Of a stretch of 64,000 nucleotides of DNA, positions 1 through 64,000 are shown piece after piece. How positions within the stretch are numbered: position 1 is the stretch's first letter; each line of letters begins with the position of its first letter. The position numbers were made by a program, and so were the translations under genes. Source of the DNA: Muribaculaceae bacterium (lineage in GTDB: Bacteria > Bacteroidota > Bacteroidia > Bacteroidales > Muribaculaceae); NCBI GenBank assembly GCA_017651515.1, contig JAGCCU010000047.1:62001-126000 (forward strand), written 5' to 3'. The notes below the pieces were generated by a model. It had not been told where the DNA came from and searched no databases. It worked only from the letters and a program-made list of their open reading frames with translations.

Positions 1-1145
1 TTCAACAAAATGCGAGCTTTAGTAAGTAAAACAGCAGTATTTGATAAATTCTTTGCCAACGCCTCATTCAACACAGCTATGGCATCGTCAAAGTTATTGC
101 CTCTTCCACGGTACTGAATAATATCGGCCTTAAGAGCGTAATAATCCATTTCATCGGGAGCGAGAGCAATAGCCTTGTTTATATTGCTGAGGGCATCATC
201 CCACTGAGTGAGTTCATGCTGGCACTTTGCGGCATAGTAGTAAATAGAATGATAGTCATAAAGATTGTTCAAAATGATACTCTTCAAATCCTTCAAAGCC
301 TGTCCATAGTGCTGGTGCCGCATTGCAATCATGGCACGGACATAGTAGAATGTTCCAACTCTTGGAGCCTTATCGTAGCTGTTTGCAAGAGCATCCATGA
401 CTGCGTCATAATGAGTGTCACTCATTTCCACCAATGCATTCAGTGCATCATTGCTGTCAGTTCCAACGCTCAAAGCCGAGATAAGGTCTTGGGCTGCGGG
501 TTCATACTGCTCCATCATCATAAGCACATTTGAACGATTGATATAAACTTGAGGCTCTGCTGTGAAGAGCTCTACTGCCCGATCAACATAGCCTGCAGCC
601 TTCTCATAGTTATTACGAGACACTTCAATCTGAGCCATACCATACATGGCATCATAACTGAGAGGATTGTCTCGCAGAATGATTGCATAGTTACGTTCGG
701 CCGCTGTAAGATCTCCTACTTTGTAACTTGCCTTGGCTAACATGTCGATAGTTGGCATCGAGTTTTCGTTAAGCAGAAGAGCCTGCCGCAAAGCCTCTAA
801 CTCATTCTGATATTCAGCCTTAGCATCATAGAGAGTAGCCAGAAGCATGTAGCTGTCGTAACGCAGTTCTTTTTCCTTATTGGGAATTGCTGCAATCACC
901 ATCTTAGCATCCTCAATGGCTTTGTCATATTCACCATTGTAATAAAGTTGGTTAGCACGGGCAAAACGGGTGTTGTAGTCACTCGGATCTTTGTCAAGAG
1001 CCTTGTTGTATACACCCATCACTGCTTCATTTATGCGATTTCTGACGCGAATATCATCGTCAGACAACTGTGCTTTCATCACCATTGGAGTTACCAACAG
1101 CATAACCAGCACTACGCATTTAAAAGAAAACAATTTTCTCATCAT
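1..1145 (-). CDS. Secreted TPR-repeat protein, partial (C-terminal end outside window)
   Basis: The minus strand is open from the ATG at 1145 to base 1, so at least 381 residues are present and the stop lies outside. The N-terminus (MMRKLFSFKCVVLVMLLV...) looks like a signal peptide ending near a KAQ site. The rest is helical with tetratricopeptide-like units, for example around the DPSDYNTRFARANQLYYNGE and NNYEKAAGYVDRAVELF segments, so it is probably a periplasmic or surface scaffold protein. The start overlaps the kdsA stop by four bases (ATGA), which points to translational coupling in the MFS-rsmE-kdsA-TPR gene run. The exact role is unknown. Confidence 0.8.
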   Translation of the reverse strand, partial: MMRKLFSFKCVVLVMLLVTPMVMKAQLSDDDIRVRNRINEAVMGVYNKALDKDPSDYNTRFARANQLYYNGEYDKAIEDAKMVIAAIPNKEKELRYDSYMLLATLYDAKAEYQNELEALRQALLLNENSMPTIDMLAKASYKVGDLTAAERNYAIILRDNPLSYDAMYGMAQIEVSRNNYEKAAGYVDRAVELFTAEPQVYINRSNVLMMMEQYEPAAQDLISALSVGTDSNDALNALVEMSDTHYDAVMDALANSYDKAPRVGTFYYVRAMIAMRHQHYGQALKDLKSIILNNLYDYHSIYYYAAKCQHELTQWDDALSNINKAIALAPDEMDYYALKADIIQYRGRGNNFDDAIAVLNEALAKNLSNTAVLLTKARILL

Positions 1146-1969
1146 ATCTTATCAATTTTATTTATAGTCAGTTTAAGTTCTGCCAATCTAGTCAATAGCG
1201 ATTCCATCAAATCGAGCCTCAGCATATTTGCACCGTCACTCTTGGCGATGAGAGGATTTTCATGAGTCTCAATAAACAACCCATCGGCACCTACAGCAAT
1301 CGCAGCGCGGGCAATGGTCTCAATAAACTCCGGTTTTCCTCCTGTAACTCCTGCTGTTTGGTTTGGCTGTTGCAGAGAGTGTGTAACATCTACGATGACT
1401 GGAGCATATTTCTGCATTACTTTTATGCTGCGGAAATCAACCACCAAATCCTGATAGCCAAACATAGAACCACGCTCAGTAATAGTCACGTCACTTCCAC
1501 CTGCGCTTCGCACCTTGTTGACGGCATGTTCCATGGCTTGAGGAGAAAGAAATTGTCCTTTCTTAATATTAATCATTCGGCCAGTCTTAGCTGCAGCAAC
1601 AAGTAAATCGGTCTGTCTGCAAAGGAACGCTGGAATCTGTAGTATATCCACAAATTGAGCTGCCATATCGGCTTCATCAGGAGTATGTATATCGGTAAGA
1701 ACGGGTATTCCAAACTCCGTTCCTACTTTTTTCAAGATGTTCAAGGCTTTCTGGTCTCCAATTCCAGTAAACGAATCAAGCCTCGAACGGTTAGCCTTCC
1801 GATAGCTACCCTTAAACACGTACGGAATGCCCAGCCGCCGCGTGATCTCAGTCACATGCTGGGCTATTCGCATGGCCATTTCCTCTCCCTCGATTACGCA
1901 AGGTCCTGCGATAAGGAAGAATTGTCCATTTGCCGATTTAAGTGTATCTATCATTCTCTTTATCATCAT
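1142..1969 (-). CDS. kdsA: 3-deoxy-8-phosphooctulonate synthase (KDO8P synthase)
   Basis: This cytosolic enzyme condenses phosphoenolpyruvate with arabinose 5-phosphate to make KDO 8-phosphate for the LPS inner core. The 275-residue length is normal. The family segments are clear: LIAGPCVIEGEE near residues 19-30, KGSYRKANRSR near 54, and THSLQQPN near 196. Cys24 in the GPC motif sits where metal-dependent KDO8P synthases (Aquifex type) carry the metal-binding cysteine, while the E. coli metal-free type has asparagine, so I infer the metal-dependent class. The start overlaps the rsmE stop by one base (TAATG), and the stop overlaps the TPR gene start, so the genes are coupled. Confidence 0.96.
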   Translation of the reverse strand: MMIKRMIDTLKSANGQFFLIAGPCVIEGEEMAMRIAQHVTEITRRLGIPYVFKGSYRKANRSRLDSFTGIGDQKALNILKKVGTEFGIPVLTDIHTPDEADMAAQFVDILQIPAFLCRQTDLLVAAAKTGRMINIKKGQFLSPQAMEHAVNKVRSAGGSDVTITERGSMFGYQDLVVDFRSIKVMQKYAPVIVDVTHSLQQPNQTAGVTGGKPEFIETIARAAIAVGADGLFIETHENPLIAKSDGANMLRLDLMESLLTRLAELKLTINKIDKI

Positions 1970-2691
1970 TATTTCGATGCAGAAGCATCAATTGCATGAA
2001 TAATCGAACAAGCCACCATTGCAGCAGTCTCGGTGCGCAATCTGGATGCCCCAAATGTAACAGGAATATATCCCACGGCCTTTGCCTGATTGATTTCCTC
2101 CTGCGAGAAATCGCCTTCAGGTCCTATCAGAATGGTCACATCACTTCCGGGTGTATAGGCTTTGGCAAGATCCACGCGCTCATCACATGGCAACGTAGGA
2201 TCGCAATAAGCTATAAACCGCTGACCATTATTCGGCTCATTGAGGAAACCAGCTATTGGCGTCAGTTCATCAAGTTGCGGAAGTGTAGCCTTCAACGACT
2301 GCTTCATGGCTGAGACCATGATTTTTCTTAGCCGCTCACTCCTGAACTGTTTACGTTCTCCATTATGACAAGACAAGGGAATAATGCGGTCTACCCCTAT
2401 CTCGGTACATTTTTCCAACAGCCACTCGGTGCGGTCGGTATGTTTAGTTGGAGCAACAGCAATCGCAATGCGATGACCCCAGCTAGGTCTTTCTTCTCGA
2501 ACGTTAACTATATCTACCGAGCACCCTTTATTGCTGGCAAAGGTAATTTGACAATCAAAACACTTACCTTTTCCATCAACAACCTGAATCATATCACCTT
2601 CACCAAGTCGAAGAACACGCACACAATGATTCGACTCATCTTCGGTGAGTTTCAAGGTCTGAGCAATATCGGGGCAATAGAAACGGTTCAT
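1969..2691 (-). CDS. rsmE: 16S rRNA m3U1498 methyltransferase RsmE
   Basis: RsmE methylates N3 of U1498 in helix 44 of 16S rRNA using S-adenosylmethionine. The protein (240 residues) has the N-terminal PUA-like part (MNRFYCPDI..., HCVRVLRLGEGD) and the C-terminal SPOUT knot with the typical ILIGPEGDFSQEEI and LRTETAAM motifs near residues 190-230. The length fits the family. Both ends overlap neighbours by one base in TAATG arrangements: the MFS gene upstream and kdsA downstream. That makes it part of one coupled transcript driven from the promoter at about 4060-4090. Confidence 0.96.
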   Translation of the reverse strand: MNRFYCPDIAQTLKLTEDESNHCVRVLRLGEGDMIQVVDGKGKCFDCQITFASNKGCSVDIVNVREERPSWGHRIAIAVAPTKHTDRTEWLLEKCTEIGVDRIIPLSCHNGERKQFRSERLRKIMVSAMKQSLKATLPQLDELTPIAGFLNEPNNGQRFIAYCDPTLPCDERVDLAKAYTPGSDVTILIGPEGDFSQEEINQAKAVGYIPVTFGASRLRTETAAMVACSIIHAIDASASK

Positions 2692-4010
2692 TATTTCTCT
2701 CTCACGTGCTTATACTTGAACAGGAACATGAACGAAACGGCAACCACCAGAGCAAAGCTTGCAAAGATGTACCATGCAGTGCTCCAGCTAGTCGGAGTGT
2801 TACCCACCAGGAAGCCGTCATCGGTCCAGTGGCACAGGCTGTTGACAATAGCTCCTGCAGCCAAGGTTCCGATTGTGGCACCCAAGCCATTGGTCATCAA
2901 CATGAACAGACCCTGGGCCGATGCCTTGACATCTGGAGCGCATTCTTTATCTACAAAGATGCCGCCTGAGACATTGAAGAAGTCAAACGCAACACCATAA
3001 ACCAGGCAAGACAGAACAATAAGTATAACACCCGGGAAGGCGGGGTTGCCAGCACCGAAGAATCCGAATCTTAATACCCAAGCAAACATGGCAATCAGCA
3101 TCACGACCTTAATTCCATAACGCTTGAGGAAGAACGGAATCAACAAGATGCACAGGGCCTCGGCAATCTGAGACAGAGAAACCAGCATGGTGGCGTTATT
3201 AGCACCGAAGGTATCGGCCATCGCGGGATCACTCTTAAAATGTGTCAGATATGGAGTGGCAAAACCGTTGGTTACTTGCAGCGACATACCCAGCATAGCC
3301 GAGAATATAAAGAACATTGCCATCTTTTTGGTTTTGAAAAGCTTGAAGGCGCTTAAACCCAACTGCTCGGCCAAAGACTGCGATTCCTTCTTCACAAGTT
3401 TACACTGCGGCAAGGTCAAGCAGTACAAGAACAAGATAATGCTCAACAATCCCGACACCATGAACTGCATGTAGGTGTATTGGAACTTGTCGGCATTTTC
3501 GCCCAAAGTAAAGCCAAGACCGCCGTCGTCAAAAACAGCGCAGTTTACAAACCACATCGTGCAGATGAAGCCGATGGTGCCGAACACACGGATAGGCGGA
3601 AAATCCTTCTCGGTATCCAAGCCGTTGTCTTTGAGGATAGTGAACGCCGTCGTGTTCGACAAAGCCAGCGTGGGCATATAGAAAGCCACACTAAGCGTAT
3701 AGATAGTAATGAACGCCACTTTGTCTGGCATGGGGTTAGTCATGCCCATGTAGGCCAGAGCTATCATTGCCGTACCTGCAACCAAATGGCAGATGCCCAG
3801 CAAGCGCTGCGGCTGAATATATTTGTCAGCAACAATACCCATGAGCGTGGGCATGAAAATCGACACGATGCCCTGAATGGCATAGAACCATGAAATTTCG
3901 GCCCCCATGCCGGCACGTCCCAAATAGTTTCCCATGCAGGTGAGGTAAGCTCCCCAGACAGCAAACTCCAGGAAGTTCATCACTATCAGTCTTAGCTTAA
4001 TGTTCTTCAT
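2691..4010 (-). CDS. MFS transporter, nucleoside:H+ symporter (NupG/XapB-like)
   Basis: A 439-residue inner-membrane protein with about twelve hydrophobic segments. The N-terminus (MKNIKLRLIVMNFLEFAVWG) and the segment GIVADKYIQPQRLLGICH resemble the Bacteroidota branch of the nucleoside:proton symporter family. The usual role is uptake of nucleosides, but substrate cannot be read from sequence, and related Bacteroidota members are also annotated simply as MFS transporters. It is the first gene of the run with rsmE, kdsA and the TPR gene, and a good Bacteroidota promoter lies 50-80 bases upstream. There is no obvious functional link to its operon partners. Confidence 0.85.
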   Translation of the reverse strand: MKNIKLRLIVMNFLEFAVWGAYLTCMGNYLGRAGMGAEISWFYAIQGIVSIFMPTLMGIVADKYIQPQRLLGICHLVAGTAMIALAYMGMTNPMPDKVAFITIYTLSVAFYMPTLALSNTTAFTILKDNGLDTEKDFPPIRVFGTIGFICTMWFVNCAVFDDGGLGFTLGENADKFQYTYMQFMVSGLLSIILFLYCLTLPQCKLVKKESQSLAEQLGLSAFKLFKTKKMAMFFIFSAMLGMSLQVTNGFATPYLTHFKSDPAMADTFGANNATMLVSLSQIAEALCILLIPFFLKRYGIKVVMLIAMFAWVLRFGFFGAGNPAFPGVILIVLSCLVYGVAFDFFNVSGGIFVDKECAPDVKASAQGLFMLMTNGLGATIGTLAAGAIVNSLCHWTDDGFLVGNTPTSWSTAWYIFASFALVVAVSFMFLFKYKHVREK

Positions 4011-4059
4011 AACAAGTATCTTTTATATCATTTTAAATTCAATATCGGCAATTTGGCCA

Positions 4060-4090
4060 CAAAGGTACGAATTTTCTTAATGTTTTGCCA
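4060..4090 (-). promoter_or_regulatory. Bacteroidota-type promoter for the MFS-rsmE-kdsA-TPR operon
   Basis: On the minus strand the -7 box TACCTTTG lies at 4067-4060 and a weak -33 box TGGC at 4090-4087, with 19 bases between. TACCTTTG matches the TAnnTTTG consensus of the primary sigma factor in Bacteroidota. The -33 part lies inside the 3' end of the preceding gene. Confidence 0.6.
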
Positions 4091-4652
4091 TTTTTGAGGC
4101 AATTATTTTTTGAATTTCGGCTGCACGCTCATATTCTTCACTGTCCACGTAGTGCTGAAGACGCTCTTGCAGACGCTCAATAGACAACTCCTCATCATTG
4201 TGGGAATCGGCTGTTCTGATGGGCTCTCCGTCATCTCCGGCAACGTATCCGGCCTTTTCTACAATCTGCTCATGAGCAAAAATAGGAGCTCCCGTGCGAA
4301 GCGCAATGGCAACGGCATCACTTGTGCGGCAGTCAAGTTCGGTAGAGACGGCCTCACTGCTCAGATGCAAACGAGAGAAGAACACTCCATTGTCGAATTT
4401 ATATATTTCTACACGTTCGGGCATTATGCGGAAAGCCTGAAGAACACTTCGGAACAAATCATGAGTGATGGGACGAGGCGGGATGACTCCCTCCAGCCGC
4501 ATTGCTATCGCCTGAGCTTCGGTAGTGCCAACCACCAGCGGCACTATTCGCTCGCCATTCTTCTCTTTCAACAGAAGGGCATAGGCATTGTGGGAATACG
4601 CATTTCTTGTAATGCCAAGTACTTCCAATTCAACTAAATCCGTGTTAGTCAT
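4077..4652 (-). CDS. Bifunctional nuclease (BFN/DUF151) domain protein with UVR motif
   Basis: The 191-residue protein has an N-terminal BFN (DUF151) domain, roughly residues 1-135, with family segments PLVVGTTEAQAIA and DCRTSDAVAIALRTGAPIF. A short C-terminal helix pair (residues about 150-188, LQERLQHYVDSEEYERAAEI) matches the UvrB/UvrC interaction motif. BFN proteins of plants have reported nuclease activity, but the role in Bacteroidota is not settled. The UVR motif suggests binding to UvrB or UvrC-like partners or to Clp-type adaptors (inference). It follows mnmA by 30 bases and is probably in the same transcript. Confidence 0.88.
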   Translation of the reverse strand: MTNTDLVELEVLGITRNAYSHNAYALLLKEKNGERIVPLVVGTTEAQAIAMRLEGVIPPRPITHDLFRSVLQAFRIMPERVEIYKFDNGVFFSRLHLSSEAVSTELDCRTSDAVAIALRTGAPIFAHEQIVEKAGYVAGDDGEPIRTADSHNDEELSIERLQERLQHYVDSEEYERAAEIQKIIASKMAKH

Positions 4653-4682
4653 TAAATCTTTTCTTTAAGGTTGGTTTTTCCT

Positions 4683-5753
4683 TTATTTTGAACCGACAAT
4701 CATTCCGCTTCCGAAACACAGGTGTCGGTTTTCATCGTAAATTACAGCATATTGACCTGGAGCAATTCCCTGAACATCACTCTCGCTTTCGAGCAACCAT
4801 TCACGATCGGAAATGCGGGTAAAGTTGGCATTCATGAATACTGGCGTATGGCGATTCTTGAAAGTCACCTTTACCAGCGAAGTCACATCATCCCATGGAC
4901 ATCCGCCTATGAAATGCATTTCATCGAGATGTAATGTACGTCCATATTGCTTTTCTGTGCCATACCCTCCCGAGACATAAATTATGTTCTCTTCCACATT
5001 CTTTTTAACCACATACCACGGTCCCCCGCTCAGACCAAGCCCCTTGCGCTGGCCTATAGTATGGAACCAGTAACCTCGATGTTCGCCGAGTTTCCTGCCG
5101 GTCTCGATTTCTATAATCGGACCTCGTCGCTCCCCCAGATAGCGGCGGATAAAATCATTATAGTTTATCTGTCCTAGGAAGCAAATTCCCTGACTGTCTT
5201 TGCGAGAGGCATTTGGCAGGCGTACTTCCTGTGCTATGCGCCGCACCTCCTCCTTTGGCAAGTTGCCGATTGGGAAAATCAAGTGGTTGAGTTGCTCTTG
5301 AGTAATCTGGGCGAGGAAGTCGGTCTGATCCTTTACGGGGTCTATTGCAGTGGCTAAATACTTTCGTCCATCTATGATATCTGTAGTGGCATAGTGTCCG
5401 GTTGCCGTCAGGTCAAATTCCTTGCCCCAGCGCTGCTCGAAATAGCCAAATTTAATCATGCGGTTGCACATCATATCGGGATTTGGCGTCAATCCCGCTT
5501 TCACTGTGCGCAAGGCATATTCCATCACGTTGTCCCAGTATTCTTCATGCAGAGAGACAACGTCAAAGGGCAATCCATATTTGCGCGCAATTAGAGTGCA
5601 CATCTCTATGTCTTCATCGGCCGAGCAGTCTCCCTCGTCAATGTCGAGGCCGATGCGGATGTAGAACAAGTGCAAGTCTTCGCCCTGCTCCACCAGACGG
5701 TGCACCACCACGGCACTGTCGACGCCTCCTGATATCAATACAGCTATTGCCAT
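4683..5753 (-). CDS. mnmA: tRNA-specific 2-thiouridylase MnmA
   Basis: MnmA adds sulfur to C2 of the wobble uridine in tRNA-Lys, -Glu and -Gln, activating the base with ATP. The 356-residue protein starts with the PP-loop motif SGGVDSAV (residues 8-15). The two redox-active cysteines are present in [15 protein letters not shown] (near 95) and [10 protein letters not shown] (near 191). The tRNA-binding and C-terminal beta-barrel domains are of normal length. The start at 5753 places the PP-loop right at the N-terminus, as in the family. A block of short-period repeats separates it from the DoxX gene upstream, and the BFN gene follows closely. Confidence 0.97.
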
Positions 5754-5756
5754 CTT

Positions 5757-5865
5757 CTCAGTTCTCAGTTCTCAGTTTTCAGTTTTTCAGTTACAAGTAA
5801 ACAAGTAGACAAGTAAACAAGCGTTTAGTTACAAGTTACGAGGCTTGGTTCTTGGTTCTCGCCTA
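5757..5865. repeat. Intergenic period-7/period-8 spacer repeat, copy 1
   Basis: The gap between mnmA and the DoxX gene is built from short tandem units. A period-7 block of cagttct-like units (5762-5790) is followed by a period-8 block of ACAAGTAA-like units (about 5793-5824), then a TTACAAGTTACGAGGC core and a cttggtt-type period-7 tail. The block at 6355-6462 is a near copy in the same orientation; 9179-9286 and 10112-10249 share parts. No coding potential or terminator was seen in it. Confidence 0.75.
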
Positions 5866-6342
5866 TCACGCTTTCTCCAGCACCTCATCGTCGGCATTGT
5901 CGTCAATCAGGTGTGCGCTGATTATATAATCAAGCGAAATCTTTCCAGGTCCGGCAAGCAGCAGGTAGATGAATATGCCTATGAACATCACCGGATAACC
6001 AGGCTGGAAATTAAAGAACGGATTAGCAACATTGCCTTGCGACGACAGGATTACACTCTCTGCAACACACATGATCACCAACGGGGGCAATATTGCCAGA
6101 CGCATGAGCAACCCGAGAATGATGAACGTGGCGCACAGCAGCTCAATCACCATCAGCACCGACATCGATGCCTCGGGCGAAAGTCCCATGAAGCCATGGA
6201 ATGCCGGTACGATTTCCTCAAAGTGAAGCATCTGACGAATGCACAGCTCCAGAAACATAACCCCTGTGAAAAGGCGCAGGAACAGGCGCGACAGATTGCT
6301 ATATGTGTAACCTACACAGTAAAAAAACAGTTTCTTCCACAT
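5866..6342 (-). CDS. DoxX family membrane protein
   Basis: A 158-residue inner-membrane protein with four hydrophobic segments and the DoxX family pattern (LFLRLFTGVMFLELCIRQML, then PEASMSVLMVIELLCATFII). DoxX-type proteins are small membrane partners of quinone- or redox-linked systems, but most bacterial members have no known function. The gene stands between two copies of the spacer repeat, with a DUF5106 thioredoxin-fold gene upstream and mnmA downstream. No catalytic residues can be named. Confidence 0.8.
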   Translation of the reverse strand: MWKKLFFYCVGYTYSNLSRLFLRLFTGVMFLELCIRQMLHFEEIVPAFHGFMGLSPEASMSVLMVIELLCATFIILGLLMRLAILPPLVIMCVAESVILSSQGNVANPFFNFQPGYPVMFIGIFIYLLLAGPGKISLDYIISAHLIDDNADDEVLEKA

Positions 6343-6354
6343 GGTTGTATAGTT

Positions 6355-6462
6355 ATCAGTTTTCAGTTTTCAGTTACAAGTAAACGAGTAGACAAGTAAA
6401 CAAGCATTTCGTTACAAGTTACGAGGCTCAGCTCTTGATTCTCGGTTCTTGGTTCTTGGCTC
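6355..6462. repeat. Intergenic period-7/period-8 spacer repeat, copy 2
   Basis: A near copy of the block at 5757-5865 in the same orientation: cagtttt units, then ACAAGTAA, ACGAGTAG, ACAAGTAA, ACAAGCAT units, the TTACAAGTTACGAGGC core, and gattct/ggttctt units. It fills the whole gap between the DoxX and DUF5106 genes. Confidence 0.75.
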
Positions 6463-7341
6463 TTACTCTATCGCCTGTTTAAACTCGGCAATAGTGATGT
6501 TCTTGTTCATAATCTTATGTTCGGCATCAAGCATATAGCATGACGGCATCATGCGCACGTCAAGTTTTGATGTCAGATTCGAGGAATAGCCTTTCACCCA
6601 GCCATCGGGCAACGATGCCGCCCAATCGCTCGAAGGCTTTCCGTCGTAGATGCACATAACCCTCACCTGCCCTTCATCCATCAGGCGGGCCAGGTTCACG
6701 TCGGTTGCCAGACGGGTACGGCCTATGCTGCTGTCAACGCTTGAATCCATGAACACGAGCAGCAGCACGTTGCTCACCGGCACATCCATCAGCTTCATCT
6801 TCTGATCGGTCACGGCATCCACGTAATCCAGTTCAAGGGTCATGCCCTCCTGACAGGCGGTCATGCGGCCTATCTGCTGCTGGTAATACTCACGTTCTTC
6901 CTTCTTCAGCACCGTGGCTGCGGCCAGCGAGCGGGCAAACTCCACATACACCTCGTCGCTCCAGTAGTCGGCATACGGGCCATAGAGCACCGCCTCAGCT
7001 ATGCGACCCACCTTGCTCAGGTTCTCCGCATTGCTGCGCAGCTTGAACATGAAGTCACGCACGCTCGACAGCACCACCGTGCGATGTCCGAACCTAAACA
7101 CATCGACATAGTCGCGGAACGTCTTCACAAGCGATGCATCGTTGGTGATGGGCTTTGTCAAGTCGAAACCATCCCAGAAATGCATCATCACATAGTTCGA
7201 CCGGCTCTCCAGCGACGTACACGTGTCGGGGGCCTGCGGATAGCTGAACAGAGCAGGGACCTCATCTTGAGCTACCATGGTCGCGCAATGGACTGTAAAA
7301 AGCGCAATTACGAGAACCTTTATGAAATTCAGTCTTTTCAT
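6463..7341 (-). CDS. Secreted DUF5106 protein with degenerate thioredoxin fold
   Basis: The ATG at 7341 gives a 292-residue product with a clear signal peptide (MKRLNFIKVLVIALFTVHC, ending near a VAQ site). An upstream in-frame start at 7392 would place translation above the transcription start of the promoter at 7368-7398 and is rejected. The N-terminal part (MMHFWDGFDL..., DVFRFGHRTV) is DUF5106-like. The C-terminal part is a TlpA/thioredoxin-like fold. At the usual active-site position the sequence reads FMDSSVDSSIG, so both cysteines of the normal CxxC appear replaced by serines or absent. A role as a binding or folding protein rather than an oxidoreductase is inferred. Confidence 0.8.
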   Translation of the reverse strand: MKRLNFIKVLVIALFTVHCATMVAQDEVPALFSYPQAPDTCTSLESRSNYVMMHFWDGFDLTKPITNDASLVKTFRDYVDVFRFGHRTVVLSSVRDFMFKLRSNAENLSKVGRIAEAVLYGPYADYWSDEVYVEFARSLAAATVLKKEEREYYQQQIGRMTACQEGMTLELDYVDAVTDQKMKLMDVPVSNVLLLVFMDSSVDSSIGRTRLATDVNLARLMDEGQVRVMCIYDGKPSSDWAASLPDGWVKGYSSNLTSKLDVRMMPSCYMLDAEHKIMNKNITIAEFKQAIE

Positions 7342-7367
7342 TAACAATCTATTTACCTTAAAACAAG

Positions 7368-7398
7368 CAAAATTAGTGCAAATCGAACACAATACAAA
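7368..7398 (-). promoter_or_regulatory. Strong Bacteroidota-type promoter for the DUF5106 gene
   Basis: On the minus strand TTTG (7398-7395) is followed after 19 bases by TAATTTTG (7375-7368). This is a full match to the TTTG-N19-TAnnTTTG consensus. The expected transcript start near 7360 lies just upstream of the ATG at 7341, which decides the start codon. Confidence 0.75.
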
Positions 7399-7727
7399 AT
7401 AAAAAACTTGTTTTTTGTTTTTATTGTTGAGGTGCAGCCTGATTTATCCAACATTACTGCAAGTTCAGCGCAATACAAAATTTTTAGCAGCAAATAAATT
7501 GTTTTTCCACTTTTTCCGATTTTTCCACAGTATGCGTGAGAATGACAAGAACGGAGAACAGATTCTAGCAACTCGTAGCTCGTTTTATCCAAACACATTG
7601 TGAGTGCCAGCCTATGGCGTTCAAAAGAGTGTCCCTCGAAGAGCGAACACTTTTATATAATGTAACGATGACCCGTCAGATTACTTTACATCTAATGTAG
7701 ATTCAAGCGGATGAAAGGAGATTGAAA
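7399..7727. other. Intergenic stretch with A/T-rich half repeats and a weak hairpin
   Basis: No convincing protein gene lies here. The stretch holds the left copy of the TTTTTCCGATTTTTCC repeat (7511-7526). A short imperfect hairpin at 7625-7654 (AGAGTGT pairing with ACACTTT, T-rich tail) may be a weak plus-strand terminator. ATGTAA and TTACAT half-sites lie in 7659-7692. Confidence 0.4.
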
Positions 7728-7973
7728 ATGACTAGAGAAGAAACAAATAAAAAACTTTCCGACAATGGCATGTACATTACTGTTGAGCCTTGCTATGCAA
7801 CAATGGAAAAGCCTTTCCGGTGGAAAGTAATGAAAATTCAAGGCTATTGGGGCGGCAGCGCATCTTACTATGCACCCGTGGCATTTGGTGATTCAAGCAC
7901 TCGTGAAATCGCTCGTGAGGACGCAGAGAAATATACTCTGGAAAATCTGATTTCAAATGACAAAAGTGACTAA
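7728..7973 (+). CDS. Small hypothetical protein (81 aa)
   Basis: I do not recognise this protein. The ATG at 7728 has a strong Shine-Dalgarno sequence AAAGGAG seven bases upstream, which is unusual for this phylum and supports translation from here rather than from the TTG at 7722. The product is soluble and mixed in charge (MTREETNKKLSDNGMYITVE..., then WRWKVMKIQGYWGG-like centre, and a charged helix AREDAEKYTLENLI at the end). It is on the plus strand, opposite to its neighbours, and belongs to the repeat-bounded island. It could be a small accessory-element protein. Confidence 0.55.
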   Translation: MTREETNKKLSDNGMYITVEPCYATMEKPFRWKVMKIQGYWGGSASYYAPVAFGDSSTREIAREDAEKYTLENLISNDKSD

Positions 7974-7988
7974 TCAGTTTAAGATTTA

Positions 7989-8060
7989 GTTTTTCCGTTT
8001 TTTCCGTTTTTTTTTCCGCTTATATATAAAAGCGGAAAAAACGGAAAAAAACGGAAAAAC
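7989..8060. repeat. Long palindrome of TTTTTCCG units
   Basis: The left arm (7989-8021) carries three TTTTTCCG-type units, and the right arm (8030-8060) carries the complementary CGGAAAAA units, with an 8-base A/T loop. The arms differ only in the lengths of the T and A runs, so about 30 base pairs can form. It lies between the two small ORFs. It lacks a U-run after the hairpin on the plus strand, so it is not a standard intrinsic terminator. Confidence 0.7.
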
Positions 8061-8103
8061 CATAAACCCAACTTAATTTATTAACTATCAAAAATTTACA
8101 ACA

Positions 8104-8325
8104 ATGGCAAAAGAAAAAACCAGTATCGATGCTATCAAGGATTGGGGAGCAGTGATCTCCTTCATCGTCCAGCTCTTGAAACTCTTCTTCTCGCTCATCG
8201 GCGAGGTCAAGGAAGAAAAGAAAAACGGGCAGCCTATGGCTGCAGTGGATTTCCCAGTGACCAGCGAGGTTCTGAAAAGAAAAAGGCGAAACACCGTGTT
8301 GTGTTTTTATTGTGGCCGTCTGTGA
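8104..8325 (+). CDS. Small hypothetical protein with one hydrophobic helix (73 aa)
   Basis: I do not recognise this protein. It starts with a charged stretch (MAKEKTSIDAIKDWG), has one hydrophobic segment (AVISFIVQLLKLFFSLIGEV, residues 16-35) and then a Lys/Arg-rich tail (KEEKKNGQ, LKRKRRN). The design is like small membrane-active or phage-like accessory peptides, but no family match can be claimed. The ATG at 8104 follows an A/T-rich leader. A hairpin terminator overlaps the stop codon. It is part of the repeat-bounded island together with the ORF at 7728. The final ten residues are odd and the reading frame there is less certain. Confidence 0.45.
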   Translation: MAKEKTSIDAIKDWGAVISFIVQLLKLFFSLIGEVKEEKKNGQPMAAVDFPVTSEVLKRKRRNTVLCFYCGRL

Positions 8326-8344
8326 AGATAGCCACAATTCTTTT
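8309..8344 (+). terminator. Intrinsic terminator after the small ORF
   Basis: ATTGTGGC (8309-8316) pairs with GCCACAAT (8331-8338), loop of 14 bases, followed by TCTTTT. The stop codon of the 8104 ORF lies in the loop. Confidence 0.55.
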
Positions 8345-8396
8345 ACACGCACTATGGAAAAATCGGAAAAAACGGAAAATTTGTAGCAGATGTTAT

Positions 8397-8427
8397 AAAA
8401 AAGCCGGCAAACTTGAAATCTGCCGGC
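8397..8427 (-). terminator. Intrinsic terminator closing the peptidoglycan-salvage gene run
   Basis: On the minus strand TGCCGGC (8427-8421) pairs with GCCGGCA (8409-8403) and is followed by a run of six T. It lies about 95 bases after the SGNH esterase stop, with no other gene between, so it is the likely end of that transcript. Confidence 0.7.
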
Positions 8428-8484
8428 ATGATCGTAGAAAATAGATGTAATCCTGATTTGATTTCAGCCCATCGGTGTCAAGCG

Positions 8485-8520
8485 TCTCGCCTCTGAAAAC
8501 TGAGAACTAAGAACTGAAAA
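8485..8520. repeat. Short period-7 spacer repeat
   Basis: Units gaaaact, gagaact, aagaact, gaaaact directly abut the SGNH esterase stop. These are the complement of the cagttct units at 5757-5790 and are the same repeat family. Confidence 0.6.
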
Positions 8521-9174
8521 CTACTTCACATATTTCTTTATAGCGTCGCGCCAGATAAGATAGCCGGGGCCCATAAGGTGGAGCCCGTCGTTGGTCAGCT
8601 CGGCTTTAAGATGCCCGTTGTCGTCGACAAACAGCGGATAGAGGTCGATCCACGTCACTCCCTGACGGCGTGCCACCTGCTGCATTGCACGGTTGCCGTC
8701 GATGACGACCTGCTCACGGTCCTTGAGCAGTTTCCATTCGCGCACATCATTGTTGAACGGCAGCATGGACTGCAAATAGATCTTAGTGCGTGGACTGCGG
8801 GTCTTGATGAGCACGATGAGCTTCTCCATTGCCCTGCCGATGCTATCGCCCGTCACGCCATGCGAGACATCGTTCACGCCGCTGAGGATAAAAATCTTCT
8901 TTGGCTGCCCCTTCAAGATCGGCTCCATGCGTTCGTACAGTCCCTGGACGATGTCGCCGATGATGCCGCGGTTCTTAACGTGGGAGTTGTTGAACAGTTC
9001 GTTCCACTCGGCACCGTCGGTGAGACTGTTGCCCAGCATGATGATGTCTTTCTTGCCTACCGGCAAGTCGGCAAAATGTGTTGCCCGACGTGCATAATAC
9101 ACATCCTGATTGGCCTGAGCAAAGACAATGACGGCAACTAAAATCGAAGCAATAATTAAAAATATGCGTTTCAT
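8521..9174 (-). CDS. Secreted SGNH/GDSL-family esterase
   Basis: A 217-residue hydrolase with a signal peptide (MKRIFLIIASILVAVIVFAQ). The SGNH blocks are visible: block I IIMLGNSLTDG with nucleophile Ser50, block III SGVNDV with Asn101, and block V DGLHL with Asp196 and His199. This class removes acyl groups, often acetyl groups, from sugars. Because it closes a run of peptidoglycan-recycling genes, an O-acetyl esterase acting on muropeptides or amino sugars is a fair inference, but substrate cannot be proven. A spacer repeat separates it from murQ, and a minus-strand terminator follows at 8427-8397. Confidence 0.88.
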   Translation of the reverse strand: MKRIFLIIASILVAVIVFAQANQDVYYARRATHFADLPVGKKDIIMLGNSLTDGAEWNELFNNSHVKNRGIIGDIVQGLYERMEPILKGQPKKIFILSGVNDVSHGVTGDSIGRAMEKLIVLIKTRSPRTKIYLQSMLPFNNDVREWKLLKDREQVVIDGNRAMQQVARRQGVTWIDLYPLFVDDNGHLKAELTNDGLHLMGPGYLIWRDAIKKYVK

Positions 9175-9178
9175 AATT

Positions 9179-9286
9179 TACAAGTTAATAAGTTAACAAG
9201 TTAACGAGTAGACTAGTAAACAAGCGTTTAGTTTCAAACTACGAATACTGACAACTGAAAACTGAATACTGATAACAGACAACTAC
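9179..9286. repeat. Intergenic period-8/period-7 spacer repeat, copy 3
   Basis: Six period-8 units (ACAAGTTA, ATAAGTTA, ACAAGTTA, ACGAGTAG, ACTAGTAA, ACAAGCGT) are followed by the core TTTAGTTTCAAACTACGA and period-7 aactgaa-type units. It shares the core with copies 1 and 2 and fills the gap between the SGNH gene and murQ. Confidence 0.7.
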
Positions 9287-10105
9287 CTACCGCCTCTGGC
9301 GATAAGCCTCCTCGGCACGCTTTACCGAGCCATGAAGGAGCAGCAGACGCTTGGCCTCGTCATACGACAATCCGAGCATCTCCACGAGCCACCGTGTGCC
9401 ACGGTCGACGAGTTTCTGGTTAGTGAGCTGCATGTTCACCATCTTGTTGCCTTTCACACGCCCCATCTGGATCATCACGCTGGTGGAAATCATGTTGCAG
9501 ATCAGTTTCTGACCTGTACCACTCTTCATGCGTGAGCTGCCGGTGACATATTCCGGTCCCACAATCATCTCGATGGGGATTTCAGCTACCTGGCTTACCG
9601 GAGCATCGGGATTGCTGGTGATTGCTGCTGTGAGACATCCGAAGGCACGGGCGTCGCGCAATGCTCCTATAACGTAGGGCGTGGTACCCGATGCGGCAAT
9701 TCCAATCACCGTGTCGTTGGTCGTGATATTGTATTGCTGCAGGTCTTTCCACCCCTGCTCGGTATCGTCCTCGGCATTCTCTACGGCATTGCGAAGGGCA
9801 ATGTCGCCACCGGCTATCAAGCCGATAATCCAGCCGGGGTCCATGCCGAACGTGGGGGGAATCTCGCTGGCATCGAGCACGCCAAGACGTCCTGAAGTGC
9901 CTGCGCCCATATAGAATATGCGACCACCACGCCTCATGCGCTCAACAATGCCGTTGACCAGCCGCTCAATCTGCGGAATCGCCTGCTCAACGGCATCGGC
10001 CACCTTGTGGTCCTCACGGTTTATCTCCACAAGAAGCTCATGCACCGACTTCTTTTCCAAGTCGTTATATAACGATGGTTGTTCACTGATTTTTACGAAA
10101 GCCAT
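9287..10105 (-). CDS. murQ: N-acetylmuramic acid 6-phosphate etherase MurQ
   Basis: MurQ cleaves the lactyl ether of MurNAc 6-phosphate, giving GlcNAc 6-phosphate and D-lactate. The 272-residue protein has the SIS-domain phosphate-sugar motif FYMGAGTSGRLGVLDASE (residues 64-81) and the segment GSSRMKSGTGQK. Glu81 and Glu112 sit where the catalytic glutamates of E. coli MurQ (Glu83, Glu114) are expected. It is slightly shorter than E. coli MurQ at the C-terminus. The gene lies downstream of the MurK-like kinase with a repeat-filled gap between, so it may be on the same transcript. Its D-lactate product fits the D-lactate-dehydrogenase-like gene upstream. Confidence 0.97.
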   Translation of the reverse strand: MAFVKISEQPSLYNDLEKKSVHELLVEINREDHKVADAVEQAIPQIERLVNGIVERMRRGGRIFYMGAGTSGRLGVLDASEIPPTFGMDPGWIIGLIAGGDIALRNAVENAEDDTEQGWKDLQQYNITTNDTVIGIAASGTTPYVIGALRDARAFGCLTAAITSNPDAPVSQVAEIPIEMIVGPEYVTGSSRMKSGTGQKLICNMISTSVMIQMGRVKGNKMVNMQLTNQKLVDRGTRWLVEMLGLSYDEAKRLLLLHGSVKRAEEAYRQRR

Positions 10106-10111
10106 ATTGTT

Positions 10112-10249
10112 TTTAGTTACGAGTTACAAGCTACAATGCTTGGTTCTTGATTCTTGATTCTTGGTTCCTGATTCATATTCTCGCCAGCAGCTCCCCCTCA
10201 AAGATAGAGGGGGTTGGGGGAGTATGAATCATTGGTTCTTAATTCCAGA
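10112..10249. repeat. Spacer repeat copy 4 with a nested C/G-rich palindrome
   Basis: The gap between murQ and the kinase gene has the TTACGAGTTACAAGCTAC core and period-7 units (cttggtt, cttgatt, cttgatt, cttggtt). Inside it CTCCCCC (10191-10197) can pair with GGGGGAG (10216-10222), and CCCCCTC (10193-10199) can instead pair with GAGGGGG (10207-10213). An outer pair GATTCATA (10170-10177) and TATGAATC (10223-10230) encloses both. The two C/G pairings exclude each other. No T-run follows on either strand, so it is not a standard terminator. Confidence 0.7.
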
Positions 10250-11098
10250 TCAACAGGGGACACTGTGATACTTGATGAGTCCTTCCATCGGGTTCTGGAT
10301 AATCGTTCCCACCTTGATGCCTCGGGCCTCGGCAGCCTCAAGCAGAACGGCTTTCTGCACATAGGCTATAGAACCCACAAAGTTGACTGGCAGTTCCTTA
10401 TAGTTAGCATAACTCTCCACATTACGCACGAAGAACGACGTGAGAGAACGGAACACCAAGTCGTGGATTGCCGGCTCGGATATGTTCTTCTGCAAGAACG
10501 GAGCAAAATGAGCCAGATAGCGGTTGGCTGCCGGCTGACGATAGACGGCATTGATGATCTGGTTGCGGTCGGTGTCATACTCCTTGAGGAATTTCTCGCA
10601 CAGATGCTCGGGCAACTGCTTCTTTAGAACATCGCCCACAAGAAGCTTACCCATCACGGCACCACTGCCCTCATCGCCAAGGATATAACCCAGCGGAGAG
10701 ACATTATCCACCACCTTCTCGCCATCGTAATAACAGGAATTGGAACCTGTTCCAAGAATGCAGGCAATGCCCGGTTCACGCCCACAAAGCGCGCGTGCTG
10801 CCGCGAGCAGGTCGCTCTCCACTTCAATCTTCTGAGCACTGGGGATATTGGTCTTAAGAGCACCTTTAACATGATTCTTTATCTCTTCACTGATGATGCC
10901 GGCACCATAATAATAAATCTCGTCAACTCGATAACTCACGATGTGTGGCAACAATTCGTCATGAATGCACTTGGTCATCTCTTCCTGAGTGAGCAGCAGG
11001 GCATTCATACCGGTCGTGAAAATCTGTGCAACTTTTTCTTTTCCGTTAAGCAGACACCAATCAATCTTGGTGGAGCCGCAATCAGCTATTAAAATCAT
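10250..11098 (-). CDS. BadF/BadG-type sugar kinase, MurK-like (MurNAc/GlcNAc kinase)
   Basis: A 282-residue ASKHA-fold kinase. The phosphate-1 loop is MILIADCGSTKIDWCL (residues 1-16), and further family motifs are ILGTGSNSCYY and GDEGSGAVMG in the centre. Members of this family phosphorylate amino sugars; in Tannerella forsythia a relative (MurK) phosphorylates MurNAc next to murT and murQ. Its place between a MurT/AmpG-like permease and murQ makes MurNAc 6-kinase the best guess, with GlcNAc as a possible second substrate. The gene follows the NagX-like gene by 31 bases. Confidence 0.9.
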   Translation of the reverse strand: MILIADCGSTKIDWCLLNGKEKVAQIFTTGMNALLLTQEEMTKCIHDELLPHIVSYRVDEIYYYGAGIISEEIKNHVKGALKTNIPSAQKIEVESDLLAAARALCGREPGIACILGTGSNSCYYDGEKVVDNVSPLGYILGDEGSGAVMGKLLVGDVLKKQLPEHLCEKFLKEYDTDRNQIINAVYRQPAANRYLAHFAPFLQKNISEPAIHDLVFRSLTSFFVRNVESYANYKELPVNFVGSIAYVQKAVLLEAAEARGIKVGTIIQNPMEGLIKYHSVPC

Positions 11099-11129
11099 AT
11101 CGTTTTTGTTATTTGGTTAATAATCAGGT

Positions 11130-12284
11130 TTATATCTTTATGAATATTTTTTTCTTGTATAACACATATCCCAAACACCACGTAATTAGCACGAAAATGA
11201 TGGCATAGGCACAGGACGCTGCCTCTTCGTTCACCAGCACGGCACAGCATCCGTCATAGATAAGGGAATGAAGCGTTATGGGCTTGTCCATATCGTCCAT
11301 GCCGAAGCGCACGGCGCCGAATGCGATGGCCAATACCGTGCCCACAAGATAGCAGAACAACGGGTTGACACCGAAAGACTGGAAAAAGCGACACCAACGC
11401 TTATGGCCTTTAACATCGATGAAATAGACCAGCATGGCCAGTATGCACGAAGCCATTCCGCAGGTTATCAACACATAAGAAGAAGTCCAGGCTTTTTTGC
11501 TGCAAGGGATGCCATATTGAAAGAGCCAGCCCACAAGGAGCATCACCCCACCCCAGACAGCCAATTGGACAATGCGGTCGCGATTGTCGTGAATGGTTGA
11601 AAGACATTTACCCACAATGAAGCCAATCAACACATGTGCAATGCACGGAAGTGTGCTGAGAATGCCTTCGGGGTCAAGAGCCAGCTTCTCTCCGAAAGCG
11701 CTCTCATGGTACATGTGGTCTTCACCCAACCAGGCAATGTCAATACGTGACAGAATGTTATTCAACGAGAATTCATAGCCATCGTTAAGGCCGAGAATGA
11801 AGGCATAGACAATCAGTATAATAGCAATCAGCCAAGGCAGGAACTTGTGCTTGAAAATTATGGCAATCAACGAGCCAAAGAAATAGACTAGCGCAAGACG
11901 CTGGAAAACGCCAAGGATGCGCAACTTGCCGAACATATCGGCCCAGAAATGAGCCTCTGGATTATAAAGTCCACGTAGCCACATTCCAAACCACTGCACA
12001 GCCCAACCAATAAGGAACAATACCACTGTGCGGCGCACTATCTTGAATAGCAGCTCACGGCTGGGTTTGAAATAATATTTTCGCAATGAGAAATACATAG
12101 CCACACCCATCACGAAAACAAAGAACGGGAAGACCAAATCTGTAGGTGTAAGCCCAATCCATTCGGCGTGCTTGAGAGGAGCATACAGATGGCTCCATGA
12201 GCCAGGATTATTCACCAGCAACATTCCCGCGATGGTAATTCCGCGAAGAATATCCAGTGCCAGTAATCGTTTATTTTCTTTCAT
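11130..12284 (-). CDS. NagX-like membrane acyltransferase (heparan-alpha-glucosaminide N-acetyltransferase/DUF5009 family)
   Basis: The ATG at 12284 gives a 384-residue protein (MKENKRLLALDILRGITIAG...). The longer reading from 12317 begins with TTG and overlaps the previous gene, so it is rejected. There are about ten hydrophobic segments. The N-terminal RLLALDILRG and PTDLVFPFFVFVMG patterns are those of the HGSNAT/DUF5009 acyltransferase group, which moves acetyl groups across the membrane onto amino sugars. Proteobacterial NagX proteins sit in GlcNAc-use operons. It starts seven bases after the FAD/Fe-S gene, so it is in the same transcript. Substrate here is inferred to be a wall-derived amino sugar. 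Confidence 0.82.
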   Translation of the reverse strand: MKENKRLLALDILRGITIAGMLLVNNPGSWSHLYAPLKHAEWIGLTPTDLVFPFFVFVMGVAMYFSLRKYYFKPSRELLFKIVRRTVVLFLIGWAVQWFGMWLRGLYNPEAHFWADMFGKLRILGVFQRLALVYFFGSLIAIIFKHKFLPWLIAIILIVYAFILGLNDGYEFSLNNILSRIDIAWLGEDHMYHESAFGEKLALDPEGILSTLPCIAHVLIGFIVGKCLSTIHDNRDRIVQLAVWGGVMLLVGWLFQYGIPCSKKAWTSSYVLITCGMASCILAMLVYFIDVKGHKRWCRFFQSFGVNPLFCYLVGTVLAIAFGAVRFGMDDMDKPITLHSLIYDGCCAVLVNEEAASCAYAIIFVLITWCLGYVLYKKKIFIKI

Positions 12285-12291
12285 TTCTATA

Positions 12292-15075
12292 TTATTTCTT
12301 TGTTGTACATTCGTCAATCAGATATACAAGAGATTGATAAGGAACTCCACTATGAGTGGTAAGACCAATCTCGCAGGTACGACTATTGGAAAAACCACGT
12401 TTTATGCCCTCTCGTTCGATAACAGGACGCAACTTTCGCAAGGCATAGGCATTGAGTTCGGGATGAGTGAAGCCTTTATCTCCGGCAAATGCGCAGCAGC
12501 CAACACCATCGGGAACTACGACATGATTAGAGCAACGACGAGCCAAGTCAAGGACCTTGTCGTCTATCTTCATCAACTTTGTAGAACAAGTGAGGTGCAG
12601 GGCTATCGGTTCGTCTATGGGCTTAAAAATTAGGTCATCTGCCACAAAATCATGGATAAACTCCATTAGTTCAAGTGGTTTGACTTGAGTCATATGCTGT
12701 TTCATACGATGAAGGCATGGACTCTGGTCGCACACCACTGGGAATCGTCCGTTCTCACTGGCTTTCAGCATGGCAGCCTCAAGTTCGGCAGTCTTGCGGT
12801 CGGCAATGTCAGGCATGCCCTTGCTTTCCCATATCATTCCACAGCATAAACCGGACATATTTTCGGGGAAGATGACATTCCAGCCTGCCTTATTGAGAAA
12901 GCCAACGACTTTATCCACAAGGTCTGTATTCTCACCGCCTTTGCTTTTGCCCATAGTCTGATTCAGACAACTTGGAAAATAAACCACAGTCCGTTCGGCA
13001 TTAACATTCTGACTTACCTGTTTTGAGGCTCTGTGAGGCTTTGGCAATGACGGAGTCCACAGTGGAGCTCCCAAGCTATGAAATGCCCGTCCTACGGCTG
13101 TAACGCCCTTGTCGCCCAACACGGCACTGGCTGCATTTGCAGCATAAAGCAGTGATTTCAGCCCGCCTTTTATTTCAGCAAAATGGTTGGCACTGAAATT
13201 GCCCAACGAACGAACAAAACTTCCATTCGCATGCTGACGAATATGATGGGTCATTTCGCCCACGTTTATTCCCATAGGACAGGAAGTGCTGCACAAGCCG
13301 TCGGCAGCACACGTCTGCTCGCCAAGATATTTATACTGTTTCTCAAGGCGAGAAAGTCTTTCTGGGTCTTCGCCAATTGAACGCAACCTGGAAATCTCGC
13401 GCTGCACGATAATTCGCTGACGACTTGACAAGGTATAGCCACTGCTCACGCAATTCACCTCACAGAAACCACATTCAATGCATCGGTTCACTTCGTCGTC
13501 AGTAAGAGGCATCGGCTTGACATCTTGAACGAAAGAGTCGGCATCTTCATTGAATATAACCCCGGGATTAAGAATTCCATCAGGATCAAAAATACGCTTC
13601 ACCTCTTGCATCACGTCATAGGCCTTATCACCCCACTCCTTGCGAACGAATGGAGCCATGTTTCGACCGGTACCATGCTCTGCCTTCAATGAGCCGTCAT
13701 ACTTTTCAATTACAAGCATAACGGTTTCGTTCATCAAATTACGGTATCGAGCCACTTCCTCATCGGTGTCAAATGACTGTGAAATAATGAAGTGATAATT
13801 TCCTTCAAGAGCATGTCCGTAGATGCAGCTGTCGTCATAGCCATGCTCAATCAACATATTGGCAAGATCAACAGTTGCATCCGGCAGGTCTTCGATGTGG
13901 AATGCCACGTCCTCAATTATCACAGTTGTTCCCAATGGGCGTGTACCACCTACACTTGGGAAAATTCCTGAACGGATGGCCCAATATTTACCATATTCTT
14001 TCGGATTACTGGTAAATCTCGCAGGCACATATAGCTCAAAGGCACTCAAAACCTGCATGATTTTAGAAATATTGGCATCAAGCTCTGCCTGACTGTCGGC
14101 AAAAGTCTGTATCAGAACTGCGGTCAAATTTTCACCGGTTTTGTCATCAACACTGGCAAGCGACTTGCGGTCCAAAATTTCGGCACAGTGTACAGGTGCT
14201 TTTTTCATTGCCACCACAGCCTCACACGCCTTGCGCATCTCCTGGAAATAAAGCATCGCACTTGCCCTGAACGGTGACAAGTGACCAGTCTTCATCGTAA
14301 ACTCGCTGGCAAAAGCCAATGTGCCCTCACTGCCCACCATTATATGGGTAATGATGTCAAAGGGGTCGGTATATTTTATAAATGGAGAAATGTTCAGTCC
14401 AGTAACATTTTTGATACTGTACTTTTTCTTGATGCGGTCTACAAGCTGACCATCAGAACAGACCTTATCACGAAGATCTTCAATTGACTTGATAAAATCT
14501 GGATGAGTTTGCCTGAATTTCGTCTTACTTTCCTCATCTCCAGTGTCAAGGACGGTGCCGTCGGCCAACACGATTCGCATGGAGAGCATCATTCGGTCGC
14601 TATTGGCATGGGTTCCGCAACTCATGCCCGAGGCATTGTTAATTACAATTCCTCCAACCATGGCAGAATTTTTGGAAGCAGGGTCTGGAGTAAATGTGCG
14701 CCCTAAAGGAGCTAAAATTTTATCAACCTCGCTACCAACTATGCCTGGCTGTAACTTAATTGTAGAAGCATCATCAGAAATTGAATACTTTTCCCAATTC
14801 TTTCCAGCTACAATCAATATTGAGTCGGTGACCGTCTGCCCGCTCAGACTGGTTCCAGCCGCGCGGAAGGTCACAGGTAAACGCATTTCATGAGCCAAGG
14901 CAAGCAATCTGCTAACCTCCTGCTCATTCTTACTGCGCACCACCACTTGCGGCAAGTGTCGGTAAAAACCAGCATCGGTACCCCAAGCCAGACACCTCAA
15001 GTCGTCGGTATAGATGCGCTCAACAGAGATATACTCTCCAATGCGGCTCACATATTGTTGATAGCGAGAATCCAT
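12292..15075 (-). CDS. FAD-binding and Fe-S oxidoreductase, D-lactate dehydrogenase-like
   Basis: A 927-residue fusion of a GlcD-type flavin part and a GlcF-type iron-sulfur part. Residues about 35-270 form the FAD (PCMH) domain with FRAAGTSLSGQ and GGIVINNASG. The FAD-oxidase C-terminal domain follows to about 505 (ILNPGVI). Two 4Fe-4S cysteine sets follow (Cys532, 535, 538, 542 and Cys589, 595, 599). Two CCG-type cysteine motifs are in the last quarter (SGLCCGMIWESKGM, GCCAFAGDKG). Family members oxidise D-lactate or D-2-hydroxyglutarate. MurQ in this gene run releases D-lactate, so D-lactate is the likely substrate (inference). It starts five bases after namZ. Confidence 0.9.
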   Translation of the reverse strand: MDSRYQQYVSRIGEYISVERIYTDDLRCLAWGTDAGFYRHLPQVVVRSKNEQEVSRLLALAHEMRLPVTFRAAGTSLSGQTVTDSILIVAGKNWEKYSISDDASTIKLQPGIVGSEVDKILAPLGRTFTPDPASKNSAMVGGIVINNASGMSCGTHANSDRMMLSMRIVLADGTVLDTGDEESKTKFRQTHPDFIKSIEDLRDKVCSDGQLVDRIKKKYSIKNVTGLNISPFIKYTDPFDIITHIMVGSEGTLAFASEFTMKTGHLSPFRASAMLYFQEMRKACEAVVAMKKAPVHCAEILDRKSLASVDDKTGENLTAVLIQTFADSQAELDANISKIMQVLSAFELYVPARFTSNPKEYGKYWAIRSGIFPSVGGTRPLGTTVIIEDVAFHIEDLPDATVDLANMLIEHGYDDSCIYGHALEGNYHFIISQSFDTDEEVARYRNLMNETVMLVIEKYDGSLKAEHGTGRNMAPFVRKEWGDKAYDVMQEVKRIFDPDGILNPGVIFNEDADSFVQDVKPMPLTDDEVNRCIECGFCEVNCVSSGYTLSSRQRIIVQREISRLRSIGEDPERLSRLEKQYKYLGEQTCAADGLCSTSCPMGINVGEMTHHIRQHANGSFVRSLGNFSANHFAEIKGGLKSLLYAANAASAVLGDKGVTAVGRAFHSLGAPLWTPSLPKPHRASKQVSQNVNAERTVVYFPSCLNQTMGKSKGGENTDLVDKVVGFLNKAGWNVIFPENMSGLCCGMIWESKGMPDIADRKTAELEAAMLKASENGRFPVVCDQSPCLHRMKQHMTQVKPLELMEFIHDFVADDLIFKPIDEPIALHLTCSTKLMKIDDKVLDLARRCSNHVVVPDGVGCCAFAGDKGFTHPELNAYALRKLRPVIEREGIKRGFSNSRTCEIGLTTHSGVPYQSLVYLIDECTTKK

Positions 15076-15080
15076 TTCAC

Positions 15081-16313
15081 TTATTTATAAATATAATACT
15101 TTGAAGACAGTTCCTTGAACGATTCAACGTCTTTATTCCAATAATCGGCAATGTCTTCAACACGATAGCGTTTAATAAAACGCTCGCGAATTTCTTTTGT
15201 TCCACACACCTTGTCAAACATAGCATATCTCTTAGGATTCTGCTCAAAGATTTTCACATCGGGATATAGTTCGTGCATCACCTGAAGGAAATAGAACTGA
15301 GTAAGCGTGAGATTTGCCTTGTCAACATCGGTAATATAGGTCTGCACGCCATGTACTTCTTTCTTTTCTTGATTTACATCTACACTGGTCACAAAAAACG
15401 GTTTCACGTTGATGGGACGAAACATTAGCCCAGTTAGATTGAGAGCATTCATAGCATCACATACCCTATCGGCATCTGCCCAAGTGGCGCAGAACAGCTG
15501 GAACGGCAAAGTATAGCCTATGCCGGTGTTGAAGATATACAATTCACCAATTATGCCACTCAGTGGATAGAAGAAAGCACTTTCTGGTGTGGGAATCTGA
15601 GGCGATGGCAACACCCAAGGCATACCAGTATCACGGAATTTCATGTCACGTGTCCAGCCTTCCATAGGAATTACCGTAAGTTTGGCATGTCCCTTGATGT
15701 GGTGTTCCTCATTAAGAAGGGTGGCAAGTTCACCAGGAGTGAGTCCATAGACATAAGGAATGCGATACTTGCTAACAAAGGAAAAATACCCATCTTCAAC
15801 GAGATTTCCTTCCACCTTATTGCCTCCCAATGGATTAGGACGGTCAAGAACCATAAATTCTTTTCCATTTTCTGCACAGGCTTCCATGCATACACCCATC
15901 GTGGCATAGAAGGTGTAACTTCGGCAACCGATGTCCTGAATATCATAAACAAGCACATCGATATCACGAAGCATTTCAGGAGTCGGCTTATGCGTCTTGC
16001 CATAAAGTGAATACATTTTCACTCCAGTCTTGGTATCCACTTCGTCGCCTACTGCATCACCAGCATGGGCATTGCCGCGTACTCCATGTTCGGGACCAAA
16101 TAACGCGACCAACTTAACACCTGGAGCCTCATTGAGAATATCGACGGTTGACTTCAAATTATTGTCAATGCCACTTGGATTGGTCACTAGCCCCACACGT
16201 TTTCCATGCAGTTGTGCAAATCCGCCCTCACGAAGCACTTCTACGCCTGGCTTAACCACAGCATTAGCGACAAGAGCGGCAAACGACAATAATATTATGA
16301 ATAGCTTTTTCAT
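15081..16313 (-). CDS. NamZ-type exo-beta-N-acetylmuramidase (DUF1343, GH171)
   Basis: The ATG at 16313 gives a 410-residue protein with a signal peptide (MKKLFIILLSFAALVANA). A longer frame from 16457 overlaps the transporter gene and is rejected. The family segments RVGLVTNPSGID, ALFGPEHGVRG, YDIQDIGCRSYTF and LDRPNPLGG are all present. DUF1343 proteins of Bacillus (NamZ) and Tannerella release terminal MurNAc from peptidoglycan fragments, so the product likely feeds the permease encoded ten bases upstream. It acts in the periplasm (inferred). Confidence 0.92.
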   Translation of the reverse strand: MKKLFIILLSFAALVANAVVKPGVEVLREGGFAQLHGKRVGLVTNPSGIDNNLKSTVDILNEAPGVKLVALFGPEHGVRGNAHAGDAVGDEVDTKTGVKMYSLYGKTHKPTPEMLRDIDVLVYDIQDIGCRSYTFYATMGVCMEACAENGKEFMVLDRPNPLGGNKVEGNLVEDGYFSFVSKYRIPYVYGLTPGELATLLNEEHHIKGHAKLTVIPMEGWTRDMKFRDTGMPWVLPSPQIPTPESAFFYPLSGIIGELYIFNTGIGYTLPFQLFCATWADADRVCDAMNALNLTGLMFRPINVKPFFVTSVDVNQEKKEVHGVQTYITDVDKANLTLTQFYFLQVMHELYPDVKIFEQNPKRYAMFDKVCGTKEIRERFIKRYRVEDIADYWNKDVESFKELSSKYYIYK

Positions 16314-16323
16314 CTCTCTATTA

Positions 16324-17655
16324 TTATTTACGACCGTAGTTCGGATCAATTTTCTTATCGACAAAATACGTAACAAGAAGTGTCGCAATACAGCACACCA
16401 TGACCATCCAGAAGAAATTAACGTATCCAATAGCCTCTTGTATATAACCTGCCACAAAACCTGGAAGCATCATACTCAGAGCCATGAAAGCAGTGCAGAT
16501 GGCATAATGAGATGTCTTGAATTCTCCTTCTGAGAAATACATCATATAAAGCATATATGCCGTGAAGCCAAAACCATAGCCAAACTGTTCGATACACAGC
16601 GCAATGGTAATAATAACTACGTTAGACGGCTGAGCGATAGCTAAATAAACAAAAGTTAGACATGGAAGAGTCATACATGCAGCCATGAGCCACAATGATT
16701 TCTTCAGTCCTACACGCGAGGAATAGATTCCTCCTAGAATGCCACCTAACAAAAGTGCAATGACTCCAAAGAAACCATAAACAGTACCGACCAAATCGGT
16801 TGGCAAGCCTAAACCTCCATCTTCTATCGGATGAACCAAGAATGGTTGACACAACTTGATAAGAAAGCCTTCTGGCAACCTATACAGAAGCATGAACGCA
16901 ATAGCGAGCAATACGCCGGGTTTCTTGATAAATGTCATGAACGAATTTGCCAACTCACGCATATTATCTCCAGTCGTACTCGTTGCTGTATCTATGCGAG
17001 GCTTGTCTTCTGACGAATGTGGCAAGGCAAATGTGTGATACAATGTTATGAGGAAGAAGATGACTGCCGAGACACCAAGAGTAATTTGCCACGACATGGG
17101 GATGTTGCCTGTCTTACGCTCAATCAGACCTGCTATAAGCACCAATACGCCCTGACCAAAAACCGAAGCAACACGATAGAAAACACTGCGTATGCCAATG
17201 AAAGCCGCTTGACTGCTTGGGCTATGAGCTAACATATAGAAGCCATCAGCTGCTATATCGTGAGTAGCCGATGCAAAAGCAGCAACAATAAACAAAATCA
17301 AAGTGATTGTAAACATGCTGATAGGTGTGTGACCGCCAGCAACAACATCACTTGATGGATGTGGCAAGGTGAGGGTCAGCAATATCATCATTGCCGTCAT
17401 AAGTATTTGCATGGCAATAATCCACCATCTCTTTGTTTTAACCACATCAACAATAGGACTCCATATTCCCTTAAGGAACCAAGGGAAATAAAGCAATGTC
17501 GTAAAGAAGGACATATCGCCATTAGGCACTCCCATCTTCGTGAACATCATCACAGAGATGTTGTTAACAACAAAATAAGGCACGCCCTCAGCGAAATAAA
17601 GTGTGGGCACCCACCACCATGGTGTACGATTGGTCAGTTTTTCGTTTTTATCCAT
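16324..17655 (-). CDS. MFS permease, AmpG/MurT-like (muropeptide or MurNAc importer)
   Basis: The ATG at 17655 gives 443 residues with about twelve hydrophobic segments. It lies four bases after the SpoIID stop, while the earlier reading at 17676 would overlap that gene. The N-terminal WWWVPTLYFAEGVPY and FFTTLLYFPWFLKGIWSP patterns are those of AmpG-like permeases. Tannerella MurT, the MurNAc importer, belongs to this group and is encoded beside murK and murQ, as here. A MurNAc or muropeptide importer in the inner membrane is the best call. It is translationally close to namZ (gap of ten bases). Confidence 0.88.
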   Translation of the reverse strand: MDKNEKLTNRTPWWWVPTLYFAEGVPYFVVNNISVMMFTKMGVPNGDMSFFTTLLYFPWFLKGIWSPIVDVVKTKRWWIIAMQILMTAMMILLTLTLPHPSSDVVAGGHTPISMFTITLILFIVAAFASATHDIAADGFYMLAHSPSSQAAFIGIRSVFYRVASVFGQGVLVLIAGLIERKTGNIPMSWQITLGVSAVIFFLITLYHTFALPHSSEDKPRIDTATSTTGDNMRELANSFMTFIKKPGVLLAIAFMLLYRLPEGFLIKLCQPFLVHPIEDGGLGLPTDLVGTVYGFFGVIALLLGGILGGIYSSRVGLKKSLWLMAACMTLPCLTFVYLAIAQPSNVVIITIALCIEQFGYGFGFTAYMLYMMYFSEGEFKTSHYAICTAFMALSMMLPGFVAGYIQEAIGYVNFFWMVMVCCIATLLVTYFVDKKIDPNYGRK

Positions 17656-17659
17656 TGTA

Positions 17660-19009
17660 TTAATATTTTGATTCAATTTGAGCTCCTATGAAGTAGTGAA
17701 GCAAGATTTGCTTATAATTATACCCTTTGGCACCCATAACGGCAGCCCCTATCTGACAAAGTCCAACGCCATGACCCCAGCCTGCACCACGCAGCACAAA
17801 CTTACATGGATATCCATCTTTGTCTATATCGTGGCGCTCAACCACGAAAGCAGAACTATAAAGTGCACTCTCGCTCAATGCATAACGGATTGCAAGTTCT
17901 TTTCCAATGGTTTTGGACATTTTTTCTCCTACAATCTTCATTTTATAAAGACGACCACTCGTTCCACGAGCTATCGGTTGCAGATCGCGAATGCGACCAT
18001 AGTCATCGCCAGTGCGACGCCGAATGAGGTCGGACAATTGCTCTTGTGTATATTCCACTTGCCAACGATAGAAATCGGTTGTCTCTTGATCATAATCATT
18101 CAATACCTGCGACAAAATTTCCTTGTCGTTGGTATTACAAAATGCTTTGGGCGAAGTAAGAATCCACTCTTCGGCATCAGCCTCATGGCTCAAATTTGGG
18201 AAATCCATTTCATCTTCTGCATCGCGACGAGCAACCAGGTATGGATGATGCTTGTCTTCCCAACAATTCTCAAACTCTTCATATACTCCTCCGCAAGACT
18301 TGCTGAAACGAGCATCACATAACTGCCCTGAATATGTGAGAACTTGACCCCAGGTGGCTTCGATAGCTTTTTCCACAGCTACAGTAGTGGCACGCGTTAT
18401 GCCCTGATATCGCTGGCAATGGTCATCGGCACATACATCATAGTTAACATGATCGTCACGGTCCCACCACCTTATTAGTTCTTCAGAAGTATCACTAGAT
18501 GAATTAATCACTGGAGCTGCCTGACCAAGAACATCCAATCCGCTTGAAATGTTTTCTTGCTTAGATTTCTCCATCTGCGCCAATAGCCAACTGCGTGAAA
18601 TTACAGCATGAGCTTTCAGAAGTTCAAGTGAAGCATTAGCACTCATTTCACTGGATATGACACTAAGAAGATAGTCTTCAACTGACAAAATATTAATAGC
18701 AGTGAGTTGATTGTTTTCGACAATCAATTCAAGAGAGCCTTTGAAAGTCTGGTCCTCTTTACGACGCCAGTGGAAACTCACTCCTATCACCACGTCTTTA
18801 AGCGTGAACGAATTTGAAACGGCATCAGTTGGTATAAACACCAGTTTTTCGTAGGAATTGCCGTTCCAATCAATTTTTCCGTCAACGCACTTAGCCTCTT
18901 GATTTCCTTCAATGCTGATACCATTAATTGAATAAACCCCATGGAAGGCGAACTCTATTTCAGCACTATTCAAGATACCCACACGCACCACTGGAACATT
19001 CTCACTCAT
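17660..19009 (-). CDS. SpoIID/LytB-domain protein (putative lytic transglycosylase)
   Basis: A 449-residue protein with a SpoIID domain: INILSVEDYLLSVISSEMSANASLELLKAHAVISRSW (read in parts) near residues 105-140 carries the conserved glutamate, and FVLRGAGWGHGVGLCQIGA sits near the C-terminus. SpoIID enzymes cut glycan strands lacking stem peptides, forming anhydro-MurNAc ends. I see no signal peptide at the chosen start (MSENVPVVRVGILNSAE), which is odd for a wall enzyme, so it may act inside the cell or be exported in another way. It follows the DUF4922 gene by 28 bases in the peptidoglycan-salvage run. Confidence 0.85.
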   Translation of the reverse strand: MSENVPVVRVGILNSAEIEFAFHGVYSINGISIEGNQEAKCVDGKIDWNGNSYEKLVFIPTDAVSNSFTLKDVVIGVSFHWRRKEDQTFKGSLELIVENNQLTAINILSVEDYLLSVISSEMSANASLELLKAHAVISRSWLLAQMEKSKQENISSGLDVLGQAAPVINSSSDTSEELIRWWDRDDHVNYDVCADDHCQRYQGITRATTVAVEKAIEATWGQVLTYSGQLCDARFSKSCGGVYEEFENCWEDKHHPYLVARRDAEDEMDFPNLSHEADAEEWILTSPKAFCNTNDKEILSQVLNDYDQETTDFYRWQVEYTQEQLSDLIRRRTGDDYGRIRDLQPIARGTSGRLYKMKIVGEKMSKTIGKELAIRYALSESALYSSAFVVERHDIDKDGYPCKFVLRGAGWGHGVGLCQIGAAVMGAKGYNYKQILLHYFIGAQIESKY

Positions 19010-19037
19010 AATACATGTCGTAAATTATGTAACTAAA

Positions 19038-20009
19038 TTACTCTTTATCAAATAGATAGCAATCTATAATACTCACTGCCGTGGCATTATCAAGGCACAA
19101 TTCATCATAAATGGCCTTTATTGAGGTCGCATCGAGCTTGTCGAAGTCGGTCTTTACAGGCACGGTCCATAATCCACCCATATCCACACTCGCCGGACTT
19201 AGAACAAACTGATTTTCACCATCGCCATAACAAGAAGGACGATGCTTCAGGCGTGGTATCACTACAATATAATAATCTCCGTCTTCGTACCAACACAGCA
19301 AATTCTGCTTTGGTTCTTCATTAATTCCAAGAGCGCCCATCATTGCAAGTTGCAATCTAGCAAAATACAATCCAGCCAAAACAGGCTCAGTGGTTTTAAT
19401 CAAAAACATAAATCGTCCCAAACGCTGATTGAAGCCAATGAAACCATCGGCATCCGATTCTAAAATCGATTCATCAGGCCACTGAATTGGATTAATCACT
19501 TCGGCACACAGCGGCAACATCTGTCGCAAGCCTGCCTGAAAATGAAAATGATCTGGAGCTGAAGCCCCGCATTTTGCTCCATTATAGAACAGAACATAAT
19601 CAGGTAATTCGTGGGCAAGTTTGAGTAAATCATCAACACGTGCTGGATTGGAAATACTCTGTGGAATATGTTCGTTTGACGCTATTGTAAAGTGTCTTAG
19701 GAAAATAGGATACGGATTTACCTGTATCTTATACCTTCCACAATCCCACAACAAAGCTTTCTGCTCCTTTGGCTGGTTTTCATCACACAGGAAACAGGGA
19801 CGTGAAGCAATCGAGGCAGCATCAATCCTAGCGGCTGACGAACGGAGTCGCTCAGGATTGTGCTGTAGAATTATGAGACTGTCACCCAATGCCAATTCTC
19901 GAACTTGAGCATTTTCAAGAGCCGAATAATTGTCGCGGATAAGAGGCCAATCCAACATTTGCTGCTGGAACAGCTGCTCCACTTTTTGGGCTATGGGTGT
20001 CTCATTCAT
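19038..20009 (-). CDS. DUF4922 protein, HIT-like nucleotidyl-transfer or phosphorylase fold
   Basis: A 323-residue soluble protein. APDHFHFQAG (His154, His156, Gln158) is a HxHxQ motif of the histidine-triad branch that includes nucleotide-sugar phosphorylases such as plant GDP-L-galactose phosphorylase. A PCFLCDENQP segment near residue 71 may bind a metal. The family has no firm function in bacteria. Its start overlaps the glycosyltransferase stop by four bases (ATGA), and SpoIID follows, so it works with those genes; a nucleotide-sugar or sugar-phosphate conversion is possible. Confidence 0.8.
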   Translation of the reverse strand: MNETPIAQKVEQLFQQQMLDWPLIRDNYSALENAQVRELALGDSLIILQHNPERLRSSAARIDAASIASRPCFLCDENQPKEQKALLWDCGRYKIQVNPYPIFLRHFTIASNEHIPQSISNPARVDDLLKLAHELPDYVLFYNGAKCGASAPDHFHFQAGLRQMLPLCAEVINPIQWPDESILESDADGFIGFNQRLGRFMFLIKTTEPVLAGLYFARLQLAMMGALGINEEPKQNLLCWYEDGDYYIVVIPRLKHRPSCYGDGENQFVLSPASVDMGGLWTVPVKTDFDKLDATSIKAIYDELCLDNATAVSIIDCYLFDKE

Positions 20010-21499
20010 GAGAATAACTTTTTGTTCAAGGCTATACGCGCCTGAAGTTCCCAGGTACGGATGCGGTCTTTATAAAGATTATTTCGATTCATCTTTTCCA
20101 CATCCAGGCTGGCATCGCTGTTGTCGTCCCAGCGGCGACACAGATAGACGGGTTCGTATACTCGGCCAATCTGATAGGTGCGTGAAATATTCAGACCAAG
20201 AGCATAGTCTTCTCCATAGCTTGTATTTGGTATCTTAACATCGCGAAGAACTGGGGTGTAGAAAGCTCGTGGAGCGCCCAGACCATTGATTCGCAGGGCA
20301 TTGTTTCGGCCATTCTCCGGAGTCCACTCCTTATGGTCGATAATACCCGGTGCAATCATATTCAGATTGATGTCGGTCATCATATAAGTCCCGACAACCA
20401 TAGCCACATTCTGCTCATAGAACGCATTGACCATTGTCTGCAGGGTATTTTCATCCTTATACATGTCATCACTATCAAGTTGGACAATGAATTTTCCAGC
20501 CTTCTCATGATGGGCAGCAAGATTCCAGTAACCACCAATTCCCATATCATAATAATCGGCAATAATGTGAATAAGACGGGGGTCGGTATATTCAGCTATT
20601 GCCTCACGAGTTCCATCAGTAGAGAAGTTATCCACGACCATGAGATTGAACTTGAAATCAGTTTTTTGTTTCAGCACAGAATCGATGGCGTCACGAATCG
20701 TGCGAATGCGATTGCGAACAGGAATCATCACAGTAGCTTCAACCTCAAAACTGTCCTCACCAAATTCAATATGCTTGAAATTGGGAACCTTCTTGCCTTC
20801 AACTTCCTTCTCAGGAGCAAGATAGCCACCTATCTCTTTCAGATGTTCGGTACATGCCTGCTCCATTTCAATCTGACGGCCACGATTGCGTGGATCCACA
20901 TAGTCGAAAATCTTTTCGCCACTTTTGCGGGTATCCAGTTCCACATCACTGTAAAGGAATTCATTTATATGAGTAATAGCTGCAAACTGGCTCAGTTTCA
21001 GTCGAAGGTCATACAAACCGGCAAATTCATAGTCTGCCTTCATCGCTTCAGTAGCTTTCTTGAAACAACATCCGCAGAACAGAAGCACAGAGCCAAAGTC
21101 AAAATCATCTCGTAACGACCCGAACTGATAGTCAATCACTGGAGCCTTGTCGGCGCCCTTTTCAGTCACATTGTAATGGTCGGCATACATCATTCCGCTC
21201 TGACTGTCGTCTGCCAACTTGACAAATCTCTCAAGAGCAAAAGGTGCAAATTTGAGTGTGTCATATTTTGTGTAAAGCAACACATAATCAGCTTTGGCTT
21301 TCTGAGCAATGGCGTGAATAGTCGATGATGCCGTAAGACCTTTTATTCTTATAATTTCGCAACCGTCAACTTTATCATTAACATCATCATTTGCCAATAA
21401 ATAGATTTTATCGACTAGAGTGTCGGCTTTCAGGTTCTCAATCGTGGATGCCGCCTGCTGTGCTGTTGCAAACGGAATAAAGCAATCAATTCTTCCCAT
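20006..21499 (-). CDS. Two-domain family 2 glycosyltransferase
   Basis: A 497-residue cytosolic protein without membrane segments. Residues about 255-470 form a GT2 catalytic domain (VEATVMIPVRNR, VVDNFSTDGTREA, and DXDD-type QLDSDDMY at 342-347). Residues 1-220 look like a second, degenerate GT-A-like domain (RIDCFIPFATAQQ, DYVLLYTKYD). The acceptor and donor sugars cannot be read from the sequence. It sits in a tight gene run with the amidase upstream (gap 38 bases) and the DUF4922 gene downstream (4-base overlap), so it may modify a wall-derived or storage glycan. Confidence 0.85.
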   Translation of the reverse strand: MGRIDCFIPFATAQQAASTIENLKADTLVDKIYLLANDDVNDKVDGCEIIRIKGLTASSTIHAIAQKAKADYVLLYTKYDTLKFAPFALERFVKLADDSQSGMMYADHYNVTEKGADKAPVIDYQFGSLRDDFDFGSVLLFCGCCFKKATEAMKADYEFAGLYDLRLKLSQFAAITHINEFLYSDVELDTRKSGEKIFDYVDPRNRGRQIEMEQACTEHLKEIGGYLAPEKEVEGKKVPNFKHIEFGEDSFEVEATVMIPVRNRIRTIRDAIDSVLKQKTDFKFNLMVVDNFSTDGTREAIAEYTDPRLIHIIADYYDMGIGGYWNLAAHHEKAGKFIVQLDSDDMYKDENTLQTMVNAFYEQNVAMVVGTYMMTDINLNMIAPGIIDHKEWTPENGRNNALRINGLGAPRAFYTPVLRDVKIPNTSYGEDYALGLNISRTYQIGRVYEPVYLCRRWDDNSDASLDVEKMNRNNLYKDRIRTWELQARIALNKKLFS

Positions 21500-21537
21500 A
21501 TCAAAATTATATTTTCATGTTAATTATTTGTCAACTT

Positions 21538-24500
21538 TTATTTTGCAAAGAAATCCATAATCTGGCGCATGAGGGCATTACGCTCACCATCAGAAGTAAT
21601 CACCTCAAATGGGAATCCCATGACCACCGTACGGTATCCATATCGGTTGCTGGCTATTGCAGCTGGGATGTTGTTTTCACTGTAACGCATCAGTGTTGCA
21701 CCTAGATCGTCGCTGGCCTTGATGGCATCGGGTGACTCAACGGCATAGAGCTTGGAGTTCAGTTCATTGCAGAACTTGATCTTGTCGCCATCAGTGAATT
21801 GTTTAAACTGAGTAGGCACAGTATATACCTCACCCCGCAATGTGGCACAGCGATCCACCCACTGATAACCAAGCACGTTCTTTGCAAAGGAAATTTCAGC
21901 ATCCGATGCATTAGACTTATCCCAGATATCAGTCCCTACATAGGCTCCCGACACAAAGACATTGCCGCCAGCCTGAGTGAATTCCTTTAATGCATCTCGC
22001 AATGCTGGGGTGAATGTCCTGTAGCGTGAAGGAACGGCACCACGGCCAACCTTGACTTCCTTCTGCTTACCGAGAATCAGGTCAACGGTTGCAAAGCCAC
22101 TTAGTTCGCCAGGATTATTCTCTACTGCTGCAAGACTTGTCGAAACGAAGCTATATCCTGCAGCCATCAATGCTTCACCATGCACCTTAGTGTAGTCAAA
22201 TGTATTACCGGCTATCACTTCTGTCTCATGATTGCTGCGACAGGCACCGAAGCCCGGCGCATCATCATCGCGCCAATCTAGATGACGGCGGAACTCATGC
22301 TGTGAACCCAGATAGTTAATCTGTTCCATATAGGGAACTCCATGGTCCTTGCTGTCGTAGAATCCAGCTATCGAATCGCCGTCGAACCAGTCGGGCCCGC
22401 TGATGCGGGTAAACCCGTTCACGACCATCACGGTTTCCTTGCTACCAGGAGCAATGCCTAGCGACAGCGTTTCGCTGGGGAAACTGCGTCCGCCATCATT
22501 CATGGCTATGATGCGGTAGCTGTGAATCTTGTTATCAGTAATATTCACAACATATCGCGGGTCGGGAGTTACGGCTATTTCAACAAATCCGCCATTTTCA
22601 ACTCGTTCGCACACGATATATTTCTTTGCTTCAGCTCTGTCGCATAGGTCGTCATGCGTCGGCTTCCACGTCAGCAGGAATGAACCAGGCATTGAGGCCT
22701 TGGCTATACTAAACGAATTAACAGGCAGGGGCTGCACCTCATAGTCGCGATGGTCTCGCTGAGCAATGAACTTCAGCATACCTTTATAGATTGAGCGACT
22801 TACATCGAAGCGGAACATCGGATCTAGGCCATATTTCATGTCGGCATAGTTCTGGTGCGAGAGCAGCTCCATGAGCAGCGCCGGTACTTCAGGAACCCGG
22901 GCTTCATAGTATGACTTGTCCCACATGCCGCGACGAGTCCAGTTTGGCTCATACTTTCGGCGGATGTCATTCACGACCTCAGTCGACACCAAGTTGGCAT
23001 ACTGACGGGAAATCTCTCGGGGAGTGCCGTTTTCATATTTCCCGAAGTCTTTGCCATTGCTTCGAGTGCAATAGATAAGCAAAGTTCCGATTATGTCATC
23101 GTTAGGCGTTGTCCCAGCATCGGTATGAAGGCAGAACGATACATCAACAGGAATCTTCAGGCCGGGTTTTCCTGGTAGCACATCGCTGCCGCCGGCCAGC
23201 CAGTTAACCCACGCACCACGGCTGCGGTAATCGTCCACATAGTCATTGATGCCGTTGCTGGTACTATAAACCTCATGCGGGAAACCGGCCCACTGCAAGA
23301 AATAGCGGGAACCTAAATGGAACCACGGATGGTCACCGCTACCAACATACTTGTAGTCAATGCCCTCCTTGCCCAAGTATTTCTCATTCTCCTGTTCTGC
23401 AGCAAGTCTTTTGTTTTCTTCAGTCGGCAGAGCTACACGGCGTACAATATTGCCTTTTCCACCACCCACGCGGATAGCATCGGCTGTAACCACACCGTTT
23501 TTCATCTCACTATAGTTTGACAATACAACCACATCTTTGTTGTGTCCTTTAGCCAAAGTGAACGAACCGAGATAAACCCATACTCCACCGCCCATTGTCT
23601 GGTCAACCTTATATTGTTTTGAACCATCCAGCGAATTCACGGTATATAGAGCATCATTCACGCTATTTGGCAACGACTTATAAGAAATATACAAGGCATA
23701 GGTTCCTGCTTCGGGCATATCGATGTCCCATGAAGCAGTTGACAGTTTCTTTTTATCTTTTTCTTTAACTCCTTCAACTTGGCGATAAGTACCTTCGGAA
23801 AAAGGATTCTCGAAATCCTTATAAGTAGCACGTGCAAATGCAAAGCCTTCAGTCTTACCGCTCTCCCATTTCTTCTTGCCGTTATGCTCGGCATAGCCCT
23901 TCTGGGCTTCGCCTCCATCATTGTCAACCACCACACCAAAGTTGTGAGTATCGCGTTCGCGAGCATCCCACACGTAGGCTCCGGCATTCTCCAACATCGG
24001 TATCAAAAACGGAATGATGTAGCTATGGGTATACATGTCTTCCACAGTCTGGAACATGCGGGCGCGTTGCCATTCCCAACGGTTGAGGTATGGTTCAAAA
24101 TACCAGCCATGGCTGGGCCACAAGGCAACGATGTTGCCGTCCAGCGCCTTTTTGTAATGACGGTTGGGGTCAAGCTCGCTGATAAACGGAGCATGAGATC
24201 GCCGATAGGAACTGTCGTAGGTTGTAAAATATTGTTCTATGTCATTTCCCGCAATCTTAAGAACAATGTCATTATTCTTATAAGGTGTTCCCAAAGCAAG
24301 CCCGATGTCTTTCTTCAGCTGATCGATTGAAGCGCGAGTGAAGGGCACATCACCGTAGTTCTCACTAAGGTCAACGATAACATCATCTTCTTGTGTCGTT
24401 ACCGACAACACCTTGAGTGTACCAATCTCCATCAACGCAGGTTTACTGGCTTCCACGACTCTCGTTACGGCATCGACCTGCGAAGCCGTAAATTCCTGTG

Positions 24501-24564
24501 CCTGAACCGTGACAAAGCACAGCGCAAGGGCAAGGATAGCAATTGAATATTTTTTTAGTATCAT
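21538..24564 (-). CDS. Large secreted N-acetylmuramoyl-L-alanine amidase with golvesin-like and Fn3-like domains
   Basis: A 1008-residue protein with a signal peptide (MILKKYSIAILALALCFVTV). The Amidase_3 zinc fold is split: His152 (ALWPSHGWYFE) and Glu175, then an inserted golvesin-like domain at about 210-370 (VDNDGG..., VTADAIRVGGGK), then His480 (CLHTDAGTTPN) and the catalytic Glu566 (LLMELLSH). A fibronectin-III-like part and a long C-terminal domain (about 720-1008) follow. Bacteroidota homologs are sometimes mislabelled xanthan lyase. It likely cuts stem peptides from glycan in the periplasm and heads the peptidoglycan-salvage transcript. Confidence 0.88.
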   Translation of the reverse strand: MILKKYSIAILALALCFVTVQAQEFTASQVDAVTRVVEASKPALMEIGTLKVLSVTTQEDDVIVDLSENYGDVPFTRASIDQLKKDIGLALGTPYKNNDIVLKIAGNDIEQYFTTYDSSYRRSHAPFISELDPNRHYKKALDGNIVALWPSHGWYFEPYLNRWEWQRARMFQTVEDMYTHSYIIPFLIPMLENAGAYVWDARERDTHNFGVVVDNDGGEAQKGYAEHNGKKKWESGKTEGFAFARATYKDFENPFSEGTYRQVEGVKEKDKKKLSTASWDIDMPEAGTYALYISYKSLPNSVNDALYTVNSLDGSKQYKVDQTMGGGVWVYLGSFTLAKGHNKDVVVLSNYSEMKNGVVTADAIRVGGGKGNIVRRVALPTEENKRLAAEQENEKYLGKEGIDYKYVGSGDHPWFHLGSRYFLQWAGFPHEVYSTSNGINDYVDDYRSRGAWVNWLAGGSDVLPGKPGLKIPVDVSFCLHTDAGTTPNDDIIGTLLIYCTRSNGKDFGKYENGTPREISRQYANLVSTEVVNDIRRKYEPNWTRRGMWDKSYYEARVPEVPALLMELLSHQNYADMKYGLDPMFRFDVSRSIYKGMLKFIAQRDHRDYEVQPLPVNSFSIAKASMPGSFLLTWKPTHDDLCDRAEAKKYIVCERVENGGFVEIAVTPDPRYVVNITDNKIHSYRIIAMNDGGRSFPSETLSLGIAPGSKETVMVVNGFTRISGPDWFDGDSIAGFYDSKDHGVPYMEQINYLGSQHEFRRHLDWRDDDAPGFGACRSNHETEVIAGNTFDYTKVHGEALMAAGYSFVSTSLAAVENNPGELSGFATVDLILGKQKEVKVGRGAVPSRYRTFTPALRDALKEFTQAGGNVFVSGAYVGTDIWDKSNASDAEISFAKNVLGYQWVDRCATLRGEVYTVPTQFKQFTDGDKIKFCNELNSKLYAVESPDAIKASDDLGATLMRYSENNIPAAIASNRYGYRTVVMGFPFEVITSDGERNALMRQIMDFFAK

Positions 24565-24612
24565 CGAGATATTGAATTATGTCTGAGTGTCTAATTCTGC
24601 ACCTACAACTTA

Positions 24613-24641
24613 CAAAAATATTACAAATATTCCACAGCAAA
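24613..24641 (-). promoter_or_regulatory. Probable promoter of the peptidoglycan-salvage gene run
   Basis: On the minus strand TATTTTTG (24620-24613) fits TAnnTTTG. TTTG at 24641-24638 lies 17 bases upstream, a little short of the usual 19-20. It is 49-77 bases before the amidase start and is the only good box in this gap. Confidence 0.5.
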
Positions 24642-24719
24642 AAACAAATACATAACAAAACGCATTTCTTAAACATAATTTATGATTTAACTACAGCTTT
24701 TTAGGATTACGGTCATCAG

Positions 24720-24756
24720 ACAAATTAGGGTGTCATCTCATCGAAACGACACCCTA
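24720..24756 (-). terminator. Intrinsic terminator after the 606-residue secreted protein gene
   Basis: TAGGGTGTC (9 bases, minus strand 24756-24748) pairs with GACACCCTA (24734-24726), 13-base loop, followed by a weak T-rich tail. It separates the signalling cluster from the salvage run. Confidence 0.6.
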
Positions 24757-24778
24757 TCATGCAATTATGCCGACAAAA

Positions 24779-26599
24779 TCAGAAGTCTAGTTCCCACAAA
24801 GTGCCTGTTGAAGTATTGCTTGAATTATTCTTATTAGCATTCTGCTTTTCAGGCTCTTTTGCTTTTTGTTTCGGCTCGGATTGAGAGGTCTGAGGCTGCT
24901 GTTGCACTGAATGATTCTGAACATTAGTAGCAACCTTTTGTTGTTGCTGTGCAGAAGATTGAACAACCTGCCCAGAGTGAGATGTAGAAACAGGCGTAGA
25001 TTCACGATTCACAACATCAATGGAGGTTACATGTGAGGTACTGCCATAATTATTACCCATCACAGCTGCCCTACGATTCTTGATATCATCGGTATAAGTA
25101 TTATAAGGATTTTCATTCAAGAAAACATCATAGGCAGCCACAGTGCCTGCCGTCACAGCCTTGTCATACTTGATTTTCAACATTTTGCGTTGGACTTGGT
25201 CGCAGTACTGAGAATTTGGGTAGTCATTAAGATACTTTACACATTTTTCCAGGTCGTCACCGATTTCATCGTATGCAACTTCATATAACTTGTACCAAAC
25301 TTCCTGCGCATGGGGCGAATTGGGATAATTCTTAAGGAAATCACGACATGATTCAGACGTTGGCTGCAACTCTTGATAAGCATACTCTGAAACTTTAGCT
25401 CGTACTTCACTGGCTAATGGAGACAGTGGATAGTTCTTAAGATATTCACGACACCCAGCTGCAGTGGCAGGCATCTGCTCATAAGCCATTTGGAACAGAC
25501 GCTGCTCGACAAAGTTGAAATGCCCCTCATCTACACCACGGAATTTATTCAAGTATGTGAGATAATCATCAACAGAACCCGAAGCTGCAACCTTGGAATA
25601 GACAAACTTTTCCTGCTCACTTCTAGCTTCATTACGTATCGGACTATTATACAGAGTCATCAAAACACGGTCGTAGGCCTCTTCGGTGCCTTCCCATCGG
25701 GCATAATTGAGCAACTCGTTCTCAATGTTTTTCTTGATCATGTCCACCGAAAGCCTAATGTCACCGCTGAGCAAAAGCGAATTGGCATCATTCAGCAATG
25801 TATCACGACGATAAACTTGCTTGACATACTGATATCCCCTGAAAGGATCACGCGGCACGTTCAAAGCATCACGTTCACGATACTTGGCAGGATAACTCAT
25901 CATTAAAGCCTCTCCAAGTTCCATCAAAGGATAGCAGTTAAAAATGGTGGCATTGTCCCAGTTAAGTACATCGCTGTCGATTCCCTGATCCTGATTTGAC
26001 TTTAGGATTATTTTATTACGGGCCTTCTGAGCTTCGGCATAATCACCGGCCGAGAGCCACTTGAAATAATCGTGTAAAAGCTTAGAAATCTTGTCGTGGG
26101 GATTTTTATAGCAAATGTGCGGCACACGCCTTGCAAACCTGCTAATTATGGCAACGTCACCATCGGCCAACTTGCGAGCCATATTGGTCTTCACATTATA
26201 AACCAAGTCGTAAGATTTAGTTGGTGACACGTTACACTCGATGAACAGCTCGTACTTGCCAGCACCCATGTTGACGTTGGTTGCATCGGCAAAAATAATA
26301 TAATAGTCGGCACGGGCACTGTCGTCAACAAAAATCACAGCACGCTTGTCAGGATCAAAATAAACCGCACAGTCATAATACTCAACGATTTTGCATTTTG
26401 CTGCCACAAAATCGTTGGTAATCGCACACGGCTTAAAAGGAATAACATTTCCCGACCGGTCATTATTCATCATCTGAACAGCCGAAGAATTCACAGTGAG
26501 CCATTCCCGTGTATCATATGTCAGCTTTGACTCTGCGAAAGAGCTGAGCGTCATCAACAGACAGATAATGGCAAGAATACTTTTAAAAGAAATCTTCAT
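24779..26599 (-). CDS. Secreted repeat protein with a Gln/Lys-rich low-complexity end
   Basis: I do not recognise the family. The 606-residue product has a signal peptide (MKISFKSILAIICLLMTLSS) and a folded N-terminal part of about 320 residues. Four tandem 37-residue helical repeats follow (YLKNYPLSPLASEVRAK, FLKNYPNSPHAQEVWYK, YLNDYPNSQYCDQVQRK and a looser fourth), similar to TPR-like solenoids. The last 90 residues are Gln, Ser, Asn and Lys-rich. It ends the gene run that begins with the LytTR and FHA genes but has its own promoter behind a strong terminator, so it can be expressed apart. A cell-surface or periplasmic scaffold role is inferred. Confidence 0.8.
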   Translation of the reverse strand: MKISFKSILAIICLLMTLSSFAESKLTYDTREWLTVNSSAVQMMNNDRSGNVIPFKPCAITNDFVAAKCKIVEYYDCAVYFDPDKRAVIFVDDSARADYYIIFADATNVNMGAGKYELFIECNVSPTKSYDLVYNVKTNMARKLADGDVAIISRFARRVPHICYKNPHDKISKLLHDYFKWLSAGDYAEAQKARNKIILKSNQDQGIDSDVLNWDNATIFNCYPLMELGEALMMSYPAKYRERDALNVPRDPFRGYQYVKQVYRRDTLLNDANSLLLSGDIRLSVDMIKKNIENELLNYARWEGTEEAYDRVLMTLYNSPIRNEARSEQEKFVYSKVAASGSVDDYLTYLNKFRGVDEGHFNFVEQRLFQMAYEQMPATAAGCREYLKNYPLSPLASEVRAKVSEYAYQELQPTSESCRDFLKNYPNSPHAQEVWYKLYEVAYDEIGDDLEKCVKYLNDYPNSQYCDQVQRKMLKIKYDKAVTAGTVAAYDVFLNENPYNTYTDDIKNRRAAVMGNNYGSTSHVTSIDVVNRESTPVSTSHSGQVVQSSAQQQQKVATNVQNHSVQQQPQTSQSEPKQKAKEPEKQNANKNNSSNTSTGTLWELDF

Positions 26600-26618
26600 A
26601 GTCTTGATAAAATAGTTA

Positions 26619-26648
26619 CAAAAATACGAAAAGTCAGGAATGTCTCAA
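26619..26648 (-). promoter_or_regulatory. Promoter of the 606-residue secreted protein gene
   Basis: TATTTTTG (minus, 26626-26619) with CTTG (26648-26645) 18 bases upstream. The -33 part lies inside the stem of the preceding terminator. Confidence 0.5.
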
Positions 26649-26684
26649 GTGCTGCTGAAAAAAGACTTGGCAGCACTTGAGACA
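26641..26684 (-). terminator. Strong hairpin terminator, 15-bp perfect stem
   Basis: TGTCTCAAGTGCTGC (minus, 26684-26670) pairs perfectly with GCAGCACTTGAGACA (26655-26641) around a 14-base T-rich loop. It lies 16 bases after the stop of the TPR/beta-barrel gene. The T-rich tract follows a few bases later rather than directly. Confidence 0.75.
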
Positions 26685-26699
26685 AACGTATGAGCTACA

Positions 26700-28088
26700 T
26701 TAGAATGCCACACCGACACCTACAGAGATTCGGTGCTGACCCATAAAGTCCTGAAGGCCCTTCTTCAAGGTGAAGCGATATTGGTAAGTACCACGGATAG
26801 CAAAGTAACTGTACTTGATGGTCAAACCCACAACGGGAGAAATTGCCGGAGCAAAATTAAAATGCTTGTAGTCATCTCCATTAGGATCTAATGTAGTGGA
26901 TTCTACCTGACTGTCCTTGTAATATGGATAATTCTTGTCTAAGTACTTACCATAATAGAATTTGCCGGTGAAACCGGGGCCAAAATGTACCCAAACTGGA
27001 TTCTTGATTTTTATGGTCCAACCAAATGCCATATTAATTTCAGGATATTTAGGATTGGTCGCAGGATCTTCGTAATGGCACTCACCACGAATTGCATCGA
27101 ATACTGCCGGATTGAAATCCAACTGGAAGAAACCGCCAGCCTTATGCATATTGTACTTACCAATCTGAATGCCGATAGGAACATCCTTACGCCACTCATA
27201 GGTAAGAACGTGACTGTGGTTCTTGCGACTGCGAGCATTGCTCTCAATGCTCTGCAAGCGTGAATTGGCCTGTGACTCATAAGGACACTTACGGCCAATC
27301 ACCTGATTGTAGATTTCTTTTGCTTTGTCATAATCCCTTTCGTTATAAAGCCACTCGGCACGATTGAACAGGACATCACACTCACTCTTGAAATTGGCTA
27401 TACAACGGCTGTTTTGCTCAAGAGCATAAGAGTCGTAGGCATTAAGACCGATCATCTTTTCGAAATATTCAGATGCGGTGCGATAGTCAAGCAATTTCAG
27501 AGCATTGTCAGCCTGAATGCGATATAGCATCAGAGAGTCAACGATGGCTAAGTTGTAATTGTTTTCTGTTTCATTGGCTTCGGCACATGAACCTGCAAGA
27601 GTAAGTTGCCGACGTGCTTCAGCATAGTTCATATTCTTTATTTCCTGCATGGCCTTGTTATGATGTTCATTATAACAGCCAGTTCCCACGGTGGCATTCG
27701 GGTCACTTACGCTAAGTATGCACCACTGCCCAGACTTCAGGAAAGACAAATTGTAATAAACATCATCATAAGATGGAGAAGCAATTGTCAAAATACGAGT
27801 GCTGTATTCACGAACCGAAGGGTCAACGTCTAGATACATAGTATAGGTGGTAGTAGCCCCATCGTCCTCAGAAACGAGTCGCATGTCTTCAATTTTGTCG
27901 CACTGTGTTTCAAATTCCAAGGGAATTGAAGTCGGACACTTAATATCAACGCGGGCACGATACTCTCCCGGCTGATTCATATACGCACTTCCCAAAGTGT
28001 TAGGTACTTCTGTTACTTGCAGAATTTTTTGAGCCTGTGTTCCCGCTACTGTAGTCGCTAGCAGAACAAAAAGTAATAATTTTTTCAT
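26700..28088 (-). CDS. Outer-membrane protein with TPR region and C-terminal beta-barrel
   Basis: The 462-residue product has a signal peptide (MKKLLLFVLLATTVAGTQAQ). Residues about 25-130 form a beta-rich domain. A helical TPR-like stretch follows at about 140-285 (AEARRQLTLAG, DYRTASEYFEKMIGLN, ERDYDKAKEIYNQVIG). The C-terminal 170 residues have alternating hydrophobic strands and end in HRISVGVGVAF, the aromatic-terminal pattern of outer-membrane barrels. A periplasmic TPR joined to a barrel suggests an outer-membrane anchor or sensor for the signalling cluster (inference). The 339-residue gene lies 32 bases upstream, so they are co-transcribed. Confidence 0.8.
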   Translation of the reverse strand: MKKLLLFVLLATTVAGTQAQKILQVTEVPNTLGSAYMNQPGEYRARVDIKCPTSIPLEFETQCDKIEDMRLVSEDDGATTTYTMYLDVDPSVREYSTRILTIASPSYDDVYYNLSFLKSGQWCILSVSDPNATVGTGCYNEHHNKAMQEIKNMNYAEARRQLTLAGSCAEANETENNYNLAIVDSLMLYRIQADNALKLLDYRTASEYFEKMIGLNAYDSYALEQNSRCIANFKSECDVLFNRAEWLYNERDYDKAKEIYNQVIGRKCPYESQANSRLQSIESNARSRKNHSHVLTYEWRKDVPIGIQIGKYNMHKAGGFFQLDFNPAVFDAIRGECHYEDPATNPKYPEINMAFGWTIKIKNPVWVHFGPGFTGKFYYGKYLDKNYPYYKDSQVESTTLDPNGDDYKHFNFAPAISPVVGLTIKYSYFAIRGTYQYRFTLKKGLQDFMGQHRISVGVGVAF

Positions 28089-28120
28089 ACTTATTTAATT
28101 TATTGTTAATTAGTTAATAA

Positions 28121-29140
28121 TTATCTAGCAAGTCTGAACATTCCCAAATGATAAACCTGATCAGGCGTAGTTACAATATTTCCATATTCATCAAGATACG
28201 GTTGCCAAGTACGAACCTGAACCAAAGGATTATCACTATTCGTAAAGTCAATTATTAAAAATAAGTAACCGATGTCGCTATACCCTTTCATCTTGGCAGT
28301 GGGAGCTGTATGCCAATATTGCTTGAGAGTAACGCCATAAATATTGTCATATTTCCTCGACTCTACGACTTCTATGTCCTCAAATTGCACATTGACATAA
28401 CTGTTTCTCTTGAAAATAGTGCGAAGCTTATTTATATACTCGGTCTTGTTCTGGCGAGTATATACCACTTTGTTAGTTAACGTAGTAAGAGTCCCATCAT
28501 TAGTACTAGGGACTTCTTTAATTACACGCCCTGTAATTATAAGAGCATTATCGCCATAAACACTGGAAATATATGGTAAGTCTCTACGGTTATATGCTGT
28601 ACGGAAATTCTCAATAAATTCGACAACCTTTTGTCGGCGTGCATAATCTAGAGCCGAGCGGTTTTCTGCCATAATCTGGTCATACCTGTGCATTTCGATT
28701 GCAATAGCAACATTTGATATTTGCCCATCTCGGGTAAAGTCTATAGTAAGCTCCTGACGTGAATTATTCTCGTCTGCATTGAGGATATCAACAGGAATAC
28801 CGCGAACCTGATAACCACTGGAAGTATTAAGGCAACGAGAGCGGATTTTCAATGGCGGACAACTCATCGGGCTGTTTTTCCACATCATCTTTACGTCTTC
28901 AATAGCCTGTTGAGTGAACTGAGATTCATTCAATCTCACTTTCTTCTGCTGCCTCTCGGCTGCATCCGACATCGCATTGATGAAAGAGTTTACATTGTTT
29001 TCAATAGTTGTCTTCAACCCGCCTTCATCCAATCCTTCATAAATTGAAAATTGATTTTGGGCAGATAACGTTGTTCCACCAAAGATTAAGGCCAGGACCA
29101 CCAATAATCGTTTCAACAAGTCAGTATAAGTAATCATCAT
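28121..29140 (-). CDS. Secreted protein with an NTF2-like domain
   Basis: The family is not named with certainty. The 339-residue product has a signal peptide after a short leader (MMITYTDLLKRLLVVLALIF..., Ala-Gln cut site). The middle and C-terminal part resemble the NTF2/SnoaL-like fold (VVEFIENFRTAYNRRDLPYI, SVYGDNALIITG, TLKQYWHTAP, LFLIIDFTNSDNPLVQVRTW). Such domains bind small ligands or act as dimer modules; no catalytic residue stands out. It starts eight bases after the 226-residue gene stop and leads into the TPR/barrel gene, so all three are probably one secreted module. Confidence 0.75.
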   Translation of the reverse strand: MMITYTDLLKRLLVVLALIFGGTTLSAQNQFSIYEGLDEGGLKTTIENNVNSFINAMSDAAERQQKKVRLNESQFTQQAIEDVKMMWKNSPMSCPPLKIRSRCLNTSSGYQVRGIPVDILNADENNSRQELTIDFTRDGQISNVAIAIEMHRYDQIMAENRSALDYARRQKVVEFIENFRTAYNRRDLPYISSVYGDNALIITGRVIKEVPSTNDGTLTTLTNKVVYTRQNKTEYINKLRTIFKRNSYVNVQFEDIEVVESRKYDNIYGVTLKQYWHTAPTAKMKGYSDIGYLFLIIDFTNSDNPLVQVRTWQPYLDEYGNIVTTPDQVYHLGMFRLAR

Positions 29141-29148
29141 AATGGTAT

Positions 29149-29829
29149 TTATTTTCTTTTGAACGTGTTAATAACTGGGCTGTCGAGTTCATCTTCAACT
29201 CCGAATAAATTGCTAATATTCTCTTGGGGAATATTTGAGTAAAGTTCTACTTCCATTTCCCCCACTCCAGTTGTGATTGTAGCTATTGGAGAAGAAACCT
29301 GCAACATGTGAATTATATTCTTCTTTACGTCATGATAGACAGCAACTCCTTCAACAACAGATTGAGTCACAGAAGTAATAGAACAATATACCTTCATGCC
29401 AGGCTCTAGTTTCGTACGCAACTCATCATATGGCATATACAATGTTGCATTCTGTCCACCATACTGGTGATGATGTACCGTGACATCACGGTTTCCACCA
29501 GCAATGACACCAAGCAAGAGATTATTCATCGTTTCCATGGGATAACGTGAATCATTAATTGGTAAAGCTTTATTCCTACCCGTAATGTAATACACGTCAT
29601 TTCTAAGGCTTTTTACTTGAAAAAATGACCCTTTAACCATGAAGACAGACCCACGGGATCTTCCATTACGTTCGAGTGTCGCTGTTTTAGGAATATTCAA
29701 TTCTTCAGCCGACATATCACTGCTCAATAACACAAACAGCGCGCTATCGGCCTGTGCTTTATCAATTTTAGGAGCAGATAAAGCCGATATGGAAACCAGC
29801 AGCGATATAATTATAAACCATTTCTTCAT
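29149..29829 (-). CDS. Secreted hypothetical protein (226 aa)
   Basis: I do not recognise this protein. It has a signal peptide (MKKWFIIISLLVSISALSA) and a mostly beta-rich body with a His-rich patch HHHQYGG near residue 120 that could bind metal. It begins the run of secreted proteins after the Sel1 gene. The 115-base gap upstream shows no clear promoter, so it is likely read through from the kinase-Sel1 transcript. Part of that gap is an open extension of the Sel1 frame. Confidence 0.7.
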   Translation of the reverse strand: MKKWFIIISLLVSISALSAPKIDKAQADSALFVLLSSDMSAEELNIPKTATLERNGRSRGSVFMVKGSFFQVKSLRNDVYYITGRNKALPINDSRYPMETMNNLLLGVIAGGNRDVTVHHHQYGGQNATLYMPYDELRTKLEPGMKVYCSITSVTQSVVEGVAVYHDVKKNIIHMLQVSSPIATITTGVGEMEVELYSNIPQENISNLFGVEDELDSPVINTFKRK

Positions 29830-29944
29830 CTTAATATCATATTTATGAATTATATAATCACTTCATTTGATAGCTAGAATTATCAATTTGAGGGTGAGAC
29901 TCATTTGGCGTGTCTATTATCACACCTTTAGATGCTTGTTCACG

Positions 29945-31483
29945 CTAACGAGCAGCTTCAGTAGGATTACGGTCTATCACTTCACCCCTCTCGTACATAG
30001 TGGCAAGTTCATATTGTGACGGTCTGTAACCAGCTACAGAAGCAGCTGTAAACAATTGTTGTGCTCGCTGATAATTGCGTGGTACTCCTCGAGCATTCAT
30101 ATAACACAGAGCAAGTGCATGTTGTGCTTCTGGATAATGCTGCATTGCCGACAAACGATACCATCTTGCTGCCATGCTATAGACTCGTTTTGTTCCACGA
30201 CCATTAAAGTAGGCCTGACCCAGTAAAAACTGAGCCTCAGCATTGCCTGCCTGAGCAGCAAGGCGATATAGGCCTATTGCTCTTTCAGGCTGATCGTAAT
30301 CATCAAGAAGCTTCGCGATAGGCAGCCAAGGTAAAGAATGAGGTTTATCACGGAAAACCGAACCTTCAACATTAAGGCTCTCTTGAGCAGTAGTATCACC
30401 CTTTTCAGCCGCCAGTTTCAACCATTTTTCGGCGAGTTCGGGATTCTCATCAGTACCACGGCCATAGCGATAACAAGCCGAGAGCAATCGCATGGCGGTA
30501 GGATTAACATAACCTTCTTCATCTTCCACTGCACGTGTGAGCCACTCAAAAGCCTGGTCATAATCTCGAGGAACACCTTGTCCACGATAAAAACATTCAC
30601 CGATGCGAGCAGCACCGCCCAAGTTGCCATTATTCAAAGCACGACCAAACCATTTAACTGCCTCGGAATAATTCTGTTTGACAACGTCATTTCCATAATA
30701 ATAGAAACAACCTAAACGATACTGAGCGTCAGCCTCACCGGCATCGGCTGCCTTAGTGTACATTTCTATAGCTTTTGGGTAGCTACGTTCTAATGCATCT
30801 CCATGTTCGTAGCACCAACCCAAATTGAAAAATGCTTCAACATATCCTTGCTGTGCAGCTTGTTGCCATAGCGTTACGGCCTTATTATGATCTTGAGGCA
30901 TTGCAACTCCTTGATAATTAAGACAGCCCAAAGCATAAAGCGCTTCAGCAAGTCCAGACTGCGCGGCCTTTTCTACTAATTCTTTTGCTTTATCTCCGTT
31001 CTTTTCAATAGCCAATTGATAATATGCCTCATAGAGTGAAGCCAGAGGATTGCCATTATTAATGGCTGCAAGAAGCATCTTTCTGGAATTTTCAAGATTC
31101 TTCTTAACACCCAACCCATGACGCACACATAAAGCCATGTTCAGCATTGCGTATGGATCACCCATTTTGGCTGCTTGCTGGTAAGACTTCAACGCCTCAA
31201 CAGTATCAGCCACCGCACCATATCCGTGCATTAGACACCATCCAATATCATTATATGCTGTCGCCATGCCCTTGCCTGCCGCTTTCTTATAGTATTCCAG
31301 AGCTTTTGTATAGCTTGTTTTCACTCCATTTCCGTATTGATAGCAATACCCCAAAGATCTTAAAGCCTTACTATCGCCACTAGCTGCATTGTTCTCCAAT
31401 TCAGCTGAATAACGCACCTGAGCACTTACTATTAACGCTGATATCGAAATCAACAATAGAAATATGTATTTAGTTTTATTCAT
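29945..31483 (-). CDS. Secreted Sel1-repeat protein, apparently ended early by a TAG codon
   Basis: The 512-residue product has a signal peptide (MNKTKYIFLLLISISALIVS) and about eleven Sel1 repeats of roughly 36 residues (LGYCYQYGNGVKTSYTKALE, IGECFYRGQGVPRDYDQAFE and similar). Sel1 solenoids bind partner proteins and often sit beside kinase or envelope-stress systems. The last repeat stops at NPTEAAR followed by TAG, where the repeat pattern expects a tryptophan or tyrosine. The same frame stays open for 28 more codons, to a TGA at 29860-29858. A TGG to TAG change is the simple reading. It starts 11 bases after the kinase gene. Confidence 0.9.
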   Translation of the reverse strand: MNKTKYIFLLLISISALIVSAQVRYSAELENNAASGDSKALRSLGYCYQYGNGVKTSYTKALEYYKKAAGKGMATAYNDIGWCLMHGYGAVADTVEALKSYQQAAKMGDPYAMLNMALCVRHGLGVKKNLENSRKMLLAAINNGNPLASLYEAYYQLAIEKNGDKAKELVEKAAQSGLAEALYALGCLNYQGVAMPQDHNKAVTLWQQAAQQGYVEAFFNLGWCYEHGDALERSYPKAIEMYTKAADAGEADAQYRLGCFYYYGNDVVKQNYSEAVKWFGRALNNGNLGGAARIGECFYRGQGVPRDYDQAFEWLTRAVEDEEGYVNPTAMRLLSACYRYGRGTDENPELAEKWLKLAAEKGDTTAQESLNVEGSVFRDKPHSLPWLPIAKLLDDYDQPERAIGLYRLAAQAGNAEAQFLLGQAYFNGRGTKRVYSMAARWYRLSAMQHYPEAQHALALCYMNARGVPRNYQRAQQLFTAASVAGYRPSQYELATMYERGEVIDRNPTEAAR

Positions 31484-31494
31484 ATCTTAATGTA

Positions 31495-33510
31495 TTACCA
31501 ATCCCATTTAGCATTAAAAGCCTCGATACGCCTTTGGACATCAGGGCTTGCACTGGCCTTCAATGAATTCAAGCGCCGCATATCTGCCGCCGAAGGCATT
31601 GTGCCTGATGAGTTTAATTTTGACAATAATGCCATAGCCTGTTTATCGGCTTGACTCTGAGAAGTCACAGCTGGAGTAGGTTTATTATCTACTTTCGGAG
31701 TTTCTTTCTTTACCTGAGTGGCTTGTTGCACAGGCTTAGTATCAGACTTGGAGACTTCAGATTGTGTCGGTTTTATATCCTCTTTGTTTGATGTTGGAAC
31801 AGTTGTGTTAATAACATCTTTCTTTAAATCTTCTTTTTCCTGTTTTTCAGTATTTTCCTGACTAGGAATTACTACAGGTTTCTCTTTGTCCAACTCCTCG
31901 GTTTCAATTTCTATTACCTTGTTTGTATCATTATCAACAACAATAGAATCTGACACTACATTTGTTGTACGGCTACAACTATTAAACAATTTAGGCATGT
32001 ACACGGCCGCAGCACCAATTAATATACCGGCAAATATTATACCGGCTATCATCTTGTAATTAGACTTAACTTGATGAGATACTTCACCCACCACCTGAGT
32101 AGCACCGTCGGCAACATTGTTGATAGACTTAACAATTGCCGACTGCGGCTTGAACAACGAATTAGCCACGCAGTAACAAGTACCATTAGCCTCGAAACAC
32201 ATGGCCTCTATCATTCCCCCTTTTCCTCGAGCTAAAGCTGGTAACGACTGCAAGTCAGTCAAACCAGTTATAGTTGCTACAGCAGTATTGAACTGATCTT
32301 TATAAGTTTCATCAATTAGACCAAGAGTCACGGTATCATCATCATTACGATTTGAAACACCGTTCACAAATTGTTCTAATACAATGATTGACTGTTTTTT
32401 ATATGATGATACTTTGCCTTTTTCAGGCTGCGTGGCATGCAAATCGGCAGTTATATGAGTTTCCGATGCACGGCGTGCCTCATATCGAATGTAGCCGCCA
32501 CAATCGTCCAATATTCGAGTAATGCGGTAATTATCAAATGGCCCCTCCAGAACATACCCCACCGGCAAAGTATAACTAGCTGCCAATTCACGGAGAAAAT
32601 CAGCTGCCGACGGAGTTCTAAACTGCCTTAATGGCTGCATAGCGTGGACGATGGCATTACGCGTACGGTCACTTACCGTTGGGGGCAAAGCTGATCTAAT
32701 ATAATTTTCATTTACATCGGCAGAATTGATAGGGTCTTGACCAGTAAGCAAATAGAAAGTAGTAGCGGCCAACGAATAAACATCGATGCGTGGATCAAAC
32801 GATGTTATTGGTTGAGCCTGTTCCATAGGCGAATAACCAGGAGTCAGTCCACTGGAGTTGGACAAGGTTGTTCGTGCACCCTTATCGTCAAAATGCAGAG
32901 AAATACCAAAGTCGATAAGCATAGGCACGTCGGGTTGACTGTCGCCACCGCTTCGCATGACAATATTCTCAGGCTTAATGTCCAAATGGAGTACTTTATG
33001 ATTATGAATAAACTCAACAGCATCAACAATAGGCCTAATGAAAGACAACGCCTGCACTTCACTCATAACACCATTGTCCTTTACTCGTGAGCGCAAACTT
33101 CCACCATTGAGAAATTCCATCACAAAATAAGATGTACCATTAGCATCAAAGCACTCATTCACAGGCACAATATGATGATTTGTTATGGCTGCTTCATTCC
33201 CAAGTTTGCGATTGGCAGAACATATATTTACCAGCCTGCCAGCCTCAGCCTTGAAATCCTGCTGACATCTTATGACCTCGGCACGAGAGACCTCGGCATA
33301 AGTCATAGTACAGCCATCATCTTCATTTCGCATGCAATGAGACTTCAAGAAGAACTCTTTCACAGCAAATTGAGTCTTCACGGGAATGTTCTGGTTCATT
33401 ATTATTGACGAAACCAGATAAGTGAAGCCAAAGCCGCCTTGACCAAGTACACTTTCAATAACATACTTGTTTTTCCCGTTCAAAACAGTGCCTTTAGCAA
33501 GTTCGTACAT
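31495..33510 (-). CDS. Transmembrane serine/threonine protein kinase
   Basis: A 671-residue Hanks-type kinase. The glycine loop is LGQGGFGFTYLV (22-33), the ATP lysine is Lys51 (FAVKEFF) and the alphaC glutamate is probably Glu89. The catalytic loop is HLDIKPEN (175-182; Asp177), and DFG starts at Asp200. All key residues are intact. A linker with a second globular part (about 315-480) leads to one membrane segment at about 485-504 (KMIAGIIFAGILIGAAAVYM). A Lys/Thr/Pro-rich tail and a short helical end follow on the far side. It sits between a PP2C phosphatase and the Sel1 gene, so kinase and phosphatase likely act on the same targets, probably the FHA and acidic proteins. Confidence 0.95.
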   Translation of the reverse strand: MYELAKGTVLNGKNKYVIESVLGQGGFGFTYLVSSIIMNQNIPVKTQFAVKEFFLKSHCMRNEDDGCTMTYAEVSRAEVIRCQQDFKAEAGRLVNICSANRKLGNEAAITNHHIVPVNECFDANGTSYFVMEFLNGGSLRSRVKDNGVMSEVQALSFIRPIVDAVEFIHNHKVLHLDIKPENIVMRSGGDSQPDVPMLIDFGISLHFDDKGARTTLSNSSGLTPGYSPMEQAQPITSFDPRIDVYSLAATTFYLLTGQDPINSADVNENYIRSALPPTVSDRTRNAIVHAMQPLRQFRTPSAADFLRELAASYTLPVGYVLEGPFDNYRITRILDDCGGYIRYEARRASETHITADLHATQPEKGKVSSYKKQSIIVLEQFVNGVSNRNDDDTVTLGLIDETYKDQFNTAVATITGLTDLQSLPALARGKGGMIEAMCFEANGTCYCVANSLFKPQSAIVKSINNVADGATQVVGEVSHQVKSNYKMIAGIIFAGILIGAAAVYMPKLFNSCSRTTNVVSDSIVVDNDTNKVIEIETEELDKEKPVVIPSQENTEKQEKEDLKKDVINTTVPTSNKEDIKPTQSEVSKSDTKPVQQATQVKKETPKVDNKPTPAVTSQSQADKQAMALLSKLNSSGTMPSAADMRRLNSLKASASPDVQRRIEAFNAKWDW

Positions 33511-33525
33511 CTTATCTATAATAAA

Positions 33526-34437
33526 TCAGTTAAACAGTCCTTTAAGAAAAGAAATCAAACCATTGGATTTCTTTCTTGCGCGCATTGTGGATGCAATATT
33601 CACAACTCCATCTTCATTGTGATTATAATACGCTGTATTGTTATCATCGAGAGGTAACTGATGATACAATGGCAAACCTTGCTCCACCTTATCTATATGA
33701 ATCAACGTAGCCGTCGAGTTGTCGCTGCTGTCGATACAACGACGTTTTATTTCTTCAATAACAATTCTGTCATCATTGTTACGGCTAAGGATATCAAGAA
33801 GGGCATCATCATCAATGCATTGCAATACCCCATCGGAGCATAAAAAAACATAATCTCCGTCCTGAACATCGGCAGTACGAAGCACGGTAGCCATACATCG
33901 AGTTTGATCGGCATCGGTGGGCGACATATATCGTGTGATAATATGTCTGCGATTGTCTATTGTAGCCTCATCGGGCGTAATCATTCCATTATGAACCATA
34001 GTATTGACCATTGAGTGGTCATCACTACGATATATAATGCCTTCATTAGGCCTAATGTGATACACCCTGCTGTCACCTATATGAGACAAGGTCATACCGC
34101 CATCATGAAAGGCCGCAAGAACAAGTGTCGTAGCCATGTCACGATTTGCTGATACTGCATTAGCATCCAATTCGTTATAAGCAACATCCAATACATGTCT
34201 GAAATCAGCATTAGAAAAATTCTCTTTCCAATCAAATTTAGACAGCAGTGAACCCATGGAATTAGCGACAAGCCTGCTGGCCACTTCACCCTTAGAATGA
34301 CCGCCTACACCATCGCAGACAATAAAAAACCTCTGCGATGCATCAGGCATATCTTTATCAGGGAAACGACTATCTTCTTGATTTTCTCTTTTGCCCTGAA
34401 GAATAAACGAATAAGATTGTCGCAAATGAATAATCAT
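33526..34437 (-). CDS. PP2C-family protein serine/threonine phosphatase
   Basis: A 303-residue phosphatase with the metal-binding aspartates in NQEDSRF, VCDGVGGHSKG, GDSRVYHI, CSDGVLQ and SSDNSTATL. All are intact, so it should be active. The C-terminal 60 residues are a poorly conserved tail ending in a basic, hydrophobic stretch (KKSNGLISFLKGLFN). It is soluble and predicted cytosolic. The gene lies between the zinc-ribbon/FHA gene (12 bases) and the kinase gene (15 bases). It most likely reverses the action of the kinase encoded next to it. Confidence 0.95.
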   Translation of the reverse strand: MIIHLRQSYSFILQGKRENQEDSRFPDKDMPDASQRFFIVCDGVGGHSKGEVASRLVANSMGSLLSKFDWKENFSNADFRHVLDVAYNELDANAVSANRDMATTLVLAAFHDGGMTLSHIGDSRVYHIRPNEGIIYRSDDHSMVNTMVHNGMITPDEATIDNRRHIITRYMSPTDADQTRCMATVLRTADVQDGDYVFLCSDGVLQCIDDDALLDILSRNNDDRIVIEEIKRRCIDSSDNSTATLIHIDKVEQGLPLYHQLPLDDNNTAYYNHNEDGVVNIASTMRARKKSNGLISFLKGLFN

Positions 34438-34449
34438 AATCTCTATTTT

Positions 34450-35376
34450 TCATTTTACGCGAACAAAACGCACTGTGGTTCGTCCAAGCTTAATAGTATC
34501 GCCATAATTCAGATACACAGAATCCCCCACTGCGTACTGTTGCTTGTTGACATATACTGGATTAGCAGCATTAAGAACCTTGAACAAAAAACGATATCCT
34601 GCTCTTGCATCATCAGCTGGCATCACATCAATCATTACCGACTGGCGACTCATAAAGCTATCATTAAATGATATGCTACTGGGCTTTTCATCGTCAATAC
34701 GTCCAATAGTATTCTGCCCGACACGCAATCTTATGGCTTTGCGGTTAATTCCCATAAAACCACCGAAACTAATAGCACCCATTGACTGTTGCCTATCTCT
34801 GCCTCTCAATGCGACAGTTACTTGAGGTTCACTTGCAACTTTAGCTGTTGCCACCTTTATTGATGAGTTGGGATCGTCAACATTAAAAATAATAGGTGAA
34901 CTGCAAGCAACACATGAAATTGTCTTACGCCCTGCCGAACTGGGTTTAAGCACATGCATCTTACCGCAATGCCCACACTTTATTCGCACTGGAATGCCCA
35001 ACACTGCATGTTCATGTATAATGTAGCTGCCATCACTTGTAGGAACAGCCAACCCCAGCAATGATGCATTCTGCACTGCAGCGGGATTCTTCTGAGGCGC
35101 GGGGTTTGGGTTAGGAACCGGATTCAGTCCTGATTTGTTAACCGGAGTAGCGGCAGGCTGACTGATTTCAGCATTTTGTTGCTGAGATTGGATACGCAAT
35201 AATAACGGGGATTTACATTCGCGGCAAGAAATAATGGCATTTCCAGCTCTTAGTACCCGATATGGATTTTCGCAGCCACAGGCTGGACAAGAAAATTTCA
35301 CCTCTTGTCCAGCATGCGCCACGATATTTACTCTAGATAGTTGTCCTAGTTTATTATATGAATTCTGTTCACTCAT
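34450..35376 (-). CDS. Protein with two zinc ribbons and a C-terminal FHA domain
   Basis: A 308-residue soluble protein. Two four-cysteine ribbons are present: Cys30, 33, 51, 54 and Cys134, 137, 155, 158. A Pro/Asn-rich linker separates them. Residues about 215-308 form an FHA domain (LRVGQNTIGRIDDEKPSS, NDSFMSRQSVMIDV, GDTIKLGRTTVRF). FHA domains bind phosphothreonine, so this protein should be a reader of the kinase in the same gene run. Ribbons like these bind nucleic acid or protein. It lies 12 bases from both the acidic protein gene and the phosphatase gene. Confidence 0.88.
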   Translation of the reverse strand: MSEQNSYNKLGQLSRVNIVAHAGQEVKFSCPACGCENPYRVLRAGNAIISCRECKSPLLLRIQSQQQNAEISQPAATPVNKSGLNPVPNPNPAPQKNPAAVQNASLLGLAVPTSDGSYIIHEHAVLGIPVRIKCGHCGKMHVLKPSSAGRKTISCVACSSPIIFNVDDPNSSIKVATAKVASEPQVTVALRGRDRQQSMGAISFGGFMGINRKAIRLRVGQNTIGRIDDEKPSSISFNDSFMSRQSVMIDVMPADDARAGYRFLFKVLNAANPVYVNKQQYAVGDSVYLNYGDTIKLGRTTVRFVRVK

Positions 35377-35388
35377 AAATAAAAATAT

Positions 35389-36582
35389 TTAAGCTAATGA
35401 ACTATCGTCAAATCCAACAAGATCAGTATTTATGTCATCAATGTGTGAAGAAAGATCGTCATTGGCAGCCAACTCTTCATCGATATCAAACTCATCAAGG
35501 TCTTCATCAATCATGACATCTGCCGTTTCAAGCGACTCATCAGACAAGAGCTCGTCATCGTCTGGTGTGTCCATAATGTCATTTTCATCAACAAAGGCCA
35601 CCTCATCACCAGTACCATCTCCTTCAATTCCGGCAATCTCTGCACCAGCGCTTGCGTACATGGGAGTATCAACAAGGGTTTCAGGATTGATTTCATTGAC
35701 GAATGCCTGCATTTCACCAATATTCACCTCAAAATGAATGCCCTCGCTAAACATAGCATATTCATTACCAGAGATATCGGTAAGAGTATCTAAGAAACCA
35801 TCACCATCGCTGTCAACCAACATCATATATTCACCATTATCGTTTGCAAGCAATGTAGCCATATGTACTTGACCGTCACCATTAAGTTCAGTTTGAATCA
35901 TATCTGTTGGTTTCAGACCCATCATTGACATGAAGATTTCTGGGCTAACATTTACTGTATCGGTCAGATCATCACCTACAGTGTTAGTCAATATATTCAT
36001 TGCTGATTGGGAAATGGGGGGAACACCTTCATTGAGTGTCGAAGCATTGCCTGAGTCCACTGTTGAATCATCTGTAGATGGAACAGTTTCTCCAGGATTG
36101 ACATCATCAGCAAGCCACTGAGTATCTACAGGAATACCGTGCTCATCTGTAGCAAACTCGGGGTGAGTTGCAGTTTCTACAGTAGCAGTCTGTTCAACTA
36201 CATCATTATGCACTGGTTCTTGTGAGACAGAATGATGGACCTCACGAGGCTGAGAGGCAGCATGTGAGCCACGAGGTGAAGCAGTAAAGGCCGGTGAACT
36301 AGACGCAGCATCTACTGACACTTCTGACCCTGTTGCTGCCGACTGAGACTCAACCGCTTCTTGCTGAGCCTGTATGTCTTCAGCTGTTACATGAGCGACC
36401 ATTTCCTCCTCTACCACGGTGCTATCTTCATTGTCTCCAAGTATAGATGCAGCAACACCCCCTACTCCAGCAACAGCGGCAGCAACACCTGCTACCTTGG
36501 CAGCTTTGGCCCACTTTGAATTCTTGTTCTCGTCTTGGTTCTTGCTCTCGTTTCCGAACGCTTGTGTTGTTTGAGTATCCAT
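35389..36582 (-). CDS. Acidic Thr/Ser-rich protein with a Ca-binding-like loop
   Basis: I do not recognise this family. The 397-residue product is very acidic, especially residues 330-397, and rich in Thr, Ser, Glu and Asp. A basic N-terminal helix region (WAKAAKVAGVAAAVAGVGGV) is Ala/Gly-rich but weakly hydrophobic. Residues about 258-270 (LVDSDGDGFLDTL) resemble an EF-hand or dockerin calcium loop. No signal peptide is visible. It is the first gene after a full-consensus promoter, followed by the zinc-ribbon/FHA, PP2C and kinase genes. I infer a phosphorylated adaptor or kinase substrate that the FHA proteins bind. Confidence 0.75.
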   Translation of the reverse strand: MDTQTTQAFGNESKNQDENKNSKWAKAAKVAGVAAAVAGVGGVAASILGDNEDSTVVEEEMVAHVTAEDIQAQQEAVESQSAATGSEVSVDAASSSPAFTASPRGSHAASQPREVHHSVSQEPVHNDVVEQTATVETATHPEFATDEHGIPVDTQWLADDVNPGETVPSTDDSTVDSGNASTLNEGVPPISQSAMNILTNTVGDDLTDTVNVSPEIFMSMMGLKPTDMIQTELNGDGQVHMATLLANDNGEYMMLVDSDGDGFLDTLTDISGNEYAMFSEGIHFEVNIGEMQAFVNEINPETLVDTPMYASAGAEIAGIEGDGTGDEVAFVDENDIMDTPDDDELLSDESLETADVMIDEDLDEFDIDEELAANDDLSSHIDDINTDLVGFDDSSLA

Positions 36583-36625
36583 AATTTTAAAAATTTAATA
36601 GTTAGTAATGCTTTTGTTTACGCTG

Positions 36626-36657
36626 CAAATTTAAAGGGGCATTTCAGGGTATGCAAA
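36626..36657 (-). promoter_or_regulatory. Full-consensus promoter of the acidic-FHA-PP2C-kinase-Sel1 transcript
   Basis: TTTG (minus, 36657-36654) is followed after 20 bases by TAAATTTG (36633-36626), about 44 bases before the acidic protein start. This is an excellent Bacteroidota promoter match. Confidence 0.75.
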
Positions 36658-36741
36658 TTTTTACGACCATGTTGTTTGAACCATGCAGGTTTTTTGACGA
36701 AACATTGGAAATAGCTTCTTGAAACTAAAAATCATATAATT

Positions 36742-37374
36742 CTATTGCGCTTTGCAGCGAGGACAATGCATATTCTTAACATCATTAGCTGATAGTATAT
36801 TGTGGCATGATGGATTAGGGCATTGCATGAACAGCGCTTCTTGTTCCTTAATGCTTTTACGTGCGTTAATAGGGTCATATGCAAGACCTGTAATCACCGT
36901 CACAAGGCTAGACAATCTAAGAAAAAGAATTGTGCCTGCTGGATCAGTAAAGAACATAGAGCCTATTAAAGCTAAAGCCGAGAGACCTGTTGTCCCCCAT
37001 TTAATATACTTTGCTTTACGTTCCTGGCGTTTCAGCCTTTCATCGAATTCATTTTTCTTATCTCTAATATAATAGAAATCGTCTAGGAAATTAGATGGTG
37101 AAAGAATGTGCCGAGCATAGAAAGAACAACCTTTAACAGTCTCTCCGCCAAGGACGATAAACGTATCGGGAGAAATCGAGACACGACTAACTCTTACCAA
37201 CTTTCCATCATCACCACGAACATAAGTTCCATTGGGAGAGCCCAAATCCTCTAAAGTCCATTTTTTATCGTCAATGATTATACGCGCGTGCTGGCGGCTG
37301 ACGGCTGTTGCACCTTTTGGTATCACAAAAGGCTCCTCGCATTCACGGCCTAGTATAAATTCTGTCATTGCCAT
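36742..37374 (-). CDS. FHA-domain membrane protein with a C-terminal zinc ribbon
   Basis: The ATG at 37374 gives 210 residues; the first codon of the longer reading is TTG. Residues 1-95 form an FHA domain (MTEFILGRECEE, VSRQHARIIIDDKK, LGSPNGTYVRG), with the usual Arg, Ser-Arg-His and Asn positions. Two hydrophobic segments at about 125-170 (TTGLSALALIGSMFF, ILFLRLSSLVTVITGLAY) suggest membrane insertion. A CPNPSC...CPRC ribbon ends the protein (residues about 185-210). It follows the LytTR gene by 19 bases and may bring phosphothreonine partners to the membrane. Confidence 0.88.
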   Translation of the reverse strand: MAMTEFILGRECEEPFVIPKGATAVSRQHARIIIDDKKWTLEDLGSPNGTYVRGDDGKLVRVSRVSISPDTFIVLGGETVKGCSFYARHILSPSNFLDDFYYIRDKKNEFDERLKRQERKAKYIKWGTTGLSALALIGSMFFTDPAGTILFLRLSSLVTVITGLAYDPINARKSIKEQEALFMQCPNPSCHNILSANDVKNMHCPRCKAQ

Positions 37375-37393
37375 AATCAATAAAATCTATCAT

Positions 37394-37771
37394 TCACTCA
37401 CCGCTGTTATGACGAAATTGTTTTTCTACATGTTCCTTGTAGCCTCTAATAAGCGACTTGGGTATTGACAGTATCAATGGAGAATGCTCTAAGTCGCTCA
37501 ACATCACACTTTGCTTTAAAACGTTAATGCGGCGAAGGTAACACTGATTAAGAATCACACTTCTGCCAAGTCTTATAAATGGGCTTGATACACCCTTCTC
37601 ATAGGATAGGGAGATCATGCGTTCTATTTTCGTAATTCCAGCTGTAATGGTGGTTTTCTGTCCTGTTATGTACACAATAAGAGAATAGTTGCCTCCTGCC
37701 TGAATGTATGCGACTTTATCTAAGTCGATTACAACTAATTCATCTCTTGAATTATAACACAATTGTGACAT
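37394..37771 (-). CDS. Stand-alone LytTR DNA-binding regulator
   Basis: A 125-residue protein with a LytTR domain and no receiver domain: DELVVIDLDKVAYIQAGGNY near residues 10-28, HSP-like KKTTITAG, and FIRLGRSVILNQCYL near 85. Such domains bind direct or inverted repeats upstream of promoters. It is the first gene of the FHA-kinase cluster and likely controls it, perhaps itself. A conserved palindrome (37847-37882) lies just upstream of its -7 box. No membrane anchor or sensor domain is present, so the input signal would have to come from other proteins. Confidence 0.92.
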   Translation of the reverse strand: MSQLCYNSRDELVVIDLDKVAYIQAGGNYSLIVYITGQKTTITAGITKIERMISLSYEKGVSSPFIRLGRSVILNQCYLRRINVLKQSVMLSDLEHSPLILSIPKSLIRGYKEHVEKQFRHNSGE

Positions 37772-37810
37772 AATACCTTATCAAGTTTTAATTAGTTACG
37801 CTTCAACTTG

Positions 37811-37818
37811 CAAATTTA
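37811..37818 (-). promoter_or_regulatory. -7 box of the LytTR gene promoter
   Basis: TAAATTTG (minus, 37818-37811) is a full TAnnTTTG match about 40 bases before the ATG. No good TTTG box lies at the usual distance upstream, so an activator may be needed. Confidence 0.5.
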
Positions 37819-37846
37819 CTTAATATTTTTCACACTACTGCTATAA

Positions 37847-37882
37847 ACCATTAATTTTCTTTCATAGCACCAATTTAATGGT
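37847..37882. promoter_or_regulatory. Palindrome ACCATTAA-N20-TTAATGGT upstream of the LytTR gene
   Basis: ACCATTAA (37847-37854) and TTAATGGT (37875-37882) are perfect inverted halves, 28 bases centre to centre. The pair is placed at about -36 to -71 of the LytTR promoter. A binding site for the LytTR protein or another regulator is inferred. Confidence 0.4.
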
Positions 37883-38092
37883 CTAAAATGACGCCGCAAA
37901 CATCGAGTAGCAAGCACTAAATAATTGATTTGCCAAAATACACACTGTTGCACATCATTTGAAGAATCATGGATTCTGAAAACGAATCTGACTGCATTGT
38001 TACCATTACATAACTGAACCTTGTACACATCATTCTGCTTTTAGTTTTAATCGGAAAAACATTTACAACAGGAAAAAAAATTCAAAAAACGC
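37883..38092. other. Divergent gap between the LytTR gene and tRNA-Gln
   Basis: About 210 bases between the palindrome and the tRNA promoter show no convincing gene, hairpin or repeat. A short minus-strand frame there is Cys/Arg-rich and has no start signal. Confidence 0.4.
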
Positions 38093-38122
38093 TTGCAGGT
38101 TCAGAAAAAAGCAGTAATTTTG
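38093..38122 (+). promoter_or_regulatory. Promoter of tRNA-Gln
   Basis: TTGC (38093-38096) and TAATTTTG (38115-38122) are separated by 18 bases. The predicted start at about 38129 is just before the tRNA. Confidence 0.6.
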
Positions 38123-38138
38123 CAGCGCATTTGGAAAT

Positions 38139-38209
38139 TGTCCTGTGGTGTAACGGTAGCACACCGGATTCTGGTTCCGTTTGCGTGGGTTCGAATCCTA
38201 CCAGGACAA
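38139..38209 (+). tRNA. tRNA-Gln (anticodon CTG)
   Basis: A 71-base cloverleaf. The acceptor TGTCCTG pairs with CAGGACA (38202-38208), then discriminator A. D arm GTGT/ACAC, anticodon arm CCGGA-TTCTGGT-TCCGT (loop carries CTG; the outer C:T pair does not form), and T arm GTGGG/CCTAC. The first base U and the overall form match glutamine tRNAs. The 3' CCA is not encoded, as usual in this phylum. Confidence 0.9.
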
Positions 38210-38220
38210 CAAAGCACTAA

Positions 38221-38245
38221 GTGACCGTAGAACGCGGTCACTTTT
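38221..38245 (+). terminator. Intrinsic terminator after tRNA-Gln
   Basis: GTGACCG (38221-38227) pairs with CGGTCAC (38235-38241), loop of seven bases, followed by TTTT. Confidence 0.8.
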
Positions 38246-38290
38246 AGTGTCGAATTACACAAACTTATAAATTTAAACTAATTATCTAAC

Positions 38291-38887
38291 ATGGCAGTAA
38301 AAATCAGATTACAACGTCACGGTCACAAGGACTATGCGTTCTATCCAATTGTCATCGCCGATAGCAGGGCACCACGAGATGGTAAATTTATTGAAAGGAT
38401 TGGTTCTTATAACCCCAATACTAATCCTGCTACAATAAGTTTAAATTTCGAGCGCGCACTCTATTGGATCAATGTTGGTGCTCAACCCACCGACACAGTT
38501 CGTAACATTCTCAGCCGCGAAGGCGTGATGCTCATGAAGCACCTCCAAGGCGGTGTGAAGAAGGGTGCATTTGACGAGGCTGAGGCTGAACGTCGCTTCA
38601 ATGCTTGGAAGGCTGAAAAGGCTGCAAAGCTCGAGGCCATCAAGAACGAAGAGCGCGAAGGCAAGAAGGCCGCCGCAAAGAAAGCTCTTGAAGAGGAGAC
38701 CAAGAAGAACGAAGCTAAGGCTGAGGCCGTAGCTAAGAAACGCGCCGAAATCGCCGCCGCCAAGGCTGCTGCCGAGGCTGAGGCTATCAAGGCCGCTCAG
38801 GATGCCGCTGCTGCTGAGCAAGCTGCACAAGAGGCACCTGCTGAAGAAGCTGCTCCCGCAGCTGAGGAAGCTCCCGCTGAAGCTTAA
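38291..38887 (+). CDS. rpsP: 30S ribosomal protein S16 with long Ala/Glu/Lys tail
   Basis: Residues 1-85 are a standard S16 ([54 protein letters not shown]). The 198-residue protein carries about 110 extra residues of Lys/Glu/Ala-rich helix. The last 30 residues are mostly Ala, Glu and Pro ([14 protein letters not shown]). Core S16 of other phyla ends near residue 85; tails like this are common in Bacteroidota, but this one is long. It is not co-transcribed with rimM or trmD here. A 12-bp hairpin follows at once, so the gene is a single-gene transcript; a terminator also precedes it, and no clear promoter box was found. Confidence 0.96.
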
Positions 38888-38909
38888 TCGTCACGCTCAA
38901 CAAATTATT

Positions 38910-38941
38910 AAGGCGTTAACCAACAGGTTAGCGCCTTAACT
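38910..38941. terminator. Hairpin terminator between rpsP and the galactose operon
   Basis: AAGGCGTTAACC (38910-38921) pairs with GGTTAGCGCCTT (38926-38937; one G:T pair), loop AACA, T-rich on both sides. It can serve both converging transcripts. Confidence 0.75.
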
Positions 38942-38966
38942 TTATTTCCACCTTTGAGATTGTAAC

Positions 38967-39872
38967 TTAGAAAAGTTTCTCAGGATACACACCGGTGCGA
39001 TGGAGCTCGGCAAACTTATCCACCACACCCTGTCGATCGGCAGAATAGGTCACTCCAAACCACTTCGACTCAGTGGTGAGCACCTTGACCTGCGACTGGC
39101 CACTCTTCACCAGCTCGTTCACCAGCGTTGGAATATAGAACTCAGCTTTGGGCTTATTGATATTCTCTTTAAGAAATTCCACGAAAAACTCCTCACTATA
39201 CTTGAAATAATCAGGTGTAAAGCCCCAGAAGTTCATCGACACGGGAGTGTCGAACGTCAGGTGCTGCACCACCCCATTCTCATCGCTGAAAGTGATATCA
39301 TGATTCTCATCATAACCAATTGCAGTACGCTCGACAACACTTGTAAGATTGCCATCTTTTGTCTCACAGACACCGCGCGACACAGTTCCACTCTCGCTCA
39401 TGGTGTTGCCCACCTTGAATCCTACCATACTATAGTGGTCAACTGAACCTTCGGGCAGAGCTGACAGTTCGGCAGCCATCACCTCGAAACTATTGCGTCC
39501 ATAGTAGTCGTCACTGTTGATAATTGCAAACGGCTCGTTTATTACGTCTTTGCCCATTAACACAGCATGGTTGGTTCCCCATGGCTTCACGCGCTCTGGT
39601 GGGCATGAAAATCCTTCGGGAAGATCGGTAACGGCCTGATAGACCACCTCGACTGGGATATGTCCTTCGTATTTTGAGAGAATCTTTTCACGGAAATCGG
39701 CTTCAAAATCCTTACGGATAACAAATACCACCTTGCCGAAGCCACTCTTTATGGCATCGTATATCGAATAGTCCATAATAGTCTCTCCGTGAGGGCCTAA
39801 GCCATCAAGTTGTTTAAGACCACCATAACGGCTGCCCATTCCTGCAGCCAATACAAACAGTGTTGGTTTCAT
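38967..39872 (-). CDS. Sugar nucleotidyltransferase of the galactose operon
   Basis: The ATG at 39872 gives 301 residues; the longer reading starts with TTG. The N-terminus carries the NTP-transferase signature LFVLAAGMGSRYGGLKQLDG (residues about 4-23), and later motifs are INSDDYYGRNSFEV and FTPDYFKYSEEF. It looks like a UTP- or dTTP-sugar-1-phosphate nucleotidyltransferase. It lies 20 bases after galM, behind galK, and no galT is present in the operon. It may therefore convert galactose 1-phosphate straight to UDP-galactose, as bifunctional hexose-1-phosphate uridylyltransferases do. That activity is an inference. Confidence 0.88.
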   Translation of the reverse strand: MKPTLFVLAAGMGSRYGGLKQLDGLGPHGETIMDYSIYDAIKSGFGKVVFVIRKDFEADFREKILSKYEGHIPVEVVYQAVTDLPEGFSCPPERVKPWGTNHAVLMGKDVINEPFAIINSDDYYGRNSFEVMAAELSALPEGSVDHYSMVGFKVGNTMSESGTVSRGVCETKDGNLTSVVERTAIGYDENHDITFSDENGVVQHLTFDTPVSMNFWGFTPDYFKYSEEFFVEFLKENINKPKAEFYIPTLVNELVKSGQSQVKVLTTESKWFGVTYSADRQGVVDKFAELHRTGVYPEKLF

Positions 39873-39892
39873 AGTTATAATCAAATATAAAG

Positions 39893-40948
39893 TTAATCTT
39901 TAGGCATTGTTGAAAAATCGAAGAAAATCAATCTGTTATACTCTTCTCCGACTTTGAGCAGCTGTGATGGGAACTGTGGCTTATTGGGTGCATCGGGCAT
40001 TCCTTGACACTCTATTGCCACGCCATCATAGTCTTCGTAGGAACGGCCACTCTTGCCCATTGGAGAACCGGAAAGCCAATTGCCGGTATATACCTGCACA
40101 GCAGGCTGATCGGTCACAATCTCAAGAACACGACCATTGACCCTATTACGCAAGATTGCTGCTGTGTGCAACTTCATATCTGCCGCACCGTCGATAACCC
40201 AACAGTTATCATAGCCCTTACCATAGTTAAGAGCCGGAAAGTTTTGTTTGATGTCACGCCCCAGTGGCTTGAATGAGGTAAAGTCCATAGGAGTACCCGC
40301 TACTGCGTCCATCTCACCCGTCGGAATTAACGTATCATCAGTAGGCAGATAGGTAGAAGCATTAAGCTTCAACTCTTGGTCAAGCACTGAGCCAGCACTC
40401 TCATTAGCGAGGTTGAAATAGGTGTGATTAGTAAGATTTACCACAGTATCTGCATCACTGACTGCACTCAACTCAATGCGAAGCACATTGTCTTCGGTCC
40501 ATGTATACGCCACACGAGCCTGGAGCTCGCCAGGATAATGCTCGTCACCATCGGAACTCACCAAAGAGAACACCACCCTGTCGTTACCTTGCATCTCAGG
40601 GTCCCATATCTGGTTCTGAAAGCCTTCAGGACCGCCATGCAATGCATTTGGACCATTATTGATAGCCAACTGGTAAACTTTTCCATTAATCTCAAGGTGG
40701 CCAGCTGCTATGCGGTTGGCATAACGGCCTGGCACTTTACCAGCACAAGGTCCGTCATAGAGATAATCTGCGGGATTCTTGTAACCAAGCACCACATCAT
40801 CGAGGTTTCCGTCACAGTCAGGCACTATTATAGATGTTATGCCTGCACCAAGCGACGAGAGCGTCACGCTTGCGCCACTCTCGTTTTCAAGTTTATACAG
40901 CGTAATCTCGCCTTTGGGCGAATCGGCTGTTTCAATATAAAACTTCAT
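39893..40948 (-). CDS. galM: Aldose 1-epimerase (galactose mutarotase)
   Basis: GalM interconverts alpha and beta galactose. The 351-residue protein has the family strands, with NHTYFNLANESAG (His in the active site) near 175 and LHGGPEGFQNQIW near 100. The conserved acid VAIECQGMPDAPN near 310 is present. No signal peptide is seen. Its start touches the galK stop with no gap, so the two are translated together. A role in using galactose from host or plant glycans is likely. Confidence 0.95.
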   Translation of the reverse strand: MKFYIETADSPKGEITLYKLENESGASVTLSSLGAGITSIIVPDCDGNLDDVVLGYKNPADYLYDGPCAGKVPGRYANRIAAGHLEINGKVYQLAINNGPNALHGGPEGFQNQIWDPEMQGNDRVVFSLVSSDGDEHYPGELQARVAYTWTEDNVLRIELSAVSDADTVVNLTNHTYFNLANESAGSVLDQELKLNASTYLPTDDTLIPTGEMDAVAGTPMDFTSFKPLGRDIKQNFPALNYGKGYDNCWVIDGAADMKLHTAAILRNRVNGRVLEIVTDQPAVQVYTGNWLSGSPMGKSGRSYEDYDGVAIECQGMPDAPNKPQFPSQLLKVGEEYNRLIFFDFSTMPKD

Positions 40949-42085
40949 TTATTCTTCACACTTGTGAGCGCCGTCGCTGATTACAACTGGATAGACGACG
41001 GGCTCGTGTCCATATTTCTCGTTAAATTTCTTCTTTGCTGTTGCAATGAAATTGTCATACAACTCATCTTTCACCAGATTGATGGTGCAGCCACCGAAAC
41101 CGCCACCCATTATGCGAGATCCTGTAACACCACATTCGCGGGCAATGTCGTTCAGGTAGTCAAGTTCCACGCAGCTCACTTCATAATCATGTGAAAGTCC
41201 ATTGTGTGTCTCATACATGCAACGGCCAACTGTCTCGAAGTCGCCGCGCTGAAGAGCATCGCACACGTCGAGCACACGCTGCTTCTCGCCTATCACGTAA
41301 CGGGCACGCATAAAGTCTTCGTCGCTAATGCGGTCGCAAGCGGCATCGAGCATTGCCATATCGGCATCGCGCAGGGTCTCCACACCTAAGGTGCGAGCTA
41401 CGCGCTCACAAGATTCCCGACGCTTGTTATAAGGAGAGTCAACAAGCTCATGCTTCACCTTCGAGTCAAGAAGCACCAATTTGTAGCCTTTTGCATCGAA
41501 TGGATAATACTCATATTCCAATGAACGGCAATCAAGACGCATAAGGTGGTCCTTCTTGCCAAATACTGAGGCAAACTGATCCATGATGCCACAGTTCACG
41601 CCGCAGTAGTTATGCTCTGTTGACTGGCCAATAAGAGCCAACTCAAACTTTTCTATCTTATTGTCATTGAATAAGTCGTTCAGTGCGAACGCAAAGCAAG
41701 ACTCCAATGCAGCACTTGATGACAAGCCTGCACCCAGAGGTACATTTCCAGCAAACACCGTGTCAAAGCCATTAACCACAAAGCCACGCTTGATTATCTC
41801 GCGACAAACGCCGAATATATACCGCGCCCATTGTTCAGCAGGAGCATCCTCTTCCTTCAAACCAAATTCACAATAGGCATCCAAATCGGCACTATACACA
41901 CGCACCCTGTCGGTTCCATTGATATTAATCTCGGCCATGATACACTTGTCTATCGCGCCCGGGAAGACGAAGCCTCCGTTATAATCAGTGTGCTCACCAA
42001 TCAAATTGATACGACCAGCCGAGGCATATAACACTCCATTCGTTCCAAAACGACTGTTAAACAGTGACTTAATTCTTTCTTTCAT
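40949..42085 (-). CDS. galK: Galactokinase
   Basis: GalK phosphorylates alpha-D-galactose at C1. The 378-residue GHMP kinase has the substrate motif RINLIGEHTDYNGGFVFPG (residues about 25-43), the ATP motif NVPLGAGLSSSAALE (near 125) and the third motif GSRIMGGGFGGCTINLV (near 330). All family residues are present and the length is normal. A -7 box TAACTTTG lies upstream. It begins the galK-galM-nucleotidyltransferase transcript, a Leloir-type set. Confidence 0.97.
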   Translation of the reverse strand: MKERIKSLFNSRFGTNGVLYASAGRINLIGEHTDYNGGFVFPGAIDKCIMAEININGTDRVRVYSADLDAYCEFGLKEEDAPAEQWARYIFGVCREIIKRGFVVNGFDTVFAGNVPLGAGLSSSAALESCFAFALNDLFNDNKIEKFELALIGQSTEHNYCGVNCGIMDQFASVFGKKDHLMRLDCRSLEYEYYPFDAKGYKLVLLDSKVKHELVDSPYNKRRESCERVARTLGVETLRDADMAMLDAACDRISDEDFMRARYVIGEKQRVLDVCDALQRGDFETVGRCMYETHNGLSHDYEVSCVELDYLNDIARECGVTGSRIMGGGFGGCTINLVKDELYDNFIATAKKKFNEKYGHEPVVYPVVISDGAHKCEE

Positions 42086-42128
42086 CGCTTAAAAAATTAT
42101 TGATTCGTTGTTTGTAATTTTTCACTCT

Positions 42129-42136
42129 CAAAGTTA
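42129..42136 (-). promoter_or_regulatory. -7 box of the galactose operon
   Basis: TAACTTTG (minus, 42136-42129) is a full TAnnTTTG match about 45 bases before galK. No clear -33 box is at the usual distance (TTGG is 22 bases upstream). Confidence 0.5.
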
Positions 42137-42209
42137 CTATTAATTTATCTAACTAGTACCAACTTACAAATTTTATTTTATACTATTAACATTTAGAGAT
42201 GTATCACCC

Positions 42210-43637
42210 TTACCAAGCATCAAGTCGCGATGAAAGTTCAGGGAATAAAGATTTGGAAAATTCGGGGCTTGAGTTGCCTTCTCGCTTCTGTTTTCTATAG
42301 TCATCCAGAAGTTTAAATGCATAACGACTTAGGAATACTATTGCCACAAGGTTGCACGCTGTAAGCAGTGCCATAAATACATCACCAAGGCTCCACACTA
42401 AATCAAGGCTTGCCACCGCACCGAAAAGCACCATCAATCCTCCTGAAAATATTCTATAAACCATCAGCACCCACTTGCGGTCGGTGAGGAATCTCACGTT
42501 GGCTTCACCATAGTAATAATTGCCTATTATACTACTAAAAGCAAATAGCAATATAGCAATTGCCACAAACAGCGTTCCCGCACCACCAATCTGGGTCTTG
42601 AGCGAAGCTTGTGTAAGCACAATACCATTCAACCCAGTAGAAGCATACACACCACTGATTAAAATAATAAAAGCAGTGCAACTGCAAACTAGCAAAGTAT
42701 CGGTAAAAACCCCCAAGGCCTGGACCAACCCCTGCTTCACAGGGTGGCTGACATGGGCTGCGGCAGCCACATTAGGTGCAGAACCTTCGCCGGCCTCGTT
42801 ACTAAAGAGACCACGCTTGATTCCCATCATCATCGTAGCGCCAATGGCTCCACCAGCAAACTGTCCCATGCCGAATGCACTCTCAAATATCAATTTGAAC
42901 ATCTGCGGTATAAGTGAGATATTCATTAAAAGCACGACAACGGCCAAAATGAAATATCCAATCGCCATTATTGGCACGAGTACGCTGCTCACCTTGGCAA
43001 TGCGACGAATGCCACCAAACACAATTACCAACGCAATGATGGCAATAACGACACCTACAATCATCTGATTGAATCCAAAAGCCTCATGCATTGCATCACA
43101 AATGGTATTGCTTTGAATTGAATTGTACGACAATCCGAAAGTAAGGGTCATCAATACGGCAAACAAAGCTGACATCCACTTGCTTCGCATACCATAAAGG
43201 ATATAATAAGCAGGACCGCCTATGAACCAACCGTCTTTGGTCTTGCGTTTGAACAACTGCGCCAGTGTACTCTCGACAAATGCCGTTGCCGAGCCTATCA
43301 ATGCTATTACCCACATCCAGAAAATTGCACCTGGACCACCCAAAGCGATGGCCGTTGCCACACCAGCCAAGTTACCCGTACCTACTCGTGTTGCTACCGA
43401 CACGGCAAAGACCTGAAACGATGAAACATGATTCTTCTCCTTCACTTTAGATGAAGACGAGTCTACCAGCATACGAATCATCTCGCCTATCATTCTAAAC
43501 TGCACAAAGCGCGTGCGCCACGTGAAATACAAGCCACAAACCACTAATGCAGCTATCAATATGTACGTCCACAAAAAGTCGTTAATCGATGTAAGAAAAA
43601 CGTTCAGAGCGCCACTTGAAGAAAATATATCTTTCAC
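42210..43637 (-). CDS. Alanine/glycine:cation symporter (AGCS family)
   Basis: A 475-residue inner-membrane symporter with about eleven hydrophobic segments and the AGCS signatures VATRVGTGNLAGVATAIALGGPG and RGLFSNEAGEGSAPNVAAAAHVSHPVKQGLVQ (read in parts). The family imports alanine or glycine with sodium or protons. The start codon is GTG at 43637; a TAA lies five codons upstream in frame, so no earlier start exists. It lies alone between the galactose operon and a divergent outer-membrane gene. Confidence 0.95.
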   Translation of the reverse strand: MKDIFSSSGALNVFLTSINDFLWTYILIAALVVCGLYFTWRTRFVQFRMIGEMIRMLVDSSSSKVKEKNHVSSFQVFAVSVATRVGTGNLAGVATAIALGGPGAIFWMWVIALIGSATAFVESTLAQLFKRKTKDGWFIGGPAYYILYGMRSKWMSALFAVLMTLTFGLSYNSIQSNTICDAMHEAFGFNQMIVGVVIAIIALVIVFGGIRRIAKVSSVLVPIMAIGYFILAVVVLLMNISLIPQMFKLIFESAFGMGQFAGGAIGATMMMGIKRGLFSNEAGEGSAPNVAAAAHVSHPVKQGLVQALGVFTDTLLVCSCTAFIILISGVYASTGLNGIVLTQASLKTQIGGAGTLFVAIAILLFAFSSIIGNYYYGEANVRFLTDRKWVLMVYRIFSGGLMVLFGAVASLDLVWSLGDVFMALLTACNLVAIVFLSRYAFKLLDDYRKQKREGNSSPEFSKSLFPELSSRLDAW

Positions 43638-43730
43638 TTGAAATCCATTTTATAGCTTGTAAAATTACTATTTTTCGGCATATAAGAGAAAAATTATGCT
43701 CATAAAATGCAACATGTTGATTTTATTTAG

Positions 43731-43738
43731 TAATTTCG
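43731..43738 (+). promoter_or_regulatory. -7 box of the outer-membrane protein gene
   Basis: TAATTTCG (43731-43738) is one base off TAnnTTTG, 28 bases before the ATG. The -33 region is weak. Confidence 0.4.
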
Positions 43739-43765
43739 CACGTTTTAATAATAAAAATTTTAATC

Positions 43766-44284
43766 ATGAAAAAGATTTTAGCATTAGTATGCACCGTTTT
43801 GCTTGGCATTACAGCAGCTTCCGCACAAGCCTATAAAGGCGATGTCGCCGCAGGTATAAACCTCAACTATGGAAGTAAGATTGAAAACTTAGGTCTTGGA
43901 GCAAAGTTTCAATACACAATTATAGACCACGTGCGTGCCGAAGTGGGATTTAACTACTTCTTCAAAAAGAATTTTGAGTCGATGTGGGACGCTAATCTCA
44001 ATGCTCATTACTTGATCAACGTCTATCAAGAGAAACTGTATCTCTATCCAATCGTGGGCCTTAATTTCTCTTCACTTAGCTTTGATGAAAAAGGGTTTGC
44101 CAAGGAATATGGAGTTGACCCCGGTGTAAAGCACGAAGATATCAACCGCTTCGGTCTAAATCTTGGCGCCGGCGCCGAATATCGCATTACCGAGAAAATC
44201 GGTCTGTCGCTGGAATATCGCCACACTATCTTGAAGGACATTGACCAAGGCGTATTCTCTATTGGCGCAAACTACAAGTTTTAA
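43766..44284 (+). CDS. Small outer-membrane beta-barrel protein (OmpW/OMP_b-brl-like)
   Basis: The 172-residue product has a signal peptide (MKKILALVCTVLLGITAASA). Alternating strands follow (GINLNYGS, KFQYTIIDHVRAEVGFNYFF, YLYPIVGLNFSS, GLNLGAGAEYRIT). It ends in SIGANYKF, the C-terminal aromatic pattern of a barrel. About eight strands fit the length. Function is unknown; relatives are small porins or adhesin-like proteins. A strong terminator follows the stop. Confidence 0.85.
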   Translation: MKKILALVCTVLLGITAASAQAYKGDVAAGINLNYGSKIENLGLGAKFQYTIIDHVRAEVGFNYFFKKNFESMWDANLNAHYLINVYQEKLYLYPIVGLNFSSLSFDEKGFAKEYGVDPGVKHEDINRFGLNLGAGAEYRITEKIGLSLEYRHTILKDIDQGVFSIGANYKF

Positions 44285-44310
44285 TCACTAGTAACAACAA
44301 ACAAGCTACA

Positions 44311-44353
44311 ATCCGTGAAGATGCGTTCTACTGCTCATCTTCACGGATTCTTT
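44311..44353 (+). terminator. Intrinsic terminator after the outer-membrane protein gene
   Basis: ATCCGTGAAGATG (44311-44323) pairs perfectly with CATCTTCACGGAT (44336-44348), followed by TCTTT. A 12-base loop separates the arms. Confidence 0.8.
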
Positions 44354-44373
44354 CAAACAAATAAATAATCAAT

Positions 44374-44754
44374 ATGGCATCACATAATGAATTGGGCAAA
44401 CTTGGCGAAAGTATTGCACGAGACTTTCTGATTTCCAAAGGCATGATTATCCGTGAACAAAATTGGCGTATGAATCACTTGGAAATAGATCTGGTTGCCG
44501 AAGATACAGACAAAGCACTTTTGCACATTGTAGAGGTAAAGACTCGTTCATCAGACGACCATTATGACCCAATGGCCGCCATCAACCATCGCAAACGTAC
44601 AAACTTGATAAATGCTGCAAACGGATATGTCAGATACTATCAGTTAAAGTTTGGCATTCAATATGATGTCATAACCATAATCGGCTCACCAGAAAACTAT
44701 AAAATCAACTATATTCCTGATGCTTTCCGTCCTTCATTACGCACATACAGATAA
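44374..44754 (+). CDS. YraN family (UPF0102) protein, nuclease-like fold
   Basis: A 126-residue protein with the UPF0102 pattern: NELGKLGESIARDFL, then EIDLVAEDTDK and HIVEVKTRSSDD. The Asp-Glu-x-Lys arrangement matches a restriction-endonuclease-like fold. Its job in the cell is unknown; co-location with envelope or DNA-repair genes is common. It lies between the outer-membrane protein terminator and the lpxD promoter and has no other close partner. Confidence 0.92.
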   Translation: MASHNELGKLGESIARDFLISKGMIIREQNWRMNHLEIDLVAEDTDKALLHIVEVKTRSSDDHYDPMAAINHRKRTNLINAANGYVRYYQLKFGIQYDVITIIGSPENYKINYIPDAFRPSLRTYR

Positions 44755-44840
44755 AGTGTTCGTTTTTTCTTAATATATGTACTTTTTCTCACATAAGGCT
44801 TTTCTGAGATAAACCATTTAGGTTTTTTTAGCTTGTAAAG

Positions 44841-44871
44841 TTGGCTATTACGTCGATTATTCCGAAATTTG
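44841..44871 (+). promoter_or_regulatory. Probable promoter of the lipid A gene cluster
   Basis: TTGG (44841-44844) is followed after 19 bases by GAAATTTG (44864-44871), one base off consensus in the first pair. It is 28 bases before lpxD. Confidence 0.45.
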
Positions 44872-44898
44872 CAGAATAATTAATTTACATATACTATA

Positions 44899-45942
44899 AT
44901 GGAAATTACTGCCCAGCAATTGGCAGCCATGGTTCATGGCACAGTAGAAGGTGATGAGAATGTAATCATCAACAATTATTCAAAGATTGAAGAAGCAACA
45001 CAAGGATGTCTCACATTCCTTGCCAATCCTAAATATACACACCACATTTACACTACAAAGGCTTCGGCAGTACTTGTAAAGAATGATTTTCAGCCAGAGC
45101 ATGATATAGCTACTACTCTGATTCGAGTAGAAGACCCCTACAAGACTCTTGCTGACTTACTTAACTTCGTCAACAGCCAGACCACTCCGACTAAACGAGG
45201 TGTAGAGAATCCATCATTCATCAGTGAAGGCGTGACAATCCCAGAAGACACATACGTTGGTGCTTTTGCCTATATTGGCCACAATGTCTCTATTGGCAAG
45301 AACGTGAAGATATATCCCCAAGCTTACATTGGCGACAACGTCACTCTGTGTGATGATGTTACAATTTATCCAGGAGTGAAAATATATCATGGATGCAAGA
45401 TTGGCAACCGCTGTACCATCCATGCTGGTAGTGTAATAGGCAGCGACGGATTCGGCTTTGCTCCAAAAGAAGACGGCACATACGAGAAAATCTCCCAAAT
45501 CGGCATCGTCATCCTTGAAGACGATGTGGAAATTGGTGCCAATACGACAATAGACCGTGCCACAATGGGCGCTACCGTAATCCATCGAGGTGTTAAACTC
45601 GACAACCTTATCCAAGTGGCACATAATGTTGAAATAGGCGAAGACACAGTCATGGCAGCCCAAGTTGGTGTTGCAGGTTCCACAAAGATTGGCAAACACA
45701 ATATGGTTGGCGGACAGGTTGGTTTCGCTGGACATATTACAATTGGGGACAACAACGGCATCGGCGCACAGAGTGGTATTCCAAACAGCATAGGCAGTGG
45801 ACTACGCGTACTGGGATCACCAGCTATCAACGCTCTCGACTTTGCACGACAAAACGTATATTTCAAAAGGTTAGGCCAAATGAGTGATGACATTCGCACA
45901 TTGCAAAAACAAATCAAAGCTCTAACTGAGAACAAAGAATAA
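44899..45942 (+). CDS. lpxD: UDP-3-O-acylglucosamine N-acyltransferase LpxD
   Basis: LpxD adds a second hydroxyacyl chain to UDP-3-O-acyl-glucosamine in lipid A assembly. The 347-residue protein has the N-terminal uridine-binding domain (to about 100) and a long left-handed hexapeptide helix ([20 protein letters not shown]..., repeated I-x-I-G steps). The catalytic histidine is in [12 protein letters not shown] (near 245). It starts the lipid A run with the lpxC-fabZ gene 18 bases downstream. Confidence 0.97.
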
Positions 45943-45960
45943 TTTATTGAAAGGCATATA

Positions 45961-47352
45961 ATGAAACAGCGAACATTAAAGCAGGAATTCACGCTAACTG
46001 GAAAAGGACTGCACACAGGATTGCAAATTGAGGCAACTTTTAAGTCCGCTGATATAAATACAGGCTATTTATTCCGGCGAATCGACCTCGAAGGCTGTCC
46101 CACTATCGAAGCCGTAGCCGAGAATGTCATCGAGACAAAACGCGGCACTGTGATTGCCAGTCGCAGCAATAAAGATGTCAAAGTCAGTACCATAGAACAT
46201 GCTATGGCAGCATTATACGCGGCTGGCATAGATAACTGCATTATAGAGGTAAACGCACCTGAGCTGCCCATTCTTGACGGCAGTGCAATTATATATGCAA
46301 CAAAGATTGAAGAATTGGGCTATGTTGAACAAGATGCCGAAAAGGACTACTATGTAGTCAAACAACGCATCAAGGTAGTTGATCCAAAATCTGGTTCATC
46401 ACTCATCGTATTGCCTGATGACGACTTCTCAATCGATACGATGATTGAATTTAACTCTCCTGTACTAAGCAACCAGTTTGCATCGCTTAATAACATGGCT
46501 GATTTCAAGGATCAGATTGCAGCATGCCGCACCTTCGTCTTTGTCAGGGAAGTAATGCCACTGCTTCAGATGAATCTGATTAAGGGTGGTGACCTTGACA
46601 ATGCCATCGTCATATATGACACACCTATGGCTCAAGAAGAGCTAGACAAACTCGCTGATGTAATGAAGGTGCCTCACAAGCCTGCTGCTGAGTTGGGATA
46701 CATCAACAATAAGCCCCTTCTTTTCAACAACGAGCCAGCTCGTCACAAGCTGCTCGATGTATTAGGCGATCTGGCCCTTATAGGACGACCGCTTAAGGGC
46801 CGCATCGTTGCAACTCGTCCTGGCCACAGTCTGAATACTCAGTTATCTAAGAAAATACGACAGGAACTTCGTCGTCAGAATGTTCAGGCACCCATCTACG
46901 ATCCAAACAAAGAACCCCTATATGATGTTAATCAAATTCGTAAGATGCTTCCACATCGCTACCCTATGCAATTAGTGGACAAAATCATTGAGATTAACAA
47001 CGACCATATCGTGGGTGTTAAGAACGTTACTGCCAACGAGCCATTCTTTCAAGGTCACTTCCCTGACGAGCCCGTCATGCCCGGCGTGCTACAAGTAGAA
47101 GCCATGGCACAGACCGGCGGCATTCTTGTTCTCAGTACGGTAGAAGATCCTGAGCGTTACTCGACATATTTCATGAAGATTGACAATGTGAAGTTCCGTC
47201 AAAAGGTTGTACCTGGCGATACGCTGGTGTTCCATATGCAATTGCTCTCCCCCATACGCCGAGGTGTCGCAATGATGAGAGGATATGCTTTTGTTGGAGA
47301 AAAAGTGGTAAGTGAAGCCGAATTTATGGCACAGATAATCAAAAACAAATAA
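45961..47352 (+). CDS. lpxC-fabZ: LpxC-FabZ fusion: UDP-3-O-acyl-GlcNAc deacetylase and hydroxyacyl-ACP dehydratase
   Basis: The 463-residue protein joins two enzymes, a hallmark of Bacteroidota. Residues 1-300 are LpxC: zinc-binding His near 77 (STIEHAMAALYAAGIDNC) and further ligands near 255 (RHKLLDVLGDLALIG). Residues about 315-463 are FabZ: LPHRYPMQLVDKI and the active FQGHFPDEPVMPGVLQVEAM with His and Glu. LpxC makes the first committed lipid A step; FabZ provides unsaturated acyl-ACP. The fusion may balance lipid A and fatty-acid flux. It lies between lpxD and lpxA in one transcript. Confidence 0.98.
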   Translation: MKQRTLKQEFTLTGKGLHTGLQIEATFKSADINTGYLFRRIDLEGCPTIEAVAENVIETKRGTVIASRSNKDVKVSTIEHAMAALYAAGIDNCIIEVNAPELPILDGSAIIYATKIEELGYVEQDAEKDYYVVKQRIKVVDPKSGSSLIVLPDDDFSIDTMIEFNSPVLSNQFASLNNMADFKDQIAACRTFVFVREVMPLLQMNLIKGGDLDNAIVIYDTPMAQEELDKLADVMKVPHKPAAELGYINNKPLLFNNEPARHKLLDVLGDLALIGRPLKGRIVATRPGHSLNTQLSKKIRQELRRQNVQAPIYDPNKEPLYDVNQIRKMLPHRYPMQLVDKIIEINNDHIVGVKNVTANEPFFQGHFPDEPVMPGVLQVEAMAQTGGILVLSTVEDPERYSTYFMKIDNVKFRQKVVPGDTLVFHMQLLSPIRRGVAMMRGYAFVGEKVVSEAEFMAQIIKNK

Positions 47353-47367
47353 CAATATTTTCACGAG

Positions 47368-48159
47368 ATGAACAACTATCAGAATATACAACCGTTAGCA
47401 AGCATCAGTCCAAACGCCATCATTGGCAAAGACGTAAAGATTGGACCGTTTGTTACCATTGATGTTAATGTTGAAATTGGTGACGGCTGCATAATTGACA
47501 GTAATGCCGTTATTCATGGCGGGGCTCGCATCGGCCGGAATTGTCATATCCACTCTGGAGCCGTGGTGAGCGGAATTCCCCAGGACCTGAAGTTCAAGGG
47601 AGAAGATTCCATCGCCATCATAGGTGACGGTACATCAATCCGCGAGTTCGTTACCATTCATCGTGGTACTGCCTCCAAAGGTAAGACCGTTATCGGCAAA
47701 AACTGCCTTATCATGGCTTATAGCCATGTGGCTCACGATTGCACGTTGGGCGATAACATAATCATGTCCAATGCCGTGCAGATTGCTGGTGAGGTCATCG
47801 TCGGAGATTATGCCGTAATTGGAGGTGGAACGCTAATCCATCAGTTCTCGCTCATCGGACAACATGTAATGATACAAGGCGGTTCTCATGTAAATAAGGA
47901 TGTTCCACCATACGTCATGGCTGGACGCATTCCCTTGGCTTTCGAAGGCGTCAATGCTATCGGCCTACGCCGTCGTGGGTTTACTGACGAACAAGTAGAT
48001 GTAATTCAGAACGTCTATCGCACTTTGTTCTTCTCCAAGCTGAACACGGCAGAGGCCTTAGCCAAAATAGAAGCTGAGATTGCCGCATTGCCTGAGAGGG
48101 ATATTATCACCGAGTTTGTTAGAGCAAGCAAACGAGGTGTAGTACGCCCAAATATCTAA
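47368..48159 (+). CDS. lpxA: Acyl-ACP:UDP-GlcNAc O-acyltransferase LpxA
   Basis: LpxA starts lipid A synthesis by acylating UDP-GlcNAc at O3. The 263-residue protein is an almost pure hexapeptide helix (ISPNAIIGKDVKIGPFVTID...). The catalytic histidine is in MAYSHVAHDC (near 120), and a C-terminal helical tail ends the protein. It lies 15 bases after lpxC-fabZ and is the last gene of the run. A hairpin terminator follows the stop. The acyl-chain length it prefers cannot be read with certainty. Confidence 0.97.
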   Translation: MNNYQNIQPLASISPNAIIGKDVKIGPFVTIDVNVEIGDGCIIDSNAVIHGGARIGRNCHIHSGAVVSGIPQDLKFKGEDSIAIIGDGTSIREFVTIHRGTASKGKTVIGKNCLIMAYSHVAHDCTLGDNIIMSNAVQIAGEVIVGDYAVIGGGTLIHQFSLIGQHVMIQGGSHVNKDVPPYVMAGRIPLAFEGVNAIGLRRRGFTDEQVDVIQNVYRTLFFSKLNTAEALAKIEAEIAALPERDIITEFVRASKRGVVRPNI

Positions 48160-48191
48160 TAAAATACACTGACCTAGGTTTATATTTAGTG

Positions 48192-48226
48192 ACAGCTCCC
48201 TCTGCTTTACAGGAGGAGCTGTTTAT
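48192..48226. terminator. Hairpin terminator between lpxA and sprA (converging genes)
   Basis: ACAGCTCC (48192-48199) pairs with GGAGCTGT (48215-48222), then TTTAT on the plus strand. The partial inner pairing makes it weak to moderate, and it may stop both transcripts. Confidence 0.6.
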
Positions 48227-48273
48227 AATCTACTTATTTTCGTAGAAATCACATTCTACTACCGTTGCTGATT

Positions 48274-51200
48274 TTACTTGGCGAGGTTCAGGTTGAGAGA
48301 GAGTCCGAAGTTGCTGTTTGTGGTTGGATATGCCGTTGCCGAAACTAGCGGTGTATTAACCTGATAGTCGAAATAAGCTCCAAGTGTCACACGTTTGCTC
48401 ATCTGATAGTTGGCAGTGAAGTTTATACCCAAGGTGCGAGTGCCACTGGTTGCCTGAGTGGTATTTACATCCATCTTTCGGATAAGTGCAGTATTGTTAT
48501 TGAGCTGCACATTGAGATTCATGGTGAGGTCATTGCTCACACCCTTTTGTTGACCTTTAATCTTAAGTACAGAGTTGAAATTGGCAATCTTATACCCCGC
48601 ACCTAGAACGAATGACTTGGTGAGGGCCTCCACGAGCTGTCCAGCAGCAGAGTTGAGGGTTAAAGTACGAGTATCACGATACTCGCAGTTGAATGTCATT
48701 TCGTTCTTTAAGGTCAAATTTACACCAATGAGCGGAGCAAACTTCTCGGTTAAAGTGACCGAAGAAATGTTATATGGAGACGAAGGTATTGGATTCCCCG
48801 TGAGTTGGTCTTGAGTGAATCCCAATCCATTGCCTATGTCAATCCAGTCGGTGAATGAATTGAACGAACCGACCTGATATGTACATTGATAAGCATGAGT
48901 GAGCGTGAATGCCTTGAACCACTTCTTGAACGCTTCCATCTTGGTTAAGCCGTCATAAGTGACACGCCAGTTAGGTAGAATCTCTTTAAGCGATGGGAAT
49001 GGATTGAGCGTTACCGATGAAGCATTTTTGCCCGAATATGCTGCCATGAATGCAGGAATCAAAACATCACTGCTTGACATATTAACCGGACTTGTCTCGG
49101 GATTAAATTCCTTTCCTACTAGAACTGACCCTCTTAAGAAACCCCTCTCAGGGTATGTCTGCCCATAATATTGTTCCTGAATACGATTAGCAACAATAGG
49201 TATATTGGCAAGGAAGTCGTCAAATGCCTGACTATGGTATCCGTCATCGGCACTCACACCATGCAATGCCGTCTTTATTGCAACGTGAGTCTTAGTATAG
49301 CTACCAGCATAAATAGTAGCCATGTCATCATACATAAATTGCACTTGGTTGGTGCGATTATCTGTTCGGTTACCTGTGAGAGTAATCTTTAGACCCTTGA
49401 TTGGCTCAAGCTGAACCTCGGCAGTGAATTCATCGGTTTTGGAATACAATGCTGGTGATGTTTGAGTCTGGTCGCCCATGAGCCATCCTCTAGACTTAGC
49501 CTTATCGATATAACTTTCGTCAACGAAACCAAAAGCAAAGTCTAATCCAGGAGCCATTACATCATAGTGAGTGTTTTGTCCGAAGAGATCACCCACATCA
49601 GGTATAAACTGTGGTATAGAGAGCTGCTGAGTCTTCCGCCAACGTACATTTACACTCCTTACGCTCATGGCAAGTCTTGCCGTATACTGCCCAAGTTCCC
49701 ATAGGAATCCTTTATGTTCTTTCTGCACCTCAGTGATAGTGAACTTTATGTTATCATCACCATGTGTAAGGATTTCCACAGAATTATTGTCAATAACCTT
49801 GAATTGAACCGGGAATGGCTTGTCCTTCGTCGTGGTTGCCGTCACCTTGACGTTCTTCACGTTCATGTTGTGCTTGATTACCGTCGAAGAGTCGGGATTT
49901 AGCTTGAAAGTGCGATTGAACTTCTTGGGTTTGGGTTTAGACTTTGAGTTCTGATTACTGGAAGTTCCAGAGAAACGCTTGTTAACTTCCTGTAGATACG
50001 GAATCTTGTTGTATAACTGTTCCAAAGTAAGTCTCGTTTCAACGCTGAATGACGACTGATTGGCAATGGTGTTACCCGATGACACATCATCGACCACGGT
50101 GCCTCGGTTCCAATTATACGTTGCATTATAATTGGCTGAAGCAGTGATGAAGCTCAGAATAGGAATTGCGCTGAACGGAGCCTTATAGCTTGCCGTAAAC
50201 GATTGGTTATAACTCCAAGGAGTTCCCAAATCCTTAATGCTTCGCCATACTGAATCTCGCCAGTCGCGATAAGCATCGGGGAAGAGTTTCTTGTTAACCT
50301 GCCCTACCGGTTCAAGTATATGAGCCTGTGTGTTGCTGTTGAAAGAAGCACTGAGCGACTTGGTAAAGTTCCATGAAATAGCGAACTGACGATCCCAGAG
50401 GAAATTCTTACTTACCGCAACAGGCAGTTCTACGTCAATACCTGTCTCATTACGAGTCTGCTGTTCGTAGTAGTAACGTGAAATATTACTGTTGAAAGCA
50501 ATATTCGCCGGTAACCAATGAATCTCCCATTCACGGAAAAACTTCATGTTCTTGTTCTTTGCATCAATGAAAGACTTGAAGGGAGTGAAAGGCTTGACAT
50601 ATGGTGTCCAACTATACTGGAAACTGCCTCTTGTATCATTAGTGTTTTCATACACATTGTCGGGATCACTCAAATGCTGCTTGTTGAACGAGTAACTAAA
50701 TGTAAAGTTAGCTGGATCCCAAGGCATTGGGTTCTTGCTTTTTACGTTAAATTTCAACCCAGAGATACTAAAGCTCTTGGCAGTGCGTTGCGTTATAGCG
50801 AAATCATTAATTGAATCTCGCTGGTGGTCGTTAGAACAAGCATCAATGGCTTCTTGCAGCAAGATGTCCTGATCCAGAGGATTGTACTTTGGAGTAGTCT
50901 TCTCATTGCTATAAGAATAATAGATAGGAGCATTCAATTTCACTTTCTCAGGCAAGAAGCGTCCCAAATCAGTCTGCACTGCTACATTATACTGGTCATA
51001 GTCATCCAGACGTCTCTGACTTAGAGACTGGTCTACCGATCCGAAACCGTAAGTCTCCTTGTGGAAACCAACATTCACGGTAGCAATATCGCTCATGTTG
51101 AGAACCATGTTGGCTTTTGCAGCCCAACCACCATCATTGTCAAAGTCGGTCACACGCAACTCATCGGCCCAGACGACACAGCTGCGAGGTGAATTGGCGT

Positions 51201-54200
51201 TATTACGCACACCAATCATCATTACACGAACATCTCCCAGTGATGGATTTCCTTGCACGGTAACTCTATGGTTAGGTGAATTTGGATCCTGCATGGTATA
51301 TCGCTGTGTATAGGACACACCGTTTTCACCCGCCAATTTAGCAGCATTACGCGCTTTCTTCACCATGGTGAAAACATCCATATCCACATCTAGCATATTC
51401 TGTTCAGGCCAAACTTTCAAACGATCAGAGCTGCTGTTTGTGTTATATCGTCCAGGTTCGGTCAGGTCAAGAGGAATTTCATATTCATAATAGTTGTTCT
51501 TGATATCAGTACCCAACCTTACGAAAGCCGACACATCTCCATTTCGAAGGATGTTATCTCCTACCTCAGCCTCTGCATGGAGGAACATCTGCAGACGCTT
51601 GTAGATACGCAGGTCTAATGTAGTATTGCGATATACACCTCTTGCATCGCCCTGCTGCAGGCCATCGATAGTCATCTGCATAGACTGCTCGTTGAGCTGT
51701 GTGATTTGTGATTGTCCTGAGTCTATAATACGGGTCACGCCAGGAGGCAGTACATAGTTCACTGGTTCACGAGAAGCATTTTCTTCAATGTTTACGGTAT
51801 TAACATTGACAGAACCAGTCGCTGGAGCGTCACCTCGCATATTCAGGTTGTAGTCGTAGTTTCTCCATTCACCACGCATAAGTTCGAGCGTAGCAAATCG
51901 TAAATGGGTCGTCTCTTTAAAACCAGTCATGAACATACGTATGAAACGAATGGTTGAGAAGTCGTTGATACTACCCACCTTGCGTTCATAGCTGCGTAAT
52001 GGAATGCTGAACTGATACCACGTCACTTCCTGTCGCTGACCGTTGCGTGTAGTGACTACAGCGTTCCGCTTGTCGATAATATAATTCTTTCCTACATCGA
52101 GCGAATCTGGATGTATCGCGACACGGTACTGGAAGTAACGCTCATATTCGTTAAGAGTATTGTCCTGATTAATATCTTCAACATCTGGCACGCTTCGTGA
52201 ACTCTGATACAAACCATCACTGGCATCTTCCTGACCAAGCGAGTTACCTTCTACACCGTTATAATGCTTGTATCTATCAAGAATTCCCAAACGCTGTTCA
52301 TCATAGTCATAGCCACGATAGAAATGATAGTTATCAGTTGCCGGGTCATTCAGAGGAGAGAACTGATCCTGCTCCATGCGTGAAATAGCTTCAGCTGACA
52401 ACTTTGTACGCAACTTCGTGACGAAATTCTTATATGTAGCAAATGACTTCTCCTGAGTGGTAGACAGTCCATTAAGTCCGACATCCTGAGAAATACGGGG
52501 ACCATTTGATGTATCGAAAGCATAGGTGAGCGAAGTCTGAGTATTAACCTTACCCCAAACAGTTTCCTTCATGTAGCTAGGATCAACATTATCACCTATA
52601 CCGTTCTCATACGACTTCAGACCATCCTTGAGAATATCCTCGCTCACCTCACCAAGGTTGAAGTAGAGATATCCGCCATCATAGTTGGGGTTGTTCTCAT
52701 CAAGGAATGGGTCCAGCATCCAGAACTGAATGTACTCAATATTCGATTGTTCAAAGTCTGTATTATCAAGTTTGCGCATGATTCCACCCCAGCGTTTCTC
52801 GGGATTCAACAAATAGCCATCGGAATCCACATTATCAGCATCAAGGTTGTATGGGCCACGCTCCTTGGGATAGAATGACAAGTTGAGTGTCTGCACGCTC
52901 GATGATTCACCATAGTTCAGTTCGCGACCTGGGAACACTTCGCTATAAGGAACCTCCCTCACGTATGGATTAGAAAGCTGATCAAGGTCATTCTTAATAT
53001 AACCTGGCACATAGCTCGAATTACGTTGGGTGAACAGGCGGTCAATATAATACCACGACAACAACGAACGGTTCATACCATAGGAAACGCTATCGCTCCG
53101 GCTGGCTTCAGGGAAGAGTGCATCACCCGCATTGTCATAAGGTGTAGAAGCCAGGAACCATGAATAAGGCGAACGCAGGTCGATGCCCGACTGGGTAGAT
53201 TCGAAGTCATCAATATATGAGCTACCTCGGTTAGAACCAGTCTTTGCCTGATGCGGCAATAATTGTGCAAACTCACCTTTGAACGTCAGTGTAGAAGGCG
53301 CAGTAGCATTCACTGTAGGTATCTTGTTCAATAAGTTGGTGAGCCACATAAACTTTGTGTTATATGCCAGGTTCACACCCCAGATGGTATTATTCACCAA
53401 TTCATCTCCAATGCCGACCTTTTCAGTCAGTGCCTTTTCGCCATAATGCATCAACGTTGCACCAAGATGGAAGTTCTTGTTGAATGCATAGTCAAGATCC
53501 AATCCTAACAATGTCTTTCGTTGCATACTGAAAGTGGACTGGTTTTCCATCGATACGCTGATGTTAGTTCCTGCGTCTATAATACTCTGGTTGGTGATTG
53601 TCACTGTACCCATAGTATAATCGACGGTATAGTCACTGTTTTCAGTAAGAGGGACACCACCAGCAGTAACCACGACGGAGCCACGAGGCACATTCATGGC
53701 ATTAAGTCGAATCACACTACCTGATTCTGAGCCTTGATACTCACCTACAAGCACAAACTTGTTTTTGTCCTGTGCCTGTCGTGCCACAGTAAGTGTTGAG
53801 TCGTACAGTTCCTGATATACATATTTATCAGCTAACGCATCATTGTTCATCATCTTTCTCAGATGAGAGCCAAAAGGTTCAACGACCGGGAATATAATCT
53901 TTCCTTGCGAGCTGTTCACTGTATAACCCTCAACATAGTCGAATCGTCCATCGATATTAGTCTCATTATTTGCATCCAAACGATCGAGATTCATCACCTG
54001 AAGCAGAGGCTTTCCATTAATGATGCCAGCCGGAATGTATGTCAGTTCAGTACCTGTTGTGTCGCTCAGATACTTGATATTCATCTTGAAGTTTTTCTTC
54101 GTCATCTGATAGGCACCAATTGAGTAGATGTTCTTCATCATCAAGTCCCAACAAGGATAATTGGGAGATGAAGTGGTACCTTTCAACATCTTAACATAAA

Positions 54201-55743
54201 TCGACTGTTCAGTGCTTGGAACATCACCTGCAAATTCGCCAACCTGATAGGTATTACCGCGATAGGTATACTGGTAAGCAACGGCAATTACCTCATCGGG
54301 GTTGAGTGTAGTTTTGAGCTGAATATAACCTAGACTCGGATTAAGTGTATATTCGGAAGAAGAGAGCAATCTTGCACTTTCAATCTTCTCGTAGTCGCGA
54401 CCACCCTCGAAATCATATGCCTGAAGAGGAGCCAAAGCCGTCGCAGCCTGACTCATATAACGAGCATCAGGATAAGTACTCTTTATTTCATCCAAGAGGT
54501 TATTAGATGAGTTACTGGGATTGTTTTCCGCGTTATTGCCAATCCAGTGATCATTCAACAGATGTGTATTTTCACCCACATCCATAAACGCCATGATGTT
54601 TCGCGACTCATTATAATTACCTCGTTTATTTGTTATCCAAACCTCAACGCGTGTCACATTCACACCCGATGAAATTAGTGGTAACTTGCTGCACCAACTA
54701 TCATAGTTGTCACGGAAAAAATGTGAGAGGAAGAAGTTTCGGTTCTGGTCATATTTGTCTGCAGTAATATAGAACGATGACGTTTGTGAGCCACCCCTTG
54801 TATTAACAGTCTGAGTTTCACTATTCTGCTGGGAAACAAGTGCAGTTGCCGTTAATTTACCAAACTGAAGTTTAGTCTTTATACCGAATAATGCAGCACT
54901 ACCACGAATGAGTGACGACCCTGTAGTCATACTCACATTTCCGGCTTCAATATTCTTGATTATCTCATCTTCTTTTCCTTCGTAGGCCAATTTAAGGTTC
55001 TTATTATCGAACTCGAATGTAGCATCGGTATTGTAAGTCATGTTAAACTTCATCTTATCTCCTACCGAAGCTGAAACAGTAGCTTGAATCTTGTTTTCGA
55101 AGTCAAAATAGGTTTTTCGGCGAGCAGATACCGACAAAGCTGGATTGTCAGTCTTATTGCTCTTGACACCCATATTAATTTTTACCGAACCTTGTGTCTT
55201 TAACTGAACACCGCCAGGGCCGAAAATCTTTTCCAATGGCCCGAGGCCAAACTGTAAATCAAGGAAATTGAGAGGATTCTTAGATTTTTCCTCTGCACTC
55301 TCAGCATTCTTTTGTCGATAATATTCAAACATCGACTGGCGCATAGCCAAGTTGTTATACTCGCTGGCGCTGAGAATGAATGGGGTGACAATATCGTTAT
55401 CCCCAACGCGGGTGTGAACTACATAGCAACCAGTTTCGGGATCATATTCAGCCTCGGTAGTAATGTTAGATGGAGACTTAAGGTCGAGCGAATATTCATT
55501 CAATTCTTGAATGTCATCGTAACCTGAAGGTATGGTTGGATGAACATTGAATTCAACATTGACAGTATCGAGTGCGGCAGCCTTTTTAGATTTAGGCTGA
55601 GTATTAATAGTCGGAGTCACTGGAGGAGGTGGCGGTGGAGCAAGTTTAGATGTTACATATTGCGCCAGTGCGGTATCGTTTCCAGCCAGAAAACCAATCA
55701 CACAACCTATTATTACAGCGATGAGAATTTTATTAAGTCTCAT
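48274..55743 (-). CDS. sprA: Type IX secretion outer-membrane translocon SprA
   Basis: The 2489-residue protein is the giant barrel of the type IX secretion system, through which cargo with a C-terminal domain crosses the outer membrane. It has a signal peptide or anchor at the start (MRLNKILIAVIIGCVIGFLA) and a proline stretch near residue 37. Many alternating strands follow with conserved SprA segments (MSVRSVNVRWRKT near 2020, FLVGKEFNPETS-like part near 2210). The C-terminus NFGLSLNLNLAK is barrel-like. Length is normal for SprA (about 2300-2500). ruvA sits just upstream, a pairing common in this phylum. Confidence 0.97.
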   Translation of the reverse strand: MRLNKILIAVIIGCVIGFLAGNDTALAQYVTSKLAPPPPPPVTPTINTQPKSKKAAALDTVNVEFNVHPTIPSGYDDIQELNEYSLDLKSPSNITTEAEYDPETGCYVVHTRVGDNDIVTPFILSASEYNNLAMRQSMFEYYRQKNAESAEEKSKNPLNFLDLQFGLGPLEKIFGPGGVQLKTQGSVKINMGVKSNKTDNPALSVSARRKTYFDFENKIQATVSASVGDKMKFNMTYNTDATFEFDNKNLKLAYEGKEDEIIKNIEAGNVSMTTGSSLIRGSAALFGIKTKLQFGKLTATALVSQQNSETQTVNTRGGSQTSSFYITADKYDQNRNFFLSHFFRDNYDSWCSKLPLISSGVNVTRVEVWITNKRGNYNESRNIMAFMDVGENTHLLNDHWIGNNAENNPSNSSNNLLDEIKSTYPDARYMSQAATALAPLQAYDFEGGRDYEKIESARLLSSSEYTLNPSLGYIQLKTTLNPDEVIAVAYQYTYRGNTYQVGEFAGDVPSTEQSIYVKMLKGTTSSPNYPCWDLMMKNIYSIGAYQMTKKNFKMNIKYLSDTTGTELTYIPAGIINGKPLLQVMNLDRLDANNETNIDGRFDYVEGYTVNSSQGKIIFPVVEPFGSHLRKMMNNDALADKYVYQELYDSTLTVARQAQDKNKFVLVGEYQGSESGSVIRLNAMNVPRGSVVVTAGGVPLTENSDYTVDYTMGTVTITNQSIIDAGTNISVSMENQSTFSMQRKTLLGLDLDYAFNKNFHLGATLMHYGEKALTEKVGIGDELVNNTIWGVNLAYNTKFMWLTNLLNKIPTVNATAPSTLTFKGEFAQLLPHQAKTGSNRGSSYIDDFESTQSGIDLRSPYSWFLASTPYDNAGDALFPEASRSDSVSYGMNRSLLSWYYIDRLFTQRNSSYVPGYIKNDLDQLSNPYVREVPYSEVFPGRELNYGESSSVQTLNLSFYPKERGPYNLDADNVDSDGYLLNPEKRWGGIMRKLDNTDFEQSNIEYIQFWMLDPFLDENNPNYDGGYLYFNLGEVSEDILKDGLKSYENGIGDNVDPSYMKETVWGKVNTQTSLTYAFDTSNGPRISQDVGLNGLSTTQEKSFATYKNFVTKLRTKLSAEAISRMEQDQFSPLNDPATDNYHFYRGYDYDEQRLGILDRYKHYNGVEGNSLGQEDASDGLYQSSRSVPDVEDINQDNTLNEYERYFQYRVAIHPDSLDVGKNYIIDKRNAVVTTRNGQRQEVTWYQFSIPLRSYERKVGSINDFSTIRFIRMFMTGFKETTHLRFATLELMRGEWRNYDYNLNMRGDAPATGSVNVNTVNIEENASREPVNYVLPPGVTRIIDSGQSQITQLNEQSMQMTIDGLQQGDARGVYRNTTLDLRIYKRLQMFLHAEAEVGDNILRNGDVSAFVRLGTDIKNNYYEYEIPLDLTEPGRYNTNSSSDRLKVWPEQNMLDVDMDVFTMVKKARNAAKLAGENGVSYTQRYTMQDPNSPNHRVTVQGNPSLGDVRVMMIGVRNNANSPRSCVVWADELRVTDFDNDGGWAAKANMVLNMSDIATVNVGFHKETYGFGSVDQSLSQRRLDDYDQYNVAVQTDLGRFLPEKVKLNAPIYYSYSNEKTTPKYNPLDQDILLQEAIDACSNDHQRDSINDFAITQRTAKSFSISGLKFNVKSKNPMPWDPANFTFSYSFNKQHLSDPDNVYENTNDTRGSFQYSWTPYVKPFTPFKSFIDAKNKNMKFFREWEIHWLPANIAFNSNISRYYYEQQTRNETGIDVELPVAVSKNFLWDRQFAISWNFTKSLSASFNSNTQAHILEPVGQVNKKLFPDAYRDWRDSVWRSIKDLGTPWSYNQSFTASYKAPFSAIPILSFITASANYNATYNWNRGTVVDDVSSGNTIANQSSFSVETRLTLEQLYNKIPYLQEVNKRFSGTSSNQNSKSKPKPKKFNRTFKLNPDSSTVIKHNMNVKNVKVTATTTKDKPFPVQFKVIDNNSVEILTHGDDNIKFTITEVQKEHKGFLWELGQYTARLAMSVRSVNVRWRKTQQLSIPQFIPDVGDLFGQNTHYDVMAPGLDFAFGFVDESYIDKAKSRGWLMGDQTQTSPALYSKTDEFTAEVQLEPIKGLKITLTGNRTDNRTNQVQFMYDDMATIYAGSYTKTHVAIKTALHGVSADDGYHSQAFDDFLANIPIVANRIQEQYYGQTYPERGFLRGSVLVGKEFNPETSPVNMSSSDVLIPAFMAAYSGKNASSVTLNPFPSLKEILPNWRVTYDGLTKMEAFKKWFKAFTLTHAYQCTYQVGSFNSFTDWIDIGNGLGFTQDQLTGNPIPSSPYNISSVTLTEKFAPLIGVNLTLKNEMTFNCEYRDTRTLTLNSAAGQLVEALTKSFVLGAGYKIANFNSVLKIKGQQKGVSNDLTMNLNVQLNNNTALIRKMDVNTTQATSGTRTLGINFTANYQMSKRVTLGAYFDYQVNTPLVSATAYPTTNSNFGLSLNLNLAK

Positions 55744-55804
55744 AAAGTCCAGTCAATCTTAAGCAGCTGCCACACAATCATGTAGCACAATGATTGAGCA
55801 TGCA

Positions 55805-56398
55805 TTACATCATTTTCAACGACATCTTGATGGCCTGCTCAACATTAAGTTCCGTGTGCTGCTGTAAAAGTTTCTTTAGCACCTTACTAGATTGTTGCTG
55901 AGTAAAGCCCAGCATCATCAGCGCAGCAAGAGCCTCATCGAATACAGCAGTGGCAGCAACTCCAGTTTTTTCTATTAACGCAGAATCACCCACTTTTATT
56001 TTATCCTTGAGGTCAACAATTATTCTTTGAGCAGTTTTTGCCCCCACACCCTTCACGGATTTCAGCAGTGCCACATTGTTGGTTGCTATGCTCTGCTCTA
56101 TCTGCTCAACAGTAGCTGATGACAAAATCATTCGGGCAGTATTGGTGCCAACCCCAGACACACCAATCAGCTGAAGAAACATGTCTCTCTCGCGCTTTGC
56201 TGCAAAACCAAAAAGCGTGTGAGAATCCTCACGGATAGCCTCATAGACATAGACTCGCACCACTTCATCTTTCTGGGTTCGCGCTATCACATCATAAGTT
56301 GACAGGGATATATTCACCATATATCCTATACCATTGTTTTCCAACACTACAAACGTCGGTGTCAATTCAGCAACAGAACCTTTAATATATTCAATCAT
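55805..56398 (-). CDS. ruvA: Holliday junction branch migration protein RuvA
   Basis: RuvA binds Holliday junctions and guides the RuvB motor. The 197-residue protein has the N-terminal OB-like domain (MIEYIKGSVAELTPTFVVLE), two helix-hairpin-helix parts (LIGVSGVGTNTARMIL and LKSVKGVGAKTAQRIIVDLK) and a C-terminal helical domain that contacts RuvB (ALMMLGFTQQQSSKVLKKLL). A full-consensus promoter lies 26-57 bases upstream. sprA follows by 61 bases. Confidence 0.97.
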   Translation of the reverse strand: MIEYIKGSVAELTPTFVVLENNGIGYMVNISLSTYDVIARTQKDEVVRVYVYEAIREDSHTLFGFAAKRERDMFLQLIGVSGVGTNTARMILSSATVEQIEQSIATNNVALLKSVKGVGAKTAQRIIVDLKDKIKVGDSALIEKTGVAATAVFDEALAALMMLGFTQQQSSKVLKKLLQQHTELNVEQAIKMSLKMM

Positions 56399-56423
56399 AA
56401 AGCCTGAATTTCAAAATAAAGTG

Positions 56424-56455
56424 CAAAATTACAATTTTGGCACCGCACCCACAAA
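56424..56455 (-). promoter_or_regulatory. Full-consensus promoter of ruvA (and probably sprA)
   Basis: TTTG (minus, 56455-56452) then 20 bases then TAATTTTG (56431-56424). No good box was seen in the 61-base gap before sprA, so both genes may share it. Confidence 0.75.
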
Positions 56456-56460
56456 TAATT

Positions 56461-58473
56461 TTAAGGTGTATTCAAAAAGTATTCCCTATGCAGGATGATG
56501 TTAATCATCATATTGACATCTTCTACGTCTACCATCCCATCGTTATTTAAATCTCCTTTGACTCCATTGGGGTAATTGTCAATCACATACTGCATTCCTG
56601 CAAATGCATCAATTTTACCATATCCCCATAGTTCGCTATTCCCATTCGTAACATAATCGTCACAAATGGACGTATGCGACATAATGTCACGAATATCATT
56701 GGGTGTAAGACGTGGACTATGCTGCAACCATAATGCGATTACTCCAGCTACATATGGTGCCGACATCGACGTACCCATCGAACTGTAATAAGGATATTTT
56801 TCACCTCCATAAAGGACATAAAACGACAAGGAAGAAGACCAGTTTTCATTATACCTGTTACCAGACGAGACCAAAGCAGCTCCTGGCGCACATATATCTG
56901 GACGACTTATGCCACGGGCATCAGGACCATAAGAAGAAAAATATGCTATGTCTAAAGGAGTTACGCGAGAATTGTCATTTATGCCATTGCTAAGCGAAGG
57001 TGTGTAGCGTTTAGTGCAATAGGCTCCCACCGAAATAGCCTGGTCTCCTGTTGCCAAGTCGCTGATGCAACTTTCTCGCACCGCAGACGTATATCCAGGC
57101 ACCGATGCATCGTTAATCATGATAATACCGCTACTCCAGGCTCTCATCATCTGCATACTGTTGCTAATATATTTTAGTCCTATTCTATAACGAGACTGCG
57201 TGGGTGTCACTTTCATCTGTACAATACTATGAAACCTGTCATTGTCTTCGACTGCCGATGCATATAGCAGTTCACCCGTCATATAAGGCTGCAGTGCCGG
57301 AATTGAATCAACAGTAATAACCAGTACGCTGTCGGAAACAGTGAACATAGGCATTGACAACACTTCGGAATGAGTCGTTTTGTCGACTACCGTAATTCCA
57401 ACAAAGTGCGGTTCAGATGTCTCAGACCACGACGAAACAAATCCTTTATAGACACTTTTTGAACCGTAGTTATCAATATATGTGCGCAACGTGTCGTTTG
57501 CAGTGCCACTGAATGTTTTGGAGAGATATACACGTTCACGAGCATTATTACCAGATGAGATAACCAAGACATTCCCTGCTGACGACCTTTCATCAAATAA
57601 CCTGCACAATGGCGAAGTACCATCATGAGCACCCTCCTGAGATGAGAAACTCATGCTGATTACCGATGGTTTTCCCACTTTTCGTGCATAGTCTTGTATA
57701 TATTTGATTGAACATGCTATATCGGTATCGTACAACGAAGTCATTCCGCAAAGTACGAGTTCGGCTTCCGGTGCAACACCATGTAGACCATTGGCAATAT
57801 ATCCCCCAGCGGCCGTACCGGTCGTATGTGTTCCATGTGTCGCATTAGGGGTATCAGTGGTCAGCAGGGCTATCTGTTCTGGAGACACATAATGGCTTCC
57901 AGGCAATGTGTCGCCATCAATCACAGGCGAAACGCCCGTGCTATCTTGAGGCATATAAACCCGCTTGACACGACTTTTGCCATCAAATCCCTTAAAATTA
58001 ATGTGATTGAAATCAATGCCGGTGTCTATAATTCCAATAATCACATCACGGCCTGTAAATAAAGATGGTAATCCTTCGCCATTAAGAACAGCATCTACAT
58101 TGCCATAAAAACGGGCACTGTCATTACAAAGTTCCATGGGCATCGATAGTGAAATCGATTTAACTCCGTTCAGCCCTGCAATAGCTTCTATCTTGTCATA
58201 AGGAACTTGTGCTACTAAATAATCATTGAAAGATGAATTGATTTTCACTCCAAATTCCTTCAATGTCTTGACCACATCATCGCAGTCCACAGTGACAAAA
58301 CATCTCATCAACTGGGAATTCTGATTTGAACGGATTGCACATGGTTTGTCAGCTTGCCTATTGTATAACTCTAACTTTGTACTTGCAGAAATTTGTCCGA
58401 GCACAATACCAGGCATTAATACCGTCATGGAAAATAACAGCACATATAAGATACGAGTTATTAACTTTGTCAT
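56461..58473 (-). CDS. Secreted S8 (subtilisin-like) protease with a dockerin-like end
   Basis: The 670-residue product has a signal peptide (MTKLITRILYVLLFSMTVLM) and an I9-like leader region. The catalytic triad is Asp150 (GIIDTGIDF), His213 (ATHGTHTTG) and Ser569 (SMGTSMSAP), and the oxyanion Asn309 (SSGNN) is present, so it should be active. Residues about 637-660 (GDLNNDGMVDVEDVNMM) form one calcium loop of dockerin type. There is no classical type IX CTD. It lies between ruvA and recQ and is probably a surface or secreted protease. Confidence 0.93.
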   Translation of the reverse strand: MTKLITRILYVLLFSMTVLMPGIVLGQISASTKLELYNRQADKPCAIRSNQNSQLMRCFVTVDCDDVVKTLKEFGVKINSSFNDYLVAQVPYDKIEAIAGLNGVKSISLSMPMELCNDSARFYGNVDAVLNGEGLPSLFTGRDVIIGIIDTGIDFNHINFKGFDGKSRVKRVYMPQDSTGVSPVIDGDTLPGSHYVSPEQIALLTTDTPNATHGTHTTGTAAGGYIANGLHGVAPEAELVLCGMTSLYDTDIACSIKYIQDYARKVGKPSVISMSFSSQEGAHDGTSPLCRLFDERSSAGNVLVISSGNNARERVYLSKTFSGTANDTLRTYIDNYGSKSVYKGFVSSWSETSEPHFVGITVVDKTTHSEVLSMPMFTVSDSVLVITVDSIPALQPYMTGELLYASAVEDNDRFHSIVQMKVTPTQSRYRIGLKYISNSMQMMRAWSSGIIMINDASVPGYTSAVRESCISDLATGDQAISVGAYCTKRYTPSLSNGINDNSRVTPLDIAYFSSYGPDARGISRPDICAPGAALVSSGNRYNENWSSSLSFYVLYGGEKYPYYSSMGTSMSAPYVAGVIALWLQHSPRLTPNDIRDIMSHTSICDDYVTNGNSELWGYGKIDAFAGMQYVIDNYPNGVKGDLNNDGMVDVEDVNMMINIILHREYFLNTP

Positions 58474-58488
58474 CTCTCTTTAAAACAA

Positions 58489-58537
58489 GAGTATCAGCCC
58501 ACTCATGCAAGCCGATACTATAATTGTATTGATACTC
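58489..58537 (-). terminator. Possible terminator between recQ and the S8 protease
   Basis: GAGTATCA (minus, 58537-58530) pairs with TGATACTC (58496-58489), and TTGTTTT follows. The loop is long (33 bases) but holds a second short pairing option, so it is only moderately convincing. Confidence 0.4.
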
Positions 58538-58573
58538 CCTCGTTATTATCGACCATGTGTCATAACTTCAAGG

Positions 58574-60754
58574 TTAGTTGCCCATCTCACTCAAAAACTT
58601 AATCCGCACAAGACGTATTTCTTCTTCCTTATAATCTTCAAGTCCGAGCTCATCAAATGCAGTCTGCAAATCATCAGTCTCACTATTCCGGAAATAATCG
58701 AATATATCGTCTTGAATATCTTGATCGACTACCTCGTTAATATAATAATCAATATTAATCTTGTAACCACTATAAACAATAGACTCAAGTTCATCGAGCA
58801 ACTCATCAAAGTCCATATCTCTTGATTCTGCAAGAGAGCTCAAGTCTGTCTTGCGGTCAATTCCCTGAATGAGATAAATCTTTGCATTGCTTTTGTTTGG
58901 CATCGCGCGCATGCGGAAGTCCTCAGGACGTTCAATCTCATTCTGGTCCACATGTCTCTTTATCAGCTCAATGAAGTCCTTACCATAACGTTTTGCTTTA
59001 CCATCACCGACACCTGGTATCAACTTAAGTTCATCAAGGGTTATGGGATAAGTTGTCGCCATTGCTTCAAGAGACGGATCCTGGAAAATCACATATGGAG
59101 GAAGATTATGATGACGGGCAACCTGCTTGCGCAAGTCTTTCAACATACTGAACAATTCAGGGTCAATAGCGCCTGCTCCTCCGGACGGTATATCGATTTC
59201 GTCACTTTCTGAATAATCGGCATCTTCAACCACCATGAAGTCGGTAGGATGTTCAAGGAATTTTTTACCGCGCTTTGTCACGTGCAACTCACCGTAGTTC
59301 TCAATATCCTTTACAATATAGTCAGAAATAATACCTTGACGTATGACTGCCTTTATGAACTTTGGATCCGAATCAGAACAAATACCGAAAAAGTCCAGTT
59401 CATAATGGCGATAACTATTGACATCTGGTGACATATTACCGGCCACGACATCAGCCACGCAGTCAATCTTGTAACGTTCCTTTAGGGCCAGTATTACCTC
59501 AAGGCATGCACAAAGCTCTTCGTGCGCCTCTACCCTCTTCCTTGGATGGAGACAGTTGTCACAATTGCCGCAATTATCCTTATCATATTCCTCTCCGAAA
59601 TAATGCAACAACTGCTGTCGGCGACAAATACAAGATTCGGCATAACTTGCCGTTTCTACTAACAGCTGTTTACCAATATCCTGTTCTACCAGAGGCTTAC
59701 TTTTCATGAAGTTCTCGAGCTTATCGAGGTCTTTCTTCGAATAAAAAGTAATGCATTTTCCTTCTCCACCATCACGACCGGCACGGCCAGTCTCCTGATA
59801 GTAACCTTCTAGGCTCTTAGGAATATCATAATGAATTACGAAACGTACGTCCGGCTTGTCAATTCCCATACCGAATGCAATGGTGGCAACAATTACATCC
59901 ACGTCCTCGAGCAAGAACGCGTCTTGATTAGCCGAACGAGTAACGCTGTCCATGCCAGCATGATAAGGCAAAGCTTTAATACCATTGACCTGAAGAAGTG
60001 CAGCCAGCTCCTCCACTTTCTTGCGGCTCAAGCAATATATAATACCCGACTTGCCCTCATTTGCCTTTATGAAACGTATGATATCACGGTCAACATCCTT
60101 TGTTTTAGGACGAACTTCATAATAAAGATTTTCACGGTTGAACGATGACTTGAACACTTTAGCCTCAGTCATCGCAAGGTTCTTTTGTATATCGCTCTGA
60201 ACCTTTGGGGTTGCAGTAGCTGTGAGGGCAATAATTGGACGCGTTCCTATCTCATTAATAATAGGTCTTATGCGTCTATATTCAGGACGGAAATCATGTC
60301 CCCATTCCGATATACAGTGAGCTTCATCTACTGCATAAAATGATATTTTAACCGACTTAAGAAATTCAATATTATCTTCCTTTGTAAGCGATTCAGGTGC
60401 TACGTAAAGCAATTTAGTCTTTCCTTTTATTACGTCATCCTTGACCTGTTCAATCGCTTGTTTATTCAATGAAGAATTGAGGAAATGTGCTATTCCATCC
60501 TCCTCGCTATAATTCCGCATCGCATCCACCTGATTTTTCATCAAGGCTATAAGTGGAGAAATAACAATTGCCGTTCCCTCCATCAAAAGAGAAGGCAACT
60601 GATAACATAGAGATTTGCCGCCACCCGTAGGCATAAGGACAAATGTATCCTGCTCATTGAGCAGATTCATGATTATATCCTCCTGATTGCCCTTGAAGGT
60701 GTCAAATCCAAAGAATTTCTTGACTTCTGCCGATAGTTGACTTTTATCGTACAT
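58574..60754 (-). CDS. recQ: ATP-dependent DNA helicase RecQ
   Basis: RecQ unwinds DNA during recombination and repair. The ATG at 60754 gives 726 residues; the codon before it is TTG. Walker A is MPTGGGKSLCYQLP (near 45), the DEAH box is AVDEAHCISEWGHDF, and the zinc cysteines are CICRRQQLLHYFG...CGNCDNCLHP. RQC and HRDC domains follow (HRDC near 530-615, DELKLIPGVGDGKAKRYG). An acidic C-terminal extension of about 100 residues is longer than in E. coli RecQ. A strong promoter precedes it. Confidence 0.97.
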   Translation of the reverse strand: MYDKSQLSAEVKKFFGFDTFKGNQEDIIMNLLNEQDTFVLMPTGGGKSLCYQLPSLLMEGTAIVISPLIALMKNQVDAMRNYSEEDGIAHFLNSSLNKQAIEQVKDDVIKGKTKLLYVAPESLTKEDNIEFLKSVKISFYAVDEAHCISEWGHDFRPEYRRIRPIINEIGTRPIIALTATATPKVQSDIQKNLAMTEAKVFKSSFNRENLYYEVRPKTKDVDRDIIRFIKANEGKSGIIYCLSRKKVEELAALLQVNGIKALPYHAGMDSVTRSANQDAFLLEDVDVIVATIAFGMGIDKPDVRFVIHYDIPKSLEGYYQETGRAGRDGGEGKCITFYSKKDLDKLENFMKSKPLVEQDIGKQLLVETASYAESCICRRQQLLHYFGEEYDKDNCGNCDNCLHPRKRVEAHEELCACLEVILALKERYKIDCVADVVAGNMSPDVNSYRHYELDFFGICSDSDPKFIKAVIRQGIISDYIVKDIENYGELHVTKRGKKFLEHPTDFMVVEDADYSESDEIDIPSGGAGAIDPELFSMLKDLRKQVARHHNLPPYVIFQDPSLEAMATTYPITLDELKLIPGVGDGKAKRYGKDFIELIKRHVDQNEIERPEDFRMRAMPNKSNAKIYLIQGIDRKTDLSSLAESRDMDFDELLDELESIVYSGYKINIDYYINEVVDQDIQDDIFDYFRNSETDDLQTAFDELGLEDYKEEEIRLVRIKFLSEMGN

Positions 60755-60787
60755 CAATTTTTCAGGTAAGAGTTAATAATGCGCTTA

Positions 60788-60819
60788 CAAAGTTATGATA
60801 AAATTTCGTGTAAAACAAA
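60788..60819 (-). promoter_or_regulatory. Promoter of recQ
   Basis: TTTG (minus, 60819-60816) then 20 bases then TAACTTTG (60795-60788), 34-65 bases before the recQ ATG. It separates recQ from the clp genes. Confidence 0.75.
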
Positions 60820-60904
60820 TATTTTATTTGTCATGTACTCAAATTTTTTATCGATCTCATGTATTTTTTCATAAGTGCAAAAGGTAAAAATACTTTCGGT
60901 GTAA

Positions 60905-62149
60905 TCAAACAGCATTTGCCAGCAATTCGAAATTAGACTTCTCTAGTTGCTTCTGGGCATATTCCTTGGTGAGTTCATATGTCTTTTCTTTCATAGATGG
61001 CACATTATACATCACATCAATCATGATAGTCTCGAATATTGACCTCAAGCCGCGAGCTCCCAATTTGAATTCTATAGCCTTGTCCACGACATATTCAAGC
61101 ACGTCGTCATCGATAGTAAGTTTCACACCATCCATTTCAAGCAACTTGCAATATTGCTTGGTTATGGCATTTTTGGGCTCGGTAAGTATCTTGAGCAACG
61201 CATTTCGGTCAAGCGGCTCCAAATTAGTCAATATGGGCAGACGGCCAATTATTTCCGGAATGAGTCCATACGACCTTAAATCTTGCGGAGCAACAAAATG
61301 GAGCAACTGTTCTCTTTTCTCCTTGCTAACATGCTTATCTGCTCCAAAACCCACCACGTGAGTATTTAGTCGCTGAGCAATTTTCTGTTCTATGCCCTCA
61401 AAGGCCCCGCCACAAATAAACAGTATGTTCTTTGTGTCTATTGCAATCATCTTCTGTTCAGGATGCTTGCGACCACCCTGAGGTGGAACATTAACCACCG
61501 ACCCTTCGAGCAACTTTAGCAATCCTTGCTGTACACCCTCGCCACTCACATCGCGAGTAATCGACGGATTGTCGCCTTTTCTTGCTATCTTGTCAATTTC
61601 ATCGATGAAAACGATACCCCGTTGTGCCAATTCCACATTATAGTCACACGCAGCGAGTAAGCGTGTTAACAGGCTCTCAATATCTTCACCAACATATCCC
61701 GCCTCAGTGAGAACAGTAGCATCAACAATGGCAAATGGCACCTTAAGCATCTTGGCAATGGTCTTAGCCAGCAAGGTTTTGCCCGTACCCGTAGGACCGA
61801 CAATAATAATATTTGATTTTTCAATCTCAACGTCATCGCTCACTTTTTGAGCAAGACGCTTGTAGTGGTTGTACACAGCCACCGACAAATATTGTTTTGC
61901 CTGATCCTGACCTATTACATACTGGTCAAGAAATTCCTTAATCTCAACCGGTTTCGGCAGATCGTCTAGGTTTAAATCATCAACCTTTGCAGTAGATGTA
62001 TGATGAAGATATTCCTTGGCAATTTCTGAAGCTCGCTCTGCACATTCATTACAGATACAAGAATTTAGCCCTGGAAGCAATAATTCAACTTCACGTTCAC
62101 TTCTACCGCAAAAATCACAATGAAGAGGCGGGTTCTGTTTCTTTGCCAT
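60905..62149 (-). CDS. clpX: ATP-dependent Clp protease ATP-binding subunit ClpX
   Basis: ClpX unfolds tagged proteins and feeds them to ClpP. The 414-residue protein has the N-terminal zinc finger ([12 protein letters not shown] and CICNECAE), Walker [13 protein letters not shown] (near 113), Walker [11 protein letters not shown] (near 175), and the C-terminal D2 domain. The loop VVGFGADK takes the place of the IGF loop that docks on ClpP. It follows clpP by 12 bases, so clpP and clpX form one transcript. Confidence 0.97.
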
Positions 62150-62161
62150 ATTATGAGTATA

Positions 62162-62836
62162 CTATTTCTTTTCGCGAGTCAACACTTTATCGATCATTCC
62201 ATAGGCCAGAGCTTCCTCCGATGTCATCCAATAATCACGGTCGCTGTCAGAATACACTTTATCATATGGTTGCCCAGAATGATCACTGATAATTGTATAA
62301 AGTTCCTTCTTGAGTTTCAGAATCTCACGCGAAGTTATCTCAATATCCGAAGCCTGTCCCTGAATTCCACCCATGGGCTGGTGTATCATCACACGTGAGT
62401 GTTTGAGCGCAAACCGCTTGTCCTTTTCTCCAGCCACAAGCAGTACGGCGGCCATCGATGCAGCCATACCAGTGCAGATTGTGGACACGTCACTTTGAAT
62501 GTACTGCATGGTATCATAAATTCCCAATCCGGCATAAACCGAACCACCAGGCGAATTGATATACAACGATATGTCCTTGCCGGTATCTGCAGAGTCAAGA
62601 TACAGCAACTGAGCCTGTATCACATTTGCCGTATAGTCATCGACTTGGGTACCCAAAAATATAATGCGATCCATCATGAGACGTGAAAACACATCCAACT
62701 GCGTCACATTAAGTTTACGTTCCTCCATGATAGTAGGCGAGATATAGTTATTCATCATCATGTTGGAATACTGGTCGAGTGCAAGGCCATTCATGCCAAG
62801 ATGATGCACTGCATAGTTACGAAAATCGTTTTTCAT
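62162..62836 (-). CDS. clpP: ATP-dependent Clp protease proteolytic subunit ClpP
   Basis: ClpP is the barrel-shaped serine protease that works with ClpX. The ATG at 62836 gives 224 residues ([15 protein letters not shown]...). A longer reading from 62872 lies over the -7 box and upstream of the transcript start, so it is rejected. The catalytic Ser is in [12 protein letters not shown], the His in [10 protein letters not shown] and the Asp in SDRDYWMTS. The N-terminus is a little longer than in E. coli, as usual in this phylum. It leads the clpP-clpX transcript. Confidence 0.97.
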
Positions 62837-62869
62837 TGTTTTTACATTTAAATATTCGGTTTTATTTTT

Positions 62870-62900
62870 CAAAATTACAAAAAAAATCGAATACTAGAAA
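62870..62900 (-). promoter_or_regulatory. Promoter of clpP-clpX
   Basis: TTTC (minus, 62900-62897) then 19 bases then TAATTTTG (62877-62870). The predicted start at about 62863 fixes the clpP ATG at 62836. Confidence 0.65.
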
Positions 62901-62941
62901 GCATTTTAAGCATTTTCAAGAAAAAAATATTCTCCTATATC

Positions 62942-62978
62942 AAAAAAAGAGTTGCACCATAAAACAGGCACAACCCTC
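62942..62978 (-). terminator. Intrinsic terminator after the trigger factor gene
   Basis: GAGGGTTGTGCC (minus, 62978-62967) pairs with GGTGCAACTC (62958-62949), with a two-base bulge and two G:T pairs, and is followed by seven T. It lies 28 bases after the trigger factor stop. Confidence 0.75.
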
Positions 62979-63005
62979 TCTATCTCGAATTAAGATAAAA
63001 AACTC

Positions 63006-64000
63006 TTATTCTGATTTCTCAAAGAGTTTGTTAAACTCATCAACGGTTACATCATGTTCGTCGAGCGAAACGTTTTCTTTAATTGCTGCAAATACCTTAT
63101 CCTCAAAAGCGCGGTTTTCGATATCGCTGCTGTAACGCTCATCTTCCATCAGCTTGCGTGCATAATTGTCAATGACGTCATCGGGAAGGTTGCTCATGCC
63201 ATACTGCGCAAACTGCTGGGCGGCCAGGAAACGAGCCAAGCGCATCTTATCGTCAGCATCAATCTTCACCTCAAGATTATGGGCAATTTTTTCCTTGATA
63301 AGCTGCCACTGAAGCTGTGATTTAGTATGTGGGTAATCCTCTTCAATTTTCTTTTCATCACCATTTTCATTTCGTGCAAGCAGATATCGCTTAAGGAACT
63401 CATCAGGCAATTCAAGATCGCCCACGACACCCTTAATGACTTTTTCTGCATCAATGGTAAAGCGGTAGTTGCTGTCGTTCTTCAGCTGGTTGGCAAGCAT
63501 CTGTTTCAGTTTGTCGAAATATTCGCCCTCGTCTTTTGCCTGATCATGTCCGAGGACATTGTCGAAGAACTCTTGATCTAAATCGGCGTCCTTATTGACT
63601 AGAATCTCCTCAATCTGCATTTGGAAATCGCTGTGAATTTCCGCATTTTCTTTGTCAACATTCAACATTGAAGACAACTCGGTGAGGTTACCATCGGCTC
63701 CTTTATATGGGTTGAATACGACATTGTCGTTGAGCTTAGCTCCAATAAACTTTGCCTTCTGTTCTTCATCTTTCAGATAACGGGGCATTATAACGGTTCG
63801 CTCAACCTTAATACCATCTTCTTTAATGCTTCCATCTTCGTTCAATTCGGCCATTGCGCCGCGCACGAGTGAGTCTTCAGCAACTACTTCTCCAGGAACC
63901 TGGCGTCCGAAGCGCTTACGATATTCAGCATTCTGATTGTCAATCATCTCTTGGCTAACCTGAATGTTGTAATAAGGCACCTTTATTTTTTTCGACAACT
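63006..64000 (-). CDS. tig: Trigger factor, partial (N-terminal part outside window)
   Basis: The frame is open to the window edge, so the N-terminal ribosome-binding domain is missing. The visible 331 residues hold the middle and C-terminal parts (KKIKVPYYNIQVSQEMIDNQ..., VLGHDQAKDEGEYFDKLKQM, FLKRYLLARNENG) and end in TVDEFNKLFEKSE. Trigger factor is the ribosome-bound chaperone and peptidyl-prolyl isomerase; in Bacteroidota the central isomerase domain is often reduced. It is upstream of clpP and clpX, the usual order in many bacteria. The window cannot show its start or promoter. Confidence 0.93.
   Translation of the reverse strand, partial: LSKKIKVPYYNIQVSQEMIDNQNAEYRKRFGRQVPGEVVAEDSLVRGAMAELNEDGSIKEDGIKVERTVIMPRYLKDEEQKAKFIGAKLNDNVVFNPYKGADGNLTELSSMLNVDKENAEIHSDFQMQIEEILVNKDADLDQEFFDNVLGHDQAKDEGEYFDKLKQMLANQLKNDSNYRFTIDAEKVIKGVVGDLELPDEFLKRYLLARNENGDEKKIEEDYPHTKSQLQWQLIKEKIAHNLEVKIDADDKMRLARFLAAQQFAQYGMSNLPDDVIDNYARKLMEDERYSSDIENRAFEDKVFAAIKENVSLDEHDVTVDEFNKLFEKSE

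Follow-up and report, generated by a model that had tools for sequence, protein, structure and literature searches.

The window analysed here, a stretch of 64,000 nucleotides in all, carries a system of ten genes on the minus strand (positions 26700–37771), which includes genes for a membrane kinase, a PP2C phosphatase, two FHA proteins (FHATM and FHAzn) and an acidic membrane protein, the putative adaptor. The gene run is real, and its core (LytTR / FHATM / acidic protein / FHAzn / PP2C / kinase) recurs in Bacteroidales and Cytophagales in searches from three seed proteins, with linkage above chance. We lean, with somewhat better than even confidence, towards a pathway that signals through the inner membrane by threonine phosphorylation; its phosphorylation, FHA binding, signal and output are what we infer. 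By analogy, it may resemble the way in which TssL docks Fha in type VI secretion, but no secretion machine would take part.

Extent and Organization of the Gene Run

Eleven open reading frames, all on the minus strand, occupy positions 24779–37771 in the order that the original prediction had given. Their description as one run held for ten of them (26700–37771), but the eleventh gene, g1 (24779–26599, minus strand), is probably outside the system. From the LytTR gene to the Sel1 gene, five of the six intergenic gaps measure 11–15 bp, the remaining one, ahead of the acidic gene, being 159 bp long (36583–36741, minus strand). Two promoter-like boxes of the form TAnnTTTG were found: TAAATTTG in the upstream region (37772–38138, minus strand), 47 bp ahead of the LytTR gene g11, and TAAATTTG in the 159-bp gap, 51 bp ahead of the acidic gene g9, so that two transcripts may exist. 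These boxes, like the metacaspase gene of relatives described below, were absent from the original prediction.

After g2, the gap at 26600–26699 (minus strand) holds a strong hairpin (−28.6 kcal/mol, z −4.46) with 15-bp arms and no T run directly after it, which likely marks the 3′ end of the operon. Beyond it, g1 encodes a TPR/BamD-like protein and has hairpins on both sides. In another genome of the genus (L171, 760 bits), g1 directly adjoins an amidase gene, with no core gene within 15.6 kb; it is absent from the other 19 of the 20 flank stretches fetched beside the amidase. On the hairpin before it and the arrangement in this one relative, g1 was set aside as likely not a member. Since rpsP was found in none of the 20 stretches beside the amidase in the same genus, and tRNA-Gln in none of the 16 scanned, no empty site is definable.

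Conservation and Linkage in Relatives

The FHAzn protein of the window, g8, had a match in 27 of the 119 family genomes and none in the other 92, a patchy presence, and was matched in none of 50,697 phage and 72,556 plasmid records. The 29 regions outside the window genome, which comprise all other match places of this search, contained the adaptor (26), PP2C (25), metacaspase (20), FHATM (19), kinase (18), LytTR (17) and Sel1 (14). With PP2C as seed, the best 80 of at least 560 loci, which overlap the family genomes of the g8 set (L080 and L056 share one contig, judging by length and layout), contained FHAzn in 57, the adaptor and the kinase in 55 each, FHATM in 48, metacaspase and LytTR in 38 each, and Sel1 in 15. 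None of FHAzn, FHATM and adaptor was recognised in 17 of these 80; contig ends interrupt many of the loci (in 45, the annotated PP2C is flanked by 5 kb to either side), and the component HMMs, whose training set came from the g8 seed, miss divergent forms. L129 (Dyadobacter soli DSM 25329) and L127 (Runella sp. MFBS21), from cultured Cytophagales, carry clusters of type A, one of the two adaptor types described below; the PP2C that seeded L129 is unannotated, probably displaced by an overlapping ORF.

Within the same best 80 loci, PP2C has a same-strand upstream neighbour in 74 cases, and in 54 of these that immediate neighbour is FHAzn. The 19 FHATM-seeded loci, chosen by hand (13 genomes supplied 15 near-full-length places, and four more are partial), contained FHAzn in 16, PP2C in 15 and the adaptor in 11; FHATM matches left outside the set are mostly FHA-only or partial. 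FHATM leads directly to FHAzn, without a recognised adaptor, in L213–L215, and in L217 the 20 kb around LytTR–FHATM contain neither FHAzn nor PP2C. The FHAzn–PP2C adjacency and the linkage from three seeds agree with the earlier expectation that the genes stay together in relatives.

LytTR and FHA Proteins

The first gene, g11 (37394–37771, minus strand), encodes a LytTR DNA-binding protein without a receiver domain (Pfam LytTR, E 1e-4), whose match only just passes (22.9 bits versus a cut-off of 22.6). LytTR stands directly upstream of FHATM in 34 of the 45 cases with an upstream neighbour (best 80 of at least 560 PP2C-seeded loci), and by its position g11 is the probable regulator of the operon. 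LytTR-type direct repeats had no consistent spacing upstream of 53 LytTR genes.

FHATM (g10, 36742–37380, minus strand) consists of an N-terminal FHA domain (Pfam FHA, 1.6e-11), a hydrophobic stretch or hairpin and a C-terminal zinc ribbon; G11, H31, C187, C192, C206 and C209 are invariant in its alignment. A weak match to SLATT_1 (E 0.008) is under the cut-off. FHAzn (g8, 34450–35376, minus strand) has a C-terminal FHA domain (Pfam FHA, 1.5e-5) after two zinc ribbons, and the double zinc ribbon originally proposed was recovered as four CxxC motifs, at residues 30, 51, 134 and 155. FHA domains bind phosphothreonine through the residues G-R, S-R-x-H and N-G. These are present in the alignment of g10 and partly present in g8, where the sequence reads Ser in place of the usual His; g8 is predicted to be a soluble phosphothreonine reader. 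All the labels given earlier to the LytTR, FHA, PP2C, kinase and Sel1 proteins have Pfam support, marginal for LytTR.

The Putative Acidic Adaptor and Its Threonine Motif

The acidic membrane adaptor, g9 (35389–36582, minus strand), begins with MDTQTTQAF, continues into a Gly/Ala-rich, only moderately hydrophobic helix at about residues 27–50 and, past it, has an acidic outer part with DxDGDxxxD at 257; 86 Asp and Glu stand against 8 Lys and Arg in 397 residues. Five members scanned had no Pfam match over the cut-off, and the sole solved-structure match of a type A adaptor at E 0.1, ubiquitin-S27a (E 0.048), was taken as chance. The adaptors appear to be a new family without a Pfam match, and their N-termini, predicted to be cytosolic, often keep a Thr motif.

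Across 150 sampled pairs, identity has a median of 27% among type A and 30% among type B adaptors. The type A motif, [DEN].T.[FYILVM], occurs in 44 of 68 N-terminal segments versus 9.1 in shuffles (sd 2.6, maximum 19 in 2000) and, in its strict form, is missing from 24; its Ser version stays at chance level (5/68 versus 6.4). Compared with other ORFs of the same loci, leaving out adaptors shorter than 240 residues (five of type A, two of type B), the type A motif is found in 41/63 adaptors versus 100/1244, and the type B start M[DENSAGT]T in 17/25 versus 42/1244, shuffles and Fisher tests alike taking no account of shared ancestry. Among 27 type B segments, T..hydrophobic is missing in six and the M-x-T start in eight. 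According to passages of one study, FHA domains strictly require pThr, in the motifs pTxx[I/L/V] and pTxx[E/D] (PMC8786283). At position +3, the type A motif is mixed (acid 22, hydrophobic 17, other 24; n = 63), so that it fits a single FHA class loosely. FHAzn subtype equals adaptor subtype in 81 of 82 pairings, and in 56 of 57 in loci outside model training, a pairing that may reflect just two old operon lineages inherited whole. The Thr-specific N-terminal motif strengthens the earlier proposal of a phosphorylated adaptor, with phosphorylation predicted from sequence.

Phosphatase, Kinases and Sel1 Protein

PP2C (g7, 33526–34437, minus strand; Pfam PP2C_2, 6.8e-12) has its conserved motifs, and the DGxGG, GDSR, DG and DN columns are invariant in an alignment of 14 sequences. 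The Hanks-type Ser/Thr kinase g6 (31495–33510, minus strand; Pfam Pkinase, 3.7e-28) contains the catalytic residues Lys51, HxD at 175 and DFG at 200, K51, D177 and D200 being nearly invariant across 70 kinases. One transmembrane segment is predicted at 487–505, in keeping with the membrane-spanning kinase first proposed, followed by an outward tail of about 166 residues. Pfam was run on 70 of 125 kinases: 67 match Pkinase, and extra domains include MORN (7), Sel1 (6), FGE-sulfatase (5) and BACON_2 (3). A transmembrane segment after the catalytic domain is predicted in 61 of the 70. Variable outward tails are a newly predicted trait of the cluster kinases, and envelope sensing, as originally suggested, fits such tails. 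The Sel1-repeat protein g5 (29945–31483, minus strand; Pfam Sel1, 7.6e-85), with 10 stretches and an N-terminal hydrophobic segment, is a possible periplasmic partner of the kinase.

Predicted Secreted Module and Metacaspases

The last three genes, all on the minus strand, encode predicted secreted proteins: g4 (29149–29829), of a kinase-linked secreted module, whose homologues adjoin g3 and kinases both inside and outside hub operons; g3 (28121–29140), of an NTF2-like family; and g2 (26700–28088), a TPR-like protein with weak TPR matches under the cut-off, whose C-terminal region may be an outer-membrane barrel, judging from its final F. The NTF2-like label holds for the family, 12 of 20 members matching the Cds6 C-terminal NTF2-like domain (Cds6_C), but the window protein has no Pfam match; neither g3 nor g4 matched a solved structure at E 0.1. 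The g4–g3–g2 order recurs in L137, L089, L190 and L191. Kinases with g4/g3 genes also occur at loci apart from the operon, which is therefore at most a hub, and "self-contained", as the system had been called, is too strong a term given these separate loci and a genome without a profile-detected metacaspase.

In many relatives, a further component newly found within the cluster is a metacaspase-like protease, predicted to be exported (20 of 29 g8-seeded loci; 38 of the best 80 of at least 560 PP2C-seeded loci), which in several sits between FHATM and the adaptor. The L043 protein matches Pfam C14 at 8.1e-22, and the His-Cys dyad H97, C134 is invariant in the 20 metacaspases aligned; all 20 have an N-terminal hydrophobic segment and are therefore probably exported. 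A metacaspase profile search of the window genome gave no match, and reading the 159-bp gap by eye, in its three coding-strand frames, revealed no caspase remnant.

Proposed Pathway and Alternatives

The computed evidence covers the linkage of the genes, their domains and predicted topology, the enriched motif and the pairing of types; phosphorylation, docking and an envelope output are what we infer. One or more membrane kinases, whose outward tails vary, would respond to envelope state or a surface ligand, perhaps together with periplasmic Sel1 proteins; as the motif suggests, they would phosphorylate the adaptor on a Thr of its short, cytosolic N-terminus. FHATM and FHAzn would dock on this phosphothreonine and build a membrane complex, PP2C would reset the phosphorylation, and the LytTR protein, by its position, would set cluster expression. 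The output would lie in the envelope, through the adaptor's acidic outer part with its Ca-binding-like loop and also through the exported metacaspase in many relatives or the g4–g3–g2 module in the window genome.

A different role for the Thr motif, such as a kinase docking site, with FHA proteins binding kinases or each other, is rather unlikely. FHA proteins can bind autophosphorylated kinases, and the type B motif begins at residue 3, close to the start codon; against this, the type A motif is Thr-specific with the Ser control at chance, an early Thr is not general in the loci (42/1244 other ORFs), L116 shows the pattern five times within its N-terminal segment, and motif type tracks FHA type. 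We judge it distinctly improbable that the genes form an anti-phage or programmed-death system, in which infection, sensed by the kinase, would lead to killing of the cell by a caspase or by the membrane FHA protein, even with the frequent metacaspase, the weak SLATT_1 match of g10, the patchy presence and the PADLOC matches of the kinase (kinase models), PP2C (one model) and a relative's metacaspase (caspase model). Among the kinase matches listed (25 of 33), the PADLOC matches are domain-level only; LytTR, FHATM, adaptor, FHAzn, Sel1, g3 and g4 had none at E 0.001, the aligned caspases are probably exported, the window genome has no profile-detected caspase, and g8 is missing from the phage and plasmid records. 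A known defence system was set aside, no system-specific PADLOC match being present among the matches listed.

A housekeeping growth or wall-control system like PknB/Stp would account for a membrane kinase with an outward tail and for the best NCBIfam match of PP2C, Stp1 (139.7 bits, under the cut-off of 230), but the 92 of 119 family genomes without a g8 match, and the lack of PASTA from the listed Pfam families of the 70 kinases (25 of 34 families), make it very improbable. Least credible is regulation of type VI secretion (PpkA, PppA, Fha), its secretion genes lying elsewhere: the enzyme trio is the same and g10 and g8 weakly match the TagH model, under its cut-off, but the VipB sheath (PF05943), a single model that may miss divergent Bacteroidales sheaths and that matched only E. 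coli among 14 control genomes, was found in 0/27 carriers. Type VI regulation was set aside on this one Pfam model, and no type VI protein was recognised by eye among recurrent unannotated neighbours, in line with the original remark that the run has no tss genes.

Extending the transmembrane phosphothreonine pathway to a Bacteroidota-own system is more tentative, and we would not bet on it: a dedicated adaptor family would present a pThr tag to FHA readers, tags and readers would have co-evolved as two dialects (MDTQTTQAF-like and EETxF-like), a single hub would receive input from many interchangeable sensor kinases, and execution would fall to a secreted module or to a periplasmic metacaspase. 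We know of few worked models of Ser/Thr signalling in gut and rumen Bacteroidota, and no description of such a cluster was found in open-licence literature. The cluster brings together enzyme, eraser and readers with a likely substrate whose site is predicted, which makes it unusually easy to test; through it, a group of exported metacaspases, and a membrane protein family that Pfam does not name, could gain a role, and its paired motif/FHA types offer a natural experiment on how specific the readers are.

Comparison With Known Systems

The TerY-P triad consists of vWA, kinase and PP2C. The present run shares with it, and with GAP1-N2-linked genes, a kinase, PP2C and zinc ribbons, but has FHA proteins in place of vWA; TerY-P identity was set aside, no vWA match being found at E 0.1 in the eleven window genes. 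Passages of one paper link kinase–PP2C–vWA genes to GAP1-N2 systems (PMC7159879). Prokaryotic metacaspases occur in operons, many with an N-terminal helix, maybe a signal peptide, as described in passages of another paper, whose main text does not contain "FHA" and whose passages present no such operon (PMC3501461). In the GarA/OdhI switch of Actinobacteria, according to passages of PMC2784874, adjacent N-terminal Thr residues are phosphorylated by Hanks kinases and bound by an FHA domain. A single protein carries both tag and FHA there, and it targets metabolic enzymes. In contrast, the motif here is in the adaptor and the FHA domains in g8 and g10, with one partner in the membrane.

In Agrobacterium, phosphorylated TssL, with Thr14 as its site, recruits Fha, according to passages of PMC5995506. 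Kinase, phosphatase and FHA protein are likewise together there, and TssL is an inner-membrane protein tagged on an N-terminal Thr. The Bacteroidota cluster differs from this pathway by the absence of VipB from its 27 carriers (one model), by an acidic, Pfam-less membrane partner and by the addition of LytTR, Sel1 and metacaspase.

Gene Order and Probable Limits of the Operon

At 24779-37771 on the minus strand of the window, eleven open reading frames occur in the order claimed in the original prediction. In order of transcription, these encode a LytTR regulator (g11), an FHA-transmembrane-zinc ribbon protein (g10, FHATM), an acidic membrane protein (g9, the adaptor), a double zinc ribbon-FHA protein (g8, FHAzn), a PP2C phosphatase (g7), a membrane kinase (g6), a Sel1 protein (g5), g4, the NTF2-like g3, the TPR-like g2 and g1. 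While this order and most of the genes stood, g1 is probably one gene too many. Indeed, a strong hairpin is present in the g2-g1 gap and, in another genome of the genus (L171), g1 directly adjoins an amidase gene, with no core gene (g11 to g6) in the fetched 15.6 kb. Based on this hairpin and this relative, the system probably ends at g2, the exclusion of g1 resting on L171; g1 was absent from the other 19 of the 20 flank stretches. TAnnTTTG boxes resembling the Bacteroidota -7 element precede g11 by 47 bp and g9 by 51 bp, so that g11-g10 and the remaining genes may form separate transcripts. The flanking region 21538-24564 encodes a protein of 1008 residues that combines golvesin-C and amidase_3-like regions and is present in 58 of the 61 genomes in the genus.

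Conservation of the Core Genes

Gene order in relatives had been proposed as a check of the system, and the core genes cluster from g8, PP2C and FHATM seeds alike. The g8-seeded set, comprising 29 regions outside the window genome with all other match places covered, contained the adaptor in 26 regions, PP2C in 25, a metacaspase in 20, FHATM in 19, the kinase in 18, LytTR in 17 and Sel1 in 14. Around the PP2C seed (best 80 of 560 loci), we found FHAzn in 57 loci, adaptor and kinase in 55 each, FHATM in 48, LytTR and metacaspase in 38 each and Sel1 in 15, and where a PP2C had a same-strand upstream neighbour (74 cases), this neighbour was FHAzn in 54. FHAzn, FHATM and adaptor were all missing from 17 of these best 80 loci, which are thus taken as other PP2C loci or cut ones. 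The FHATM seed gave 19 further loci, with FHAzn in 16, PP2C in 15 and adaptor in 11.

Several other arrangements were observed. PP2C genes of similar sequence occur in other contexts, without FHA neighbours (L077, L081, L090, L106, L107), and a DnaK-like gene lies directly downstream of the operon PP2C in L045, L047 and L086, which suggests a link to, or insertion at, a chaperone locus. The window genome (assembly of 2.49 Mb, 87% complete) holds a second kinase-PP2C locus (G000:C78:17000-38000; L035, L147), whose layout is unlike that of the window operon, with an FHA match in a nearby 812-residue open frame, and an adjacent kinase-like gene pair (G000:C27:29969-31890; L036), one member being barely above the Pfam cut-off.

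The best 80 of 560 PP2C-seeded loci come chiefly from Bacteroidales metagenome assemblies; core genes also occur in Cytophagales, namely Runella (L127) and Dyadobacter (L129, L140). The cluster is scattered, g8 matching 27 of 119 family genomes (about one fifth; 16 of 30 genera), and thin beyond the family. In the order sample, FHATM matched 50 of 295 genomes, near full length in 12; in the phylum sample, it matched 48 of 296 at any length, and near full length only the window genome and the same three genomes (3/296) as the type A adaptor profile. In these three, the adaptor adjoins FHATM at four of five places.

Proposed Acidic Adaptor and FHA Readers

The adaptor family (95 dereplicated relatives, 68 of type A and 27 of type B) mostly shares one architecture, in which a short N-terminus rich in Thr is followed by a basic patch, then by a hydrophobic stretch of Gly/Ala-rich composition and lastly by an extended acidic portion. 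As basic residues precede the helix and acidic ones follow it, the N-terminus should be cytosolic. A DxDGDxxxD-like loop is present in 47 of the 88 adaptors of at least 240 residues, and both types are related across this C-terminal region (profile comparison, probability 96.9). None of five adaptors scanned, g9 included, had a Pfam match over the cut-off, the other four giving two weak matches below it.

The type A motif, [DEN].T.[FYILVM], occurs in 44 of 68 N-terminal segments versus 9.1 (sd 2.6) in shuffles, and with Ser replacing Thr in 5 of 68 versus 6.4. Within the same loci, it is found in 41 of 63 adaptors versus 100 of 1244 other reading frames. For type B, T..[FYILVM] occurs in 21 of 27 segments versus 9.1 (sd 2.2, maximum 18) in shuffles and an M-x-T start in 19 of 27 versus 3.3, M[DENSAGT]T being found in 17 of 25 adaptors versus 42 of 1244 other reading frames. 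The 80 residues read by eye per FHATM-seeded adaptor, with L226 and L229 outside the count, contained the motif in L219, L221, L222, L223 (both copies) and L228 and lacked it in L218, L220, L224 and L225. The N-terminal segment of L116 has five matches, and L120, L125 and L135 encode three or four tandem adaptors, each with its own Thr-containing N-terminus, possibly a docking array.

According to PMC8786283, FHA domains require phosphothreonine, with motifs pTxx[I/L/V] and pTxx[E/D]. The +3 residue is hydrophobic in 13 of 24 type B adaptors; in type A (n=63), it is acidic in 22, hydrophobic in 17 and other in 24, making the apparent fit to FHA ligand motifs loose. Adaptor subtype agreed with FHAzn subtype in 81 of 82 pairings, or 56 of 57 when training-set loci are set aside, and with FHATM subtype in 70 of 72. 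This agreement may mean either that tag and reader co-evolved or that the operon was inherited as a unit.

Kinases, Secreted Module and Metacaspase

A transmembrane segment is predicted after the catalytic domain in 61 of 70 operon kinases, followed in 50 of these 61 by a tail of 100-300 residues. Pfam domains in the 70 kinases include MORN (7), Sel1 (6), FGE-sulfatase (5), BACON_2 (3) and, once each, Fib_succ_major, FKBP_C, PEGA, OmpA and TonB_C. Such varied domains suggest a repertoire of sensors, for the envelope or for ligands, that can replace one another.

In four hub operons (L043, L069, L072, L075), g4 and g3 adjoin kinases. Among 16 separate g3 loci, nine had a kinase nearby, two Sel1, one a caspase and four none of the set, and of nine genomes matching both g8 and g3, two (the window genome and G106) have them on the same contig; the secreted module is thus linked to kinases and not bound to the core operon. 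The g3-type domain also occurs inside proteins of 600-640 residues, with no core genes nearby (L201, L203-L205).

The metacaspase is present in 36 of the 63 PP2C-seeded loci holding a core gene (best 80 of 560). The His-Cys dyad is invariant across 20 of 20 members, the N-terminus of each includes a hydrophobic segment, and the one member scanned matched Pfam C14. The metacaspase profile had no match in the window genome (87% complete, search without positive control). Frequent in relatives, it is thus common, yet dispensable for the core.

Comparison With Known Systems

PADLOC matched the cluster to no specific system, and no account of the cluster was recognised among the matches listed in open-licence PubMed Central full text. 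A type VI sheath model matched none of the 27 carriers; assignment to type VI regulation was therefore rejected and the cluster kept apart. The proposed pathway would nevertheless work in the manner of TssL and Fha in type VI regulation, as outlined in PMC5995506. The envelope-signalling reading of the original prediction is partly supported and can be sharpened, the acidic protein probably serving the pathway as an anchor tagged with phosphothreonine. The proposed N-terminal Thr switch is reminiscent of GarA/OdhI, as presented in PMC2784874, from which the window system differs in having tag and reader split.
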